Origin: Gracilaria domingensis
Taxonomy: Eukaryota; Rhodophyta; Florideophyceae; Gracilariales; Gracilariaceae
Assembly (NCBI GenBank): GCA_022539475.1
Contig: VCMS01000308.1
Location: forward strand, 1-64,000
Length of the DNA: 64,000 nucleotides
Direction of reading: 5' to 3'
The translations under genes and the position numbers were made by a program. Below are positions 1 to 64,000 of the stretch, in pieces. Each line of letters starts with the position of its first letter. The stretch's first letter is position 1. The notes under the pieces were generated by a model, which had not been told where the DNA came from, made no database searches, and was given only the letters and a program-made list of their open reading frames with translations.

Positions 1-282
1 CAGTTTGGGTTGATGTTACTGCCGCACCGCGTGGTTTGCGGGTTGTTCAACCATTTGAACTCGTTATACGAGAAGTATCAGTCGCGTTGGCGAACGGAGT
101 TGTTCAAATCAACAGCGAACACCCTTTCGGGTTATGTTGGCCAACTTTGGCAAGAAGCCCCAGTATCTGGTGAAGAACCAAGTAATTGGTACTGTCTTAC
201 CGCACCCTACGGCGCTTATCCCTACAAAGGTGACTGCCGCCGAGATGCTCGGGCTTGCTGAAGAACGCACTGGTTGCTTCAC

Positions 283-299
283 CCTAAGGAGGGGGAGGG
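283..299 (+). repeat. Internal polypurine-tract copy 1 of E1
   Basis: The word CCTAAGGAGGGGGA is identical to the 3' polypurine tract at 7467-7480. It lies at the protease/RT junction. In E2 a related purine run (CCCTGAGGAGAGGGAGGAGG) sits at the homologous position near 15917. Could act as an extra plus-strand primer; this is inference. Confidence 0.6.
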
Positions 300-3200
300 A
301 GAATCGTCGCGCTCGTCTGCGTCGGACCCGTCCCAGACGGTTGAACACCCGTCCAGACGGTGAACACGAATGACTCGGAAGCTAGGACCGTTCCTACGAG
401 TTATGACAAGATTGACCCTATCAAGGAGTTAGAAGAATTGAATCTCGGTCATGTACCGGTTTCACACCGTGAGAAGTTGCGCAACATGTTGCGAGAGTTT
501 ACACCAATGTGGGATGGTTCCCTCGGAGAGGTTTCAACTACGGAACACCGGATTGACCTCCTGCCGGAGACCAAGCCGATTGCTCAGCACCCTTACAGGG
601 CAGGCCCGAAAGCACGGGAAGAGGAAGAGTTTCAGATCAACAAAATGCTCCGCGCTGGCGTGATAGAACCGGCTCAGTCGCCGTGGGCATCTCCAGTTGT
701 ACTGGCTCCGAAACCCGACGGGTCCTGGCGCTTTGTATCGACTATCGTCGCTTGAACGATGTCACCGTCAAAGACGTGTACCCCATACCTCGTATGGACG
801 AGTATATCGACTCGCTTGGCGATGCTACTGTTTTCTCCACTTTGGATGCAAACTGGGGTTACTGGCAAGTACCAGTTAGACCGGAAGACCGTGACAAGAC
901 CGCGTTTACCTGTCATTCAGGACTATACCGCTTTAAGCGTATGCCGTTCGGGTTAACGAACGCCCCCGCTACGTTTCAGCGTGCTCTGGACATTTTGTTA
1001 GCTCGCTTCAAATGGCGGAGTTGCTTGGTATACCTCGATGACATCATCGTGTTTTCCAACAGTTTGGACGATCACCTCGAACATGTTCGGGAGATAATGA
1101 CCGCTTTGCGGGATGCTGGAATTACTCTCAAATTGAGGAAGTGTGAGTTTTTCACTCACTCAGTGAAGTATCTGGGCCATGTCATACGTCCAGGACGGTT
1201 ACTGATCGAGGAAGCTCGCGTGAAGTCCCTCAAAGAGGCGAAGCACCCCACTACACAGACAGAGCTACGCTCCTTTCTAGGGCTATGCAACGTTTATAGA
1301 CGGTTCATTTCTCGCTTCGCGAAGATCGCGGGACCGCTCAACGAACTCCTGAAGAAGGGACAACCGCCCAAATTGGGACCACTTACCCCCACGCAAGTGG
1401 AGGCCTTCAACTCTCTTAAAGAGGCTGTTACCACGGCACCCGTGTTAGCGTTACCAAAGAACGGGTTGCCGTACACCGTGGATACGGATTCGAGCGATTA
1501 CCAAATTGGCTGCGCTCTCTTTCAGACTACACCCGAAGGGGAACGCAAACCAATTGGCTATTGGTCTCGTACACTCAACGTGCACGAGCGCAATTACTCG
1601 GTATCCGAGAAGGAGTGTCTCGCCATGGTATGGGCTTTGCAGACTCTACGACCATATCTTATGGGTGTGCACTTTACCGTCAATACGGATCATTCCGCCT
1701 TGCGTTGGTTAATGTCAGTCACGGAGCCTTCCGGACGCTTAATGCGTTGGCGTCTTCGGCTTGCCGAGTTTGACTACGAGGTCACCTATAAGAAGGGTTG
1801 TTTAAACGCGCAAGCGGATGCTCTTTCACGTCTAGGAACTGAAGGTGAAGCTTTACCCGTCGATGACGAGGATGAAGATATCCCCTGTTTCCTCATGGAG
1901 GAGGGTGATGAAGACTACGACATCGTGTCGGACGACATCTGTGATGATTTGCTCGTCGCAGACGGTGAAGACCCGGAATCCGGTACATTCGTTCCCATTA
2001 CTCCAGAAGAGCTGGTGCGGGAACAGCAATCTGACCCGTTCTGTACGAGGATACGCTCCCAAATTAATGGTGGTGCTAACATCCCGTTCGGGGTCAACAC
2101 ACAAGGTTACCTCGTCAGAGTGGTTCGTTCTACCCCACAGATTGTGGTTCCTCACTCCTTACAAACAAGGGTATTGCATCTCTCGCATCACTCGCGGATG
2201 GCTTCCCATCCGGGTGCTAAGCGGTTATACACGACACTGCGTCGGGATTTCTACTGGCCCGCGTTAGCGTTGGACTGCTACACCACCGTGAAGGCGTGTA
2301 CACATTGTGCTCGCGAGCGAGTTAAACAGCGTCGCCATGCGAAGAAACTAACACTTTTCCCCGCAAGGGCGCCGTTGGAGTTTATTGCCATCGATATACT
2401 CGGCGAGTTCTTGCGTACTTCCCGAGGAAATCGGTTCTTACTCGTTATTACGGATAGATTCAGTAAGCTAGTCCGGACAGTTCCGTTGAAGTCGATTACA
2501 GCACGCAGTGTTGCGGAGGCATTCGTTCGCCATTGGGTTATGGTCTACGGTCCCCCGGTCAATCTCCTCTCAGATAATGGTCCGCAGTTTACTGCACGTT
2601 TCTTCCAGGATGTCTGTCGGATACTCGACGTGAAGAATCTCTTCACGACGACGTATCATCCCCAATGCAATGGGCAAGTCGAACGGTTTAACCGGACAAT
2701 GCTCTCCGCGTTGCGGGCTTATACAGTTGAACACCCGAAAACTTGGGATCTCTACACGGATACCGTGACGTATGCGTATAATACGCAAGTTCACAGAGTA
2801 ACTGGTTTATCGCCCTTTGAGCTCGTGCTCTCACGGACACCACCGCCAGTTGCGGTTGAACCATCAGCAAAGCTGGATACGTCACCGTCAATACGGGATC
2901 ACTACTTGCAATGGAAGCAGTGGTTATCCGCAATGGTACCTGTCGCCAGGTCGTCAATGGCGAAAGCACAACACGCTTACAAGCGGAACTTTGATGCCCG
3001 GGTACGGAGACCACTACCGCCACTGAAAGTGGGAAACCTCGCCTTTGTCAGGAAGGAGTACTACAACCCTGAAAAGGAGCGGCGCCACAAGCTTTCACCC
3101 ATCGCTGATGGTCCGTACCGCGTTGTCAGCGTGAACAAGGACACAGCCGTACTGGAAGTTGGTGACGCTCATGAGCGTTTCTCCCGCGATCGCGTGGTAA

Positions 3201-3451
3201 GAGGTCCAACCGTTCACACGGAAGTACTTTCGGACACACAGCAGGAAGCTGGACAGACAGAGAACCGAGGAACCTCGTCGCAGAACACTACACCCACTGT
3301 GGGGCTCCGTCACCCAACACGGGGTCTCGCAGATGTACCGATTATATCGTCGCAAGCCGAGGTATCGGAACATACACCGCTGGTGAAATCGCGTTTCACA
3401 GCGTCTGTTACACCGTCAACTGACGTGATGACTGCTCCCCGTAACGCTCCA

Positions 3452-3469
3452 CCTAAGGAGGGGGAGGGG
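3452..3469 (+). repeat. Internal polypurine-tract copy 2 of E1
   Basis: Second internal copy of CCTAAGGAGGGGGA, followed by GGGG, located just after the integrase GPY/F module where it encodes P-K-E-G-E-G. E2 has a similar purine run at the homologous place (about 19142-19162, CTCAGGAAGGGGAGGGAGA). Its position resembles the central polypurine tract of some retroelements. Confidence 0.6.
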
Positions 3470-4846
3470 AATTCACGCGTTGTCGCGGAGAGTGAGTCAC
3501 CGGTGTCGCTACCGTCGCAGCACCGTGATTCACGGGAAAGTAATGAAGCAGAGGCAGAGTCGCCTCAGGACACCGTCGAAGACGTAGTTGCTACGGACAC
3601 CACTGTCAGTGGGAAGGATCACCCGCTGTCGCGTGTTGAAGTCGCGAAGGACGCGCCGCAGTCGGCCGCTGTCGCGCAGAACTCTGCGGAGGATACACAA
3701 CCTTCCACGAAGGATCGCGACCTTCAGGAAGGACACCGCACGCAACGAACGGACTCAAGGTTGTCCCAGGATACTGGTATTGCTCACCCATCTGGGGAAT
3801 TGTCACAGGAACACGCGCCCATCGTCGCACGGACGCAGGACGCGGAGCATGCTCTCGTTCGCGAAGTTTCCACGGCAAGGCCGGAAGTTGATCAAGAACA
3901 CCCGACTTCTCGGCAGAGCAAGGCTACAGCGAAGCTGGATACTGTATCACGGAGTATTTCGGACGCGCAGTCGCCGCATTCCGCCGCTGACGACCGCCGC
4001 AAACCGCCTTCGCAGACGCGCTGTAGGGTAGTCACGGCAGATCCCGGTATCGTTGACACTGCAGAGCAGGAAGAAGAGAAGACGCTCGCTGAAGCGAAGA
4101 TCAAGCACCCCGGTTCCGGTAATGGTAGTGTACCGTTGCACCCAGCTTTGGGGAAGTCGCAAGTCGCACGTCATGACGTTTCACCAAGTCATGACGGCGC
4201 ACCGCTCGTTGGAGATACAGATTACAGCCCTGATTTAGGGAAAACGCACACTGCATCTGCAGGAGCGCTTGCGCACCACAAATCTTGGGGTGCGCAGCGC
4301 GCGCCACACAATGGGCCAATCACAGCTCGTGGCAGTGCCACCACCGCGAAACGTCGCGTGTCGTCACGTGAACCGGCACGTGCCGTGGTGAACAATCCGC
4401 CTCCGCGTTCGCCTTCACCGTCAGGACGGGAACTACCGCATGAACTAGCCGTTCGCGGACCCGCCGAAGCGGCGAAGCTGCTTGAGAAGACCCGGATTCC
4501 GGAAGCGACCACTCAGCGGAGGACACACTTACCGCCGAAGGCGTCAGGAGAAACTCACAGCACCGCTGGTGACTATGTAACGGCACCGCCGCGGCACGCT
4601 GACGACCCTTCGCAGGAAGAGCTCGAGCGGGGAGTTTACTCGAAAGAGTTCGTTGTCGACCACATAGTGGGGCACAGTTGGAACCCGAAGGGGTATGTTC
4701 AGTACCAGGTACGCTGGTATGGCTATCCGCCGTCGCGGGACTCGGACGAACCCGTGGAGCACCTACCCCGATCGAAGATCGTGCAGTACCACCGTCGTAC
4801 TAACACGGCGTTGCCGGCTAATCTACATCAAGCGATGGTCGGTTAA

Positions 4847-5357
4847 CACACGTCGCTGGAGACGGAAGCTTATCGCGTACCGCGCACGAACGGTTCTACG
4901 AACCACAACACTCAATCGAGGAACGCTGCGACAACCTCCAGAGGAGTACTGTACCGCTACTCGCGTGGTGAGGAGACACTCTATTGAGAGGACAGTTGAA
5001 GTTCGAATAGTAACGCCCTCAGGAAGAGGAGAAGTTAAGAAGCACTCGCAAGAGGAAGAAGACTCTATGAAGAGGAAAAGGAAGCTCAGAAGAGAAGAAG
5101 CACTCGTAAGAGGAAGATGAACTCGTAAGAGGAAGAAGCACTCGTAAGAGGAAGAAGCACTCGTAAGAGAAAGATCACCCCGGAAGGGAGAAGTTAAGAA
5201 GTATACACCTTGGAAGAAGGGAAGAAGTCTTGAGATCAAGAGAAGTTCACAGTTTACTGGTCAATGTTACTATGTTGTGGCTCGCTAGTCGAGCACACAA
5301 CGGCCAAGTTATTGGGTATCAGCTAGGAAGGACTCCCTAGAGGAGAAGCTGCACGAG
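4847..5357. other. Spacer between E1 pol and antisense ORF
   Basis: No gene seen. The two genes end tail to tail here (stops at 4846 on plus and 5358 on minus). From about 5020 to 5235 the plus strand is almost pure purine with interspersed ACTCGTAAG words, and includes the tandem array at 5100-5175. E2 has a shorter purine-rich stretch at the equivalent point (about 20309-20330). Confidence 0.7.
5100..5175 (+). repeat. 19-bp tandem repeat, four units
   Basis: Four head-to-tail units of GCACTCGTAAGAGGAAGAA (5100-5118, 5119-5137, 5138-5156, 5157-5175) with one or a few changes each. More decayed units extend on both sides. It sits in the convergent spacer between pol and the antisense gene. 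Confidence 0.9.
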
Positions 5358-7403
5358 TTACTCGGATTCCTGCTGGTCTCCAGCGTTCGCAAGCTGCGCA
5401 ATTAGCGCGTCGCGCATCTGCGAGACGTCGCCAGATGTCGAGTCGGAGATACCAGCCTCGCTGAGGAATTGAGCTATCACGGCAGCCCGTGCTTCGTCGG
5501 TAAGTCCCGCGTTCGCGGCTTCGTTCGGCGTAGCCGACGCCGCCATCGCAGGCGAAGCAACATTCTCCGCTGGAGTCGGAACCGCCACAGGCGTAGGAAC
5601 AGGAGCCACTACGGGCCCAGGAGCCGCTAGAGGCGCAGAGGGAACATTCACCGGAGTCGGGAAGATCGCGTTGACACCCGCTTGGGGACCTGGCACTGCT
5701 GAAGCAGGTACTGCCCCCTCCACCGGAGCTGCTGCGAAGTTGTCATCGCCATAGTCGTCACCGTCATCGGGAGCGTCATCAACCATGATGTTTTGATCCC
5801 CGACAGGGTGAAAGAACTCATCAGTCAGGATGAAACCCGTTGGGTGCCCCGGAGGGATGACTCGCTCGGCATTCCGAAGAAGTTCCGCCTCGGCGTTGGT
5901 AATCGGCACCCGTGTCCAGGGGTCGTAGTAGATGTAATCACCCGACAGTGGGGACCTGCGACCCGGAGACCGGTCAATGGCAAGATCGCCTTCGTCGCGC
6001 GCGCTCTGCGAACGAGGAACCTGGTTCCAGTCGACTCCATCAATCACTCGCAAGAGGCATACCACTTCCGAGAAGTTTCCATTACCGCCAAGCGGGATAG
6101 TGAGATCCAAGGCTCGGATGAGTTGCCGCAAGCGCGGGGGAATGAACCACAGTCGATACTGGTCATATACCTCGTTGAGGAGATACACCGCTGTTCGCGC
6201 CGCCCACTCCGTGAGGACAACGCTCCACCATCCCGTAAACGGGTTTGTCACGAGCCTACTACCCACATACGTGAGACAGGGGGGGAGTTTCACGTAACAG
6301 CCACGGCAGACCTCCACGGACGCCCACACAAAGGGGAGAGGAACATATCTCCCACGCATGTGGCGCGGACGAATCCGGTTTGACTCCGTGTTTTGATACG
6401 GGATAAGGTAACCCCATCGGGAGCGGGCACGTCGTTCGGGACGGATCATTGTTTGAAGGTAGTTGGACCGCGGTACGCGTGGGAGATATCGAAATTCTGC
6501 ACGCAGAAGCGGACGGGTCCAGCACAGGAGATCCTGGTGAACGGGGACGTTCTGGTAACGCTCCACCACACCGGCGAGCCGGGCAAGATTCTCTCCATAT
6601 TGGATTTCGCCGAGTGTTCGGAAGAAGGCCACGTCGAAACGGAAGTTCGCCGGAATCGGGCGCTCTGAGTACGTGCGAAACATGCGCATGTGCGCTACGC
6701 GAACCATGGCCGCTCGGGCGGAGTTGTGCGACTGACCACGATTGTGGACGAGCGCGTTGGTAGGCACGGTAATCCGGTAATGCCAGTCGAACGTCACCGT
6801 CATCCAGACGTGCACGCCTCCTGGGAGGTGACCACTGCCATCGGCATACGCCTCGACGAGGGAACGATTGGTCACGCCTTGCGGATGAAACCACGGAGCC
6901 CGTAAGAACGGTGTGGGATTGCTGCGAGGGTCGACGTTGTCGAGTTCGTCATACGACGCCCACGCGCCCGCATACGGGTTGACTACCGGTTGGACCGGAA
7001 CAGCAGGAGCGATCCAGTTCCACTGCGGTACAGACGCCGGGGGCGGAAGTTGACCACCCGTCTGGGGAAGAGGAGCCGTGTGAAATCCCGGATTGACCGG
7101 TTGCGGAAACGGAACGCCAGCGGAAGACGGCTGTGAGAGAGGCACTCCAGAGGAGGAAGGGTGTGAAGGCCCAGCGAAACCACCAACGTATTGGTTCTGA
7201 GACCCGCCAGGCGGTTGGTTGCTACCCTGATTCGGGTTCGGCATCGCGGGAAGCGCGCGAGGAAGAGACGAAAGCGCTGGAAGCGAGAGAGAAGGGAGAG
7301 CGCGCCGAGGTATCGGAGGAGACACTACCGCAGTACGCGTGGAGAGGGGTGGACCGGAGTCGCCGTTAGAAGAGACCGGGGAGGCCGGATTGGAGACCGT
7401 CAT
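5358..7403 (-). CDS. Antisense ORF (aORF) of the gypsy element, unknown protein
   Basis: A 681-codon ORF on the strand opposite gag-pol, between pol and the 3' LTR. I chose the ATG at 7403-7401; the frame is open upstream to 7466 but without ATG. Layout: Pro/Gln/Ser-rich residues 1-145; a globular-looking centre (about 150-500) rich in aromatic and Arg residues (for example CWTRPLLRAEFRYLP, CYVKLPPCLTYVGSR, YRLWFIPPRLRQLIRALDL, DRSPGRRSP); an acidic stretch DDAPDDGDDYGDDN; an Ala/Pro-rich tail and a final helix-like segment. No membrane span, signal peptide or known domain is recognised, so an envelope role is not supported. A degraded homologue occupies the same place in E2 (20578-22290). 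Third-position differences between them suggest selection on this frame. Promoter not identified; it would lie in or beside the 3' LTR. Confidence 0.85.
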   Translation of the reverse strand: MTVSNPASPVSSNGDSGPPLSTRTAVVSPPIPRRALPSLSLPALSSLPRALPAMPNPNQGSNQPPGGSQNQYVGGFAGPSHPSSSGVPLSQPSSAGVPFPQPVNPGFHTAPLPQTGGQLPPPASVPQWNWIAPAVPVQPVVNPYAGAWASYDELDNVDPRSNPTPFLRAPWFHPQGVTNRSLVEAYADGSGHLPGGVHVWMTVTFDWHYRITVPTNALVHNRGQSHNSARAAMVRVAHMRMFRTYSERPIPANFRFDVAFFRTLGEIQYGENLARLAGVVERYQNVPVHQDLLCWTRPLLRAEFRYLPRVPRSNYLQTMIRPERRARSRWGYLIPYQNTESNRIRPRHMRGRYVPLPFVWASVEVCRGCYVKLPPCLTYVGSRLVTNPFTGWWSVVLTEWAARTAVYLLNEVYDQYRLWFIPPRLRQLIRALDLTIPLGGNGNFSEVVCLLRVIDGVDWNQVPRSQSARDEGDLAIDRSPGRRSPLSGDYIYYDPWTRVPITNAEAELLRNAERVIPPGHPTGFILTDEFFHPVGDQNIMVDDAPDDGDDYGDDNFAAAPVEGAVPASAVPGPQAGVNAIFPTPVNVPSAPLAAPGPVVAPVPTPVAVPTPAENVASPAMAASATPNEAANAGLTDEARAAVIAQFLSEAGISDSTSGDVSQMRDALIAQLANAGDQQESE

Positions 7404-7466
7404 GCCGACGTGCTTAAATACACTCCAGAGGAGGAAAACGAAACCGCTCGCGTGGTCGCCTCGCAC

Positions 7467-7482
7467 CCTAAGGAGGGGGAAA
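7467..7482 (+). promoter_or_regulatory. 3' polypurine tract of E1
   Basis: CCTAAGGAGGGGGAAA lies directly against the TGTAGTGCAA start of the LTR, the place expected for the plus-strand primer of reverse transcription. Confidence 0.85.
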
Positions 7483-8298
7483 TGTAGTGCAACGCGATTG
7501 CGGGACTCCTTCGCTGATGCGATTCATAACATGCACGGCGATGCCGGGAGGTGGTGGCACACAGTATGAGTAACTGGTGAGATCAGCCCATTCTTGGGTA
7601 TACTTAATATTAGAATTAGTGTTATGAGGCGCACGGCTTAGCCGGTGGGTCACACACGTGTGGGAAGTTTGCACCCATTAGTTGGGGTATTTTAGATGTT
7701 TATTCTAGATATTTTCGCTACACCGCTTGACAGTGGGTTGGCACTCTACACTACTTAGTAGGTTGAGCTGCACCCATTGTCGGGGAAGTAAACGGACTAA
7801 CCGAGTGTTCGGCTCTGATGTTTCACCCTTGGTGACCGATATCCTCCTCCCGGAGAGTCGACACCTTGTGCAGGGTTCATCATCCGCCTCGCGGCATCAT
7901 TAACACCACTACCGCTTTCGCGTGTTTACTTTGTGTGTGTTTTCTTTATTTCTGCCCCTGTTATACAGGTAGCACTACTTGGTGTACCGGTGCATACCGT
8001 TCGTGGCTCGACACACTCGCGTGGGCTATTACCGCTCTCGCGTGTCATCGCCACACTCGTGGGTACCGTGTGCTACACACGTGACGCTACTGCCGACTTG
8101 TGTCGTGTGCTCTCTACCGCTGGACGCGTCTTCTTCGCCGCTTCGCTCCCTCCATTACTTGGGAAGGGTCGACCCCGGTCTTACACCCGGCATTGCCGTG
8201 TCGTACCTGTGGGAGCGCTCTACTGCTGTGCTCGCCTCTTGAGAGAGGGTCTGAACCGCCTTTGCGTGTCTTTCCCCATCGCTGGGTTTTGCACAACA
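7483..8298 (+). repeat. 3' LTR of E1 (family A)
   Basis: 816 bp, starting TGTAGTGCAA and ending TTGCACAACA (near-perfect terminal inverted repeat). Borders are confirmed by the family-A solo LTR at 11954-12682, which has the same ends and a target-site duplication. It contains the AGTAAAC box (7787-7793), a small stem CCGAGTG/TTCGG and GGCTCT (7811-7816), a module shared with LTR families B and C. The next five bases, GTGAT, may be the target duplication, but the 5' side is outside the window. Confidence 0.88.
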
Positions 8299-8444
8299 GT
8301 GATGGTTATTTGGATGCATCTTGTCAGAATCATCTGATATTCTGTTGCTTCCTGGTATAACTACCTCATGATCGCGTCTCTCGCCGCGAGTCACGTTGCT
8401 TCTTTCTTCATCTGAAGTTCTGCCCCTTCCTAGGTCATTGAAAA

Positions 8445-8927
8445 ATGTCTGCTAAGCAAGTTTCAGATACGGTCGCCGATGATGATACGCACAATCCTAC
8501 CGTTCCGCGTGAACGGTCCACATTGATAGAGCATGAAGCGGAAGAGGTCGGTAGTGATGCCGTTGCTAACGAGGAAGCCGAAGCAGATCTCGCTACCGAT
8601 ATTGAGGAACGGGTTGAAGCCGAAATCGCGGACTTTGAGCTTGTCTTGTATCGCCTGTTGTCTGGTGAAGCGAGAGAGGCAGTAGATCTTTACGACGGTG
8701 TACAGTCTCTGCCGGCTTTGTTCGTGCGTGGCCTGGGTTTCGGTCTAACGCTCGCCATGTTAGCGCGACGTTCATCCCGTCGCGCTGCGGCGCTGAACAG
8801 GATGCGCCAGGTGAAGCGCGACACGGTCGGTAACGCTGGCCCTCCTGCCATCAAGAAGCAGAAGACGAGTGACGACTCATCGAGCAGGAACAGAAGGGGG
8901 GCCTCGCACCAATCCGCCGCAACTTGA
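8445..8927 (+). CDS. Hypothetical acidic protein, 160 aa
   Basis: Not recognised. The ATG lies in a favourable AAAAATG context. The first 65 residues are strongly acidic (many E, D), followed by a mostly helical stretch with a hydrophobic segment (ALFVRGLGFGLTLAMLA) and a basic tail with a possible nuclear signal (KKQK, RNRR). A pyrimidine-rich CCCCTTCCTAG just upstream (about 8423-8433) could be a 3' splice site, so a 5' exon is possible. It begins about 150 bp after the E1 LTR; it could be a host gene or part of another unrecognised element. Confidence 0.4.
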   Translation: MSAKQVSDTVADDDTHNPTVPRERSTLIEHEAEEVGSDAVANEEAEADLATDIEERVEAEIADFELVLYRLLSGEAREAVDLYDGVQSLPALFVRGLGFGLTLAMLARRSSRRAAALNRMRQVKRDTVGNAGPPAIKKQKTSDDSSSRNRRGASHQSAAT

Positions 8928-9226
8928 GTTATCTCCGCTGAGAATTGGGCCTACCACTCTGCTTCACAGCTTGCTTTCTTCATGCCCCCGCTTTTGCCTT
9001 GCAAATAAACGTGTTCCGCTCATGCCTAGCATCATCAGTAGTAGCACACGTCTCTTATTGCAGGCGCGTAATGCCACATTATGCTTTCCTATCGCACTAC
9101 GCCACGCTGTGGTGATTCTCCTATGCAACGGGCCAGCGTGGCGCGGCGCGTCGTCTCCTGACTGCGCCGCGGCAGCCGCCACGTCGACTCTCTTTTGTGC
9201 CACGACAGCGCGGCGCCGCGTACCCC

Positions 9227-9360
9227 TGATGCGCCGCGCCAGCCGGCACGGCGACTTGCTGATGCGCCGCGCCCGCCGGCGCGGCGACTTGCTTGCTGGG
9301 CCGCGCCAGCCGGCGCGGCGACTTGACTGCGGCGCCGCGCCCGCCGGCGCGGCGGCTTGC
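9227..9360 (+). repeat. 33-bp GC-rich tandem repeat with internal palindrome
   Basis: Four units (9227-9259, 9260-9292, 9293-9325, 9326-9360). Each holds GCCGCGCC and GGCGCGGC arms around a short centre, then GACTTGC. Each unit could form a very stable hairpin. A looser copy lies upstream near 9160-9225. It stands out sharply from the AT-richer flank that follows. Confidence 0.85.
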
Positions 9361-9451
9361 GCTCACGATCGGTTGCCGATGAGGATGAGGGTGCGGCGTC
9401 TGACCTGTGCCCTCATCCTCTTTTTGGTGAGCTGGCGAAAAAATTCCGGGG

Positions 9452-9478
9452 GGTGTCCCAGGAGATCCCCGGGACACC
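9452..9478. other. Perfect 8-bp stem-loop
   Basis: GGTGTCCC and GGGACACC are separated by 11 bases. Function unknown; it lies between the GC minisatellite and non-coding sequence. Confidence 0.55.
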
Positions 9479-10062
9479 TACCCCTAAACCGCCACCACAG
9501 ATATGTCAAAGAAGTTTTTAATTGCCAGTTGACAAGGAAGCACCAAAGATGACGTTTCTGGTGCGCCAGCAAAAGGCAAAAAAATGATGTATAGCATATG
9601 TTCGACCAAGCTGTTCCTGACTGCAAAACTATTGCGTCGAAGAAAACGCACACAACAGATGACGGAAGTTATTGTGCCCTTGCACGCTACCACGAAGTAA
9701 GATTTGAAAAGCAGATTCGTAACCAGGACAGAAGAGAACAAACGTGCTGGTCAAAAAGAACAAGAGAAGAAAGAGCGGTAAAAAACTGCAAGTGGGTTGC
9801 CAGCATTGCGAACTTAAACTCGAATTGCAAATACCGCGACTTCGAGTGCGGCATTGCATCGCTTACAAAGTGATCACGTTGGTATTTATGTTCTTCGTTT
9901 TGCAAAGAGCAATAACTTCGACGATCTAGACCTAAAGACGTCGTTAAATACATCGTTGCCTTCAAAACCGCTTCGTTTGGATTCTAACGTCTTAATTCCT
10001 GAGCCCAACGCGCAGAAAGTAACATGTGCAGCAAATAAAAGTCCGAAGGAAATTTCTCAGAG
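9479..10062. other. Region without a recognised gene
   Basis: Moderately AT-rich. Short overlapping frames around 9598-10070 contain scattered Cys/Trp residues but no family I can name. It is the left flank of the inverted solo LTR and of E2. Confidence 0.5.
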
Positions 10063-10067
10063 TAGGA

Positions 10068-11055
10068 TGTAGAGCAAAACCCTACGCTAGGCGCGATGGG
10101 GAATCTCCACTAGGATGTCCGAGTCCTACTCCCTGAATGGGATAGAAACAGCGGTAGAACCCTCTGTCCGTGCTCGAGTCGCGAGACAAGCCGGGTGTAA
10201 GACCGGAGACGGTGACTGGATATACCTACAGAGGTGAGATGCAAAGAACGGTGTAGATCCAGAGGTGAAGTGTGATCCGAACCTGGAGAGCTGGAGAAAA
10301 AGGGAACCGTGTCAACAGGGGAAAGCTCACGGTGCAACCCACCGGAGCGAAGCTACGGACCGTGCCAACCGGCGGGAACAGGTCCGATAGCGAAGCGACG
10401 CACAAAGGCGTGCCAAAAATATACCCAATACTGGGGTGGAAGCAATACCTGAACCAGGTGAACGGGTGACAACAACAGTCACGAAAGTAAACAACGAAAT
10501 ACAATGACAACAACAATGGACCGATACAACGATAGATATAACAAAGATTCCAGAGATGGCAAGATGCAAGCTTCCTAAGTGACCCTGAGGGGTAGTAGCG
10601 CCGAAACCAATCGTGGTTACTCTCCGAGGGGAGTGGTAAACCTACGTAGGCAGCTGTCTACTATAGCCCGATCCTTAACAGGACGCGACTCAGTTGTCCA
10701 TTTAGTTGGAGGCTCCAGGGTGAGATCACCCGAGCATATATACTATTACTACTACGGTATCTACAATGCACACCTCCCGAGGGTCATACACGTGGACGAA
10801 CCACTGTCAGGGTGCAGGGTATTCCCCAACGGGCGTGGCACAAATATCTAACTAACCAGCTCCACCACGTGGCCTACTATCACACCTACTAGGCACTTCC
10901 CATGCAGGGTCCACCTATTAAGGGTCCAACCAAACCATCCCAACAATACCCAAAATTAAGGGGAGTTTTCATAACTTAGCCACGTCACCGGCCATCGGTA
11001 CCATCCCATTATGAGAACCGTGATGCATCCGATAGCGGAAAGCCGTTGCTCCACA
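10068..11055 (-). mobile_element. Solo LTR (family D), inverted, with target duplication
   Basis: 988 bp starting TGTAGAGCAAAACCC and ending TTGCTCCACA on the plus strand. The reverse complement of its left end (CCCATCGC ... GGGTTTTGCTCTACA) matches the 3' ends of the other LTRs, so it is inserted in reverse. The 5-bp duplication TAGGA is at 10063-10067 and 11056-11060. No internal genes: a solo LTR left by recombination. A related inverted fragment lies at 60054-60491. Confidence 0.83.
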
Positions 11056-11382
11056 TAGGAATGAGGTGTTGAGCGTTCCTTCTTCTGAAGCTGGCCATTA
11101 GCTTTTGAGCAAATTTTTTTCTTGCGGAGAAAGCCGCTGATGGCGACTCATAGTTATTAGATCGGTTGTGACAGTAACACCCTCGGTTATGAGTATCGAT
11201 AGGGGGGATTTACCCACTTTGGGAATTCAGCGGAGAGGGGTATGGTTTCCGGTCACGTGTAGTGTGGCCGCCCTGGGCGGACACCCGGTCAGTCAAGGTG
11301 GTACAGTGAGGCACACGTGGCCAATACTGTCCAAGCTTCCAGCAATGACTAGTAATCTAGAGTAGCTTAGTGCCAGTACTTA

Positions 11383-11404
11383 GGCGACGGCGATCGCCGT
11401 CGCC
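11383..11404. other. 22-bp perfect palindrome in family-B LTR
   Basis: GGCGACGGCGA is followed directly by its complement, and TACTTAG/CTAAGTA arms flank it, giving a longer hairpin just before the AGTAAAC box. The 3' LTR has the same structure with one change (22600-22621). Probably an LTR RNA or DNA structural element. Confidence 0.75.
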
Positions 11405-11953
11405 CCTACTAAGTAAACCCAACAAGGAGAATCTTAGCTCTAACTAGCTCCGTTGGTGACCGATCTTACCTTATTGAAAAGGTCACCGCCACCATTCCGA
11501 TGTAGGTATCCTCCTTTGCCGGCCTGAGAACCACTGTCCGTTTTCCGTAGAGTACGGTGCTACTCTCTGTTTCTATTGTTTCTATTTTTGTTCTTATTTC
11601 TACATTGTTCACCAACGATTGTGGTATATTCCGCCCTGTGTGTACACGTTTCTTTAGCGCTGTCTTCACCATCCACCTCCGTTCCCCGAGCTCTTGTTCT
11701 GTATACACGACCGGGTGCCCCCAGTTTCCCACTCATTCCCACTGCTAACGCGGATCTTCCCACTACTGTGGTGTGCCTTTCACACTTGGGCCCGCCACCT
11801 CGGTGGATTCTCCGACTTCAACTCCGTCCTTAAGGTTGGGAGAGGTCGCCCGGAGTTACGCCCGGCACTTGTCGACCTCAACGGAGGGCATTCCCACTTA
11901 GCCGCCTGACATAGGGGGCAAGGCTGAGCACCTTCAGTGGCTACCGCCCACGC

Positions 11954-12682
11954 TGTAGTGCAACGCGTTTCGCGGTACTTGGCGCCGAAGGATGTCGCGT
12001 CAAAGCCGGGAGAAGGCGCTCTACAGTATTGTTGGTCCGTGGCACACGTGTGAGAAGTTTGCAGCAATTAGTTGGGGTATTGTAGATATTTATTTTAGAT
12101 ATTTTCGCTTCACCACTTGACAGTGGGTTGGCACGTCACACTACTTAGTATCTTGAGCTGCACCCATTTTCGGGTAAGTAAAGAAGCCAACCGAGTGTCC
12201 GGCTCTGATGTCTCAACTATGGTAACCGATGGCCTCCTTGTGGAGAGTCGACACCTTGTGCAGGGTTCATCATCCGCCTCGCGGCATCTACAGCACCGCT
12301 ACCGATACTGTGTTGTTCTTTCTGTGTGAGTTCTACCCGATTGCCCACTGTTGTACAGGTACCGCGTTTCCGCTTTCCGGTGTTGCTACTTTCCAGTGTT
12401 GACCACCTCGCGTGGCTCATTTCCGCCCCCGCGTGTCGTCGCCACTCTCGTGGTTGTTTCGTGTTACACAGGTGACGTAATCCGACTCTGTGTCGTGGTC
12501 TCTACCGCCTAGCGCGTCTTCTCTCGTTTACCGCTCTTTACGCGTGTCGTGACGGTGATCTTCGGTCTTACACCTGGCTAGTGCGATCACTCTGAGAATG
12601 GCTCTATCGCTGTGCTCACCTCAAAGAGGGAAGGCTCCGAACACCTTTCGTGTCTTCTCCCATCGCTGGGTTTTGCACAACA
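11954..12682 (+). mobile_element. Solo LTR (family A) nested in the E2 5' LTR
   Basis: 729 bp from TGTAGTGCAA to TTGCACAACA, same family as the E1 3' LTR but with an internal deletion near its start. The 5-bp duplication CACGC is at 11949-11953 and 12683-12687, and the family-B LTR resumes exactly after it (GGGTGGTTTTTGTC). Family A was therefore active after E2 inserted. Confidence 0.92.
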
Positions 12683-12731
12683 CACGCGGGTGGTTTTTGT
12701 CTACGTCCGTGGAGTGGTTTTGCACTACAAG

Positions 12732-12749
12732 TAGTGTCCCGACCTAGAA
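12732..12749 (+). promoter_or_regulatory. Primer-binding site of E2 (degenerate)
   Basis: TAGTGTCCCGACCTAGAA differs by two bases from TGGTCTCCCGACCTAGAA in E3 (61352-61369). A tRNA ending ...CTAGGTCGGGAGACCA would pair with the E3 form. The tRNA identity could not be determined here. Confidence 0.75.
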
Positions 12750-12871
12750 GTCGAATTCGGATTTCCTCTCCACTTCTGGAGGCTGGAAGAACCGCTTAGC
12801 GGATTTGTGTTTTATTGACCTCTTGCGAAGAAGCTCGTCTGCTTCCCCAGCGGCCCGATCCTTTCGGAAGA

Positions 12872-14948
12872 ATGTCGCCCGTAAACAATAATCGTTCCTC
12901 TCAGAATCGCTTCCGGAACAACCGTTCGAGAACGGGTTCGGTTACCGGCTCTGCTGGTCCACCCGGAACTTCCGGTCTACCTCAGAGCCTACCACCGCTT
13001 CCGCGGGATGCCCTCAACGTCCAGGGAAATGATGAACCTGGCCCTGCTTCCAGGGGTGCCCGTTCGACAAGTAACGGTGCCCCCCCAAACCCAAGTTCAG
13101 GGACTGGCTGATCCCGCAGCTGCGGTACAGGCCCTGTCGTCGAAGTCCGATTAATATACACTCCGAGAATTGGAGGCACAAGTGAGATTTCTGCAGAGCT
13201 CGCAGGTGAACCTGGTTGAGGAGATTACCTCACTTCGCGGCCGAATAGAGGATTCGGGTGAGCGGGGTAACACAGACGTCATTCGTGTGCTGATATCTGT
13301 TGTTAATCAGTTTATGGAAGACGGACAGGTGTCGGAAGCCCTTTGCAGGGAAAGCTCCGAACTTGTCAACCGCCTGACACCCCGTATGGAAACGGTGGAG
13401 GCAAACATCGTTGCCGATGCCCCACCATCCGGTGGTTCCGACGCCGAGGCATCTCGGAAGTCCCGCCACCAGGACGGCGGCCACAGTCGGAAGTCAAAGA
13501 AGAAAGTGAAATTGGAGGCAGACTCGCCACTTAACTCCTCGTCGGAGTCGGACTCGTACTGTAGCTCGTCGTCCAACTCCTCCGTGGAGGAAGTGAGGGT
13601 CTCCTCATGGAGCCGGCCGAGGAAGTCGGAAATGACCGAGCCGACCTCGGGCCCATCACGTCGGGAGAAGGAACGAAAACACCTTGGCCTTAAGGAATTG
13701 AAACCGACAAACCTTCTATATCGTAAGCTGCTTTCGTACCGATACTATAGGTTGGACGACTCCAGCGGAGTGCGAACCCCAAGGGGGACAGCCAGGGTGA
13801 AGGATTGTATCCGCCGCCTGGAACTGACCCTGAAGTACAGTAAGTTCTCCGAGGAGGACCCAATTTTGGTATTGGATTTCTTAGCCTGTTTTGTGATGGA
13901 GGCAGAGATTCTCCTTATGAGTGAGGCTCAAGCTTATACAGCTTTCCCTTACTTCCTGAAGAGAATGGCCAACGACCAGTTCAATTCGGCTCGCTGTTCG
14001 TCGCAAGCCTCCGAGGGGGGAGCAACCTGCTGGCCGGAAGCAGTGCAGTATCTATTGCGATCCTACGCGACTGGTATTGCCATCCAGCAGGCTGTCCTCG
14101 CATTGCGAGATACGAACCAGAAGCCGGATGAAACGGGACTCACCTATTATACGAGCTTGAACAAGGCTTTCCACTGCTGTGGTAACGTCTACTCCGCCAG
14201 GGAAGAATGCTCCATGTTTGTTGATGGATTCAGCCCGGCTATCAGAACACTAGTAGTCCGCTATCGTGAGGAACGACGGAAAACCACGTACCTCGAACTG
14301 GTACAGTTTGCCCAACCTGAGGGTGATGCACTCCGAGCTCGAAGGGGAACCAAGGGCAAAGCCCTTAAGGTCCGCCACATGGAGTCTTGGTCGCCGTCGG
14401 CATCCCTGACGAGGGGCTCAGCCCCAGAGGAGTACGATAATGTCCATCTGCTGCAGAGCGACGGTTCATTTCCTACCAAAGAGCTCCCGCCTTCGACGGA
14501 CCCATCCACTGAAGGCGTGGATACTACCCTATATGCCGGGAACCATGTTCCGGCATTGCCTGTTCCCAATTCGAATGGGATGCGTAGTCAATGCCCGGGA
14601 TGGAGGGAAACGTACCCTAAACAGGAGCGCCAACCGCCCAATGCCGATTTTCTTCGCAAGCTTATATGCCACATTTGCTATAAGCCGGGACACATCGCTA
14701 CGAACTGTCTTTACCCTATTAGGGACATGGCAAGAGTGATATCTAAGTACGAGTCGTTTTCTCTCGCCAAGAGGGCCAAGTCTCCTACTTGGTCGTACGA
14801 GAACGCCAAGAACGGGATACCGAAACCATATTCGGGACCCCCCTTACAGGACAGAGAACTTTGCCCTCCTGAAGGAGGAAGCGGCTCCGTGGAAGCTCCG
14901 AGGGATTCCCAAGCACCGCGAGACAGCGGTAGTGCTCAGAAAAACTGA
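12872..14948 (+). pseudogene. gag: E2 gag (capsid/nucleocapsid), broken
   Basis: Structural protein forming the particle that packages element RNA. Homologous along its length to E3 gag (61513-63537). A frameshift near 13100 and a TAA at about 13152 interrupt the N-terminal part; from 13155 to 14948 it is open. Features: proline-rich N-terminus, coiled-coil-like segment (LEAQVRFLQSSQVNLVEEIT), Ser-rich acidic/basic middle, a conserved block starting GLKELKPTNLLYRKLLSYRY, and a CCHC zinc knuckle C-HI-C-YKPG-H-IATN-C near 14668-14709. The stop is a TGA at 14946-14948. The ATG that follows the gag stop in E3 is altered here (GTACGAG), so pol re-initiation is lost. Confidence 0.9.
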
Positions 14949-17900
14949 GTACGAGAGTCTCCTCTCGTGGAAAGGCGCCCCGAGAGTCGACGTTAGAGGC
15001 ACCCGAGGCGCCAGAGCTTCGCTCCCCCTGTCAAAATCCTCACAAGGAAGATGGCGACCACTGACGTGGACTCGTAACAGTTAGCTGTTCTCCGTCGCCC
15101 GTGAGTACGGTCCAAAAATCTTCGTATTCCGGACCGAGTCCTGGTCATGTCTATACAAAAATATAAAGTCTACGCCAACCTCGGTGCTTCCGAAAAGTAC
15201 GTGGCTCGGTAACTATCCGTTCTCGATACGGGCGACGGGAACAAGTTTTTGGTTCACTCGTTAATACCCCCGCAGCTGCGGTGTCTCGTACGCCCTCTAC
15301 CGGAGATGGATATCGCTGATGCGAAAAACAAACCCATCTCACTGGTGGGCACGATCGACCACAGGGTGAGGTTAGGGCGCTGCCTTGTGCAGTTATCTTT
15401 CCTCAATTGTCGAGCTCTTACCGCCCCAGTCATTTTGAGATGCAACTTCTGCGACCGCTTTGTCGAAGCAATCGGACCGCGGGACAAAACCGTGGAACTA
15501 AAAGACGGTATCACAGTCCTGATTACTCGGAAGCCACTTCGCAAGGCGTTGAAGAAGCAAGTCCCGCAACCAGTGGCGCAGGAACCCCAGGAGACAGGCC
15601 GTCCTTCCCCCAAGATCCGTGTGGAACAGTCGACCTTCCTCCCACCCGGAACTCAAGTATGGGTCCCGGTAACTTCCGCACAACACGGTCTACAGACGGT
15701 ACAAATGTCACCTCAGCTGTATGAGAAGAACCAACTTGCGTTGGCAAATGGTATATTTCTCGTCGAACCCGAGAAACCCTTCAGGGTATTGGTGACTAAC
15801 CTTAGCGCCATCCAACAGTGGCTGGTAAAGAACCAAGTAATTGGCTCTGCATTCTCACACCCGGTGGCCATGATCTCTACTAAGGTCTCCGCCGCCGAGA
15901 TTTACGAGCTCGTCAACCCTGAGGAGAGGGAGGAGGAAGGTGTCAATCCCTCTCACTCACCTCCCTCGAAATCACGTACCGCCAACTTTTCGGGAGACAG
16001 GGGGCACCGCAGCTCTCCACTCCAGGCAGAGGATGAACCGAACCTGTCGGGAGATGAGATGTTAACCCCACGCGAGGGACAGTTGAAGCCGCAAGAGGCG
16101 GAACCAACGAAGGACGCCATCGAGGAATTGGAAGCATTAGACTTCTCCCATGTTCCGGAGTCTCACCGCAATCAGTTGCGAGACATGCTCCGTGAGTTCA
16201 CGCCGATGTCGGACGGTTCCCTTGGGAAGATTGGGATTACCGAACATCGGATCGATTTACTCCCGGATGCCTGGCCTATTTCACATCACCCTTACAGGGC
16301 TGGACCGACAGCTCGAGAGGAAGAGAAGACTGAAGTTGAGAAGATGCTCCGTGCTGGAGTGATTTAACCCGCCCAGTCGCCATGGGCATTGCCGGTAGTG
16401 TTGGCTGCCAAGGCCGATGGCTCGTGGAGATTTTGTCTTGATTACCGCGAGCCAACGCGGTCACCGTCAAGGACGTTTATCTCGTCCCTCGGATGGACGA
16501 ATGAATTGATTCGCTCGAAAGCCCGAGAGTCTTCACGACGCTAGATGCAAACTAGGGATATTGGCAAGTCCCTGTCAGGGAACAAGACCGTGATAAGACG
16601 GCGTTTGTCTGACACCAGGGGCTGTACCGCTTTAAGCGGATTCCATTTGGAATAACGAATGCTCCCGCTACTTTCCAGCGAGTGGTGGACATCCTACTTG
16701 CCCGCTTTAAGTAGAAGATCTGCCTGGTTTACCTGGAGGATGTTATTGTAATTTCCAGTAATCTGGACGAACACCTTAAGCATGTACAGGAACTAATGCG
16801 AGTACTGCAGGATGCAGGTATCACCCTCAGGCTGAATAATTGTGAGTTCTTCACATTAACCGTGAAGTATCTCGGACAGATTATCCGTCTAGAACGGCTG
16901 TAGATCGACGACATACGGGTGAAATCCCTGAAGGAGGCAAAATACCCGACAACGCAGAGGGAGCTCCGATCCTTTCTCGGTCTTTGCAACGTATACCGAC
17001 GTTTCGTACCGCGCTTTGCGGATATCGCAGCTCCGTTGAACTCTCTTCTTCGAAAAGGGCAACCAGTCAAACTGGAACCATTTGGAGACCCTGACACAGG
17101 GGCGTTCTCATCCCTAGTGAATGCTGTTACCTCACCTCCGGTGCTAGCCCTACCAAACTCGGAATTGCCTAACGAGGTGGATACGGATGCCAGTAACAAC
17201 CAGATCGGTTGTGCGTTGTTCCAGATCACTGACAGTGGGGATCACGTACCAATCAGATTCTGGTCAAGAAGCCTCAATATCCATGAAGAGAACTACTCGG
17301 TTCCAGAGAAAGAATGCCTGGCAGTCGTGTGGGCACTGCAGACTGTTCACCTCTACCTGATGGGAAACCACTTTGTGGTAAACACCGATCACGCTGCGTT
17401 GCGTTGGCTTCTCTCCATCGCGGAGACCTCTTGCCGCTTGATGCGGTGGCGCCTCCGCCTCTCGGAGTTCAACTTCGGGGCACGTTACAAGAAGGAAATC
17501 CTGAGCACTCAGGCCGATGCTCTCTCCGTCTGGCGACAGGCGCGGAGGCAGAACCAGTTGATGATCTGTACATTCCCTGCTTCCTCCTTGGAGAAAGTGA
17601 GGGGGAAGACAGCGATGATGACTTGGAGATAGACGTTTGTGATGCCATACTGGCCACGTTGGACCCGAAACCCGTGCCGGAGGCGTTCGTCCCAATCACT
17701 CCAGAGAAGTTAATCCGGGAGAAACACACGGACCGCACATGCATGCAGATTCGCGTTCTTCTCAACGGGGGAGCCCAAATCCCCTTTCTCACCAACGATC
17801 AGAGGTATCTAATCCGAACAGTCGGATAGAGAACACAGATTGAGGTGCCACACTCGTTACATTCTCGAATTCTGACCTTAGCGCACTATGCAAAGTTACC

Positions 17901-20235
17901 AGGCCACCCCCGTAGAAGAAAGCTTAACTACACCATTCGCAGGGACTTCTACTGGCCAGCAATAGGCTTTGATGCACACGCCACGGTGCGTTGGTGCTCG
18001 GATTTTGCGAAGAACCGCGTGAAGCTGCGAAAGTATTCCAAGCAATTGGTTCTCTTCGCCTCACAGGCACGTCTTGAGTTTGTCGCAATCGACATTCTCG
18101 GGGACTTCGTCCGCACATATCGGAACAACCGGTTCTTACTGGTAATTACGGACCGCTTCTCGAAGTTAGTGCTGCCAGTCCCTCTCGTGAAGATTACCGC
18201 TAGTGCGATTGCACAAGCCTTTTCCACCCACTGGGTGTTTATCTACGGACCACCGATTGATTTGTTATCGGATAACGGCTTGCAGATTACGGAGAAGTTC
18301 TTCGAAGACGTATGCCAGATCCTGGACATCCAGAACTGGTTTACGACCCCTTACCACCCGTAAAGTAACGGGTAACTAAAAGAGATTCAACCGCACGATG
18401 TTAAACGCATTGCAGACATACGTGTGAGAACACCCAACTGATTGAGATCTCTACACCGACGCGGTGACGTACGCCTACAATACGCAGGTGCATCGCACGA
18501 CGAAGTTCTCGCCATTTGAGTTAGTGCTCTCGCGCACTCCACCAACGGTGGCTCTCGAACCCCAACCAACGTTGGACAAATTTCCGTCACCCCGTCTACA
18601 CAGGGACGCCTGGAAGGCCTGGTTGACCCTCTTTGTCCCGAGGGTTCGGGAAAACCTCGCTAAGGCTCAGGCCGCGTATAAGCGGAATTTCGACGCCCGG
18701 GTACGCCGTAAGGCCCCCATAATTCGGGAAAATGACTACGTTTTCCTCCGCAAAGAGTACTACAACCCCGAGAAGGAGAAGAGGCACAAGTTGTCACCAA
18801 TCGATGCTGGTCTCTACAGGGTAGTGTCGTCCACCAAAACACCGGTTGTCTTCGATGCCCAGGGAGCCCACGACCACTTTTCGCTCGATCGGTTCGTACC
18901 GGCACCAAAGCCGGAATCCCTGAGTTCATCACCGACATCGTCGGGGATCGCCTCGGCGCAGGAAGCACCCGCTGTCACAGCGGGGAGCCAACAACGGCTG
19001 AGGATCCAACCGCACCTAGAGCGTGGTCTCAGTGACCTCCCGACGGAACCGGAGAAGAACCCGACCGCGATCGTTCGCTCGGCAACGCGTGCGCCCATCG
19101 TCCCATCAGCCGGAATACTACTCCCCACATCCCCGGCTTAAGCTCAGGAAGGGGAGGGAGACGCTAGTTCCTCGTCGCTTTCACCGCATAGCGTGGAAAA
19201 CCCGCAAGGGGCGGCGTAAATCGCGACACCGACGACTACTCCTGCTCGTGAGAGTTCAGCCGAAAAGACCGTACCGAATACGGAGGAGCACCCGCAGTGG
19301 CGGAAGACGTCCCATAGGATGCAAGCCTCGAACTCGATGCAGGAAATAACCGGGAGACCGGGAGAACATAGCACGTCGTCGCACCGTGTGCTCACGGCAC
19401 CCCCGCTCACGGGGGACCTACCAGACGATGCCGGAGAACCTGCAGGGAAGAGTGAAACGCCGAAGCGTAGCGTGGAGGCCCCAACCAGAGCCACGGCGTT
19501 CTATCGAACCCCAAGTGCCAACGGGGAGCGCACGGGCGGACAAGTGTGCCACCAGTCGGAAGAACCGCCGCCTAAGGCTGACAGTGCCACCGTAGACAAC
19601 GGAGACGTTACAGAAGCACCGACGGAGCTCGGAAAACGTGTCGCTGACAGTGAAAATCCCGAAGCAACCACAGAAAAAGCCGGCACGTGCCCGCCGGGCG
19701 CGAAACTGCTACCACGGCATGTGACAGTGCACCACTGGCCGAACCGCCGCCAACGGGAAGTTCACCGTCACCACGGTTGCCCAAGCCGGAAAAGCCACGG
19801 CAGCTTGCCGTTAGAGCAGACGGGAAAGGTCAGAACGACTCAGAAGGATGTCGAAGACGACCGCGTGTCCGGAACTGTGAATCTTCACCCTGGCGAACAA
19901 AGGACAAGTCGCCCAGTATACGGGACGCCCTACCGGCGACCCGGAACGGACACCGCAATCGCGGAGGTGACGCTCAGGCTCTCGAAGAGAGAACTCCAAC
20001 GGCTCGAAGTGCGGAGAGGGAGACCTTCGTAAAGGAGTTCGTGATGGACCGCATCGTCGGACATGGATACAGCTCCAACGGAGAGTTGGAGTACCAGGTT
20101 CGCTCGTACGGCTACCCTCCCGAGGAGGACACTCTCGAGCCAATCGAGCATTTACCGCCGTCGAAGGTACTGCAGTACCACCGGAGAGCCCGGAGTGCGA
20201 TACCAGCCACGCTGGACAAAACCCAAGTAGGCTAA
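14949..20235 (+). pseudogene. pol: E2 pol with chromodomain, heavily mutated
   Basis: Protease region from about 15147 (SVLDTGDG retains DTG, with an upstream stop near 15210). A TAA at about 16365 ends the first RT segment. The RT core has several stops, and its catalytic box reads YLED at 16730-16741 instead of YLDD. RNase H and the integrase finger (HPRRRKLNYTIRRDFYWPA) are readable; the integrase core keeps AIDILGDF and LLSDNGLQ but breaks after PYHP at 18361. The GPY/F analogue is GLYRVV (about 18808). A low-complexity linker of about 375 residues leads to the chromodomain at 20034-20200 (KEFVMDRIVGHG, YQVRSYGYPP, EHLPPSKVLQYHRR). Domain order equals E1. Confidence 0.9.
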
Positions 20236-20577
20236 AGCTCCCATAGGGGAAGGAGCACCGCATCATGCGGACAGTTACCGCCCAAAGCGGAGCAACGCTA
20301 CTAGGCGAGAAGAAGAAGAAGGAGAAGGGAAGACCGGCAACAGCCGGAAAGTTTTTACTGATGTTTCTGCGGCAAAGCCTCTCACTACACTATGAGGTCA
20401 CCCACGCTATCATGGGACTAACCTCCAAGGCCGGAGAAGAATCCACTACCACCACCGGTGGAGCCTCCGCCACCACCACAGAAGTGCTGCGCAGCCAGTT
20501 GCCGCAGCGTAGCAAGGTCCGTAACCGACGGGGAGGCGAACACTCTTACTCCGTTACGGAAGCTGCGGATAACCGCT

Positions 20578-22290
20578 ACCTACGGATCAGTGCTAGCACC
20601 TGCGCCTCTTGTCGAAGGATCTGGACCCATCTGGGCAGCCGGCATCGCCACGAGAGCCGGAATGGGCACACTGCCCTCGGTGATATCCACTTCCTCCACC
20701 ACTTCCGACCCTTCGGCCGGCACGTGCTTCACATCAGAGAGTTCCTCATCTTCGTCACTTTCTCCGACGAAGACGAACCCTCTCGAGTGTTCCGCAGGAA
20801 CGGTACTCTCCGCAGCACGCCGCGCGGCAGCCTCCTGAGCTGAGATGTGCTCCGACTCCCATGCGTCGATAAAAACGAAGTCTCCCGCGTTGACGTCGCG
20901 TCCCGGAGATCGGTCCCACCGACCGTAGATGCCCTGGAACACCTGGCCAGGGGAAACCTGGTCCCAATTGCCATCCTCGAGGTCATCAAGAAGTCCACGG
21001 GCCTCCCGCTCGTTGCGGACAGAACCGAGGACCACGGAAAGATCCAAACCGCGAATGGAATGGCGGACCAACTCCGGTACGAGCCACAACCGGTACGCGT
21101 CGTACACCTCCTAGAGGAGGAAGGCCGCAAGGCGGAGGGTCCACTCCGTAGCGAGGAGACTCCGCAGACCGCGAGGCGGATTCGACGCCCGAAGGAACCG
21201 GGAACCCACGTACGTCAGGCACGAGGGAAGCTCCACGTAACATACTCGCGGCACCTCCACCCGGGACCAGAAATCGGGGAGTGGGACATACCGTTCGTAA
21301 CAGGAGCTCGCCGCAAGGCCCTCGACCTCTACACACTGATGGGGAATCAACAACCCGAATCGGGACCTCAATTTCTGCTCGCCGCGGAGTTCTTTAAAGA
21401 AATCGCGATGCGTTGACTTGCGGAGATATCGGAACTCCGCTCGGAGAATCGGCCTCGTCCAGAGCACAAGGTTCTGGTAAGTCTGAACGCTGTCAGCCTA
21501 GCTCGCAAGGTCGGGCAATATCGTGGCGAGGCGTCCCCATACTGGGCTTCCAGGTAAGCACGGTATCGCGCAACATCGAAGCGATACTTTGGGGGCACCG
21601 GGAGATCGTTCGGAGACCGGTAGAACCGATCATATCCAAGCTGGCAATCTCGTTCCGAGCATACATTTCGGACTCGTTGTTTTCCCACCAGAGTCAGTCG
21701 CGTGGAACCGCAATGCGGGCTAACCAGTCCCAGGACCGGACTACGCTGACTGGCAGCCTGCCGGGAAGCACTCCGTCAACGACATAGGAGTCGATTTGGG
21801 AGATGTCTCGAACGGCTTCGGTATCGAACTAGGGAGCCCTGGCGAAGAAACCGCTATAATAGTGCGGGGTCCTCACTCTGAGGGAGCTCGGCGTGGGCCA
21901 TCCATTTCAGGTGGTCGGAACTGCGGCGGCAGACGGTGCAATCCAATCGGGGATGTTCGCCCGAGCGGCACTCCACCGAGGGGCATCGGTAGCTGCCACG
22001 GAGGCAGGAAGAGTCCCTGTCGGATAGGGTAAGGAACGGAGCCGTGATTGCACGGTAACGAAGAGGCGCGCAGTACCGGAACGTCGGAGAATTAGAAAAC
22101 CGCGACGCGGGTACCGCGGCGGATGAGGCAGAGAGTTCGAACCGTTGCCTTGCACCGCAAAGGAGAACTGCGGAAGAGCAGAGATGGTGATGAGGGCGCT
22201 GTCGTTCGGCAGGTTTACCAAAATGTCGGGGAAGCCCCCCGGATGGGGTGGAGTACTTATACCCATGGTGATGGGAATGACCGAGTGCAT
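20578..22290 (-). pseudogene. E2 antisense ORF remnant, homologue of E1 aORF
   Basis: Three frame-shifted pieces align in order with the E1 antisense protein. 21688-21368 (FRFDVAFFRTLGEIQYGE versus YRFDVARYRAYLEAQYGD). 21467-21111 (CWTRPLLRAEFRYL versus LWTRPILRAEFRYL; CYVKLPPCLTYVGSR versus CYVELPSCLTYVGSR). 21107-20580 (YRLWFIPPRLRQLIRALDL versus YRLWLVPELVRHSIRGLDL; DRSPGR in both). The C-terminal Ala-rich tail of E1 is not preserved. Same strand and same place relative to pol and 3' LTR. In one 16-codon block six of nine changed codons are synonymous, which supports past selection on this frame. Confidence 0.85.
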
Positions 22291-22319
22291 TCGGGTGTTA
22301 CTGCCTCAGGAGGATGAGA

Positions 22320-23208
22320 TGTAGAGCAAAACCCCTTTTTGCGGGGACAGCCGCTTATGGCGACTCATAGTTATTAGATCGGTTGGGACAGTAACACCCT
22401 CGGTTATGAGTATTGATAGGGAGGATTCGCCCAATGTGAGAATGCACCGGAGAGGGGTATGGTTTCCGGATCCGTGTAGTGTGGCGGCCCTCGGCGGACG
22501 CCCCGTGAGTCAAGGTGGTACAGTGAGGCACACGTGGCTAGTACTGGCCACAGTTCCAGCAATGACTAGTAGTCTAGAGTACCTTAGTGCCAGTACTTAG
22601 GCGACGGCGACCGCCGTCGCCTCCACTAAGTAAACCCCAACAAGGGGATTCTTAGCTCTAACTAGCTCCGTGGGTGACCGATTCAACTCCATTCAGGATG
22701 GCATCGCCACCATTCCGGTGTAGGTATCCCCCCCTTGCCCGCCGAGGAACCACTGTCTGTACACTACGGTGCTACTCCCTGTTTCTATTGTTTCTTTCTG
22801 TGTTCTTATTTCTACATCGTTTACCCACGGTTGTGGTGTGTTCCTCCGTGTGCGTACAGGTTTATTTAGCGCTGTCTTCGCCATCCACCTGCGTTCCCCG
22901 TGCTGGTGTCCCGTATACACGGCCCGGTCCACCGAATTTTCTCCTTCATTCCCACCGCTAACGCGGATCTTTCCATTCCTGTGGTATGCCCTTCACACTT
23001 GGGCCCGCCACCTCGGTGGATTCCCCGACTTCACCTCTGTCTTTAAGGCAGGGAGAGGTCGCCCCGAGTTACGCCCGGCACGTGTCGACATCAACGGAGG
23101 GCTCTCCCACTCAGCCGCCCGACATAGAGAGCAAGGCTGAACACCTTTAATGTTTACCGCGCACGCGGGTGGTTTCTGTCTCCGCCCGTGGAGGGGTTTT
23201 GCACTACA
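22320..23208 (+). repeat. 3' LTR of E2 (family B)
   Basis: 889 bp, TGTAGAGCAAAACCCC to GGGGTTTTGCACTACA, a 16-base near-perfect terminal inverted repeat. It carries the palindrome (22600-22621), AGTAAAC (22629-22635), the small stem CCCC/GGGG and AGCTCTA. Confidence 0.9.
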
Positions 23209-24095
23209 CTAGCAACTTCCGTTCGTTTGTTTTCTTCCGTTGCGGTGCGCGGAGCGGCCAGAGCAAATTCCACAGCGGAGCGAGCGGAGGCAACCGAGCG
23301 AAGTGAAGGAGCCGAAGTAAGCGAAGCGAAGACAAAGTAAAGAAGTTTATCCATCTATGAGTGAGTCAGGGTCGTCTTCTTCATTTTTTTGAGTTGCTAA
23401 GGCAGCCAAGTTGGCTTCGTATCGCGCACGTAATTGCAAAGTATATCTTCGTCGCCTTATCTGCCCGTTCCAAAGTAGCGCGGTGGTGTTACACGCAACC
23501 GGGAAAAGAGCTTTCTCGAACAACCAACTGCCGAGAAACAGTCAAAAGCGGTGTTTTAGGAATCTGATACCGCACTCATTCACCTTCCTTTGTTTTCGAA
23601 TTCCTTTGTTATGAACGGAACGATACATCTATGTGGTGCTCTCATTGCGCTTATATGGAAGAACAAGAGCTCCGCTCCGGGAAATACGCATTTCCGCCAT
23701 ACGATGCTTCCCCGGAGACAAAAACCATGCCGGATTACGAAACACCTCGGAACTCGTTTACATGTTGCGACCATTTTCAGCTCCTTTGTCTGATATTTCT
23801 GGTCAAATGAACCTGCCAAACAATCACTACACGCAAGAACGGACCAAACATGGCACTTTTTATACCCATCATAAGCGTTTTCTTGCTCAGAGTTGTCCTT
23901 AAGGCGCCAGCGCTTGGACTTCTTCCCATCGAGCTGATTCGTTTTAGGGTGTGATAATATTGCTATTTCACCCAAAACAGTAGGACTATTATCCCTCTCG
24001 CATTCTCCATTTAGATTTTGTGCCGAATGAGCGGAGTGAAGTCAAACGGTGGGGTCCAGAGATGACAGGACTCGTTGTCCCAGCGGTGGCGTAGG
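23209..24095. other. Region without a recognised gene
   Basis: A minus-strand frame of 131 codons (23580-23975, Cys-rich, with KCHVWSVLACSDC) might be a fragment of a transposase or zinc-binding protein, but I cannot place it. The remainder shows nothing. Confidence 0.4.
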
Positions 24096-25045
24096 TCAGT
24101 TAATATGAACTTCTTCCTGGTGGGTAACTGTTCCCAGAGGGTCGGTGCCAAAAACGTGGCGGTATAACTCGTATTCGGAGCGCAATGCAGCTACCAATTC
24201 GTTCGTGGCTCTTTTGTCTCGCGGTAGCCACGTCGTCGACAGTCTGTCGGCGAACCGGTTCAGTGCGCTCGGGAGCAATTGTGCCTGTATTTGCACACCC
24301 AGAATTTGCAGGGGTCTGTGAAGCTTTCTCAGCTCCGCCATCATTGGCCTCGACGCCGACACCATTTCATTGAGCACCAATGCAACTGCCTGATTTTCCT
24401 CCTGAACCAGAAGTTGAGACATCCGTTCCGACTTGACGAAATGCGCGAAATGTTTGCTGAAGAGCAGGCGCACAGATCGCAATTCTCTCAGAGAGATTGA
24501 CAAGTTCCGATCCTCCGTCGTTCACAGGCCACGACCTTCCCAAGAACCGGGACTCCCTGGCTTGCCGTCTGTGCCAAGCGTACCGCCGTATCCTAAGTGT
24601 GCTGCGTCGCTGTGCATGCAAGCCTGGGGCTGCGGCTGGTGTAACGGGCCACATACTTCTCTGATAAATGAGCGCCAATAGCGTAGATCGCGATGCGCCT
24701 GGCGCGAAAAAGTACCCGCTTCGCTCTTTCGTCCTTCTTCAGGGACGACGAGATTTCGTCGTAAAGAGAGCGTGTATGAAACCGAGACAGGGGAAAATCC
24801 AGTGAGAGTGACACGCGGACACCGCGGAAGTGCCGCAGGAGTTCGAGCGGGACCAGACGACGGTGCAACAGCGCGGAGCGTAGCAACTGCTTTGCGATGT
24901 GGAAAGTCACGAAAGTGAGTTCAATCTCGTGACTTTCGAGGGAATCACTGAGACTATCATCAGTTCCGTTACTATGTGGAAGCCCAAGTGCTCCAATCGC
25001 TTTGTTCCCTTCCAGCAGCTCTTCGAAGGGTGTCGCACTATGCAA
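24096..25045 (-). pseudogene. DIRS-like retroelement fragment: RT end and RNase H
   Basis: Reads on the minus strand with a frameshift and one TGA. First comes an RT thumb-like segment (VSLSLDFPLSRFHTRSLYDEI), then RDLRYWRSFI, then the first RNase H strand HSDAAHLGYGGTLGTDGKPG with its catalytic Asp. After the TGA follow SISLRELRSVRLLF (catalytic Glu) and NQAVALVLNEMVSASRPMMA to LNRFADRLS. This arrangement is typical of RNase H in DIRS/Ngaro-type retrotransposons. The polymerase core, a tyrosine recombinase and terminal repeats were not found, so only a fragment remains. Confidence 0.7.
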
Positions 25046-26039
25046 TACCTCAAATACGGTACTGTGTTCTATATTTGCTGTATACAGCGGTCGGATACTA
25101 GTACGTTGTATTGAATTTAAACATTCTTCGAACAGCGTCCAGTTTGTGCGTTCCGTCCGATTCTGAGCCTTGTTTTCTTCGGTTTGAAGCTTTAATTTCG
25201 TGCTTTAAACGGTGTGTGCTGGTGTGGGTGTGCGCGGTTTATGAAATTTAGGGTGCTGCTTCTGGAACGATTTTAATCTTTTGCGATGTCTTCCTGGCTC
25301 ATAATTTAATATTGATGAGCCAAAAAAGCAAGCGTTTCTTCATTTGTAAGTTAAGGACCACAAAACATTTCAATGATGAGTCGGGAGCCTGAGACTGTTA
25401 GATTTCTGCGTAAAGATTGTGTTCATTGTTTTTAATAAGTTTGAGTATCGGCGCGTTTATAGTGTTTGTAGTATGGATTTTAGGCAGACTATACGACTTC
25501 GGTATCTATAAAAGTTCGCAAATGTATATAAATTTAGTTTACTTTATAGGCCATATATCTCTGGGTGGTTTTAGCTTTTGTGGCTTCATTGCTGTTACAG
25601 ATGGTTCATGCTTGTCTGTCACGATAACCATTTAAAATGCTCTAGTACGTGTAAAGGGCTCTGAGATACCAATGAAACAAATTCTGAATCCTTTTAATTT
25701 TTGCAGACTGTACTAGGTGACTACAATAAGTTTTGTGCAAATTGGCTTTCGTAAACTCTCTGAAATTTTGAATTTGGCTCTAAAACTTTTGTTTGAAAGT
25801 TAGATAACGGTTTGCTATTTGGTTATAAGATTGTGTTTTAAGTTTAGTACAAATGGCAATACTTTTTTATTTCGGCTTCCGTTTTAAGTTGAATTCGGCT
25901 TTTGCCAATAGTACTGCTGATTGTTTTTGAGCTTCAGTGCACACCGCCGTTTTAGGCGGGTACCGTATAGTTCCTGGTTTCTGTTGGGTTTGTCACCATT
26001 CGCGTTATTGTACTGCAAGAATGGCGTCTAGACTATATT
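25046..26039. other. AT-rich region without a recognised gene
   Basis: Clearly more AT-rich than its surroundings, with only short frames. I see no gene, repeat or RNA here. Confidence 0.55.
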
Positions 26040-26180
26040 TTAACCATTTTGTCCCTGAACACTAAGGTGTTGAGATAGCAATAACAATGAAGAACGATTG
26101 GGCTAAATTTGGATTCATTGGAGGCAGTTTTGCCTTGTGTGCTAACGGCTTATCTCTGGCCCACCAGCGATAAGCAAGCC

Positions 26181-26501
26181 TGTTCTACGTTGCACTTCTG
26201 GGCGCGTGGCCCAAGTGCGCGCTCGCTTCCGTCGCCGAACGTTTTCCGTTGCGCTGCTCTATTGAACTCGCGGAAGCTCGCGGTAGCTCCCGGCGGGGAG
26301 CTCGCGGAACAGATATTCGACATTTAGGATAGCAGTAACGCTTTACAATAAACGAGGCGCTGTCTGGCCGCAGTGGTTGACTGCAGGACTGGACAGAGGG
26401 AAGTCCTTCTTCCCCAATTCATAGTAGTCTGCCCTAGACAGCGAAGCGATCGGTCGACTGTGCTGTTGCTTGTCACGCGCCTCTTACGTCTGTCTGCCTC
26501 A
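26181..26501 (+). repeat. 5' LTR of the copia element
   Basis: About 321 bp, TGTTCTACG...CTGCCTCA. It aligns over its whole length with 33665-33988, including the GC-rich block GCTCGCGGTAGCTCCCGG and TTTACAATAAA. Confidence 0.85.
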
Positions 26502-26514
26502 GTTATGGGCCCAG
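26502..26514 (+). promoter_or_regulatory. Primer-binding site matching the initiator-tRNA anticodon arm
   Basis: GTTATGGGCCCAG directly follows the LTR. It is exactly complementary to CTGGGCCCATAAC, the anticodon stem-loop of eukaryotic initiator Met-tRNA. Drosophila copia and yeast Ty5 are known to prime with such a half-tRNA. The gag ATG lies inside this site (26505-26507). Confidence 0.85.
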
Positions 26515-27832
26515 AATCGAACGCATCAGCCATGTCTACCTTTCACGATGTACCAAGCTTTGAACCCGCCAAAGACTTACTACAGTGGCGCCGTGACGTA
26601 ACCGAAGGGGTCGACACTGTCCGTTTTGCAGCGGAAAAAGGACCAGACAAGAAGTACAAAACCATGTACACAATTCTTGGTCTCCTTCTTGTTGAGCGTG
26701 GATTACCCCTTGCTCAGAAGAGCATTGTCGAGGAAGTCGAGGAAGCTCAGGCAAAAGGGAGAATAGACCTCGGTCAAAAAGACCAGATCCAAGCCGTGCA
26801 GGAAATTGTCGACCTTGTGGCGGTCGATCCACCAATTTCGATGGTGAACCGCCTGATCTCGTCGTTTAATCGTGTTTTGAGCCGCCGCCGTAGGAAAACG
26901 AAGACTTGGTAGCTTTCGTTGATCGCTTTCGAGGCTTAGCTTCGCAGCATCTCATACATGCCGGCTTCGAATCTTCCACGCACATTGGAGAAGTGTTGGT
27001 AATAACATTGATCAATAATGCCAACTTCCCCGAAAACACCCTTCACAATGCGGTGTTGCAGCTCTTTTCTCAAGCACAGTCTCGCGCTGAGCATGGTCAG
27101 ATTGCAATCGATGGAGGTATCGTTCCTTTTACAGTCATCCAGAAGATAAGAAACATCTTCGATTCGCTTGTCCAGACTTTGGAACCGATGGAAATCCCGG
27201 AAACGCTTGAGACGATGCAGTCAAACTTTCCAGACTATCGTCGAAAGGTCAAAGACGCGTCTGATGCTCTGGCTCTGCAACTCTCTCGACTTCTTCAGCG
27301 CAGAGGAGACAGCAAACCGGAGAACATCAAAGCTATTGCCAAACCGGCAGCTTCCCGGGTTGTTCTTCATCTTGATGACGCCGTTTCCGACCTCTATTCT
27401 TTTTATTCGGCGATGAAGCAGGCCACGAACGAACAATCTCGCAATGATATCGAGGCCATGGTGCAGCAATGGGTTCAAAAAGCTCTTCTCTCTTATGTTG
27501 TGCATCCTTCTGAACCTCAGCAGCCTGCGGAGGATACGGCTGCTGGAGGTAACAAGAAGAGGACCAAGAAGAAGAGAGGCGGAGGTGAGTCCTCAAGCCG
27601 TAGTGGTGACCCGTCTAGCCCTCCTGCAAAGCGCCATAATAGTAAGAAGGGGCTCTGTTTCGACTGCGGCTCCAACCAACACTGTCGTAACTCTAAGGAG
27701 TGCAAGTACAAGAACAGTGAGACGTACCTACAGAGAATGGTTCACCGAGAGAAGGAATCGTGCCAGAAGCACTCTCAATATGATGGTTTTTTTCGCCGAT
27801 ACTCCACACCTTCGAACGCTAATCGAGCTTGA
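26505..27832 (+). pseudogene. gag: Copia gag, one frameshift
   Basis: Starts at the ATG within the primer site; one frameshift near 26890-26905 joins two open parts (26505-26912 and from about 26897 to 27832). The protein is mostly helical, with a basic segment KKRTKKKRGGG and a C-terminal zinc-knuckle variant C-FD-C-GSNQ-H-CRNSKE-C (one spacing longer than the usual CX2CX4HX4C). It would form the virus-like particle and bind element RNA. Confidence 0.8.
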
Positions 27833-30800
27833 TATGTAGACGTGGAAGCCCCTAAACGAGAAAGTGAAGCCGAGGACCCGCACCCGATCCTTGACATTGG
27901 CTGCCCCCGTAGCGTTGGTGGTGTTCATGCTGCCGCCCGCATCGCTTCCTCACTCGGTATCCCAATCAAGCTTCGTCCCCTCGACCGTCAGCCATTCTAT
28001 CATGGTCACGGCGTGAACTAAGATGACGCCCGTTTGGCATTCGCGATCTGGGACCTCCCTTTAACGGATGTCGACGGCCGTCTGTGCTTTCTCCCGATCT
28101 ATGTAGTGGAGGGAGATGGTTTTCTCCTCGTTGGAAACTCCCTTCCGCATCAATCGAACCTGTTGGGAAATGAACGGCTGATGGTAGTACCCAAGGGAGT
28201 TCTGTCCAATTCTGAGCTCCGTCTTTAGACGTACAATTTGCGTCTTCCTGGCGATCCAGAGGACACATCCGAACAAAACTGCTGGTTGTACCTAGTACGA
28301 AAGAAGCAATTTCATCGTACTTCGCTGCCTACAGAGATCTCGCGTCACGATCGACCGCACGGGAGCTCAAGAAGAAGTACTCGGACCACAAGGTGTGCCG
28401 TCGGTTTGCTGCTAAGTTGCATGGCTTCACTCACATGACAGTTGATGACATGAAATAAATCTGTCGCCGTGCCGACGTCTTCACACCGGTACTTCAACAA
28501 GCACTCCAAGCCGTAGTGGATAAGTATACCACTTGTCGGTCTATCGGGCGTCCATTGTCTTCGAGGAAGGTGTCATTTCGGCGACTCCTAGTCCCGTTCA
28601 ACAGCCATGTGCAGATCGACTTCTTATTTATCTCTGAGATGGAGAACTTCCGATCTTGCATATGATCGACATTTCTTCCGGGTTCTCTATCACCGCTATG
28701 CTGGAGACGAGGGAAATCAGTGAAGTCAAAATCGCTTTCGAGCAACAGTTGGGCAATGTGGATGGCCCCCCGAGTTCACTATCAGGTGACCCGGAGTTCG
28801 ACAAGGGCACATTCAAGAATTTCCTTGATGCCCACTCTATTACGTTGGAGCCGCGTCCTGCACGGCGGCATAATAAGATCTGCGTGGTCGAGTCGAAGAA
28901 CGAAATTGTGAAGCTCATTGCTATCAGGCTCTTGCGTGATGCGAGCTATTTTTGAGCATTGCGCAACACCCAGTTCACCTACGCGTAGATCCTCTCCCGC
29001 GCGACATTCATAAGCAATTGCATGTATAGAGGTCGCAAGATGAGCAGTTTCAAACTTGTTCGGGGTTACACCCCGAGCCTCATGGGCTTGCCACAATCGC
29101 ATACGGCTGTGGAGCTTCTCGACGCCTAACAAGAGCAAGTGGCCAGGAGAGCAATACAAACACTTGACAAGACGAGGAACATTCATATCCTCATGCAATC
29201 TCACTTCCCGAAGAACACTTTCGTGAACTACTTCAAGCGCGGACCCAAGTTTGGTGTCTGGAAAGTGGGATACGTACGCGAAGCAAAAGAAAATTCCTCA
29301 AATGAGCAACACAATGGTCCAAGAATTCGCGCGGCGTACGAGGATGTGAGACTCGTCCCTAAGTCAGCCCTCCTGGTCGAGCTGGATCAAATAGGTTACA
29401 CCTCGCCACTATCTCACGGCATCGTCGAAGTGGCAGAAGTGCCGGAAGTGCCAAGCGGTGATGCATTCCAGCCGCCCGTTGTTTCAAGAGCAGAAGTGAG
29501 CGAGGAACCACCAAAGCGACAGCAGCTGCGTAAGGATTCCATCGACGTCTTAATTAACGATGAACCCACTCTGTGATCCCACCACCACAACTTATGCTCG
29601 CTGCTTGGTGGTGAGCAACCGAAGGTCATTGAATTTTCTGAGAGATATATAGGTTCTCCGTACGATCTTCCTAGACCAGAAAAGGACATCGGACCGACCA
29701 AAATCACCAACATTCTTCCTCCAGCACAGTTGAAATCTGCCGAGGAGGAGATCTTGTCTGATACTATGAAGATGATGGGCAAGGACCATGTGTCCGAATC
29801 GCAAACGGAGTTCCTCCCACGATGGGTCGTGGACAAAGCGATTTCCAAGGAAACGGAGGTGTACCATGGTCGTTACAATGTAGTTCAGTGCTCTGCTTTG
29901 CCGACGTATGCAAATGTTGTGACGTCCCACCATTTCTTTTACATTAAGGATGATGGTGAGCGCGGTTCCCTTCGCCTCAAATGTCGCCTGACCCCACACT
30001 GCAACAGAGATAAGGAAAAGGATGGTATCCGCAAGGATTCTTCTTCCGCCCAGTTCTCTATAATTCGCACGGTTCTTTCTCTTGCGGCCACGCTTGGACT
30101 ACCATTGGCTACCCTCGACATCAAGGGTGCATATCTCCAGGGTGGAGACTTGAAAAGGGACATCTTCATGGTTCCCCCGAAGGGATGGGCGAAACCACAC
30201 CATATTTGGAAGCTACTAGCCCCAACGTATGCCCTCGTAGAATCGAGGCGTCTATGGCAACAGCTGTTGAGAAGTGGCTGTCTGACGAAAAGTTTAAGAC
30301 CATTCCGGGATTGCCTCAGCTGTTTGTTCTTAGAAATGCTGATGGCAACATCAAGATCGCCACGGCCAAATTCGTGGACGATATGCTCCTCGCTGGCTCA
30401 GTACCCGCCTTAGAGAGCTTCCATAGTGCCATTGCGAAGCGGTTCACAGTCGAAAAGTTTGATACTTCTCGCAACCAAATCTTCAACTGTCTACGTATAA
30501 ACCCTAAGGATGATGGCTCTATTTCTCTGAACATGACTGAATTCATGGCCAGCATTCACAAGCTTGACATCGCGCGAGAGCGCCGCAAGAAGTATGAATC
30601 CCCATGCACGAGTGAAGAGAGAACTCGGTTCCTTGGCCTCACCGGATGCTTGAATTTCCAAGGCCACGGTATACTTTCTCAAGCCTCCTTCGCCTCCAGT
30701 TACCTACAGCACCGCACCGCGAGGCTAATGTTCTCTGACGTGATTCTCGCTAACCAAGTTTTGGGGGAAATCCAGACACTCAAGCCCGAACTGTTCTATC

Positions 30801-31375
30801 GCTGCCCACCGTCGCTCGCAATTTCCCCGCGATACCTCGCATTCTCGGACGCGAGTCAAGGTAAGGGCTTTTATGGGCAAACGGGCTACTTATCGGGGCT
30901 ATTTATGCCTGGGGGGTGGAGAGGCTTTCACGTCCTTGATTGGACGAGCACCAAGCAGTCAAATGTTTCCTTCAGTTCGATTGGTGCTGAGATCTTAGCT
31001 GCTGCACATTCTGCAGATAGAGGTTCTTCGATGTCATCGGCAATTGTCGACATGTACAAACCCCCAGGCGATCTTCCGTTTGTGTTAACCGTCGACTCTG
31101 AAGACCTTTACTCCACGAGCACCACTTTGCACAAAGGCAAAGATTATCGTCTTATGCCCACGGTGGCAATTTTTCGTGGCTCCTTCGAAACGGGTGAGAT
31201 CACTGTGCTGCAGTGGATACGCGGACCTCAAAACCTCGCGGATGCGTTGACGAAAAGGAACGTTGCTACGTTCCGCAAGCTCAGTGAAGTGATGTGCACT
31301 GGATTTCTGATAGACACCGTGTTGCAAAACGCGAAGAGAGTTTCCCACAAGAACCAAGCAACCGAAGCGTCCTAA
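27833..31375 (+). pseudogene. pol: Copia pol: protease, integrase, RT, RNase H
   Basis: Protease site ILDIGCPRSVGG (about 27890-27925), with Ile where DTG/DSG normally has Thr/Ser. Integrase pieces: HVQIDFLFIS (about 28608), MIDISSGFS (28659), LSGDPEFDKG (about 28780) and VVESKNE (about 28885). RT from about 29860 (YHGRYNVVQCSALPTYANVV) with DIKGAYLQGG carrying a catalytic Asp, then a frameshift near 30240. The second RT Asp pair is in FVDDMLLAG (30375-30400). RNase H: AFSDASQGKGFYG (about 30840), SSIGAEILAAAHS and NLADALTKRN, stop at 31373-31375. Several stops interrupt 28000-29000. Confidence 0.85.
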
Positions 31376-31533
31376 AAAGGTTGTGCACTCTGGCTTTACA
31401 AAGTTTATGAGGAGCGTCTAGCACGCCCGTTATTACCTCGGCTCTTTGCAAAGAATTCCAGCTTTCTAAGTTCCATGACTCTCACTGCCTCCTCTACTTT
31501 GCCGACGCAGGCACACAAGGCCTCGTAGAAGCA

Positions 31534-32959
31534 TTAAAGTGAACATGGCTCAACTGCGTCCAGAATCTGCTTCTTTTCGGCATCCACACAAAGAACATGA
31601 TCCAGGTTTGTGGCTCGGATTCGCACTATGTACACGCCGGTAGGTTGTGTCACTACCCGTTGCAGCTTGTTCACATCATGAGGCAGACCTTTCACGTTGT
31701 TGAGTCTTAGATGCGCAGCCGATTTCTGCAGCCATGTTCCTATATCCGCAAAGTTCATTAGCGGAGGAATGTGGGCTGCTAGTAATGTACAATTGCTGTA
31801 TCGCGTTCCTGCAAGTCGTTCTGCCGCATTGATGATCGAGGCTTGCATGCAGAAGTTCTGCGTTTCCAATATCATCATGTGCTCATCATTCATCCGATGC
31901 TTTATAGTCAGTTCAAAGTGTGGTCGATGGCCTCGACTGGACACTCGGACTGGCCGGTGGGGATGTGCCACGCAAAATTGGTCTATGGCGTCAACCGCAA
32001 GATGCGTTCGTTGCGGCATTAATGACACACGGCCACCAGAGCGCTGAATTCTACGCTCCATCGGCCTGTTTCATGTACCCTGGTTAATCAGGGCCGCGTT
32101 CAGACCCGCTACATGCAGGCGGTTAAGGCTCACCTTTCTCCAGTCCCAGTAGGGCTCGTCACGGTGGCAGGCAAAGTGGCCTGGTCTGCGGTACCGCCTC
32201 ACCTTAAAAGGACCCGGTATCTGGCAGTCCTTTTCGATGAACTGTGTTTCATCGATCGACCACGATTCCCCATCCTGTTCATCGTAGAGACCGTATCGTT
32301 GCCCAATGTCATGAGTCAGGCGCACCCCCGGCCTTACGGAACACCAACTGTAGAGTGCTTCCCCGAGCACCGATCTGCATTCACGGGCGGGAAACACACG
32401 CTCCGCCGTGGTAACGTGTTCAATGCGGTACATATTGTGGTTGTTGTGAGGCATAAGTGGGATTCCGAGAATATTCTCGAAGGTCGAAATCGCTTCCGAT
32501 GTCTCTCCAAAACGTTCATCCTCTTGATCGCTATCCGGATAATCCGTGACGAGAAAAAATCGTCACCTGCGCTCTCTTCTTGGGTACCTTCGCGCACGTC
32601 CAACCGCTGGTATTTAAGATGTTTGCTGCACTCCGCGGCTCTGATATCGGCGTGCTGTGCCGTGGCCAGCCCGCGCAGAGCGGTTTGATATCGTCCTACA
32701 AGGGCGTCCAACTCGTGCAAGATGCTGAGCGTTACCAACCCGGGGAGGCCTATTTGCGGTTTCCTCGACAACGCTGGAAAACGCCCGCTGTTTGAAGGTG
32801 TCCGCATTTGAACGGCATTTTGCATGGCCGCCCATGGTTCTCTTGAAGAACAGTAGAAACGTTCGATGTTGAGCACGCGCTACAGACAACGTTTGTGAGC
32901 TCCCCGCTTTCAGTGCGTGTTGCGCGTCTCGTCGTCTCGCCCTTCGCCCGTGCCTGCAA
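31534..32959 (-). pseudogene. Antisense module of the copia element, possible cysteine hydrolase
   Basis: Lies opposite to gag-pol between RNase H and 3' LTR. Reading on the minus strand: a Cys-rich start (about 32900-32800, VCSAC ... CKMPFKCGH), then a charged helical part (32876-32334). After a frameshift comes one frame from 32454 to 31534 broken only by a TGA at 32071-32073. The last part has FCMQASIINAA, then YIVRIRATNLDHVLCVDA and ILDAVE. This is a Cys ... His ... Asp order like papain-fold peptidases, but I cannot assign a family. Could be a captured host gene, a nested element, or an antisense accessory gene like that of E1. Confidence 0.5.
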
Positions 32960-32973
32960 AGGCTGGAGCGCAC

Positions 32974-33471
32974 CGCGGCGTGCCGATCGCTTGCGTGTTT
33001 GGCGGGCTAGACAGTGGCTATGCCATTGCCTGCCCCCTGTCTCGGTTTGTAGACGAGGGCGGCGGTAAACTGCGACATTGGGTGTTCCACAAAGAACAGA
33101 GGACTCTGGTGGGACTGTTTTAGTACAGCCTTTGGTGACAAAGGTTTCAAACTGGCGTTGAGATGCTGAGACGCTTGGGCAACCACAGTGGTTCGAAATA
33201 TTTTCGCGCGCTGTCAGCGCGGCCGCCTTTCACGGGGTCGTTCTCTATGTTCTTCTGGCATCCCCGCAGCGCTGCCACTCTGAGATATATCTGTCATGGC
33301 TGTGACTTTTATGTACATAGTATCGAACATATGTGTTCACTGTTTGGACTACTGTTTTTCCGTGGAGGAGTCTGGATGATTTTCCGCGCTGCTTGCTGGT
33401 CTCTTATAACGCCCGCGTATACGTTGGTTGGCATGAATGCTCGGCATTCGTCGCAATCGTTGGCTACCGCG
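32974..33471. other. Non-coding part of the copia 3' internal region
   Basis: No gene I can support. It separates the antisense module from the minisatellite and 3' LTR. Confidence 0.5.
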
Positions 33472-33617
33472 GCTGCTTCGTGTCATTCGCTTGCTTTCTT
33501 CGCTGCTTCGTTTTGCTCGCTTGCTTTCGTCGTTGCTTCATGTCGCTCGCTTGCTCTCGTCTCTGCTTTGTTTCGCCTGCTCATGATCGCTGCTGCTTCG
33601 ATTCGCTTGCTATTGTC
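33472..33617 (+). repeat. About 30-bp pyrimidine-rich minisatellite next to the copia 3' LTR
   Basis: Five imperfect units of the type GCTGCTTCGTTTCGCTCGC TTGCTTTCGTC at 33472, 33502, 33532, 33562 and 33589. The minus strand is purine-rich. Resembles, in composition, the degenerate array at 41935-42730. Confidence 0.8.
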
Positions 33618-33664
33618 GCTGCTCGCCGTCGTCTCGGGGTTGTCTACGGCGAGCGGGGTGTGCG

Positions 33665-33988
33665 TGCTACGTTGCACTTCTGGGCGCGTCGCCCAAGTGC
33701 GCGCTCGCTTTCGTCGCCGAACGCTTTGCGTCGCGCTGCTCCGTTGAGCTCGCGGGAGCTCGCGGTAGCTCCCGGCGGGGAGCTCGCAGAACAGAGATTC
33801 GGCACTTAGGATAGGAGTAACGGAGACCTTTACAATAAATGAGGCGCTGTCCTGCCGCAGAGGACGTCTGCAGGACTGGACGGAGGGGACGCCTTCTTCC
33901 CAAATTCCTAGTAATCTGCACTGGACAGCGAAGCGTTCGCTCGACTGTTCCGTTGCTTGACACGCGCCTATTACCTCTGTCTGTCTCG
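33665..33988 (+). repeat. 3' LTR of the copia element
   Basis: About 324 bp, aligned with the 5' LTR; begins TGCTACGTTGC (exact first base uncertain by a few) and ends CTGTCTCG directly before the AAGCC duplication. A polypurine-like GGCGAGCGGGGTG precedes it. Confidence 0.82.
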
Positions 33989-34182
33989 AAGCCGTGCTAA
34001 TTTGCCGCAAGTGTAATAGCTTGAAATATATGCCAGTCAAAAGGCCATGTGCACCTTGCAAGCATTTAATCAATCTCATTACAGGTTTGAACCACACAGT
34101 TGAGACATGATTCTCGATATCAATTGGTTCTTCTTAAAGCTGTCTTAACAGCGTTAAATACGATTACGGACAAAAGGGTTAA

Positions 34183-35549
34183 ACAAGAGAAGTACTGAAG
34201 TTGCCAAGAAAACTCTGATCTACAAAGGAGCTGATCAATTTGACCATGCAAGAGCAGAATCATCGCGAAGCATCGTCGCGTGTCTAGCAGGGCGAAAAAT
34301 ACTCCGCTCGATATCACTAACGCTCCTGCTCCTTTGGAAGCTTCAGAGAGAACGTCCGCCAAGACAAAAGCAGTTGCCAGTACGTACAGAACTTCATGTG
34401 TACATATCTGCAGCTGCTTTCTAAAATATCACGGCGGTCAATTCGATTTCTCCCTCCGTATCGGCCTCCAAACCATCACAATCAATTACGTCGTGCCGCG
34501 GTTCGCGCGGCGCAAACAAAGCCGCCTACGAGGACTTTCAGCCACTTCTTGGTATACCAGAAAGGCTGCTCTATCATCTCGAACACATTTGGGTCATGTC
34601 ACACTCGGCGTGGCATGACCCAAACCCTATGGTGAACTTCGACCGACACCGCGACTTCAAACTGCCAACGTGTGACGCCAAACAAGTTCAAGGCCCCAAG
34701 TTCAAAGCCTCCTGGATATTCTCTTAACGTGAACACAGTTAGAGGAAATGGTCAACCGGACGGAATATCTTCAAGAACGCGTAGAAAACATTCGCTTTAG
34801 CAAATATTCCCACAACGTTTGGTGCCTTCTCGTCTCAATACTCAAGTATAAGGCGCAAACACATCCTCCTGCTGAGTGATTGATACCCAATGCGGCTGCT
34901 AGACGGAGTTTGACCTGCTTTCTGAAGCGAAGGCAATTGCATAATCTCTTGCAACCAGGACTGAGAGCACTGATGACTTTCGTTTCTTGTTCTGCTTGGG
35001 CGAACGTAATATAGATGCGGTACTCAGATCTGGGGGAGGTATCGCACGACGAATGTTAGCCATCAGCTCTCCCAGCTGCTCTCTACCATATCCTTCAGAT
35101 AGACAATCTCATCGAAAACCATTGCCACGCATTGAAGAATTTGTATGTTTCTGGGATGTATGTTGTCCTTTGGAACCAAACCGGTCCTTCCCATCACGCT
35201 TGCTACTTGAATTGTTTGTAGACTTGGGGTTTGGAACACTACGCTGATGATTATTTTTTCGGACCATGCTGTTGTTCTTGGTGATCCTCTCGAGAAAACA
35301 ACTGCATTGTTTTCATTCGTGTAACTCTTGTTTTACCCTCATCGATTTCGAAACAACGGGTACGCTTCATGTTAAATGGATGGTTTGCGCCGAGAAATGA
35401 ATGTACTTAGCGACAAATATTGCCGTACTATGTGAGAATTTGTGAAGGTCTGTCGTTAAGGATCCAAATTTCGATGGTTTATAACAGTTTTCTACCCCTT
35501 TTTCTTACCGGAAAATATATGGCCATGCATTCTTATCTTTTTGCTCGAT
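34183..35549. other. Region without a recognised gene
   Basis: Short frames only. One plus-strand stretch at about 34508-34726 reads without stops (contains YEDFQPLLGIPERLLYHLEH and AWHDPNPMVNFDRHRDF) and looks protein-like, but it has no ATG-led ORF of useful length and no family I recognise. Probably old transposon debris. Confidence 0.4.
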
Positions 35550-38306
35550 CTATGAATGTTCTCTTACGTCTGTATGTCTATCTCCAGCAATCTCAAAGAA
35601 GGCAAGGACTCTTCGTGTGGCTATTGTATCCGGTATATAGTTGATTCTCATTCGAACGCCAAACGTTTGCACAATCACATACGGATCGGGCAGAAGAATG
35701 GCTCTACGTCGAAACTTTGAGCGTGGTACAATTTCGAATACCATTTTATCGTTCTCATGGTGATACATGAATCTTCTGTGACCATACCGAACGACGACGG
35801 TTTCATTTCTAACTGCCCTGGAACTTCTTTCAGTTTCCGGATGAGAGCATACTTTGGCTATTTTTGTCTACGCGATCTGAAAATACAATCAATGAATCCA
35901 AATGAGGTTTCCCCGTTGGCATTATAAGCAATTCCGTCATGATGGTTTATGTTTCCAAATACTTTTTCTCGGCCGCACACTGTTTCAAACATGCGATCAG
36001 AGCACCATTCAAACTGTGCGATAAACCTCAAACTCTTGACCTCCTCCCACATCGGAAGATTTGTTAAAGAGGGAATATCGGTCCTAATGCGTATCATTGC
36101 TTCTTCTACTGTAGTACATTTCTGGAAAATACTCCTCGCATAGGATCCCCAATTTTTTTGGAAGCTGAGAACCGTATTTGCAGGAGTGTCAGAAATTTTG
36201 GTTTGTTCCTCGTGCTCTGCGGATGGAGCAATAGTATTTGGGTTTCTCGTAATCATTGGCAACTGATCTAACGCTTGATAGAGAGAATTTTGCGGTGATG
36301 ATTCCTAACAAATGGTTTCGCGCGCACTCAGAAGCTGCAAGGCTAAAGCTTCAATATGACTATATGTGGAGGCATGGCTTTGGTTGGTTGTCTTATGCAT
36401 TGTCTCGTTCGAGTCCGTAGATCCTTTCCTGATGCAACCAAAGTCAATCAAATGATTTGGCAAATGGAACATTGTGCGATGCATCTTCGTGTTCACTCGA
36501 CAGCCAAACAGACTCGACATCTGCTTTCCAATTGAGAACCCGAGCTTTCAAATACTTTGTATGTCCTGGAGCGTACGAAGTGCTGCATCAGGATTCTCGT
36601 TCACAGTAAATAGTCGTCGCTGAAACAATTCCAACTGAAGCAAAAGCTGTAGATATCTGTCGTTGTCTGGCCTCTTGCTGCGTGAGAGAGCCATGATGGA
36701 GTACCACAGATAAGGATTCAAATCTCTTCTCATCTTACCTGAGACTCCAGCCTGCCTTTCCTCCTTTTTTCTCCGTAAAGAGGCAAACTTTCTCAAGTGA
36801 CACATTGGTGGTAGATCCAGAAGTCGTAGGTTGGCCGTATCAACCACGAGAGATTTTGACATACCGCTGTACTCCACAGCTTTTTCGAAAATGTGGAAGG
36901 GTCATCAGTTACCTCCCTCATCAGCCCATGCTCAAGAACATGGAGAACGTCAAAACCAATTGATGAGTAGAGTCGATATGGAAACGAACCAGATCCCGAG
37001 AAGGCCGCCAAAGCCGTCGGGTAGTGCGAAGCACTTACTGAATCAAGATAATTTATTCCGTTCCTCCACACCGTTGTTTGCGCATCATCAAGCTCTTTCG
37101 ATCTCAGTTTAGCAATTTCTATTTGTGGAATAACTGTGTCGTACACATTACGAGCATGTATTGGTTGAACTGTGGTCTGCAATTCCATCAACCTCTTCTT
37201 TCGTTCTTCACGTCTCTTACTCTCTTGGACAGCATCAATTGAATTATTCGTGTCACCAGAGTTCACGGAAGATGCATCGGATACATTGCATACGTTGCGA
37301 CTGCGTTTGCTTGCAGGATTTCTGATTGACTCATTCCGTTCCCTATACCTAGAAGGCATCATGCAGTGGGAACAATCAAAGAAGCTGTCATGTCCCTTCA
37401 GGCCACAAGATGGCCTCTTTTGGACCTTATCAGCGACCTGCATTCCAAGTCGTGGATGTACTCTTCGGCCCTCGATAAGAACACTATGATGTGATGCTCT
37501 TGTGATGTCCTCGAGAACCAAAACCATAAATCTACGCCACAATTCATGTTTTTCTTTCAGGTATCTCGATTGAGAAAGGTGTTTGATTTTGTCAAGCATA
37601 ACTGGAACAATTCCTACTTCATGCCACACGTGGGATGATCCAGCTATGTTTGAGAACTTTACCCTGACATTGTTCGCACATTGCGATCCAGGCCAACTCA
37701 ATATCGTGGAGTCACTGTACAGGTCTACCAAAACAATAAGATCGCTCTCATTCTTCATGGACTGCTGATACTCTCGTAAGTCATTGCCCTTACATGGAGC
37801 ATAATACACACGCTTGCCCTCTTTCTTGGTTTCTTTGTACCGAAATATAGATTTGATGCCCCCATTTTCACGCAGAACCTTTAGCATCAGATCTAAAACC
37901 GAGCGAAATACACCAGTACTATTAGGGCCATTCTCAGTGTAGATGATACCTTCTCTCCAACCTTTGGACCGTACATTGCACTTTCGAGTTCTCAAGAGAT
38001 GCGACGCGAACGAATCGCAGTCTTTGAACTGGTTGGTGCATGTCGATACTGCGTGGGGATAGAGCCTTCTATGAAATATTTGAGATTGTACAGGTTCCGT
38101 GTTTATTGCAAGTTCAACTTGTTTGCGGAGCAGTAATGCATGGTTCGTCTTGCAAGATCGTGAAGTTTGCCTAGCGGTGAATTGGGCTCATTTATATCCG
38201 AGAATACCGGAGCCGATGCGCCTCCACGAGATTTGAAGAAAAGCCATGACTGCACGGCCACATTGCCGACGTCGGTGAGATAAAGTGATGCGCGATGGAT
38301 GTCCAT
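35550..38306 (-). pseudogene. Plavaka-like (CACTA-type) transposase, decayed
   Basis: Minus-strand pieces in order: 38306-38103 (VQSWLFFKSRGG, FSDINEPNSPLGKLHDLARR, ends at a TAA); 37995-36793 (about 400 codons open, with VWHEVGIVPVMLDKIKHL, HHSVLIEGRRVHPRLGMQVA, GHDSFFDCSHCMMPSRY and GFDVLHVLEHGLMREV); 36877-36548; 36520-36305 (HRTMFHLPNHLIDFGCIRKG, STDSNETMHKTT); 36262-35858; 35768-35550 (RVLAFFEIAG). The CxxC before MP, the FDVLH-hEHGLM motif and the HLPNHLIDFG ... ETMHK block follow Plavaka/KDZ-type transposases as I know them. It pairs with the C2H2 finger at 38851-39138. Terminal repeats were not found. Confidence 0.6.
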
Positions 38307-38720
38307 CGGATGAAAATTTGTGACATCTATGGGATATCAGTCGGATATCTTCTGCTCATCCAGGATATCCAAATGATATGCGGTAGTACCCCGTTGGATG
38401 CGCCTAATTGATGCTCTTTACATGTCCTTTGGATGTACAAAAACTATTCTAAAGATATTCATATGATGCACCAAGATATGTCCAATGGATGTCCGGAAAT
38501 CCAGGGTGCATCACTCGGATATCACAAAATTCAATGGACATCTCTTCGTACATCATATGCGTATCAGGTAGTTATCACTTGGATATACTTCGTGCATCAT
38601 CTGAGCATCATTGACGTACATCATCTGGACATCTTAAGGAGATCAAATGGACATCTTCAGGTTTCGTAATTCTAATAAAAGGTATCTGGGGGATATCATC
38701 CGGACATCAATCCACCTCTC
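38270..38720. repeat. Degenerate GATATC / GGACATC / GGATGTCC repeat field
   Basis: About 450 bp in which the words GGATATC, GGACATC, GGATGTCC and GATGCAC/GTGCATC recur every 10-25 bases on both strands (for example ATGTCCAATGGATGTCC, CATCTGGACATC). Word order is irregular, unlike a simple tandem satellite. It lies between the Plavaka-like transposase and its zinc finger, so it may be an intronic or terminal-repeat region of that element. Confidence 0.7.
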
Positions 38721-38850
38721 TGGGTACGACCAGGGGTACACTTCTCGGTTGAAAGTTTGGAAACTCCGTGTTTACCTCCGTGCTCTCATTGCTACATTGA
38801 TCAAGTGGCTCGCCGACATTGAAGAACTCTTCTAAATCAGAAGCAGGCAT

Positions 38851-39138
38851 TTACGGCTGGCTGTGGAGGTCATATGGGGTCAAATGCATGTCGAGAGGAG
38901 GCATCTGCAAACGAGCAGGTGGAGGTTCGAATATCAATGGTGATGTGGGCCGAAGAGCACAAGGTTGATCAACATCTTGGGTGCTTTTCTCCTCGGTACA
39001 TGCACTATTATCTGGGTGCACAGCTTTATGAGTCCACTCAATGTGACTTTCAAAACGCATCTTACTATTGAACGTTTTTCGACAGGCCCGACATTCATGG
39101 AGCAGGTCTAAGGAACCACTTCCAGTTCCAGTATTCAT
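38851..39138 (-). pseudogene. C2H2 zinc-finger N-terminal part of the Plavaka-like transposase
   Basis: 95 codons starting MNTGTGSGSLDLLHE. One finger, C-RA-C-(12 residues)-H-IEWT-H at about 39102-39030, followed by an acidic/proline-rich linker (PPPARLQMPPLD). Plavaka transposases usually begin with such a finger. Separated from the transposase core by the repeat field, so it may be an exon or a detached fragment. Confidence 0.55.
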
Positions 39139-39470
39139 TTACATAAAAGAAGAACCCGATGAAGAGTTTAATCTCAGCTGAAAATGGTGTGCGATATGGC
39201 AAGAGAGAAGTACAACAAGGCGAAGGCTGGGATTGAAAGTGTTTATCGAGAAGATTTTAATCAGACTGCGCACACTTAGCAGAGCGAAACGAAACTGTAT
39301 GAAAAAGATCTGTTCTCATTCAAAGCGCGCGCGAAGACAAAGCAACTGAATTGCACCCCACAGCTAAGAAATGCTCCTCGTTCCGAAGCCGCTGATCACC
39401 GAAGTGTATAACTACGTTTGCCTCACCGCGTCTACCACTAAATGCATTTTGTTGACCTCGGTAGCTAAGA

Positions 39471-40618
39471 ATGTCTCTGAGAAGACCAGTATCCAACTCG
39501 GTGCCGGGTGCCAGCAGTTCTACCTCAAGAGCTGCGCGGGTCCCAGCAGCTGCTGGCGGAGGATCTCGATCAGGTCCCGGGGGCGTCAGTACACCACCGA
39601 GAAGCAAACCGAGTGAGACACTTGTGTTGCATATTCGAGAGCTAATTGATGAGCAGAAGAAAGGTATCGATCTACTGAAGGACACTAAACTGGCAGTTGA
39701 GTCGTTAAAATCCCATCTTGTTACTGCTCTTGGCGAGATGCAAATGCAGCTAGAAGTCAATATACAGGAAAGCGAATCGATGCGTCTATCAGAAAAAGAT
39801 GAGCTGAAAGGAAGGCACGACGATTCCATGGAGGTTTTGATGCAGATCAGAGATCTCCCCCGTATCACTATCCAGCCATCGTCAACCGCAGAAGGCGGAG
39901 CAGATATTGCCAAGGTTCCTAATATCCATAGTCATTGCACATATTTCTTTCTCCTGACCTTAAGATTTCCTTTCCCTACAACAAACACAGAAATGGAAGA
40001 TAGCAGAGGTACGTTATGGCAGGTGATATCCAACTTGTTTTGCTTCGAAATGTTACCAATTCTGCTGAAGTCCACTATACATTTTCTATGCTACTGCACC
40101 AAAGATGTTTGTCAAGCTCAGAGTCACGATCGAAGTTCTAAATCCTCTACTCGGTGAAGACATATACGAAGGCATGAGCGGGAACTCGTCTCAACCTAGC
40201 AATCTCATATTAGATGCAGCGCGATCTGCGTACAGGAACACAGAGACAAATTCTGATATAGAGAAGTTCTTGAAGGCGAAGATCACGAAAGATGGGAAGC
40301 ACTCTAGTACTGGTCTAAAAGTTTATTCTATACTTTCTACGGCAATCGGAAGGGCAATTGTGCATATCAGAAACGAAATGGTAAGTACAAAGGATCTGTA
40401 ATCCCCTTCGAAGAGAATCTCTATGGTCTGACACGTTTTTAATTTCAAAATAGGTTCGTGCGTTTCGTGCAAGCATTCCTGAAGAATCTGTGCTTCATGT
40501 CTTTAATGAAACAAAGAGAAAGAGATTGGGCGACGGAACCGATTCGGAAATCGAAGTAGACGACCAAGAGCATATAGTGCGTAGAAAGGCAGCCGACCAT
40601 GTTCTCATTTTCTGGTAG
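39471..40618 (+). CDS. Hypothetical intron-containing gene with coiled coil
   Basis: Exon 1 starts at ATG 39471: low-complexity SRAARVPAAAGGGSRSGPGG, then a long predicted coiled coil (IRELIDEQKKGIDLLKDTKL ... EVLMQI) to about 39915. A small exon KWKIAE may lie at about 39990-40010, followed by exon MFVKLRV...HIRNEM (to 40380). The last intron is clear: GTAAGT at 40381 to AAAATAG at 40453, phase 0. The final exon 40454-40618 (VRAFRASIPEESVLHVFNE ... HVLIFW) ends with TAG. Earlier intron borders are less certain. Function unknown; it could be a host gene or the partner ORF of a DNA transposon. Confidence 0.5.
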
Positions 40619-41711
40619 TTTAAAACACGAGGCGGAGTTTAACTCTGCGTGGGTTTCGGCCTAGAAAGAGGTGCAATGGAAATGTCGAACTCAAGCTCGT
40701 ATTTGCATTCCTGTCATTGAAGAAGCGTGAAATGAATCCCCTCCCGAAGTCCCAAGTGCAGTGTCGTCCGCGGAAGAACGTCGATGGATTAGCATTTATA
40801 ATCTTGGATTAATGCACATGAATATTGGAAAACATTTTCAAGACTTGTGCACTGGTGAAAGAGCTGGGTTGAAGTGTGCGCATGGCCCTGAATTGGCAAA
40901 GAAGGTTCGAAAACTTAACAGAGTTTTGAAAGTATTTGTTGATGATAATAGTATGGAACCGTCGTTCGTATCATACAATTGTTTGCTTGTTCGTAGGTTG
41001 CTTGGCGAAAATGAAATGCGCTCACTTGACGACGATTACTAAATTTCTTTCAAACCCAATGGAGAGTATAGTGTCTATTGATACTGATTCTGGTAAAATA
41101 TGTTGTTCGTTTCTGGCTGTCATGTGAAGAATGTACTGTAGTAGAATGGGAAGCATTCTCAGAATTGCCAAAGGGTGTCTCGGATTAATGGTTTCTATGT
41201 TCTGATTATTTCGTTGTTCAAAATTGCAAATGTACCTCGGCCTTCGCATTGGTTTACATGTGATGTATCTCTTTTGAAGCTTTGTTTGAGGATGGATTTG
41301 TTCATCGGCAAGTGTCGTGTTGGACAACTGTTTGGCAGTGCCTGGCTCTTCCACTTGCAAGCTCCAGCTTTTTGCCGAAAGGAGTTTCAAACGTGTCGCT
41401 AGGAGCGCACGTGTGCTTTGCGATGATCACCTTTTGGTACCTTGGAGCTGCAATACGGGTTTCGAGTTGGCTACTGTTACTAGGAACTCAATGTCTTTTA
41501 GTCCTTTTGGCAATGCGGTTTCTGTCTATTGCGGTACTGTAATTTTCTCTTGAGGTGTTACTTCCGTTACATTGGCTACAAGGCAGCGGTCAACAAATTG
41601 CCCTCATGGACAGTTTCCGGTCACAAAGATAAGGCGTTGCCGAGCAGAAGCAAAAATATTTCTTTCTGTTTTAAAAACTCTCCCAACTTGACGGCAGTTT
41701 GCTCTGTGCTA
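40619..41711. other. Region with one small possible ORF
   Basis: A plus-strand frame at 40761-41042 (93 codons, MSSAEERRWISIYNLGLMHM..., ending LDDDY) looks protein-like and follows the intron-containing gene on the same strand; it could be another exon or a short gene. Otherwise nothing is recognised. Confidence 0.35.
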
Positions 41712-41934
41712 TTAACCCTTTTGAACCTAAACGTTTTTATCGCTGTTGAGACAGCGATAAGATTCACCAATTAAATTCAAGAACAGTTGCCAAATCGGGT
41801 GGCCAAGAATGTTTCTGTGGTTGATTGACTTGCCGCAAAACGAGCGCGACCTTCAATCCATTCCTAACGCGCATATCACCATCAGCCCGCGCAAAATACG
41901 AGGGTACTGTGCGGTGCTACGCAACGCTCAAAAG

Positions 41935-42730
41935 ATCTCACGTCTGTCTCGCCGCCGTTTTCCCCGCTTGCCTCGCCTGTGCCCCCGCCTATCTCGTCAA
42001 CTCTCTCGCTATTCTTGCCGTATGCCTCTCTGCTTGCTCTACCTTCGGCATAAGCGTCTCTGTCGCCGACCAAAGATCGCTATTTTCTCACCGCTTGCTT
42101 TGCTAGAAGTCTTGTCGCCTGTCTTGGCGCCTGTACAACGCCGTCTGTCCCACCACCGGTCTCGCCGCTTGCATCGTATACTACCTCTCAGCGTGCCTCA
42201 ACAGGAGCGCCGAAATCTGCCACTCCGCGTGTCTTACTTCAAGAAAGACGCACTCTGTCTCGCCGTCTTCGTTCACAACCTCGCCGCTTGCCTCATTCTC
42301 TGCGCTTCTCTCTGCCTCTCTTCCTGTTCCAAGACTCCAAGAACACAACCTGTCCACCTTCTGTCTCCTTTGCTGTCTGGTCAGTGTTGCCTTCTTTCTT
42401 GCAGTCAGCCTCGCTTCCTGCCTAGCTGTCTGCCGCGCTGCTTAAACAACGGTGGCTTGTCTCGGCGCCTGCCGTACCGCTGGTTTCGCCAACCGAGTAA
42501 CACCGTCTGTCTCGCTGCTTGCCTTGCGACATCTCTTTCCATCGCGTCACTGTCTGCCTCGCCGCTTTCCTTAACGCTTGTTTCGCCCACCAAGAAAAGT
42601 TGTTTGTCTCTCAGTCTGTTTCATCGTCTTGCACGCTGCCTGTCTCGCCGCCGGCCTCGCCGATTCCCTGTCCGCTAGCATCGCCGCCTCCCTCGCCGCC
42701 TATCTCGTTGCTTGCCTCGCCCTTTGTTTC
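41935..42730 (+). repeat. Degenerate pyrimidine-rich minisatellite in piggyBac
   Basis: Recurring GTCTCGCCGCTTGCCTCG-like words spaced roughly every 30 bases over 800 bp. The open frame running through it (41809-42678) is Leu/Ser/Arg/Cys low complexity and looks like a by-product of the repeat. Confidence 0.75.
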
Positions 42731-42786
42731 GCGATCGCTTGCAGATGTAAATTGGTTGCCTGCAGGAAGCAAAGACACCGAAGGCA

Positions 42787-43239
42787 ATGAGCAGTATGGA
42801 AAGCAGGGCCCCACCGCAAACGCAGGCAATATCTGAAAAAAGGACATCCAGCCAATCTCGAGTAGACTTGACTGCTCACTTTCCGCATTTTCTCAAAGAA
42901 ACGGCGACGACTGAGCTAACGCGGGTAAACAACATTTCTGCGCATGTTACCGAACACAACGAAGACTTAGCATGCGACCGATGTAGAGGCACGCCTTGCT
43001 ATTTTACTCAACTTGGGAGTGCTGTGATTGAAACGGTAGAAGCCGATTTGCAATCGTGTTTGGGCTTACGCCCACCGAACAACGTTTTCAGAGAGCAGGC
43101 GTATAAGGCCTACGTTTATGAACGATATGGAGTGATGGGAAAAGGCATAAGAGTTCAAATCCCAAACTGTGTTCTGGAAGATATCCGAAGGAAGTGGCGA
43201 GACCCTGCGGGATCGTATATGGGATTTAAGTCGAGATAG
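42787..43239 (+). CDS. Passenger ORF of the piggyBac element, 150 aa
   Basis: Intact ATG to TAG. Contains CDRCRGTPCYFTQLG with three Cys, PPNNVFREQAYKAYVYERYG, and GKGIRVQIPNCVLEDIRRKW with final DPAGSYMGFKSR. The pattern, a small Cys-rich protein with a Y..Y...YG..GKG.RV.IP.CV motif, resembles conserved hypothetical proteins that I recall from plant and oomycete genomes; no function is known to me. It lies inside the element on the strand opposite the transposase, so it moves with it. Being intact while the transposase is broken is notable. Confidence 0.65.
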   Translation: MSSMESRAPPQTQAISEKRTSSQSRVDLTAHFPHFLKETATTELTRVNNISAHVTEHNEDLACDRCRGTPCYFTQLGSAVIETVEADLQSCLGLRPPNNVFREQAYKAYVYERYGVMGKGIRVQIPNCVLEDIRRKWRDPAGSYMGFKSR

Positions 43240-43377
43240 CTTCAGTTCTTGAACGGTACTCGTGCCGCTCTTAGGGTGGCAGTTACTTTGTGTGGAGCAA
43301 ACCCGATTCTAGGGGTGTTTGACGAAGAAGCTCTTCATATACGAGCAATGCGCCTGTGCACGTGGCACTTGAAGTTA

Positions 43378-44275
43378 TGAGGTGCATTCCCCATGGGAGT
43401 CTTTAACCGTTGGTTAATTTAATCTTAATTAGCACCCGTAGAGGGGCATGCATTTGCCAAGGCCCCTGGCCAAGCGTGGACATGTGGAAGTGGATGGCTA
43501 GTGCACAAGTGGGGTATTTTGGGGAATATTTTAGTTTGTCTTTATTTTAGCACCCTGACAGTGGAGTTGCGTACGTGTATCACCCGTACAGGTTTGCACT
43601 ACTGTAATCAGTCAACCGGCTCTGCATCTGGGGTACTTAGAGGTTCAGAGGCCGCTGAACATCACCTAATGGTAAAGCAACCAAGCCTCTCCTTCCAGAA
43701 CTGCCACTGGGATCAGACGGCACTTGACTCTCATCTTGAGTGTAGGCTCTAGGCGCTATTACCCTTGCCGGTGTGCTACTCCTCCCGGAGGGTCATCTCA
43801 AGGGTAAAAGTACACTTACTGCCCTTGGGACGCCTAAGGAATCTGTATATACCGTGTGGTATTGACGTCTGCTCTTTCTATTAATTCTTGATTGCAGCAC
43901 AGATCTCCGTCTCAGTATTGGGTTATTTCTTGTTCTTTTTTCCCGACATCGGGCCAGTTGCCTGCGTTTGCACGGTCCGCCTCTTCTATTTGAAAGTATC
44001 TCTTTTAACCCTTTTTTTTGTGGGCTACGACTCCTTTCGGAGTGTCTGGCTCACCATTTGTCGGGTATTTCTCGCTTCTACACCGTTCTTAGCTGGTGAC
44101 TCTCCTGATATTAGCCTCTCTGCATTCATCTCCGTAGGTTTTTTTCAGTACACTACTAATCTTGAACCTAGGTCCCCGGTGGCAACAGAGGCTCGTCTAT
44201 TGAGTAACAATCCCCCAGGGAACAGGACTTCGGACATCCTGTGCGTGTTGTACCGGTCCTGGGTTCGCAACACAC
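43378..44275 (+). repeat. LTR-like insertion (family E) inside piggyBac
   Basis: About 900 bp with segments resembling gypsy LTR family A (GTGGGGTATTTTGGGG...TATTTTAG, CCCTGACAGTGG, CCGGCTCTG). Ends TGAGGTGCATTCCCC and CTGGGTTCGCAACACA form a weak inverted repeat. No target duplication could be confirmed, so the borders are tentative. Confidence 0.5.
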
Positions 44276-44305
44276 TTTGTTTCGTAGATTACGGTGATTA
44301 TTGGT

Positions 44306-45994
44306 TTATGCAGAGGCCTTGGCGGCAACAATTGCGTGATGCACTTCAGGTTTGTCGGCTCGAAGCAGTTCGTGGTGATAATAGGGACTGAAACAGTTGA
44401 CGTGGAAGCCTTGTTGGCATGCACAACATGAATACATCGTGTGAATATTGCCCTGTTTCTGCGAAAGAAGTGTACACAGGAAGCAACCAATACTTCGTCT
44501 AGCGGTGGTCTCCAGCAAAAGTTGCGTTGTAATCTCTGGCGCCTGCGCGGATCTAAGTTGAACATATAACGGTTCGGGTGCTTTGGTGATGGAGAGAGCT
44601 GCCTGGTTTTGTTTGTATTCCACGTGATTCCTGACTAACCCCATGATGATCCGATATTTCATTTGACAAACATCAATGACAGTCTCCCCCGATGTTCCAA
44701 ATGCTTTTGCAAGTGCGTGAGCGTTCAACACACATGTGTGAAGAATAAAGGTCAGAACGATCATTGTCACTCTTCGCTTTTTACGGACTGTAGGTAACAT
44801 TGAACGAAATTGGTCAAACCTGTCAACGCCGTTCATGAACTGGTTGTATGCTGCAATCCTTGAACGGGCAAGAATTACTGTCCGCTGCATTAATTCGTTA
44901 CCGATCAATCCCTGTAATGTGGCTAGGCCGTTAACAGATGATATGGAATGCTCGTCAGGGTTTTGAATGCGAAAAGTAGGAGTACCTGCAAGATCGTTCG
45001 TGTAAAATATGACGACAGCACAATCTTTGAACACGGTATGCCCTGTATTCTCTGCGACTTTCACGTCATCGTTTCCACCGTTTACTTTCTCTAACACCTG
45101 CACGAGTCTCCACTCTCAGCGATTAGCGTGTTTGAGGGTCTCCACTGCCTTTTTTATGGAGGGAGGTTTATGCCGTCTGCATTGTTCAACAGCACTGTAC
45201 CTCACACTTTAAATTCTCCATCTGTAAGTGAATGAAGTTGGCGGGCGAGCAGATGTCGAGTATAAAAATTGTTCATTACCATCAGTCGTCTATGATGCGG
45301 TGTTGGACGTACAAACGTTTGGTGAGCCATTTGAGCACACCATAAAGCAGGAGCTTTTGATTTTGGTACCAGAGTTTCATCTATACCTTAATTTATTGCT
45401 CCGCGCAGTTCGCAAAACACGTTCGTGTAGCGTTCTACTAGAGACTGCCCAGTGCTGTTCTTTGAGCCATTGTTCTTAAAGTTATGAAGGTAGGCGTGCG
45501 TCTAGCAAACTACAGCGTAGAACCATATGCCAAACTTGACTGGCTTGCTCTTCATGTATGTGTGTGCTTTTGTCCGCCCCTGGCACCTAGTTTTATTCTT
45601 CTCTAGAGAGCTAACACTAACCAGGACGGCAATGGTCGCCGCGTGTCTTGAATAGTGCTCTAGAACGTAGAACGAGTGCCACGACTGATCTTGTAGAGCA
45701 ATGTTTGCTTCATATGCTAGATATAAGCGCAATGCACAGCAGGGATGTTGAGAAACACGTCCCATCCCATCACGCTCTAAAGAATGGTATATTTAGAAGT
45801 GCAGACGTGGACCAAAAATCACGTACCCGGTTGAAACCGTAGACAGAAGTCGCAAGCTCCAAACCAAATAAATCCATAAGCTCATTGCTTCGGAGAGATT
45901 TTGATCGTTTACCTCTTCGAATGAGTTTTGCCCTTGTCAACTTGAGAATGAATTCTAAGAAGAACTCATTCAGGAACAAGTGAAACGAACCCAC
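44306..45994 (-). pseudogene. piggyBac transposase, broken
   Basis: DDE_Tnp_1_7-type transposase. Upstream pieces: 45994-45770 (VYGFNRVRDFWSTSALLNIPF) and 45765-45502 (KSKPVKFGIWFYAVVC). An open C-terminal part at 45103-44306 has YNQFMNGVDRFDQFR (the GVD..DQ block with a catalytic Asp) and a Cys/His-rich end (CFLC ... YSCCACQQGFHVNCF) like the piggyBac C-terminal zinc finger. Frames differ between pieces, so no full protein can be made. The stop at 44306 adjoins the LTR-like insertion. Confidence 0.8.
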
Positions 45995-46805
45995 TTTCTT
46001 TCTATGTGCGTACGTGCGCCAAATAAGCGACGGCTTTGAAAAGTAGAGACTACTCTTAGCACTCTACTTTGAGCAGTATTTAACTGATTTATACAGGTTC
46101 TCCTTGTCAGCAGGTCCTAACGCCGTTACGGTAAATTTTTATTCGTCATCCTCCTCCTATAATAGTTCTGCGACGCTTTCACTGTTATATTCTTCTTCAT
46201 TTGCTGTCGTGTTTGCTTCGTCACTCTTTTGCGGGGAATTTGATACCATTCTTCTCGCGTTCCAAACACGAACAGCGCGGTGGAAACGGTCAAGAATCGT
46301 AAATGTGTGTAAGAAAAGATGTGGCTAAGAAAATAGAAGATTCGCGGGGAGTGTTGGTCTTTATTTCGTGCTGAGTTTAGGGCAGTAGTCAGATGGTGTT
46401 GAATTTGGCCGCCTGGTTTTGCTGGTTCTACAGAGTTTGTAAACTCGAGCTGCCGCTTTGACGAGAGAATGTACCTGAGTAATGATGTGCATGGTACATC
46501 TGAGGTATCACTTCGCCTATGTTTGCCTGTTGCAGATCAGGGTTTTTGCTGTGCAGAATTTGAGTTCTGCTTTACGCCGCACTGATTGGACGTCAGAATG
46601 CTCACTATTGATGCTATGAGTGGCAGATGATCCAATAGATTGGATTCTCTGCCAATCAACAATTCATGCTTATCGCTGTTGTGACAGCGATAAGCAAAAC
46701 GAACACTTGGCACAACTGCAATCAATGTAAACGGATACTGCCCATTGATTGTTCGACGTTAAAGCTGTTTCAACAGCTTTAAGGTTTTAGGATCAAAAGG
46801 GTTAA

Positions 46806-46986
46806 TAGTGCTTGCGATGTAATATTCATTCTTTCTGGGTATAGCACAAGTCAAGAAGATATAATGTGCAGCGAATTGTGTTCATTCGCACGATGGAGAT
46901 CGAGGCACGGCCTTATCAGCAATCTTCCGAAGCTTAGATTTCTCGCGCAGACGTTCCCCTAAAAACCAAACATTAGTTCGCGCACC
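46806..46986. other. Short spacer
   Basis: Nothing recognised; 3' flank of the glycine-rich gene on the minus strand. Confidence 0.5.
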
Positions 46987-47691
46987 CTAAACCAGAGGGA
47001 GCTGATTACCTCCGTCCCCTCCCTTTCCCCCGCCGGCGCCCTTCCCAAAGTTTCCAATAAGGATCGCAGTACCACCGTCACCTCCATCACCAGCAAGAGG
47101 TCCATTGCCACCCTTGCCACCATCTCCTCCGAAGGCACCATAGCCGAGGTCTCCATACAGTGCTCCAAGGCCTCCACGTCCCCCATCACCTCCAATATCA
47201 AGGAAAGAATTTCCTCCCTTGCCACCCTTTCCGCCAAATCCTCCAACTCCAAAGAAACCTTGAAGCAGACCAACACCACCATCCCCACCATCTCCTCCAT
47301 TTCCTCCAAAGAAGCCACCATCACCTCCCTTACCACCCTTGCCTCCAAAACCTCCGTAGCCGAAATCACCATAGAGAGCACCACCTCCTCCGATGCCACC
47401 ATTTCCGCCTGCTCCGATGATGATCGCGTCTCCGCCGTCCCCTCCTTTACCTCCAAATCCTCCAATTCCAAAATCGCCACTCAAGACACCGTTACCTCCA
47501 TCTCCTCCGTCTCCACCACCAAACAGACCAATGCCCCCATCTCCTCCATCGCCACCAATGCCTCCGCTGTTTGCGTTTCCAATGGCTGTGCCTAGGCCAC
47601 CAGCACCACCATTGCCAGCCTGACGATCGGATGGAATCAGAGCTGCATTCCCGAACGCGATGAACACGGAAAGAGCCAGAACTGTCTTCAT
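46987..47691 (-). CDS. Secreted glycine-rich protein
   Basis: 234 codons, ATG at 47691. N-terminal signal peptide MKTVLALSVFIAFGNAA, then almost entirely GGxGGxGG repeats with periodic hydrophobic units (FGxGGFGGKGG, LYGDFGYGGFGGKGG, DGGDGG). Repeated GGX triplets can form polyglycine-II-like or stacked structures; likely an extracellular or cell-wall protein. The strand opposite shows long open frames only because of the repeat. A TATA box lies upstream. Neighbour to, but outside, the piggyBac element. It looks like an intact host gene without introns. Confidence 0.8.
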   Translation of the reverse strand: MKTVLALSVFIAFGNAALIPSDRQAGNGGAGGLGTAIGNANSGGIGGDGGDGGIGLFGGGDGGDGGNGVLSGDFGIGGFGGKGGDGGDAIIIGAGGNGGIGGGGALYGDFGYGGFGGKGGKGGDGGFFGGNGGDGGDGGVGLLQGFFGVGGFGGKGGKGGNSFLDIGGDGGRGGLGALYGDLGYGAFGGDGGKGGNGPLAGDGGDGGTAILIGNFGKGAGGGKGGDGGNQLPLV

Positions 47692-47798
47692 TAGTGCTGT
47701 GGAATGTCAAGAAAAGAATACCAGAATGAAGAGAATGCGTACTTCGAGAATCGGATCGTTACAATATGATCTCTGCAGGGAAGAGAGCGCAGCCCGCG

Positions 47799-47805
47799 TT
47801 TTATA
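47799..47805 (-). promoter_or_regulatory. TATA box of the glycine-rich gene
   Basis: TATAAAA on the minus strand, about 108 bp before the start codon; a plausible core promoter given a 5' UTR of about 80 bases. Confidence 0.6.
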
Positions 47806-48850
47806 CCAGCTCGAGTCAGGACCTGGATTCAAGAACTGGGAAAGGCTGACTCTTTCCCGTTTGTTTGGTACGGGCGGCATTGATCAAGACCGGAAGGGCA
47901 TTGATCGGAGGAGTGCGAGAGAAATTCAACCTATCCTACCGATGATGGTGGTAAAGAGACGCTGCTTTTGCCGCCCCACTTTGGGCACGAAGGGGCGCCA
48001 TGAAATTTTGAACAGCGTTTCTCACGAAAGGAGGTTTAGCAACGGGTCTTGAAGATGGCTCAACTATATCTTGCAAAGGTTGTGTCAGTTATGCTGACGA
48101 AGTTAATGCGTGACTATGTCAAACTTTCTAAACCGGAGATGGTTGTAACATTACTTGCACTCTTGCTCTTCTAGATATACTTCTTGTACGACACCGGTGA
48201 CGCGCAGCCGAGCTAATTGAGTGCTTTCTCCGGGAATATCGCTTCCGGGCGTGCAAACATGAACGTTCTCTCGACAGAAGTGCCCGGCGATTATATTAAG
48301 TACTGAATTGATTACGGAATCAATTCGCAACGTCTGACCAAGGCCATGATGGCAATCTAGTAACCTTACACGTGCAAGGATTCTGGTAGGCCATTAGATA
48401 ATGTCCGATATTCTAGGAAGATGTGGTATGGATTACAGAAATGACTTTCTTGACCGGAAGTTACGAAAAGTTTAGTCCATCATTTGGGAATGCTCAGACA
48501 GTCAACGTATTGGGTTGAGACCCATTCAGTTTGATAACATAAAGTTAGCACTTCTGCAACGCCAGACCAGGTGTGCACGAGACGTATTTTTGGGCAACGA
48601 TTGTCTCCAGCGTACAATGTGCTCTCTGCACGGTGCATTGTTTACATCTCAGATGAGGTATTTGATCCTGGTGGAAGACCTCACTGTAACTTGTCGCTGT
48701 ACAGTGGCGCTCATTAATATCCGCGACACAAGAGCGTATGCTCCTAGGTTGAAATAAGAAGGCACATGCAACGAATAACGGCATTCAATTCACTGCTAAC
48801 CTTTCGCGTCGGCTGATGAACGCATTCTTCCGGTGATACTCCCAGAGCGT
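47806..48850. other. Intergenic region without a recognised gene
   Basis: No supported coding frame. Near 48620-48650 a short segment (TGCATTGTTTACATCTCA) resembles part of the tandem duplication that follows. Confidence 0.5.
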
Positions 48851-49148
48851 GTGTCACATGCCCTTTCATTCTTTCAATGAGGAAAGTGCGGCGTTGTTTA
48901 CATCTCACGCTATCTGTGATCCTGTGTGAGAGAGTTTTTTTTTGAAGAAAGCCTGGGCCGAAGGATATGAGCCGAATTACTAAGGATAAGTTTTGTTTAC
49001 GTGTCACACCCCCTTTCATTCTTTCAATGAGAAAAGTGCGGCGTTGTTTACATCTCACGCTATCTGTGGTCCTGTGTGAGAGAGTTTTTTTGAAGAAAGC
49101 CTGGGCCGAAGGATATGAGCCGAATTACCAAGGATAAGTTTTGTTTAC
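48851..49148. repeat. 150-bp tandem duplication
   Basis: Copy 1 48851-49000 and copy 2 49001-49148, differing by a few bases and the length of a T run (9 versus 7). Both contain CATTCTTTCAATGA and GCCTGGGCCGAAGGATATGA. Recent local duplication. Confidence 0.9.
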
Positions 49149-49369
49149 GAGGATTTTTCTCGGGTTCATATTCTGGCGCAGATCTTCTAAATGTATGAAA
49201 TTGTTATTCTACATGACGCAACTTTGAGTGTCACTTGTGTAGTGCATGATAATTGCTCGTGGGGGACCGGGTCCTCAGACTCAAAAAGCTTTGGGCAGCT
49301 TCAGTCAAAATGCGACGAAATTTGTTGCGATCTCTAAATTTTCAAAAAGAAATTGTATAATCCGAGGGC

Positions 49370-49413
49370 GTGCACGCGTGCACGGTGCACGGTGCACGGT
49401 GCACGGGTGCACG
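49370..49413. repeat. GTGCAC-type short repeat
   Basis: Repeated GGTGCAC units (six GTGCAC palindromes within 44 bp), including CGTGCACGCGTGCACG. Possible Z-DNA-prone or protein-binding site upstream of the urea carboxylase promoter. Confidence 0.7.
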
Positions 49414-49779
49414 TGTTGGCGGCTCCGGAAAAAAATGATTTTAGCACACGTGTGCCACCAGTCTCGAGTCGAGATCGCGATGAGGACAAAAGAAAAAGTT
49501 GTTCATTTTGACAAGTTCGCTGCAAGCTTACCTTCGTCGCTTCTTTTCAGTTCCCTTAACGCCAGTAGTAGTTGCCTGGTTAACCGGGGGATGGGGACGA
49601 GATACGTTCAGACGCGCCTTTGCATGCGTTTCACGGTAGGAAGGGAGTCGTGTGAAGAGGGACACCCTTGCGACTCGAAAGGCGAGGAAGCTCTTTCGCC
49701 ACAGCGTCTCTTTGTGGCTCAAAACCACTGCGCGCACCTCAAAACGCGTGCTGTGACAAGATGGCCACCTGACAGTCGT

Positions 49780-50661
49780 GTGCGGCGAGGCGTTGCGCGC
49801 TGGCGCCAGCCGGCGCTCGTTTGAAGGGCGAAAGGCCCGGAGCGGAATTCGGGTGGCGCGTGCGCAACGGTCTGCGTCTGCGGCGTGCTGTGCGACAGAG
49901 TGTCCGCAAAACAGACGAGGCGTCCTCCACGGCGGCGGCGCGCCGGGGCGCGCCGGGGCGCGTCGGGGCGCGGCGCGCGACGCGGCGCAGGCCGAAGAGC
50001 CGCCACCACTGGCGCGCCGCCGTACGTGTCGGCCCGCCATTCGCCGCGCGTGTTGCGCGCGGCACGCGCATGCGCAACGGGCGTTGCGCAATCTGCGCGC
50101 GCCGCGTGCTCCGCTCGCGCCGCGGCGCGCCGCAACAGCCAATCGCCATCGACGCGCGCCGGGCGCGCCGCCTATAAACGCGTCCGCGCGGCCGCCGAGG
50201 CGCGCGCGCGTGCCGATTCGCCGCGTGCCGCGGCCGCTCGCTGTGCCGCTCCGTCCGTGTGTGGCCATGAGCCGTTGCAAACGTCTCGCCGCTTGAAAAA
50301 GTTGCATCGAGGCGCTCCACTCCTCTCCCCTCCAACACCTGCTTCCGCCACCCCACCCCGTCCTCCGCTTCCCTCCACCTTCTCCGTCCAACTCCAAGCA
50401 TCCCGCCCTCCTTCCGTCCTCCGTCCCCTCCCACCCCCAACCCCCCTCGCCCGTGCCCTTGTATGTAACGCCTTTTATTTGGCTTTCTTTCGACTCGTCT
50501 GTCTTCTCGTGTACGACCACGCTGCTCCTCGCTCTCCACGTTGCGCGTCCTATTCCTGTCCGTTCCCGCGCCAACGCATCATTCCTCTCTCCCGCGCTCC
50601 GTGCATGTAAGCCGCGTGCAAGTGCGGACTTGCAGTACGTGTGCAACGCAACCAATCAATC
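49780..50661 (+). promoter_or_regulatory. GC-rich promoter and leader of the urea carboxylase gene
   Basis: 49850-50280 is extremely GC/CpG-rich, unlike the flanks. TATAAA is at 50173-50178. A pyrimidine-only-like tract runs about 50322-50458 (CTCC, CCCTCC words), then a leader to the ATG at 50662. Long open frames on both strands here are composition artefacts. A GTATGT at about 50464 could be a 5'-UTR intron donor, unproven. Confidence 0.5.
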
Positions 50662-53600
50662 ATGCAGTCCTCGCTGCCCTTCACCACCATCCTCGTCCCC
50701 AACCGTGGTGAGATTGCAATCCGTCTTATGAATGGAATTCATGCTCTCAACCTCCAATCCGCCACTGTGTACATCTCCTCCGATGCAATTTCTCCCCATG
50801 TGCGTCTCGCCTCGCGTGCGTATTGTCTAGGCGCGGATGTGTCTCTGTATACCGATGCCGAACAGCTGCTTCATGCTGCCAAGCAGCTGAAAGTTGATGC
50901 TGTACTGCCTGGCTATGGCTTCGTTTCTGAGAGACCGGACGTCGCCGCCGCGTTTGAGCGCAATGGTATCACTTGGATTGGACCCTCGTCGGATGTCATT
51001 TCTCTGTTTGGACTCAAGCATACAGCGAGAGATGCCGCCGTTCGCGCCAAAGTTTCTGTCGTGCCGGGTAGTGGTTTGGTGCAATCTGAGGAACACGCCA
51101 TGAATGAGGCAAATGCTTTTGGCTTTCCCGTTCTGATCAAGGGCTCTGCAGGCGGTGGTGGAATGGGTCAAGCTATTGCTCATCACCCATCCCAGCTTTC
51201 GTCTGCATATCAATCTGTCTTAAAGCAGTGTTCTACGCTTTACTCTTCTTCGGAGATTTATGTGGAGAAGTTTGTCAGTCAAGCGAGACATATTGAAGTG
51301 CAAGTGTTCGGTGACGGCAAGGGAAACGTGCTCGTACTTGGCGATCGGGAATGCTCCGTGCAGCGGCGGCGCCAAAAGGTAATTGAAGAGGGAAATGCTT
51401 CCAATCTATCAACTACCTTAAGGCAGCAATTGAGGGACGCTGCTGCAAGACTATGTTCCCAGCATAACTACCTTTCTGCCGGAACCGTCGAGTTCATTGT
51501 AGACAGCGTTACAGAAGAGTGGTACTTTCTCGAGGTGAACACACGACTGCAGGTCGAGCATTGCGTTACTGAGCTTGTCACTGGAATCGATATTGTACAG
51601 TGGATGATCTTGCTGGCTGGAAACGTTGACGTCTTGAAAGACGCTTCTTTTTCTGAGCGTGGGTATGCTATTGAGGCCCGCGTATATGCTGAGAACCCAT
51701 GTAAGGCATATGCACCATCTCCAGGAACGCTCTCGGAAATGGTTTGGCCAGAAGCTTCCGTCTGCAAGCGAACAGGTTCACGAATCCGCGTCGACTGCTG
51801 GGCGGAACGCGGCTCTATTGTCTCTCCGTACTACGATCCATTGCTTGGCAAAATAATTGCTTGGGGAAAGACCCGCCCTTCGGCAATCATTGCGCTGAAG
51901 AAGGCCTTGAATGAGACGCGTGTGTATGGTGTGGCTTCGAATGTGGAGTTATTGAGACAAATCATTGATCATCCTCAGTTTCTGACAGCCAGGTATACGA
52001 CGGACTTGTTGAAGACGTTTACACCCAGAACCACGGCGCTTGAGGTTCTAAAACCGGGACTGCAATCTTTCAGGATTATCCTGGAAGAATTGGGTACTGG
52101 CACATTGGCGTGAGTCCATCTGGTCCCATGGATGCTTATGCTATGTGCATGGCAAACGCATTGCTTGGTAATTCTATTGGTGCCACAGCTTTGGAGATTA
52201 CTGTCACGGGTCCTACACTTCTTTTCCATTGCGATGCAGTTGTAGCTGTAACTGGCGGAAACTTTGTCGGGATTCTTGAGGACAGGACCATTCTACCCAA
52301 TTGGACCCCTGTCAGAATTGCGGCTGGTTCTGTTGTACAAATTCAACAATCACCTGCCAAATCGGATGGCAACTCTGCTGCAAGGGGAGGAAAGATTGGT
52401 TACTTGGCCATCCGAGGTGGCTTCGATGTACCTGAATACCTCGGAAGTTCCTCGACATTTCCAACAGGAAATTTTGGAGGTTTAACGGGGGCTTTTCTGA
52501 CCACTGGTGATTTCCTGCCGATTGCCACTGATCTGAATGCTGCGCATGATGCTGGTGAACAAAACGGATTGGCTTTCCGGTGGCCCATGGGTAAGCGCTT
52601 ACCTGAAGGCTTAATTCCTGATTATTGCACGACTGAGTGGACCATAGGAGCTTTGATTGGTCCGCACGCATCGCTCGACTTCTTGCAACAAGAAACATTG
52701 ACCACGATATGGCGCGCCTCGTACACCGTTCACCATGCAACCAACCGATTGGGGGCCCGACTAATCGGTCCTGTCCCAAAGTGGACACGTCTGGATGGCG
52801 GCTCTGCGGGGCTGCATCCGTCCAATCTTCATGACTACGCATATGCACCTGGAGCTGTGAACTTCAGCGGAAATACCCCTATTGTTCTCATGCTCGATGG
52901 TCCTTCACTGGGCGGCTTTGTCTGTCCAATTACGGTCGCTACTTCGGAGCTTTGGAAGGTTGCTCAAGCATCTCCAGGGGAGCGTCTTCGCTTTAAACAA
53001 GTCGACTTCGACCAAGCTCGTAATTCCTTGTTAAGCATGAAATCTGCTTGGGAAGCGGTACGTTCGTACGACACAGAGAGACTTGACCGTCTTCTTTCGA
53101 ATTGGTCACCGCATTGGATTATCAATTCAAGATCAGCTGATATGGACGCAGTGCTCGCCAGTTTAGATCCAGCAAAAGGCGATGAAGCTCAGATTAAGGT
53201 CGAGTATCGTATGTCTGGAGATGAGCATGTCCTTGTCGAATACGGTGATATCGAACTAAATCTAGCTTACCGCTTTCGGGTTCACATGCTGATGGAAGAG
53301 CTCCGCACAAAGAGTTTCATCAATGAACTTTGTCCAGGTGTGCGTTCGGTGCTCATCCGGTATAACCCAGACAAAATTCATGTAAGGGATCTGATGAAGA
53401 TCTTGATAGACGTGGAGAACGGCACCTTGGGTTCTGTAGATGATGTTGTTGTTCCTTCACGTAAGCTGGAGCTGCCACTGGCCTTTGAAGACAAATGGAC
53501 AGTGGAAGCGCAAGGGCGATATCTTCGTTCAATTCGACCAGATGCACCATACATGCCTTCAAATGTTGAATTTGTTCGACGCATAAACGGTCTTGAGACA

Positions 53601-55796
53601 GTGGAACAGGTCAAACAAATTATGAATGAAGCTCAATACTTGGTTATGGGATTGGGTGATGTTTATCTCGGGGCCCCTTGTGCTGTGCCTGTAGACCCTC
53701 GCCATAGGATGGTCACTTCTAAGTACAACCCTGCTCGAACTTATACCCCGGAAGGAGCGGTTGGTATCGGGGGTGCTTATATGTGTATTTACGGTATGGA
53801 TTCCCCTGGAGGGTATCAACTCACAGGCCGCACGATTCCCATTTGGGACAGTTATGGGAAAGTTCCGGAGAGATGTCGAGGTTCCCAGAAAGAAATTCCC
53901 TGGCTTCTAAGATTCTTTGATCGCGTGACGTTCTTTGCAGTTTCTGACGAAGAACTTGAACACATAAGATCTGAGTATCTAAAGGGCAACTATCAAATCA
54001 AGATCACGCATGAAAGCTTCTCATACAAGTATTACAAACAGTTCTTAGAGCACAGCGCAGAAAGTATCAAGGATTTTGAGAAGAAGAGAGCAGCTGCTTA
54101 TAATGAAGAACGCTCTAAATGGATTCAAGAAGGCGAAGGGGAAAGCGCAGCAGCAGCGGAACATGCTAAAGGAAACGGCGAAGGCAATGAAGAAGCAGAA
54201 AGCCGAGGACTCGATGCACTGCCAGCAGGTCAGGTTTATTTGAAGGCCGGAATGTCCGCCAATGTGTGGTCAGTAGACGTTCGTGAAGGTGAGAGTATAT
54301 CAAAGGGCCAGCCCTTGTTTACTCTTGAAAGCATGAAAGTTGAAATCACTATTGAGGCACCATCTTCAGGTCATGTGGAACAGATCAACGTGAAGAAGGG
54401 TGATGTTGTCACTCCAGAAAGTGCCCTATGTATTTTAGTTTCTTCTGCTGAAAACGTAATAACACAGGGTGACATTTCATATGTTCGAGCCCTCTACCGC
54501 TCCGAGATTCATAGCACAAGGCAGGTTATCGAGAACTTTATGGGAAAAGCAACGAAGCTGAAAAACGTTTTTACCTCATTAGCAACAGATGCTCAGATTT
54601 CGACTCAACTGGAGGCATTGGAGAGCAAACTTCGTAGCAATTGTTCAATGCCTTTATTCGGTATACCATTTGTCGTGGGCTGCAATGTGGATGTTTCGGG
54701 CTTCGAAACCTATCCCGATCGTCCTGGACGTCCGTATTTACCAGAGTCCTCCGCACCATTAGTCCAATGTGTTCAAGAGGCTGGCGCAGTGCTCATTGGG
54801 AAAACAACCGAGGAACAATTCAATCTGGGGTATACCCATTGCGAGACTGGGGGAGATCGTCTTCAAAACCCCAAGTATCCGGCCACTATATGTGGTGGGC
54901 ACGGATCTGCAGCTGTTGCTGTTTCTGAGCTGGCTGCCAGCTTCGCAATTGTGGTTGATCGGGTTGGAAACTCAACGAACGCACCGGCGTTCACATCTGT
55001 TGTGGGTATGAAGGTTACTCAGGGATTGCTCCCAGTATCAGACAATCTCGTTGATTGTGCTTCCATTTTTGCACAGGATGCAAACGATGTGAGCAAAATA
55101 CTTGAGGTCTGTCTTAAATCTCGTACCAAGTTGAAGAACGCGCTCCGACCTGTGCCAAAGTGGAAGAAACCGGAAGGACTGTACCAACAGGTGAGGATTG
55201 GCACTCTGTCATCGCAACGCCTGGATTCTGGTAGCGAGCTAGTTTCGAAAGATGTTCTTGCTTACCAGAGCGGTCTACGATTGCTCAACATTCACGAAAA
55301 CGTTCTGAAGGAAGTAGATATTTCACCGTTTGAAATCGCGGCATCTCTTTGTCAAGAATTCCCTATTTTGTTCCTGAAGCTTGGAGAGCTCCAAGATGCA
55401 GTTCGTAGTCCCCCTAATGGACTTCTACCGAGCGTACTGGAAAGGATCAGACCGCTCGAGAACATGTCGTTTTCGTCAACTGGTGCAGCAGTTTCGAAGC
55501 TTGAAGAATGCGAGAGAGCTGCACAACGAACGATATGGTCTGACGTAGATGTGGTCGCTCTACCAGTGGTAACAACCCCGAGCAATTGGGAAGAATTAAA
55601 AACGGATATCCGAAAAGGAACTTCGTCCTTGAAACACTTTGCGCAACTTGTGACGGCAATGGATCTCTGTTCTCTCACCTTACCGATATCTTCTGAACAA
55701 GAAGATTCTGGTCCTGGTGGAGTATTGCTGGTGGCGCCGATGATGAGGGAGGAAGTTCTCATAAGAGTGGGGACTAAATGGAATACAAAAACATGA
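50662..55796 (+). CDS. Urea carboxylase with C-terminal amidase-like domain
   Basis: Biotin enzyme converting urea, ATP and bicarbonate to allophanate. Order: biotin carboxylase (50662-52030; NRGEIAIR, SAGGGGMG, EVNTRLQVEH); carboxyltransferase halves, AHS2/KipA-like (about 52071-52900, DYPGRIGYW across the frame change, SGPMDAYA) and AHS1/KipI-like (53200-53900); biotinyl domain with ESMKVE (Lys codon 54336-54338); then an amidase-signature domain (about 54480-55796) corresponding to allophanate hydrolase. In that domain FVVGCN (54678) replaces the Lys motif (usual VKDN), CGGHGSAA (54891) replaces GGSSxGSA, and DRVGNS (54957) replaces DTxGS, so hydrolase activity is doubtful. Fungal urea amidolyase has the hydrolase first; here it is last. 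The start is the ATG at 50662 before NRGE. A one-base frameshift near 52070 splits the gene. Otherwise intronless and intact. Confidence 0.9.
52064..52071 (+). other. Single-base frameshift in the urea carboxylase gene
   Basis: The family motif EVLKPGLQ runs to 52066 in one frame, and QDYPGRIGYW starts at 52071 in another. One base is missing between TCT and CAG. Family proteins continue without a gap here, so an intron is unlikely; mutation or assembly error is most likely. Confidence 0.85.
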
Positions 55797-56351
55797 AGCA
55801 GATAGTTTTTGTAATGGATACCAGAAGCCATGTTCTTAGAGCAAAGTCGTAGTTTTGGTTTATCCCTAAATCGACGGACAAAGTCTTTCTTGAATTTAGT
55901 ACGAGCTAAAAATGTAACTTAACACTAATCTCGAAAATGGGTCAGTTATACCTAATCTTATAGATGAGAGGAACTGAGAGTTCCATAGAACCAATTCCAG
56001 AAGTAATGAAGTCTTCCCGGATGGAGACTAGTAGTCAACACGTACTAGAACTCCAGCACAAATATTGCAGTAATACGTAAACAGCAAGTAAATACCTACT
56101 AAGATGCGTTGTATACAGCGATGTTTGTATTTGGACAAAATATACATATCGGCGTTGCGCATTGCTATTCTGCTTGGATGGTAAACCTCCAAAAAATAAT
56201 GCTCTCCAATCATCAACAATTACTATATACACAAATAAATATGCGCTCCTGCTGTGAAAAAGTCATTGCCATATAACTGTGTCTTTCCGCAACCAGTGCG
56301 TCTTCGTAGATGTAGACTCAAATATACGCTCTTCACATTTGAAATAGAATC
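55797..56351. other. Intergenic region without a recognised gene
   Basis: AT-rich 3' flank of the urea carboxylase gene; no gene or repeat seen. Confidence 0.55.
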
Positions 56352-57631
56352 ATGCAGCCTATTACTCCAGAACACGCCGCGATTTCAGTCGATCTTTTGC
56401 AGGGACATCTGTTCGATCGCGACTCTAAACTCTCCGCTTATTCCACCGAGAATTTGAATGTGGCTTTCGACAAAGAAAATGATTCTGGTTCTCCTATCTA
56501 CGACTCTTTCTATTTCCAGAATCAATCTGAAACCATTATGAAAATGACAAACTTCCCTTATAAAGAGTTTGATATGGTCTACAGTAATTCGTCAAAGATT
56601 TTTTCCGAGAGTTGGAATCAAGGGAGAGGAAGAAAATATTTTTTTTTCTGAAAAGGATATCTTTTTCATGACTTTAACAACTTTGAAACATGGAGGAAAA
56701 TGGGACTTTCTGGGTCAGAATTTCAACATCAATGGAGGAACGCTTGAAAGATTAATTACGAAATTTATTTCGGCTGTTTCTCTACAACTTTATAATCGCT
56801 ATGTGGATAATGTTGGTGGTAGATGGCCCATGAAGAAAGTTCTCCAAAACAATCTGGGATTTGCGAATCATCCGCATTGCCGTTATGCTACCGATGTAAT
56901 TTTTCAGCAATCGTATCGACCAAGTGGAAGCTTGGCAGAAGCAAAAGAATATAACAGAGACAAACATAAACTTTATGGTTACAAAAGTGAAGTTTCCGTT
57001 TTACCTATTTGATTTGCTATTAATGCCACAGATCATGCTCCAGAATCAACTTCAGATGTGAATATATTTTATTCAAATGTTCAGAAACACAAAACGGCTT
57101 TGAAAAAACGTCAAAATGAAGGCAGTAATTTTATTATTGATGTGGGAAATATGCAGGAAAAATATACTAATCAGTGGGGTGTTTTGATGGATAAAGCATA
57201 TCAAGGTGCTGCAGAGCATGTCAGAGCTTTTATGCCGAAGGAAAAGCCAATAAGAGGTTATTTGACGCAGGACGAACAGCGTAATAATCGGAAAATTAGT
57301 TCTGATCGCGTTATTGCTGAAAATTATTTCGGACGGCTAACACAGTGATGGAACGTAATTGGGTCAAAATATCGTTGGGGCGAAAAGGTTTATGATGATT
57401 TTTTTTGTGTCTATGACAAATGCGCATGTGGCATGGCATCCGCTTAGAGCTGCAGACGGGGACTTTTATAATAGAATTAAAAATCGGATGCATGCTATCG
57501 GGGAAGATATTTGTAGGAAAAGAAAATTAATTCAGAAGAGATATCTAGAAAAGCGCAGGCGCAGAATGGAAGCAAAATATAACCAAATTGGGTCCGATGA
57601 AGATACAATTCAACCAAACGAAAACATATGA
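56352..57631 (+). pseudogene. Harbinger-like (DDE_4) transposase copy 1
   Basis: Cut-and-paste transposase. ATG at 56352 (MQPITPEHAAISVDLLQGH). A frame change occurs at a T run near 56640-56650; it then reads to ISAVSLQLYNRY, ATDVIFQQ (first Asp), an in-frame TGA near 57010, MDKAYQGAAEHV (second Asp), and SDRVIAENYFGRLTQ (Glu). A TGA and a frameshift follow before MTNAHVAWHPLRA and the basic tail RKRKLIQKRYLEKRRRRMEA, ending ENI. The DDE residues remain, but stops inactivate it. No Myb-like partner ORF seen. Confidence 0.8.
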
Positions 57632-58074
57632 TATACGTTATTCCATGATCTATCTGCAACAACTGTGTCTTTTACTATAAACTTTGAATCTCTGCTTGTA
57701 AATCTTATTACTATAAAATTGCTTTCTTTGCCTATCTATCTTTTTTTGTGCCAGTTTTATGTATATGAGGATAACATGAACCATTTTGCATGTACTGTGT
57801 ATTTAAGCGGGAGATCTACTAGTAGAGAGGGTAACAAAAGAAAAATTGATGATGATTCTGTGAAGTAGGAACTCTACAGTTTATGATTAGATCTTTCTCT
57901 GAAATACTAAGTTCGTGCTGAAGGAGCGTGATTATAATTAAAAGCTTCTCATATGTCGAAAGACCAGTTAGAGTGACAAAACAAATATTCAATAGCAATA
58001 AAGAACGCAAGCAGAGATTTTACTATAATTGTAAAAGATGCAGTTCTTGCACAAAGACTTATATTTAGAGCATA
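57632..58074. other. Spacer between facing transposase copies
   Basis: AT-rich, with short frames only; nothing supported. Confidence 0.5.
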
Positions 58075-59353
58075 TCAAATGTTTTCAGCTGGATGAATGG
58101 TTTCTTGATCCGACCCAATACGGTTGTATGGAGCCTTGATTCGGCGCCTGCGTTTTTCACGATACTTTTGCTGTGTTAATTTACGCTTCCTAGCCATATC
58201 TTCGCCAATTGCATTCAGACCATTTTAAACTAGATTATAAAATTCTCCATTTGTAGCTCTCAACGGATGCCATGCAATATGCGCATTTGTCATCGAAAGG
58301 CAGAAAGAAAAACTATCATCATAAAACTTCTCGCCCCATCTGTACTTCAAACCAATAACATTCCACAACTGCGTCAGGCGTGCAAAAAAATTCTCGACTA
58401 TCACTCGATCATAACTAATTTTCCAATTCGTTTGTAGCTCTTCTTGCGACAAATATCCTATTATAGGTTTTTTTTCGGCATGACAGCTTGGACACATTTG
58501 GCAGCCCCTTGATAGCCTTTATCCATTATAATACGCCATTGCTTTGGGTATTTATCTCGCATATTCCCAACATCAATAATAAAATTACTGCCCTCTTCAG
58601 CACGCTTTTCTAATGCCACTTTATGTGTTTGAATATTCGAAAAAAAAATTCAGATCAGATGTAGATTCAGGTGCATGATCGAAGACATTAATGGCACATC
58701 CATTCGAAAGAACTGACATTTCAATCTTTAGATTATACAGTTTGTGGTTTCCACTGAAATATTTTTTAACCTTCAGCCAAACTACCAGACAGACGATATG
58801 GCTGGTGACAAATTACGTCTGTAGCGTATCAACAATGTACATAATTAGTAAACCTCAAATTGTGCTGCAGAATGTTTTTCATAGACCATTGTCCATCGAT
58901 TATATCCACGCAACGACTATTTAACTGCAAGAAAACGGCTGAAATAAATTTTGCTATCAATCTTTCAAACGTCTTACCATTGATGTTAAAAACCTGTCCT
59001 AAGAAATCTCATTTTCCTCCATGCTTCCGAGTAGTAAGGGTAATAAGAATTACGTCCTTCTCTGTAAATGTAGATTTTCGACCGCGATCTTGATTCCAAC
59101 TCTCCGAAAATATTTTCGACGCATTACAATAAACCAGATCAAATTATTAGAGGAGAAGTTCGTTATTTTCATGATGGTATCAGACTGATTTTGAAAATAA
59201 AATTAATCATAAATTCGTGATTCCGAATCATTTTTCTCGTTAGAATCGGCGTTGAGTTTTTTTGAAGAGTATGCGGAGAGCTTCGAATCTCGTTCCAGTA
59301 GATGATAGCAAATCGACGGAGGCCGTTGCATGTTCTGGTGTAATTGGCTCCAT
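58075..59353 (-). pseudogene. Harbinger-like transposase copy 2
   Basis: Starts MEPITPEHATASVDLLSS at 59353 and ends PAENI, TGA at 58075-58077, matching copy 1 end to end in protein. Readable: MDKGYQGAAK, YDRVIVENFFARLTQLWNVIGLKYRWGEK, MTNAHIAWHPLRATNGEFYN, then a TAA and ARKRKLTQQKYREKRRRRIKA. Where copy 1 has a TGA after LTQ this copy has Leu. The nucleotide sequences are clearly diverged, so these are separate insertions or lineages. Confidence 0.78.
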
Positions 59354-59406
59354 TTTAAAGAAATGAATATGAAAAGAGGTAGAAAAGTCGGTCTACATGT
59401 GCAAAG

Positions 59407-60053
59407 TGTAGAGCAAAACGCCCTTTGTGGGGATGCACCGATGTTTTTTTCATAGTTTGTTGATCCGTTACCGGCTTCGACAGCTCAGGTTATGAGAGGC
59501 TACTGGGGTAGTGACCCTATTTTGGGGTATGCCTACGTATTTCTGCGCACGTGTGCCAAGTTGGCCCGATCGCGCAGGCGCCGTGGCAAGCCTCCTACGG
59601 GGGCACATCTGTAGTGTATTGGCCGGCATTCCCGGATAGTTAGGTATTTTAATTGATATTATCAAGTGCCGTATATAAGTGGCGGCACTTGCCGCCACTG
59701 TACGGAAAGTAAACCTCAAGGAGGCCTTTGGCTCTAGCTTATTACCGCGTGCGAACGTTTCTTCGTCCCTAACCGGGCTATACCGCCGCATCCTCGGAGT
59801 CGCTATCCACTTCTGTCCCAGATGAGTTCTAGACCGACGTTACGGCACCTTTTCTGTTTTTTTATTGTTATTATTTCCGTCATACGGCTCCTATCACTCT
59901 GCGCTGTTATACAGGTTTGGTCGCTATTGTCCGGGAATATTTCCCGATCTCGCGATTCAGTTCTCCGCTGTGTGGCTCGTTTGTCGTCTGTTTTGCCCAA
60001 CACCGTTGGTCTGGATATCTCCACTTGTTGGGCAAACTCGGAAGAGTGAAACC
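59407..60053 (+). repeat. Truncated LTR (family C)
   Basis: Begins TGTAGAGCAAAACGCCC and aligns with the first three quarters of the E3 5' LTR (60492-61348), including TATATAAG in a hairpin (59663-59691) and AGTAAAC (59708-59714). Similarity stops near 60035-60053, where an inverted LTR fragment begins. Confidence 0.82.
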
Positions 60054-60491
60054 CACCAGACTGTCCGAAGGTCCGCTCTCGTGAGAGATGGCAGACCAGT
60101 GACAGAGCCCTCTGTACCACCGTAACTCGGTTGTAAGGCCGAAGTGGCAACTGGCTATACCTACAGAGGTGATAGGCCACGTGGTGAGGAAACGATGGGA
60201 AACTTCAGAGATGGGGTGGTATCGGCAACGATGAAACACGACCAACGACAGGTGTAGTCCCGAGAGGGAAAGCAACAGAAAACAACAACCAAACAACACC
60301 CACACGCGACGGGTAGGGCCTCCTCGGCACTGTGCCCGGAGCGGGGCGAGATCCTCCAACGGTAATGCACGGGTTTCCGTAAACACGGCAAAACTCTATA
60401 CAGAGTCGGATCACTTCGTAATCTAGTCCTATACCTCCTCGGTACGACCCTCAGGTCCCGACATCAACGACAGATGTTCCTCAAAGGTACC
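60054..60491 (-). repeat. Inverted LTR fragment (family D-like)
   Basis: Resembles the inverted solo LTR at 10068-11055 (for example ACTGGCTATACCTACAGAGGTGA beside ACTGGATATACCTACAGAGGTGA). It joins the truncated family-C LTR to the E3 5' LTR, giving a head-to-tail-to-head mosaic. Confidence 0.65.
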
Positions 60492-61348
60492 TGTAGAGCA
60501 AAACGCCCTTTGTGGGGATGCACCGAGGTGCTTTTCATAGTTTGTTGATCCGTTACCGGCTTCGACACCTCAGGTTATGAGAGGCTACTGGGGTAGTGCC
60601 CCTATTTTGGGGTATGCCTAGGAAGGGTAGTATTTCTGCACACGTGTGCCAAGTTGGCCCGATAGCGGGTGCGCCGTGGCAAGCCTGCCACGGTTGCACA
60701 CCTGTAGTGTATTGGCCGGCAGCGCCGGATAGTTAGATATTTTAATTGATATTTTCAAGTGCCGTATATAAGTGGCGGCACTTGGCGCCACTGTACGGGA
60801 AGTAAACCTCAACGAGGCCTTTGGCTCTGATCTTCTTGCCGCTTGCGCACGGTCACCAGCCCCATCCTGGGGAATACCGCCGCAATTCCGGGCTGATCAA
60901 CCAACCTCCGTCCCTGAGGAGTACTAATCCGTCGTCACGGCACTTTTCTTATCTATTTTATTGTTTTCATTTCCGTCTTACGGCTTTCGCTACTCTGCCC
61001 TACATTGTAGGTTTGTTTTATTTGTCTCGGGAGTTTTCCCGCTTATCGCGAGTCAGTGCTCCGCAGTGCGGCTCGTTTGTTGATCTTTTGTCGTCCCATA
61101 CCGTTGGGCTGGATACCCCCACTCGCTGTGGCTCGCCGGAACCATCCGGATACCTACGCCGATTCTACCCCTTCTACCTCCGACTGCACGCCCAGATCGG
61201 GGCCACCCGGATTTACACCCGGCTCGTGTTGGCCCTATCGGATGGTTCTGCCGCTCGACTGCCCTTCACAGGGAGCAGGGCCTGAACACCCTGAGGTGCT
61301 CGTCCGCGACGCGGCTTGTTGTTTTCCCGTCGAGGGTTTTGCACCACA
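60492..61348 (+). repeat. 5' LTR of E3 (family C)
   Basis: 857 bp, TGTAGAGCAAAACGCCC to GGGTTTTGCACCACA. Contains TATATAAG at 60765-60772 in the loop of a 9-bp inverted repeat (CAAGTGCCG/CGGCACTTG, 60756-60784), AGTAAAC at 60801-60807, the stem CCTC/GAGG and GGCTCTG. Confidence 0.9.
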
Positions 61349-61351
61349 AAC

Positions 61352-61369
61352 TGGTCTCCCGACCTAGAA
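61352..61369 (+). promoter_or_regulatory. Primer-binding site of E3
   Basis: TGGTCTCCCGACCTAGAA lies three bases after the LTR. It begins with TGG as expected for pairing with the CCA end of a tRNA. Confidence 0.85.
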
Positions 61370-61512
61370 TCGGCTTAATTGGCCAACGTTCGTTGGAGTT
61401 GGTTCGTTTGTTTGGAGCCCAGATAGTTGGGAATATCCGTTCTTACGGTTCTCTCATTGTCCGTTTTCGGAAGTTGTTTTGGTTGCCCATTGGCCGACTG
61501 TGTCGGTGAACG

Positions 61513-63537
61513 ATGTCGTCCCGTCGCAGGAGTGGCGCGCCACGTGCCGCTTCTGTGCCCGGTTCGTCCGGCTTGCCGGCAAGTTTGCCTCCGTTGCCGA
61601 AGGACGCACTGGAGGTCCCAGGCAATGGCGACCCGAAACCGGCTTCCCGGGGCCGCCGTTCTGATAACGGGACCCCACCCACTCGTGGGCCAACTGAAAC
61701 CGCACCTGCGGCTGATGCCGCCGCAGCGGTTGACGTTATGTCGTCGCGGTCCGACGAGTATACCCTCCGTGAATTAGAGGCTCAGGTTCGCATCCTGCAG
61801 AACTCCCAAGTGGGCCTCATCCGGGATATTAAGAAACTCCGGCAACGGCTCGATGAAGCCGGTGTCCGGGATGTTTCGAGCGACGTCCGTGTTTTACGGT
61901 CTGATGTCAACCAGATTATGGAACACCGACAGGTGTCGGCTGGTCTGCACGAGCAGGCTGCCGCACGCCTGGACCGCCTGGCTACCCGTCTGGAGACGGT
62001 CGAGCAAATCATCGTATCTGATGCTGTTGCGAAGGGAGCCCCGGTTTCTGAGGGTTCTCAGCACTCGCGCCGTTCCCGGGATCGTCCGGCAAAGAAGAAG
62101 GTCAAGGTTGAGTCTGACTCGTCTTCTTCATCCTCTTCTGATGAGGAGGGCCCCAAAAAGGGATCGTCTACCGACTCTTCGGACAGCGCGGAAGAGCGCT
62201 CTCGCTATCGTGCATCCCGTTCGCGGGCTACTGAAGCCACTTCTGGCGTTGCACGAGGCCGTACGAACTTCGTACGGCCTTTGAAAGGACGGAGACACCT
62301 CGGATTGAAGGAGTTGAAGCCGACAAACTTACTGTATCGGAAGCTACTATCTTACCGATATTATCGGCTTGATGACACGACGCCACAGAGGACCCCACGT
62401 GGGACTGGCAAAGTGCGAAATCATCTCCGACAAATGGAGCTCACGCTAAAGCCCCACAAGTTCTCTGGGGAAGATCCAATTCTTGTCTTGGATTTTCTTA
62501 GCCGCTTCGTAGCGGAAGCCGATGTACTTCGGATGAGTGAGGCACAGGCCTACATCGCGCTGCCGTACTTTTTGACGGGTGTAGCCGAAGATCAATTCAA
62601 TTCGGTTCGTGGGTCGTCTCGCGCCTCCGAAGGAGGAGTTACGTGCTGGCCGGAAGCGGTACAATATCTCCTGCGCTCTTACGCGACAGGCAATGCGATA
62701 CAAGGTGCCATACTCGCGCTACGAGACACGAAGCAAGGAGCCGAAGAGTCGGAAACCGTTTATTCGACCCGCCTCAATAAGGCTTTCCACAGATGTGGCA
62801 ACGTGTTCTCCGCAGCCAAGCGGTGTACGATGTTTGTTGATGGACTGGACCGATCAATTCGGACGTTGGTAGCCCATTATCGGGAGAACAAACGCCGGAT
62901 TACCTATCTGGAACTCGTTCAATTTGCCCAAGCTGAGGGAGATGCAGCTCGCGCACGCGCTGGTATCAAGACGCGCGCGCGCTGCCTCTTTCATGTAGAA
63001 GGCCGGGAATCTTTGCCTCTATCGCGAGGTTCAGTTCAAGGGGGTTATGACAACCTGCACCTGTTATAGGCTGATGGTTCAATGCCGACTACGGAGTTGC
63101 CGTCAACGACGGAGCCGTCTACTGTTGACGTAGACCCCGCTCTGTACACCGGTCAACACGTTCCGGCTTTGCACGTGCCCCATTCTGGTGGATATCGCAG
63201 AGAACGCACTGGTTTGAGGGACCTCTATCCTCCCCGACAGAAGCGCCGTCAGCCGAATCCGGATCTCTTCCGGCACCTTATTTGCCACACCTGTTACAGG
63301 CATGGACAAATCGCTCCGAATTGTTTAATGACCATACGGGATATAGCGAAGATCGTGCCTCAATACGAGTCTTTGACGCCCGCCGAACGGAAACGCGTTC
63401 CCGACAAATTGTACCTTCGTGCGAAGGCGGAGACTCAGCCTGGAAACCAGGAAACGGTGCCATCGAATGGTGGCACTGTAGCCGCTCCTGCGGAATCAAA
63501 ACCTCGGCAGATTGGCGGCGAAGCTCAGCGAAACTGA
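61513..63537 (+). pseudogene. gag: E3 gag with one premature stop
   Basis: 674 codons from ATG 61513 to TGA 63535-63537, one frame, interrupted only by TAG at 63067-63069 (E2 has CAG, Gln, here). Proline-rich start (GLPASLPPLPKDALEV), coiled coil from LRELEAQVRILQNSQVGLI, Ser-rich acidic stretch, conserved block GLKELKPTNLLYRKLLSYRY. The zinc knuckle C-HT-C-YRHG-Q-IAPN-C has Gln where His is required, so RNA binding may be impaired. E2 keeps His. The TGA is followed at once by the pol ATG (TGAGCATG). Confidence 0.88.
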
Positions 63538-63539
63538 GC

Positions 63540-64000
63540 ATGGGAGCCTCCAGCAATAGAGAGGCGCCCCCAGCGACGGGGTCTAGCGCGCCTGAGGCTG
63601 AGAAGCCTCGCTCTCCGGTCAGAATCCTTTCGAGGAAGATGGCCACTACAGACGTCAACTCTGAGCACCTTGGTGTCTTGCGTCCCCCGTGGTTACTGTC
63701 TAAAATCAGCCCGTTCCCGGATAGAGTCCCGGTCATGGCGAAACGAAACTACAAAGTTTACGTCGACCTAGGGGTTTCCGACCAGTATATGGTTCGGCAG
63801 TTGTCCGTGCTCGATACAGAAGCTGGGCCAAACGTTTTGGTTGAGTCTATGATTCCGCTGCACTTGCGGTCTCGCGTTCGTGTGGCGCCGCATATTGATA
63901 TCGTGGATGCGAATAATCGGCCACTCTCTACAGTGGGAGTGATAAACCTGCTTGTTGGGCTTGGCCACTACGTGGTGAAGCTCGATTTCTTGGCTTACAA
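63540..64000 (+). CDS. pol: E3 pol start with protease (runs off window)
   Basis: ATG at 63540, two bases after the gag TGA and in the -1 frame relative to gag; open to the end of the window. MGASSNREAPPA, then VMAKRNYKVYVDLGVS and the protease site SVLDTEAGPN (about 63807-63836). The usual active site is D-T/S-G; here Gly is Glu, a one-base change, so the protease is probably inactive. E2 keeps LDTG. Confidence 0.85.
   Translation, partial: MGASSNREAPPATGSSAPEAEKPRSPVRILSRKMATTDVNSEHLGVLRPPWLLSKISPFPDRVPVMAKRNYKVYVDLGVSDQYMVRQLSVLDTEAGPNVLVESMIPLHLRSRVRVAPHIDIVDANNRPLSTVGVINLLVGLGHYVVKLDFLAY

Follow-up and report, generated by a model that had tools for sequence, protein, structure and literature searches.

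An antisense gene under purifying selection between pol and the 3' LTR of chromodomain Ty3/gypsy elements in the red alga Gracilaria domingensis

Contig VCMS01000308.1 (here C308) of the Gracilaria domingensis assembly GCA_022539475.1 opens inside an LTR retrotransposon, E1, in which a long reading frame runs opposite to gag-pol, and the question raised by this locus is whether the frame encodes a protein that serves the element and how such a protein would be expressed. The window, that is, the whole stretch of 64,000 nucleotides that was analysed, has its first base at the contig start (77.9-Mb genome), and the gag gene and 5' LTR of E1 are therefore missing. The pol gene (683–4846, plus strand) carries the Pfam domains RVT_1, RT_RNaseH, rve and Chromo (PF00385), and this order of reverse transcriptase (RT), RNase H, integrase and C-terminal chromodomain identifies E1 as a Ty3/gypsy chromovirus. 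A spacer with a 19-bp tandem array (5037–5174) separates pol from the antisense open reading frame (aORF; 5358–7403, minus strand), which is followed by a sense-strand polypurine tract (7470–7482) and the 3' LTR (7483–8298, plus strand; TGTAGTGCAA...TTGCACAACA). Thus, the 681-codon frame described in the original prediction, opposite to gag-pol between the chromodomain and the 3' LTR, was confirmed from first ATG to stop, in the place and orientation that characterize an aORF-3R. The right end of the LTR was placed at 8298, at or near which genome matches stop in most of 40 rows, and an LTR query (7485–8298) was matched over its full length in all 20 family-A copies that were fetched. A chance open frame was rejected, since no open run exceeded 385 codons when the stretch was shuffled 2000 times by mononucleotide, versus 681 in E1. 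A segment of another contig (C602:1305-2908) is 98% identical to the E1 3' LTR and right flank (window 7404–8997), which may reflect duplication of the insertion site or an allelic version of it. To the right of E1, a GC-rich 67/34-bp tandem array (9141–9360) lies inside an open reading frame.

A search of the genome with the E1 protein returned at least 73 matches, 42 of which span at least 650 residues. Intact frames beyond E1, on which the prediction of a selected gene depended, were found: among the matches listed, 28 of the 42 long family-A matches have no stop, a term that covers the matched stretch only, as frameshifts are present in some such fetched copies (L029, which is C5 and one of the 28, and L049). 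Twenty family-A copies were fetched as 10-kb stretches, picked by best aORF match and hence biased to intact ones; 19 have pol upstream, and all 20 have an LTR downstream. The one copy with no pol upstream, L014 (C273:101014-110956), has an aORF protein 98.5% identical to that of E1 and a full-length LTR match. Beyond this element, a diverged gag-pol is seen in inverted orientation.

Two other members of the Gracilariaceae, Gracilariopsis chorda (P0003) and Agarophyton chilense (P0009), have homologues of the protein, known here from their protein sequences, and the presence in other species that is expected of an aORF-3R is therefore observed. Five outside homologues (P0002, P0003, P0004, P0007 and P0009, with P0005 and P0008 not used) served as queries against the genome, and most of what four of them retrieved belonged to new families. 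P0003 led to family B at 69–72% identity (57 of 77 long rows stop-free in the match, among the matches listed), P0002 to copies at 48–69% identity that mostly contain stops and form at least two groups (C and D), P0009 to family F at 38–43% identity (69 of 85 rows without stops among the matches listed, at least five of the 85 being family G), and P0007 to family G (53–67% identity) and then family A. The exception was P0004, which retrieved families A and B at 38–44% identity and, among the matches listed, no new family. Families A–G were delimited by identity and open-frame length rather than by a tree. In family B, an ATG-initiated frame of more than 500 codons is kept in 8 of 12 further stretches, and one copy, L041, has a pol frame open across 1708 residues to the chromodomain region and a 599-codon frame antisense to it; L041:1-960, immediately outside the LTR, consists of N. 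The family-B pol is homologous to that of E1, chromodomain region included, and the two families share 43% identity in their aORF proteins and 68% in their pols (residues 17–928). Judged by protein similarity, the aORF gene is a member of a superfamily in this genome.

A second element in the window, E2, retains part of its 5' LTR (12043–12683, plus strand; about 75% identical to the E1 LTR). The degraded homologue that had been proposed at the same place and strand was recovered as minus-strand blocks at 20625–21491 and 21604–22032, after the E2 chromodomain (ending at 20232), with 40% and 28% identity to the E1 protein, stops and a frame change; translation of 20575–22290 contains 12 stops. 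Its main block is nearer to P0003 and family B (about 49% identity) than to E1 (40%), and its RT is 75% identical to family B and 66% to E1. In the codon block CYVKLPPCLTYVGSR, eight rather than nine codons differ between E1 and E2, and the count of six synonymous ones, AGT/TCC included, stands.

Is the gene a regular part of these elements? Among the matches listed, an aORF lies 3366–4854 bp downstream on the opposite strand at 38 of 86 family-A RT places, 38 of 65 aORF places are paired with an RT, and there is one same-strand pair within 8 kb; an RT place left unpaired in these listings need not lack the gene. Similarly, 9 of 16 family-G RT places are paired with a family-G aORF, eight at 3230–3358 bp and one at 5729 bp, and no cross-pair between A and G was found within 8 kb, again among the matches listed. 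The position of an aORF on contig C248 was predicted from the RT alone, and an aORF with a frame break is present there. For a family-D aORF, no recognisable pol was found in the adjoining piece, whose placement would take in only part of the chromodomain. Thus, the aORF lies opposite and downstream of pol in families A, B and G, and it is paired with pol family by family in A and G. These observations bear on the idea that the frame is a mere passenger, either a host gene that was captured or a nested transposon. LTR elements are known to transduce genes (PMC7264820), and the protein has no significant relative in Pfam, NCBIfam or PDB; however, the gene occupies the same slot in A, B, E2 and G and is paired with pol in a family-specific way in A and G, and we regard such a passenger as quite improbable. 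A nested transposon with terminal inverted repeats was rejected because, of the sole inverted repeat pair found, one copy lies in the spacer and its partner within the gene. The gene may have been captured long ago, before the families diverged, which would concern its origin rather than its present role.

Evidence for selection on the protein comes from the pattern of substitutions. In the antisense frame, dN/dS was 0.14–0.25 in the deeper comparisons (E1 versus L023–L028; 0.14–0.20 for L024–L028, of another subfamily), far from the value near 1 that would speak against selection. For the 14 nearest copies the ratio was 0.3–2.4 on 7–26 changes, and it was close to or above 1 for 10 of them, as decay after insertion would produce. 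When the positions of the observed changes were randomized with trinucleotide context preserved (500 placements, eight pairs), nonsynonymous changes were depleted in the aORF frame in seven pairs, in five of which no placement was as low and in two of which the depletion was weaker (19/500 and 6/500). For example, 24 of 74 changes between E1 and L026 are nonsynonymous versus 48.1 expected (0/500). The eighth pair, E1 and its near twin L009, showed no depletion on seven changes, which are too few to tell. Coding on the sense strand was rejected as the source of the constraint: depletion was seen in just one of the other five frames, 'opposite frame 1', and was smaller there (observed/expected 0.65–0.95, versus 0.37–0.77 in the aORF frame, over the seven informative pairs), which we read as a consequence of the codon phase of that frame mirroring that of the aORF.

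Comparison of shared with singleton changes dates this constraint relative to insertion. In family A (29 copies), the ratio of nonsynonymous to synonymous changes (N/S) was 0.82 at sites shared by at least two copies and 2.27 at singletons (p=3e-6), and in family B (nine copies) it was 0.38 and 1.27 (p=3e-4), by Fisher tests that treat sites as independent, which they are not where copies recombine. With a neutral N/S of 2.2–2.8, family-A singletons are at the neutral value and family-B singletons below it. Pairwise dN/dS in family B ranged from 0.04 to 0.66 and was at most 0.30 in 30 of 36 pairs. Within the same 14 copies, shared sites numbered 52 synonymous (S) and 25 nonsynonymous (N) in the aORF and S50 N46 in pol, so that constraint on the aORF is no weaker than that on pol. 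By region, constraint at shared sites is strongest in the core (residues 146–545; S46 N20) and weakest in the tail (546–680; S35 N46), and residues 1–53 (S8 N6) have too few changes to judge. The codon counts omit L029, L030 and L032 (frameshifts or divergence), and the shared-site counts also L033; those of family B omit L042, L049, L050 and L052 (longest ATG-initiated frame of at most 500 residues) out of 13 stretches, and keep the differing tails of L044, L045 and L048 as read. The pol count used E1 and the 13 of 20 copies with one main pol match, leaving out L011–L015, L018 and L027. The aORF protein was therefore under purifying selection while copies multiplied in families A and B, and after insertion it has undergone near-neutral decay in A and weaker constraint in B; the shared and singleton ratios indicate selection during multiplication and release afterwards.

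These data also weigh on the view that antisense RNA, not protein, is what matters, the RNA pairing with genomic RNA and tuning transposition or triggering silencing while the open frame is incidental. A TATA-like box does point to the element interior on the antisense strand, and a role of this kind is discussed in PMC7264820. However, changes have been filtered by their amino-acid effect, chiefly in the antisense frame, and invariant residues are common to aORF proteins that are only 33–46% identical. We therefore give this view very little probability: an RNA role could coexist with the protein, and antisense RNA as the sole role is unlikely. The selected accessory protein of the original prediction is upheld by purifying selection in two families, together with conservation across divergent families and species.

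The aORF may not always share the history of the pol beside it. Between E1 and L024, 68 of 71 aORF differences fall in the first 300 codons, and the pols are 99.9% identical over residues 17–1387; between E1 and L034, 91 of 95 differences fall after codon 450; and in the diverged copy C46, identity to E1 is 96% for the RT and only 67% for the aORF. From these patchy differences and the mismatch in C46, we infer that aORF alleles have been shuffled between elements, as would be expected from template switching.

How might the gene be transcribed? Over 3.4 kb of the E1 antisense strand, a single match to TATA-like patterns was found, TATTTAAG at 7420–7413 (minus strand), 62 nt from the LTR edge, and none inside the E1 LTR. 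A TATA-like box lies 58–63 nt from the 3' LTR edge in all four elements examined (A, B, E2 and G), as TATATAAG in family B and as TATAAG in G and E2 (22256–22261, minus strand; 58 nt from the edge). In addition, GTGTATTTAAGCACG is exact in 20 of 20 fetched family-A copies, GGTATAAG precedes the gene in C46, and the box is present in 9 of 12 further family-B stretches. Mononucleotide shuffles had the motif in the band of 55–72 nt in 9, 17, 37 and 28 of 5000 cases (A, B, E2 and G, respectively), figures that serve as a guide only, as the patterns and band were picked after the sequences had been seen and the elements are related. A sigma-70 promoter scan, whose model is not meant for eukaryotes, gave nothing useful. 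The best candidate for an antisense promoter thus appears to be this box between the aORF and the polypurine tract, not in the LTR, and an antisense transcript of the aORF is predicted from it. The first ATG lies 17–20 nt after the box in family A and C46, and 7 nt (B) or 20 nt (G) before it, and all four have, downstream of the box, a further Met that precedes a stretch rich in Asn and Pro (176 nt from the box in A, 173 in C46, 157 in G and 101 in B). Translation may accordingly begin at an internal Met (codon 54 in E1, with a similarly placed Met in the other families), which would give a coding span of 5358–7244 (minus strand) and a protein of about 628 residues.

An arrangement as in HBZ or ASP, with the antisense promoter within the 3' LTR and the first ATG in use, would account for several of the same facts: that ATG and the LTR are 79 bp apart in E1 and 53 bp apart in family B, it lies upstream of the box in B, E2 and G and would there need an upstream start, and one of two TATA-like matches in L041 falls within the LTR (L041:1630, antisense strand; the other is at the corresponding place). 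It is the box-LTR distance, however, that is kept in four elements, while the first ATG shifts from 20 nt before the box (G) to 17–20 nt after it (A and C46), and the E1 LTR has no match to the same patterns. We consider the LTR-internal arrangement unlikely, yet worth keeping in mind, and prefer a promoter outside the LTR.

The protein itself has no clear counterpart in the collections searched. Pfam, NCBIfam, PHROGs and PDB sequence searches gave no significant relative, the best weak matches (PF20884, E=0.11; phrog_2279, E=0.093; 8xks_T, E=0.41) not being taken as real. The E1 protein had no Pfam match at E<=1, six members searched at E<=10 gave only PF20884, in one of them, and a pattern scan of viral contigs gave 24 matches, none confirmed. 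Within the family, a core motif close to RxERxxRSRxG is found in nine of nine proteins, along with many invariant W, R, P and G residues. A location between pol and the 3' LTR is also that of envelope genes, and membership among retroviral env-like proteins was considered and rejected: the frame is antisense rather than sense, and no transmembrane-like stretch was found in the nine proteins, none of which has a hydrophobic stretch above a KD19 of 1.52. An envelope-like protein is accordingly hardly credible.

A conspicuous feature of the protein is its scarcity of lysine, which makes up 34 of 4721 residues (0.7%) in nine aORF proteins versus 4.3–4.6% in pol; the content is 0.15–1.2% in eight of the nine and 2.2% in P0005. 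For comparison, the two pols have 4.25% and 4.57%, a gag-like ORF 4.4% and two host-like ORFs 3.7–4.5%. In E1, the aORF has one lysine in 681 residues versus 59 in 1387 in pol (p=1e-9). Base composition explains part of this, the expectation under mononucleotide shuffling being 9.1 (sd 2.9). Arginine stays at 7.5–10% in aORF proteins, and in-frame AAR codons number 1 in the E1 aORF versus 10 and 5 in the other two frames, and 2 in family B versus 14 and 2, the last frame being the AAR-poorest in both pols as well. In our view, the depletion operates mainly at the level of the protein. A long lysine-poor stretch conserved in evolution, as seen in the aORF proteins, is what defines a lysine desert, and such deserts are prevalent in proteins of the ubiquitin system, whose tagging they limit, according to PMC10169902 and PMC10665810. 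The lysine-desert proteins described there are cellular, and the link of the aORF to ubiquitin is an analogy, which suggests that the protein might work near, or have to escape, the host ubiquitin machinery.

Taken together, our results favour, with a probability of roughly 80%, a selected accessory gene of a chromodomain Ty3/gypsy lineage with its own antisense TATA promoter, an internal Met start and a soluble product that helps the element. The accessory protein probably has a promoter of its own, and transcription would proceed antisense from the TATA box just inside the polypurine tract. Translation from the internal Met would give a protein of about 560–630 residues with a proline-rich, probably disordered head, a conserved core of about 400 residues, an acidic linker and a short conserved C-terminal motif, which would act as a soluble regulator or host-interaction factor. 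A more specific and rather doubtful proposal, by analogy, is a nearly lysine-free counter-defence adaptor that would engage the host ubiquitin-proteasome or SUMO pathway while itself untagged, its gene and promoter having evolved independently of those of plants and retroviruses and its alleles being exchanged through recombination in an arms race. Retroviral Vif and Vpr are a precedent for engaging the host ubiquitin system. For the broader reading, an accessory gene that helps the element, the question is testable, as the protein is defined, its transcription start is predicted and lysine is nearly absent.

Antisense genes of this type have been described in other lineages. The aORF-3R or eORF-3'R genes of angiosperm Tat-Retand elements (Grande gene23, RIRE2 and Retand TRP28) share the anatomy, with tandem repeats in the same region; however, Retand is a non-chromovirus of flowering plants and E1 a chromovirus of a red alga, and Retand TRP28 has the Transposase_28 domain (PF04195), whereas the aORF has no PF04195 match and is lysine-poor. 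A 2011 survey by Steinbauerova et al. reportedly placed extra ORFs of plant chromoviruses only in 5' regions. The brtn gene of Boty-like elements in Botrytis cinerea, which is fungal and likened to the aORF by description only, is also an extra antisense gene in an LTR element (PMC8365987 and PMC7264820). HTLV-1 HBZ and other retroviral antisense genes likewise encode an antisense accessory protein near the 3' LTR (PMC11963269 and PMC7264820), but the likeness is one of arrangement only, and the HTLV antisense promoter is inside the 3' LTR whereas the candidate box of the aORF is outside. Neumann et al. (PMC6317226) report strong divergence among the extra ORFs of plant elements and ask whether they are functional. 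No report of an antisense gene in LTR elements of red algae was found in titles and abstract starts of the retroelement and algal literature, with subscription journals scarcely covered. Thus, the antisense accessory anatomy is already known from plant Tat/Retand and fungal Boty elements, and the aORF protein family appears to be new. Antisense accessory genes are now placed in red algal chromoviruses, far from flowering-plant Tat/Retand, and a single family of antisense-encoded proteins is conserved among several families of elements and in other species, and was selected during the active life of the elements.

In addition to E1 and E2, the window contains part of a third element, E3, whose LTR (60492–61348, plus strand) is 98.8% identical to the 3' LTR of L041 and which continues past the window end. 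Its ORF at 61513–63069 (plus strand) is called gag-like from its position after the LTR and its likeness to an ORF at 13170. The prediction of an E3 aORF failed, as the predicted stretch contained neither an aORF nor recognisable element sequence, which may reflect truncation or rearrangement. Copia-like element ORFs (gag-like with a zinc knuckle, RT and RNase H parts), named by reading translations, occupy several frames at 26906–31375. Two overlapping ORFs in two frames at 50641–55796 presumably represent a host gene like urea carboxylase/allophanate hydrolase, and we take an ORF at 44306–45103 to be like the C-terminus of a piggyBac-type transposase. Finally, an ORF of 234 residues at 46987–47691, as judged by reading its translation, has glycine-rich repeats and a start that resembles a signal peptide.
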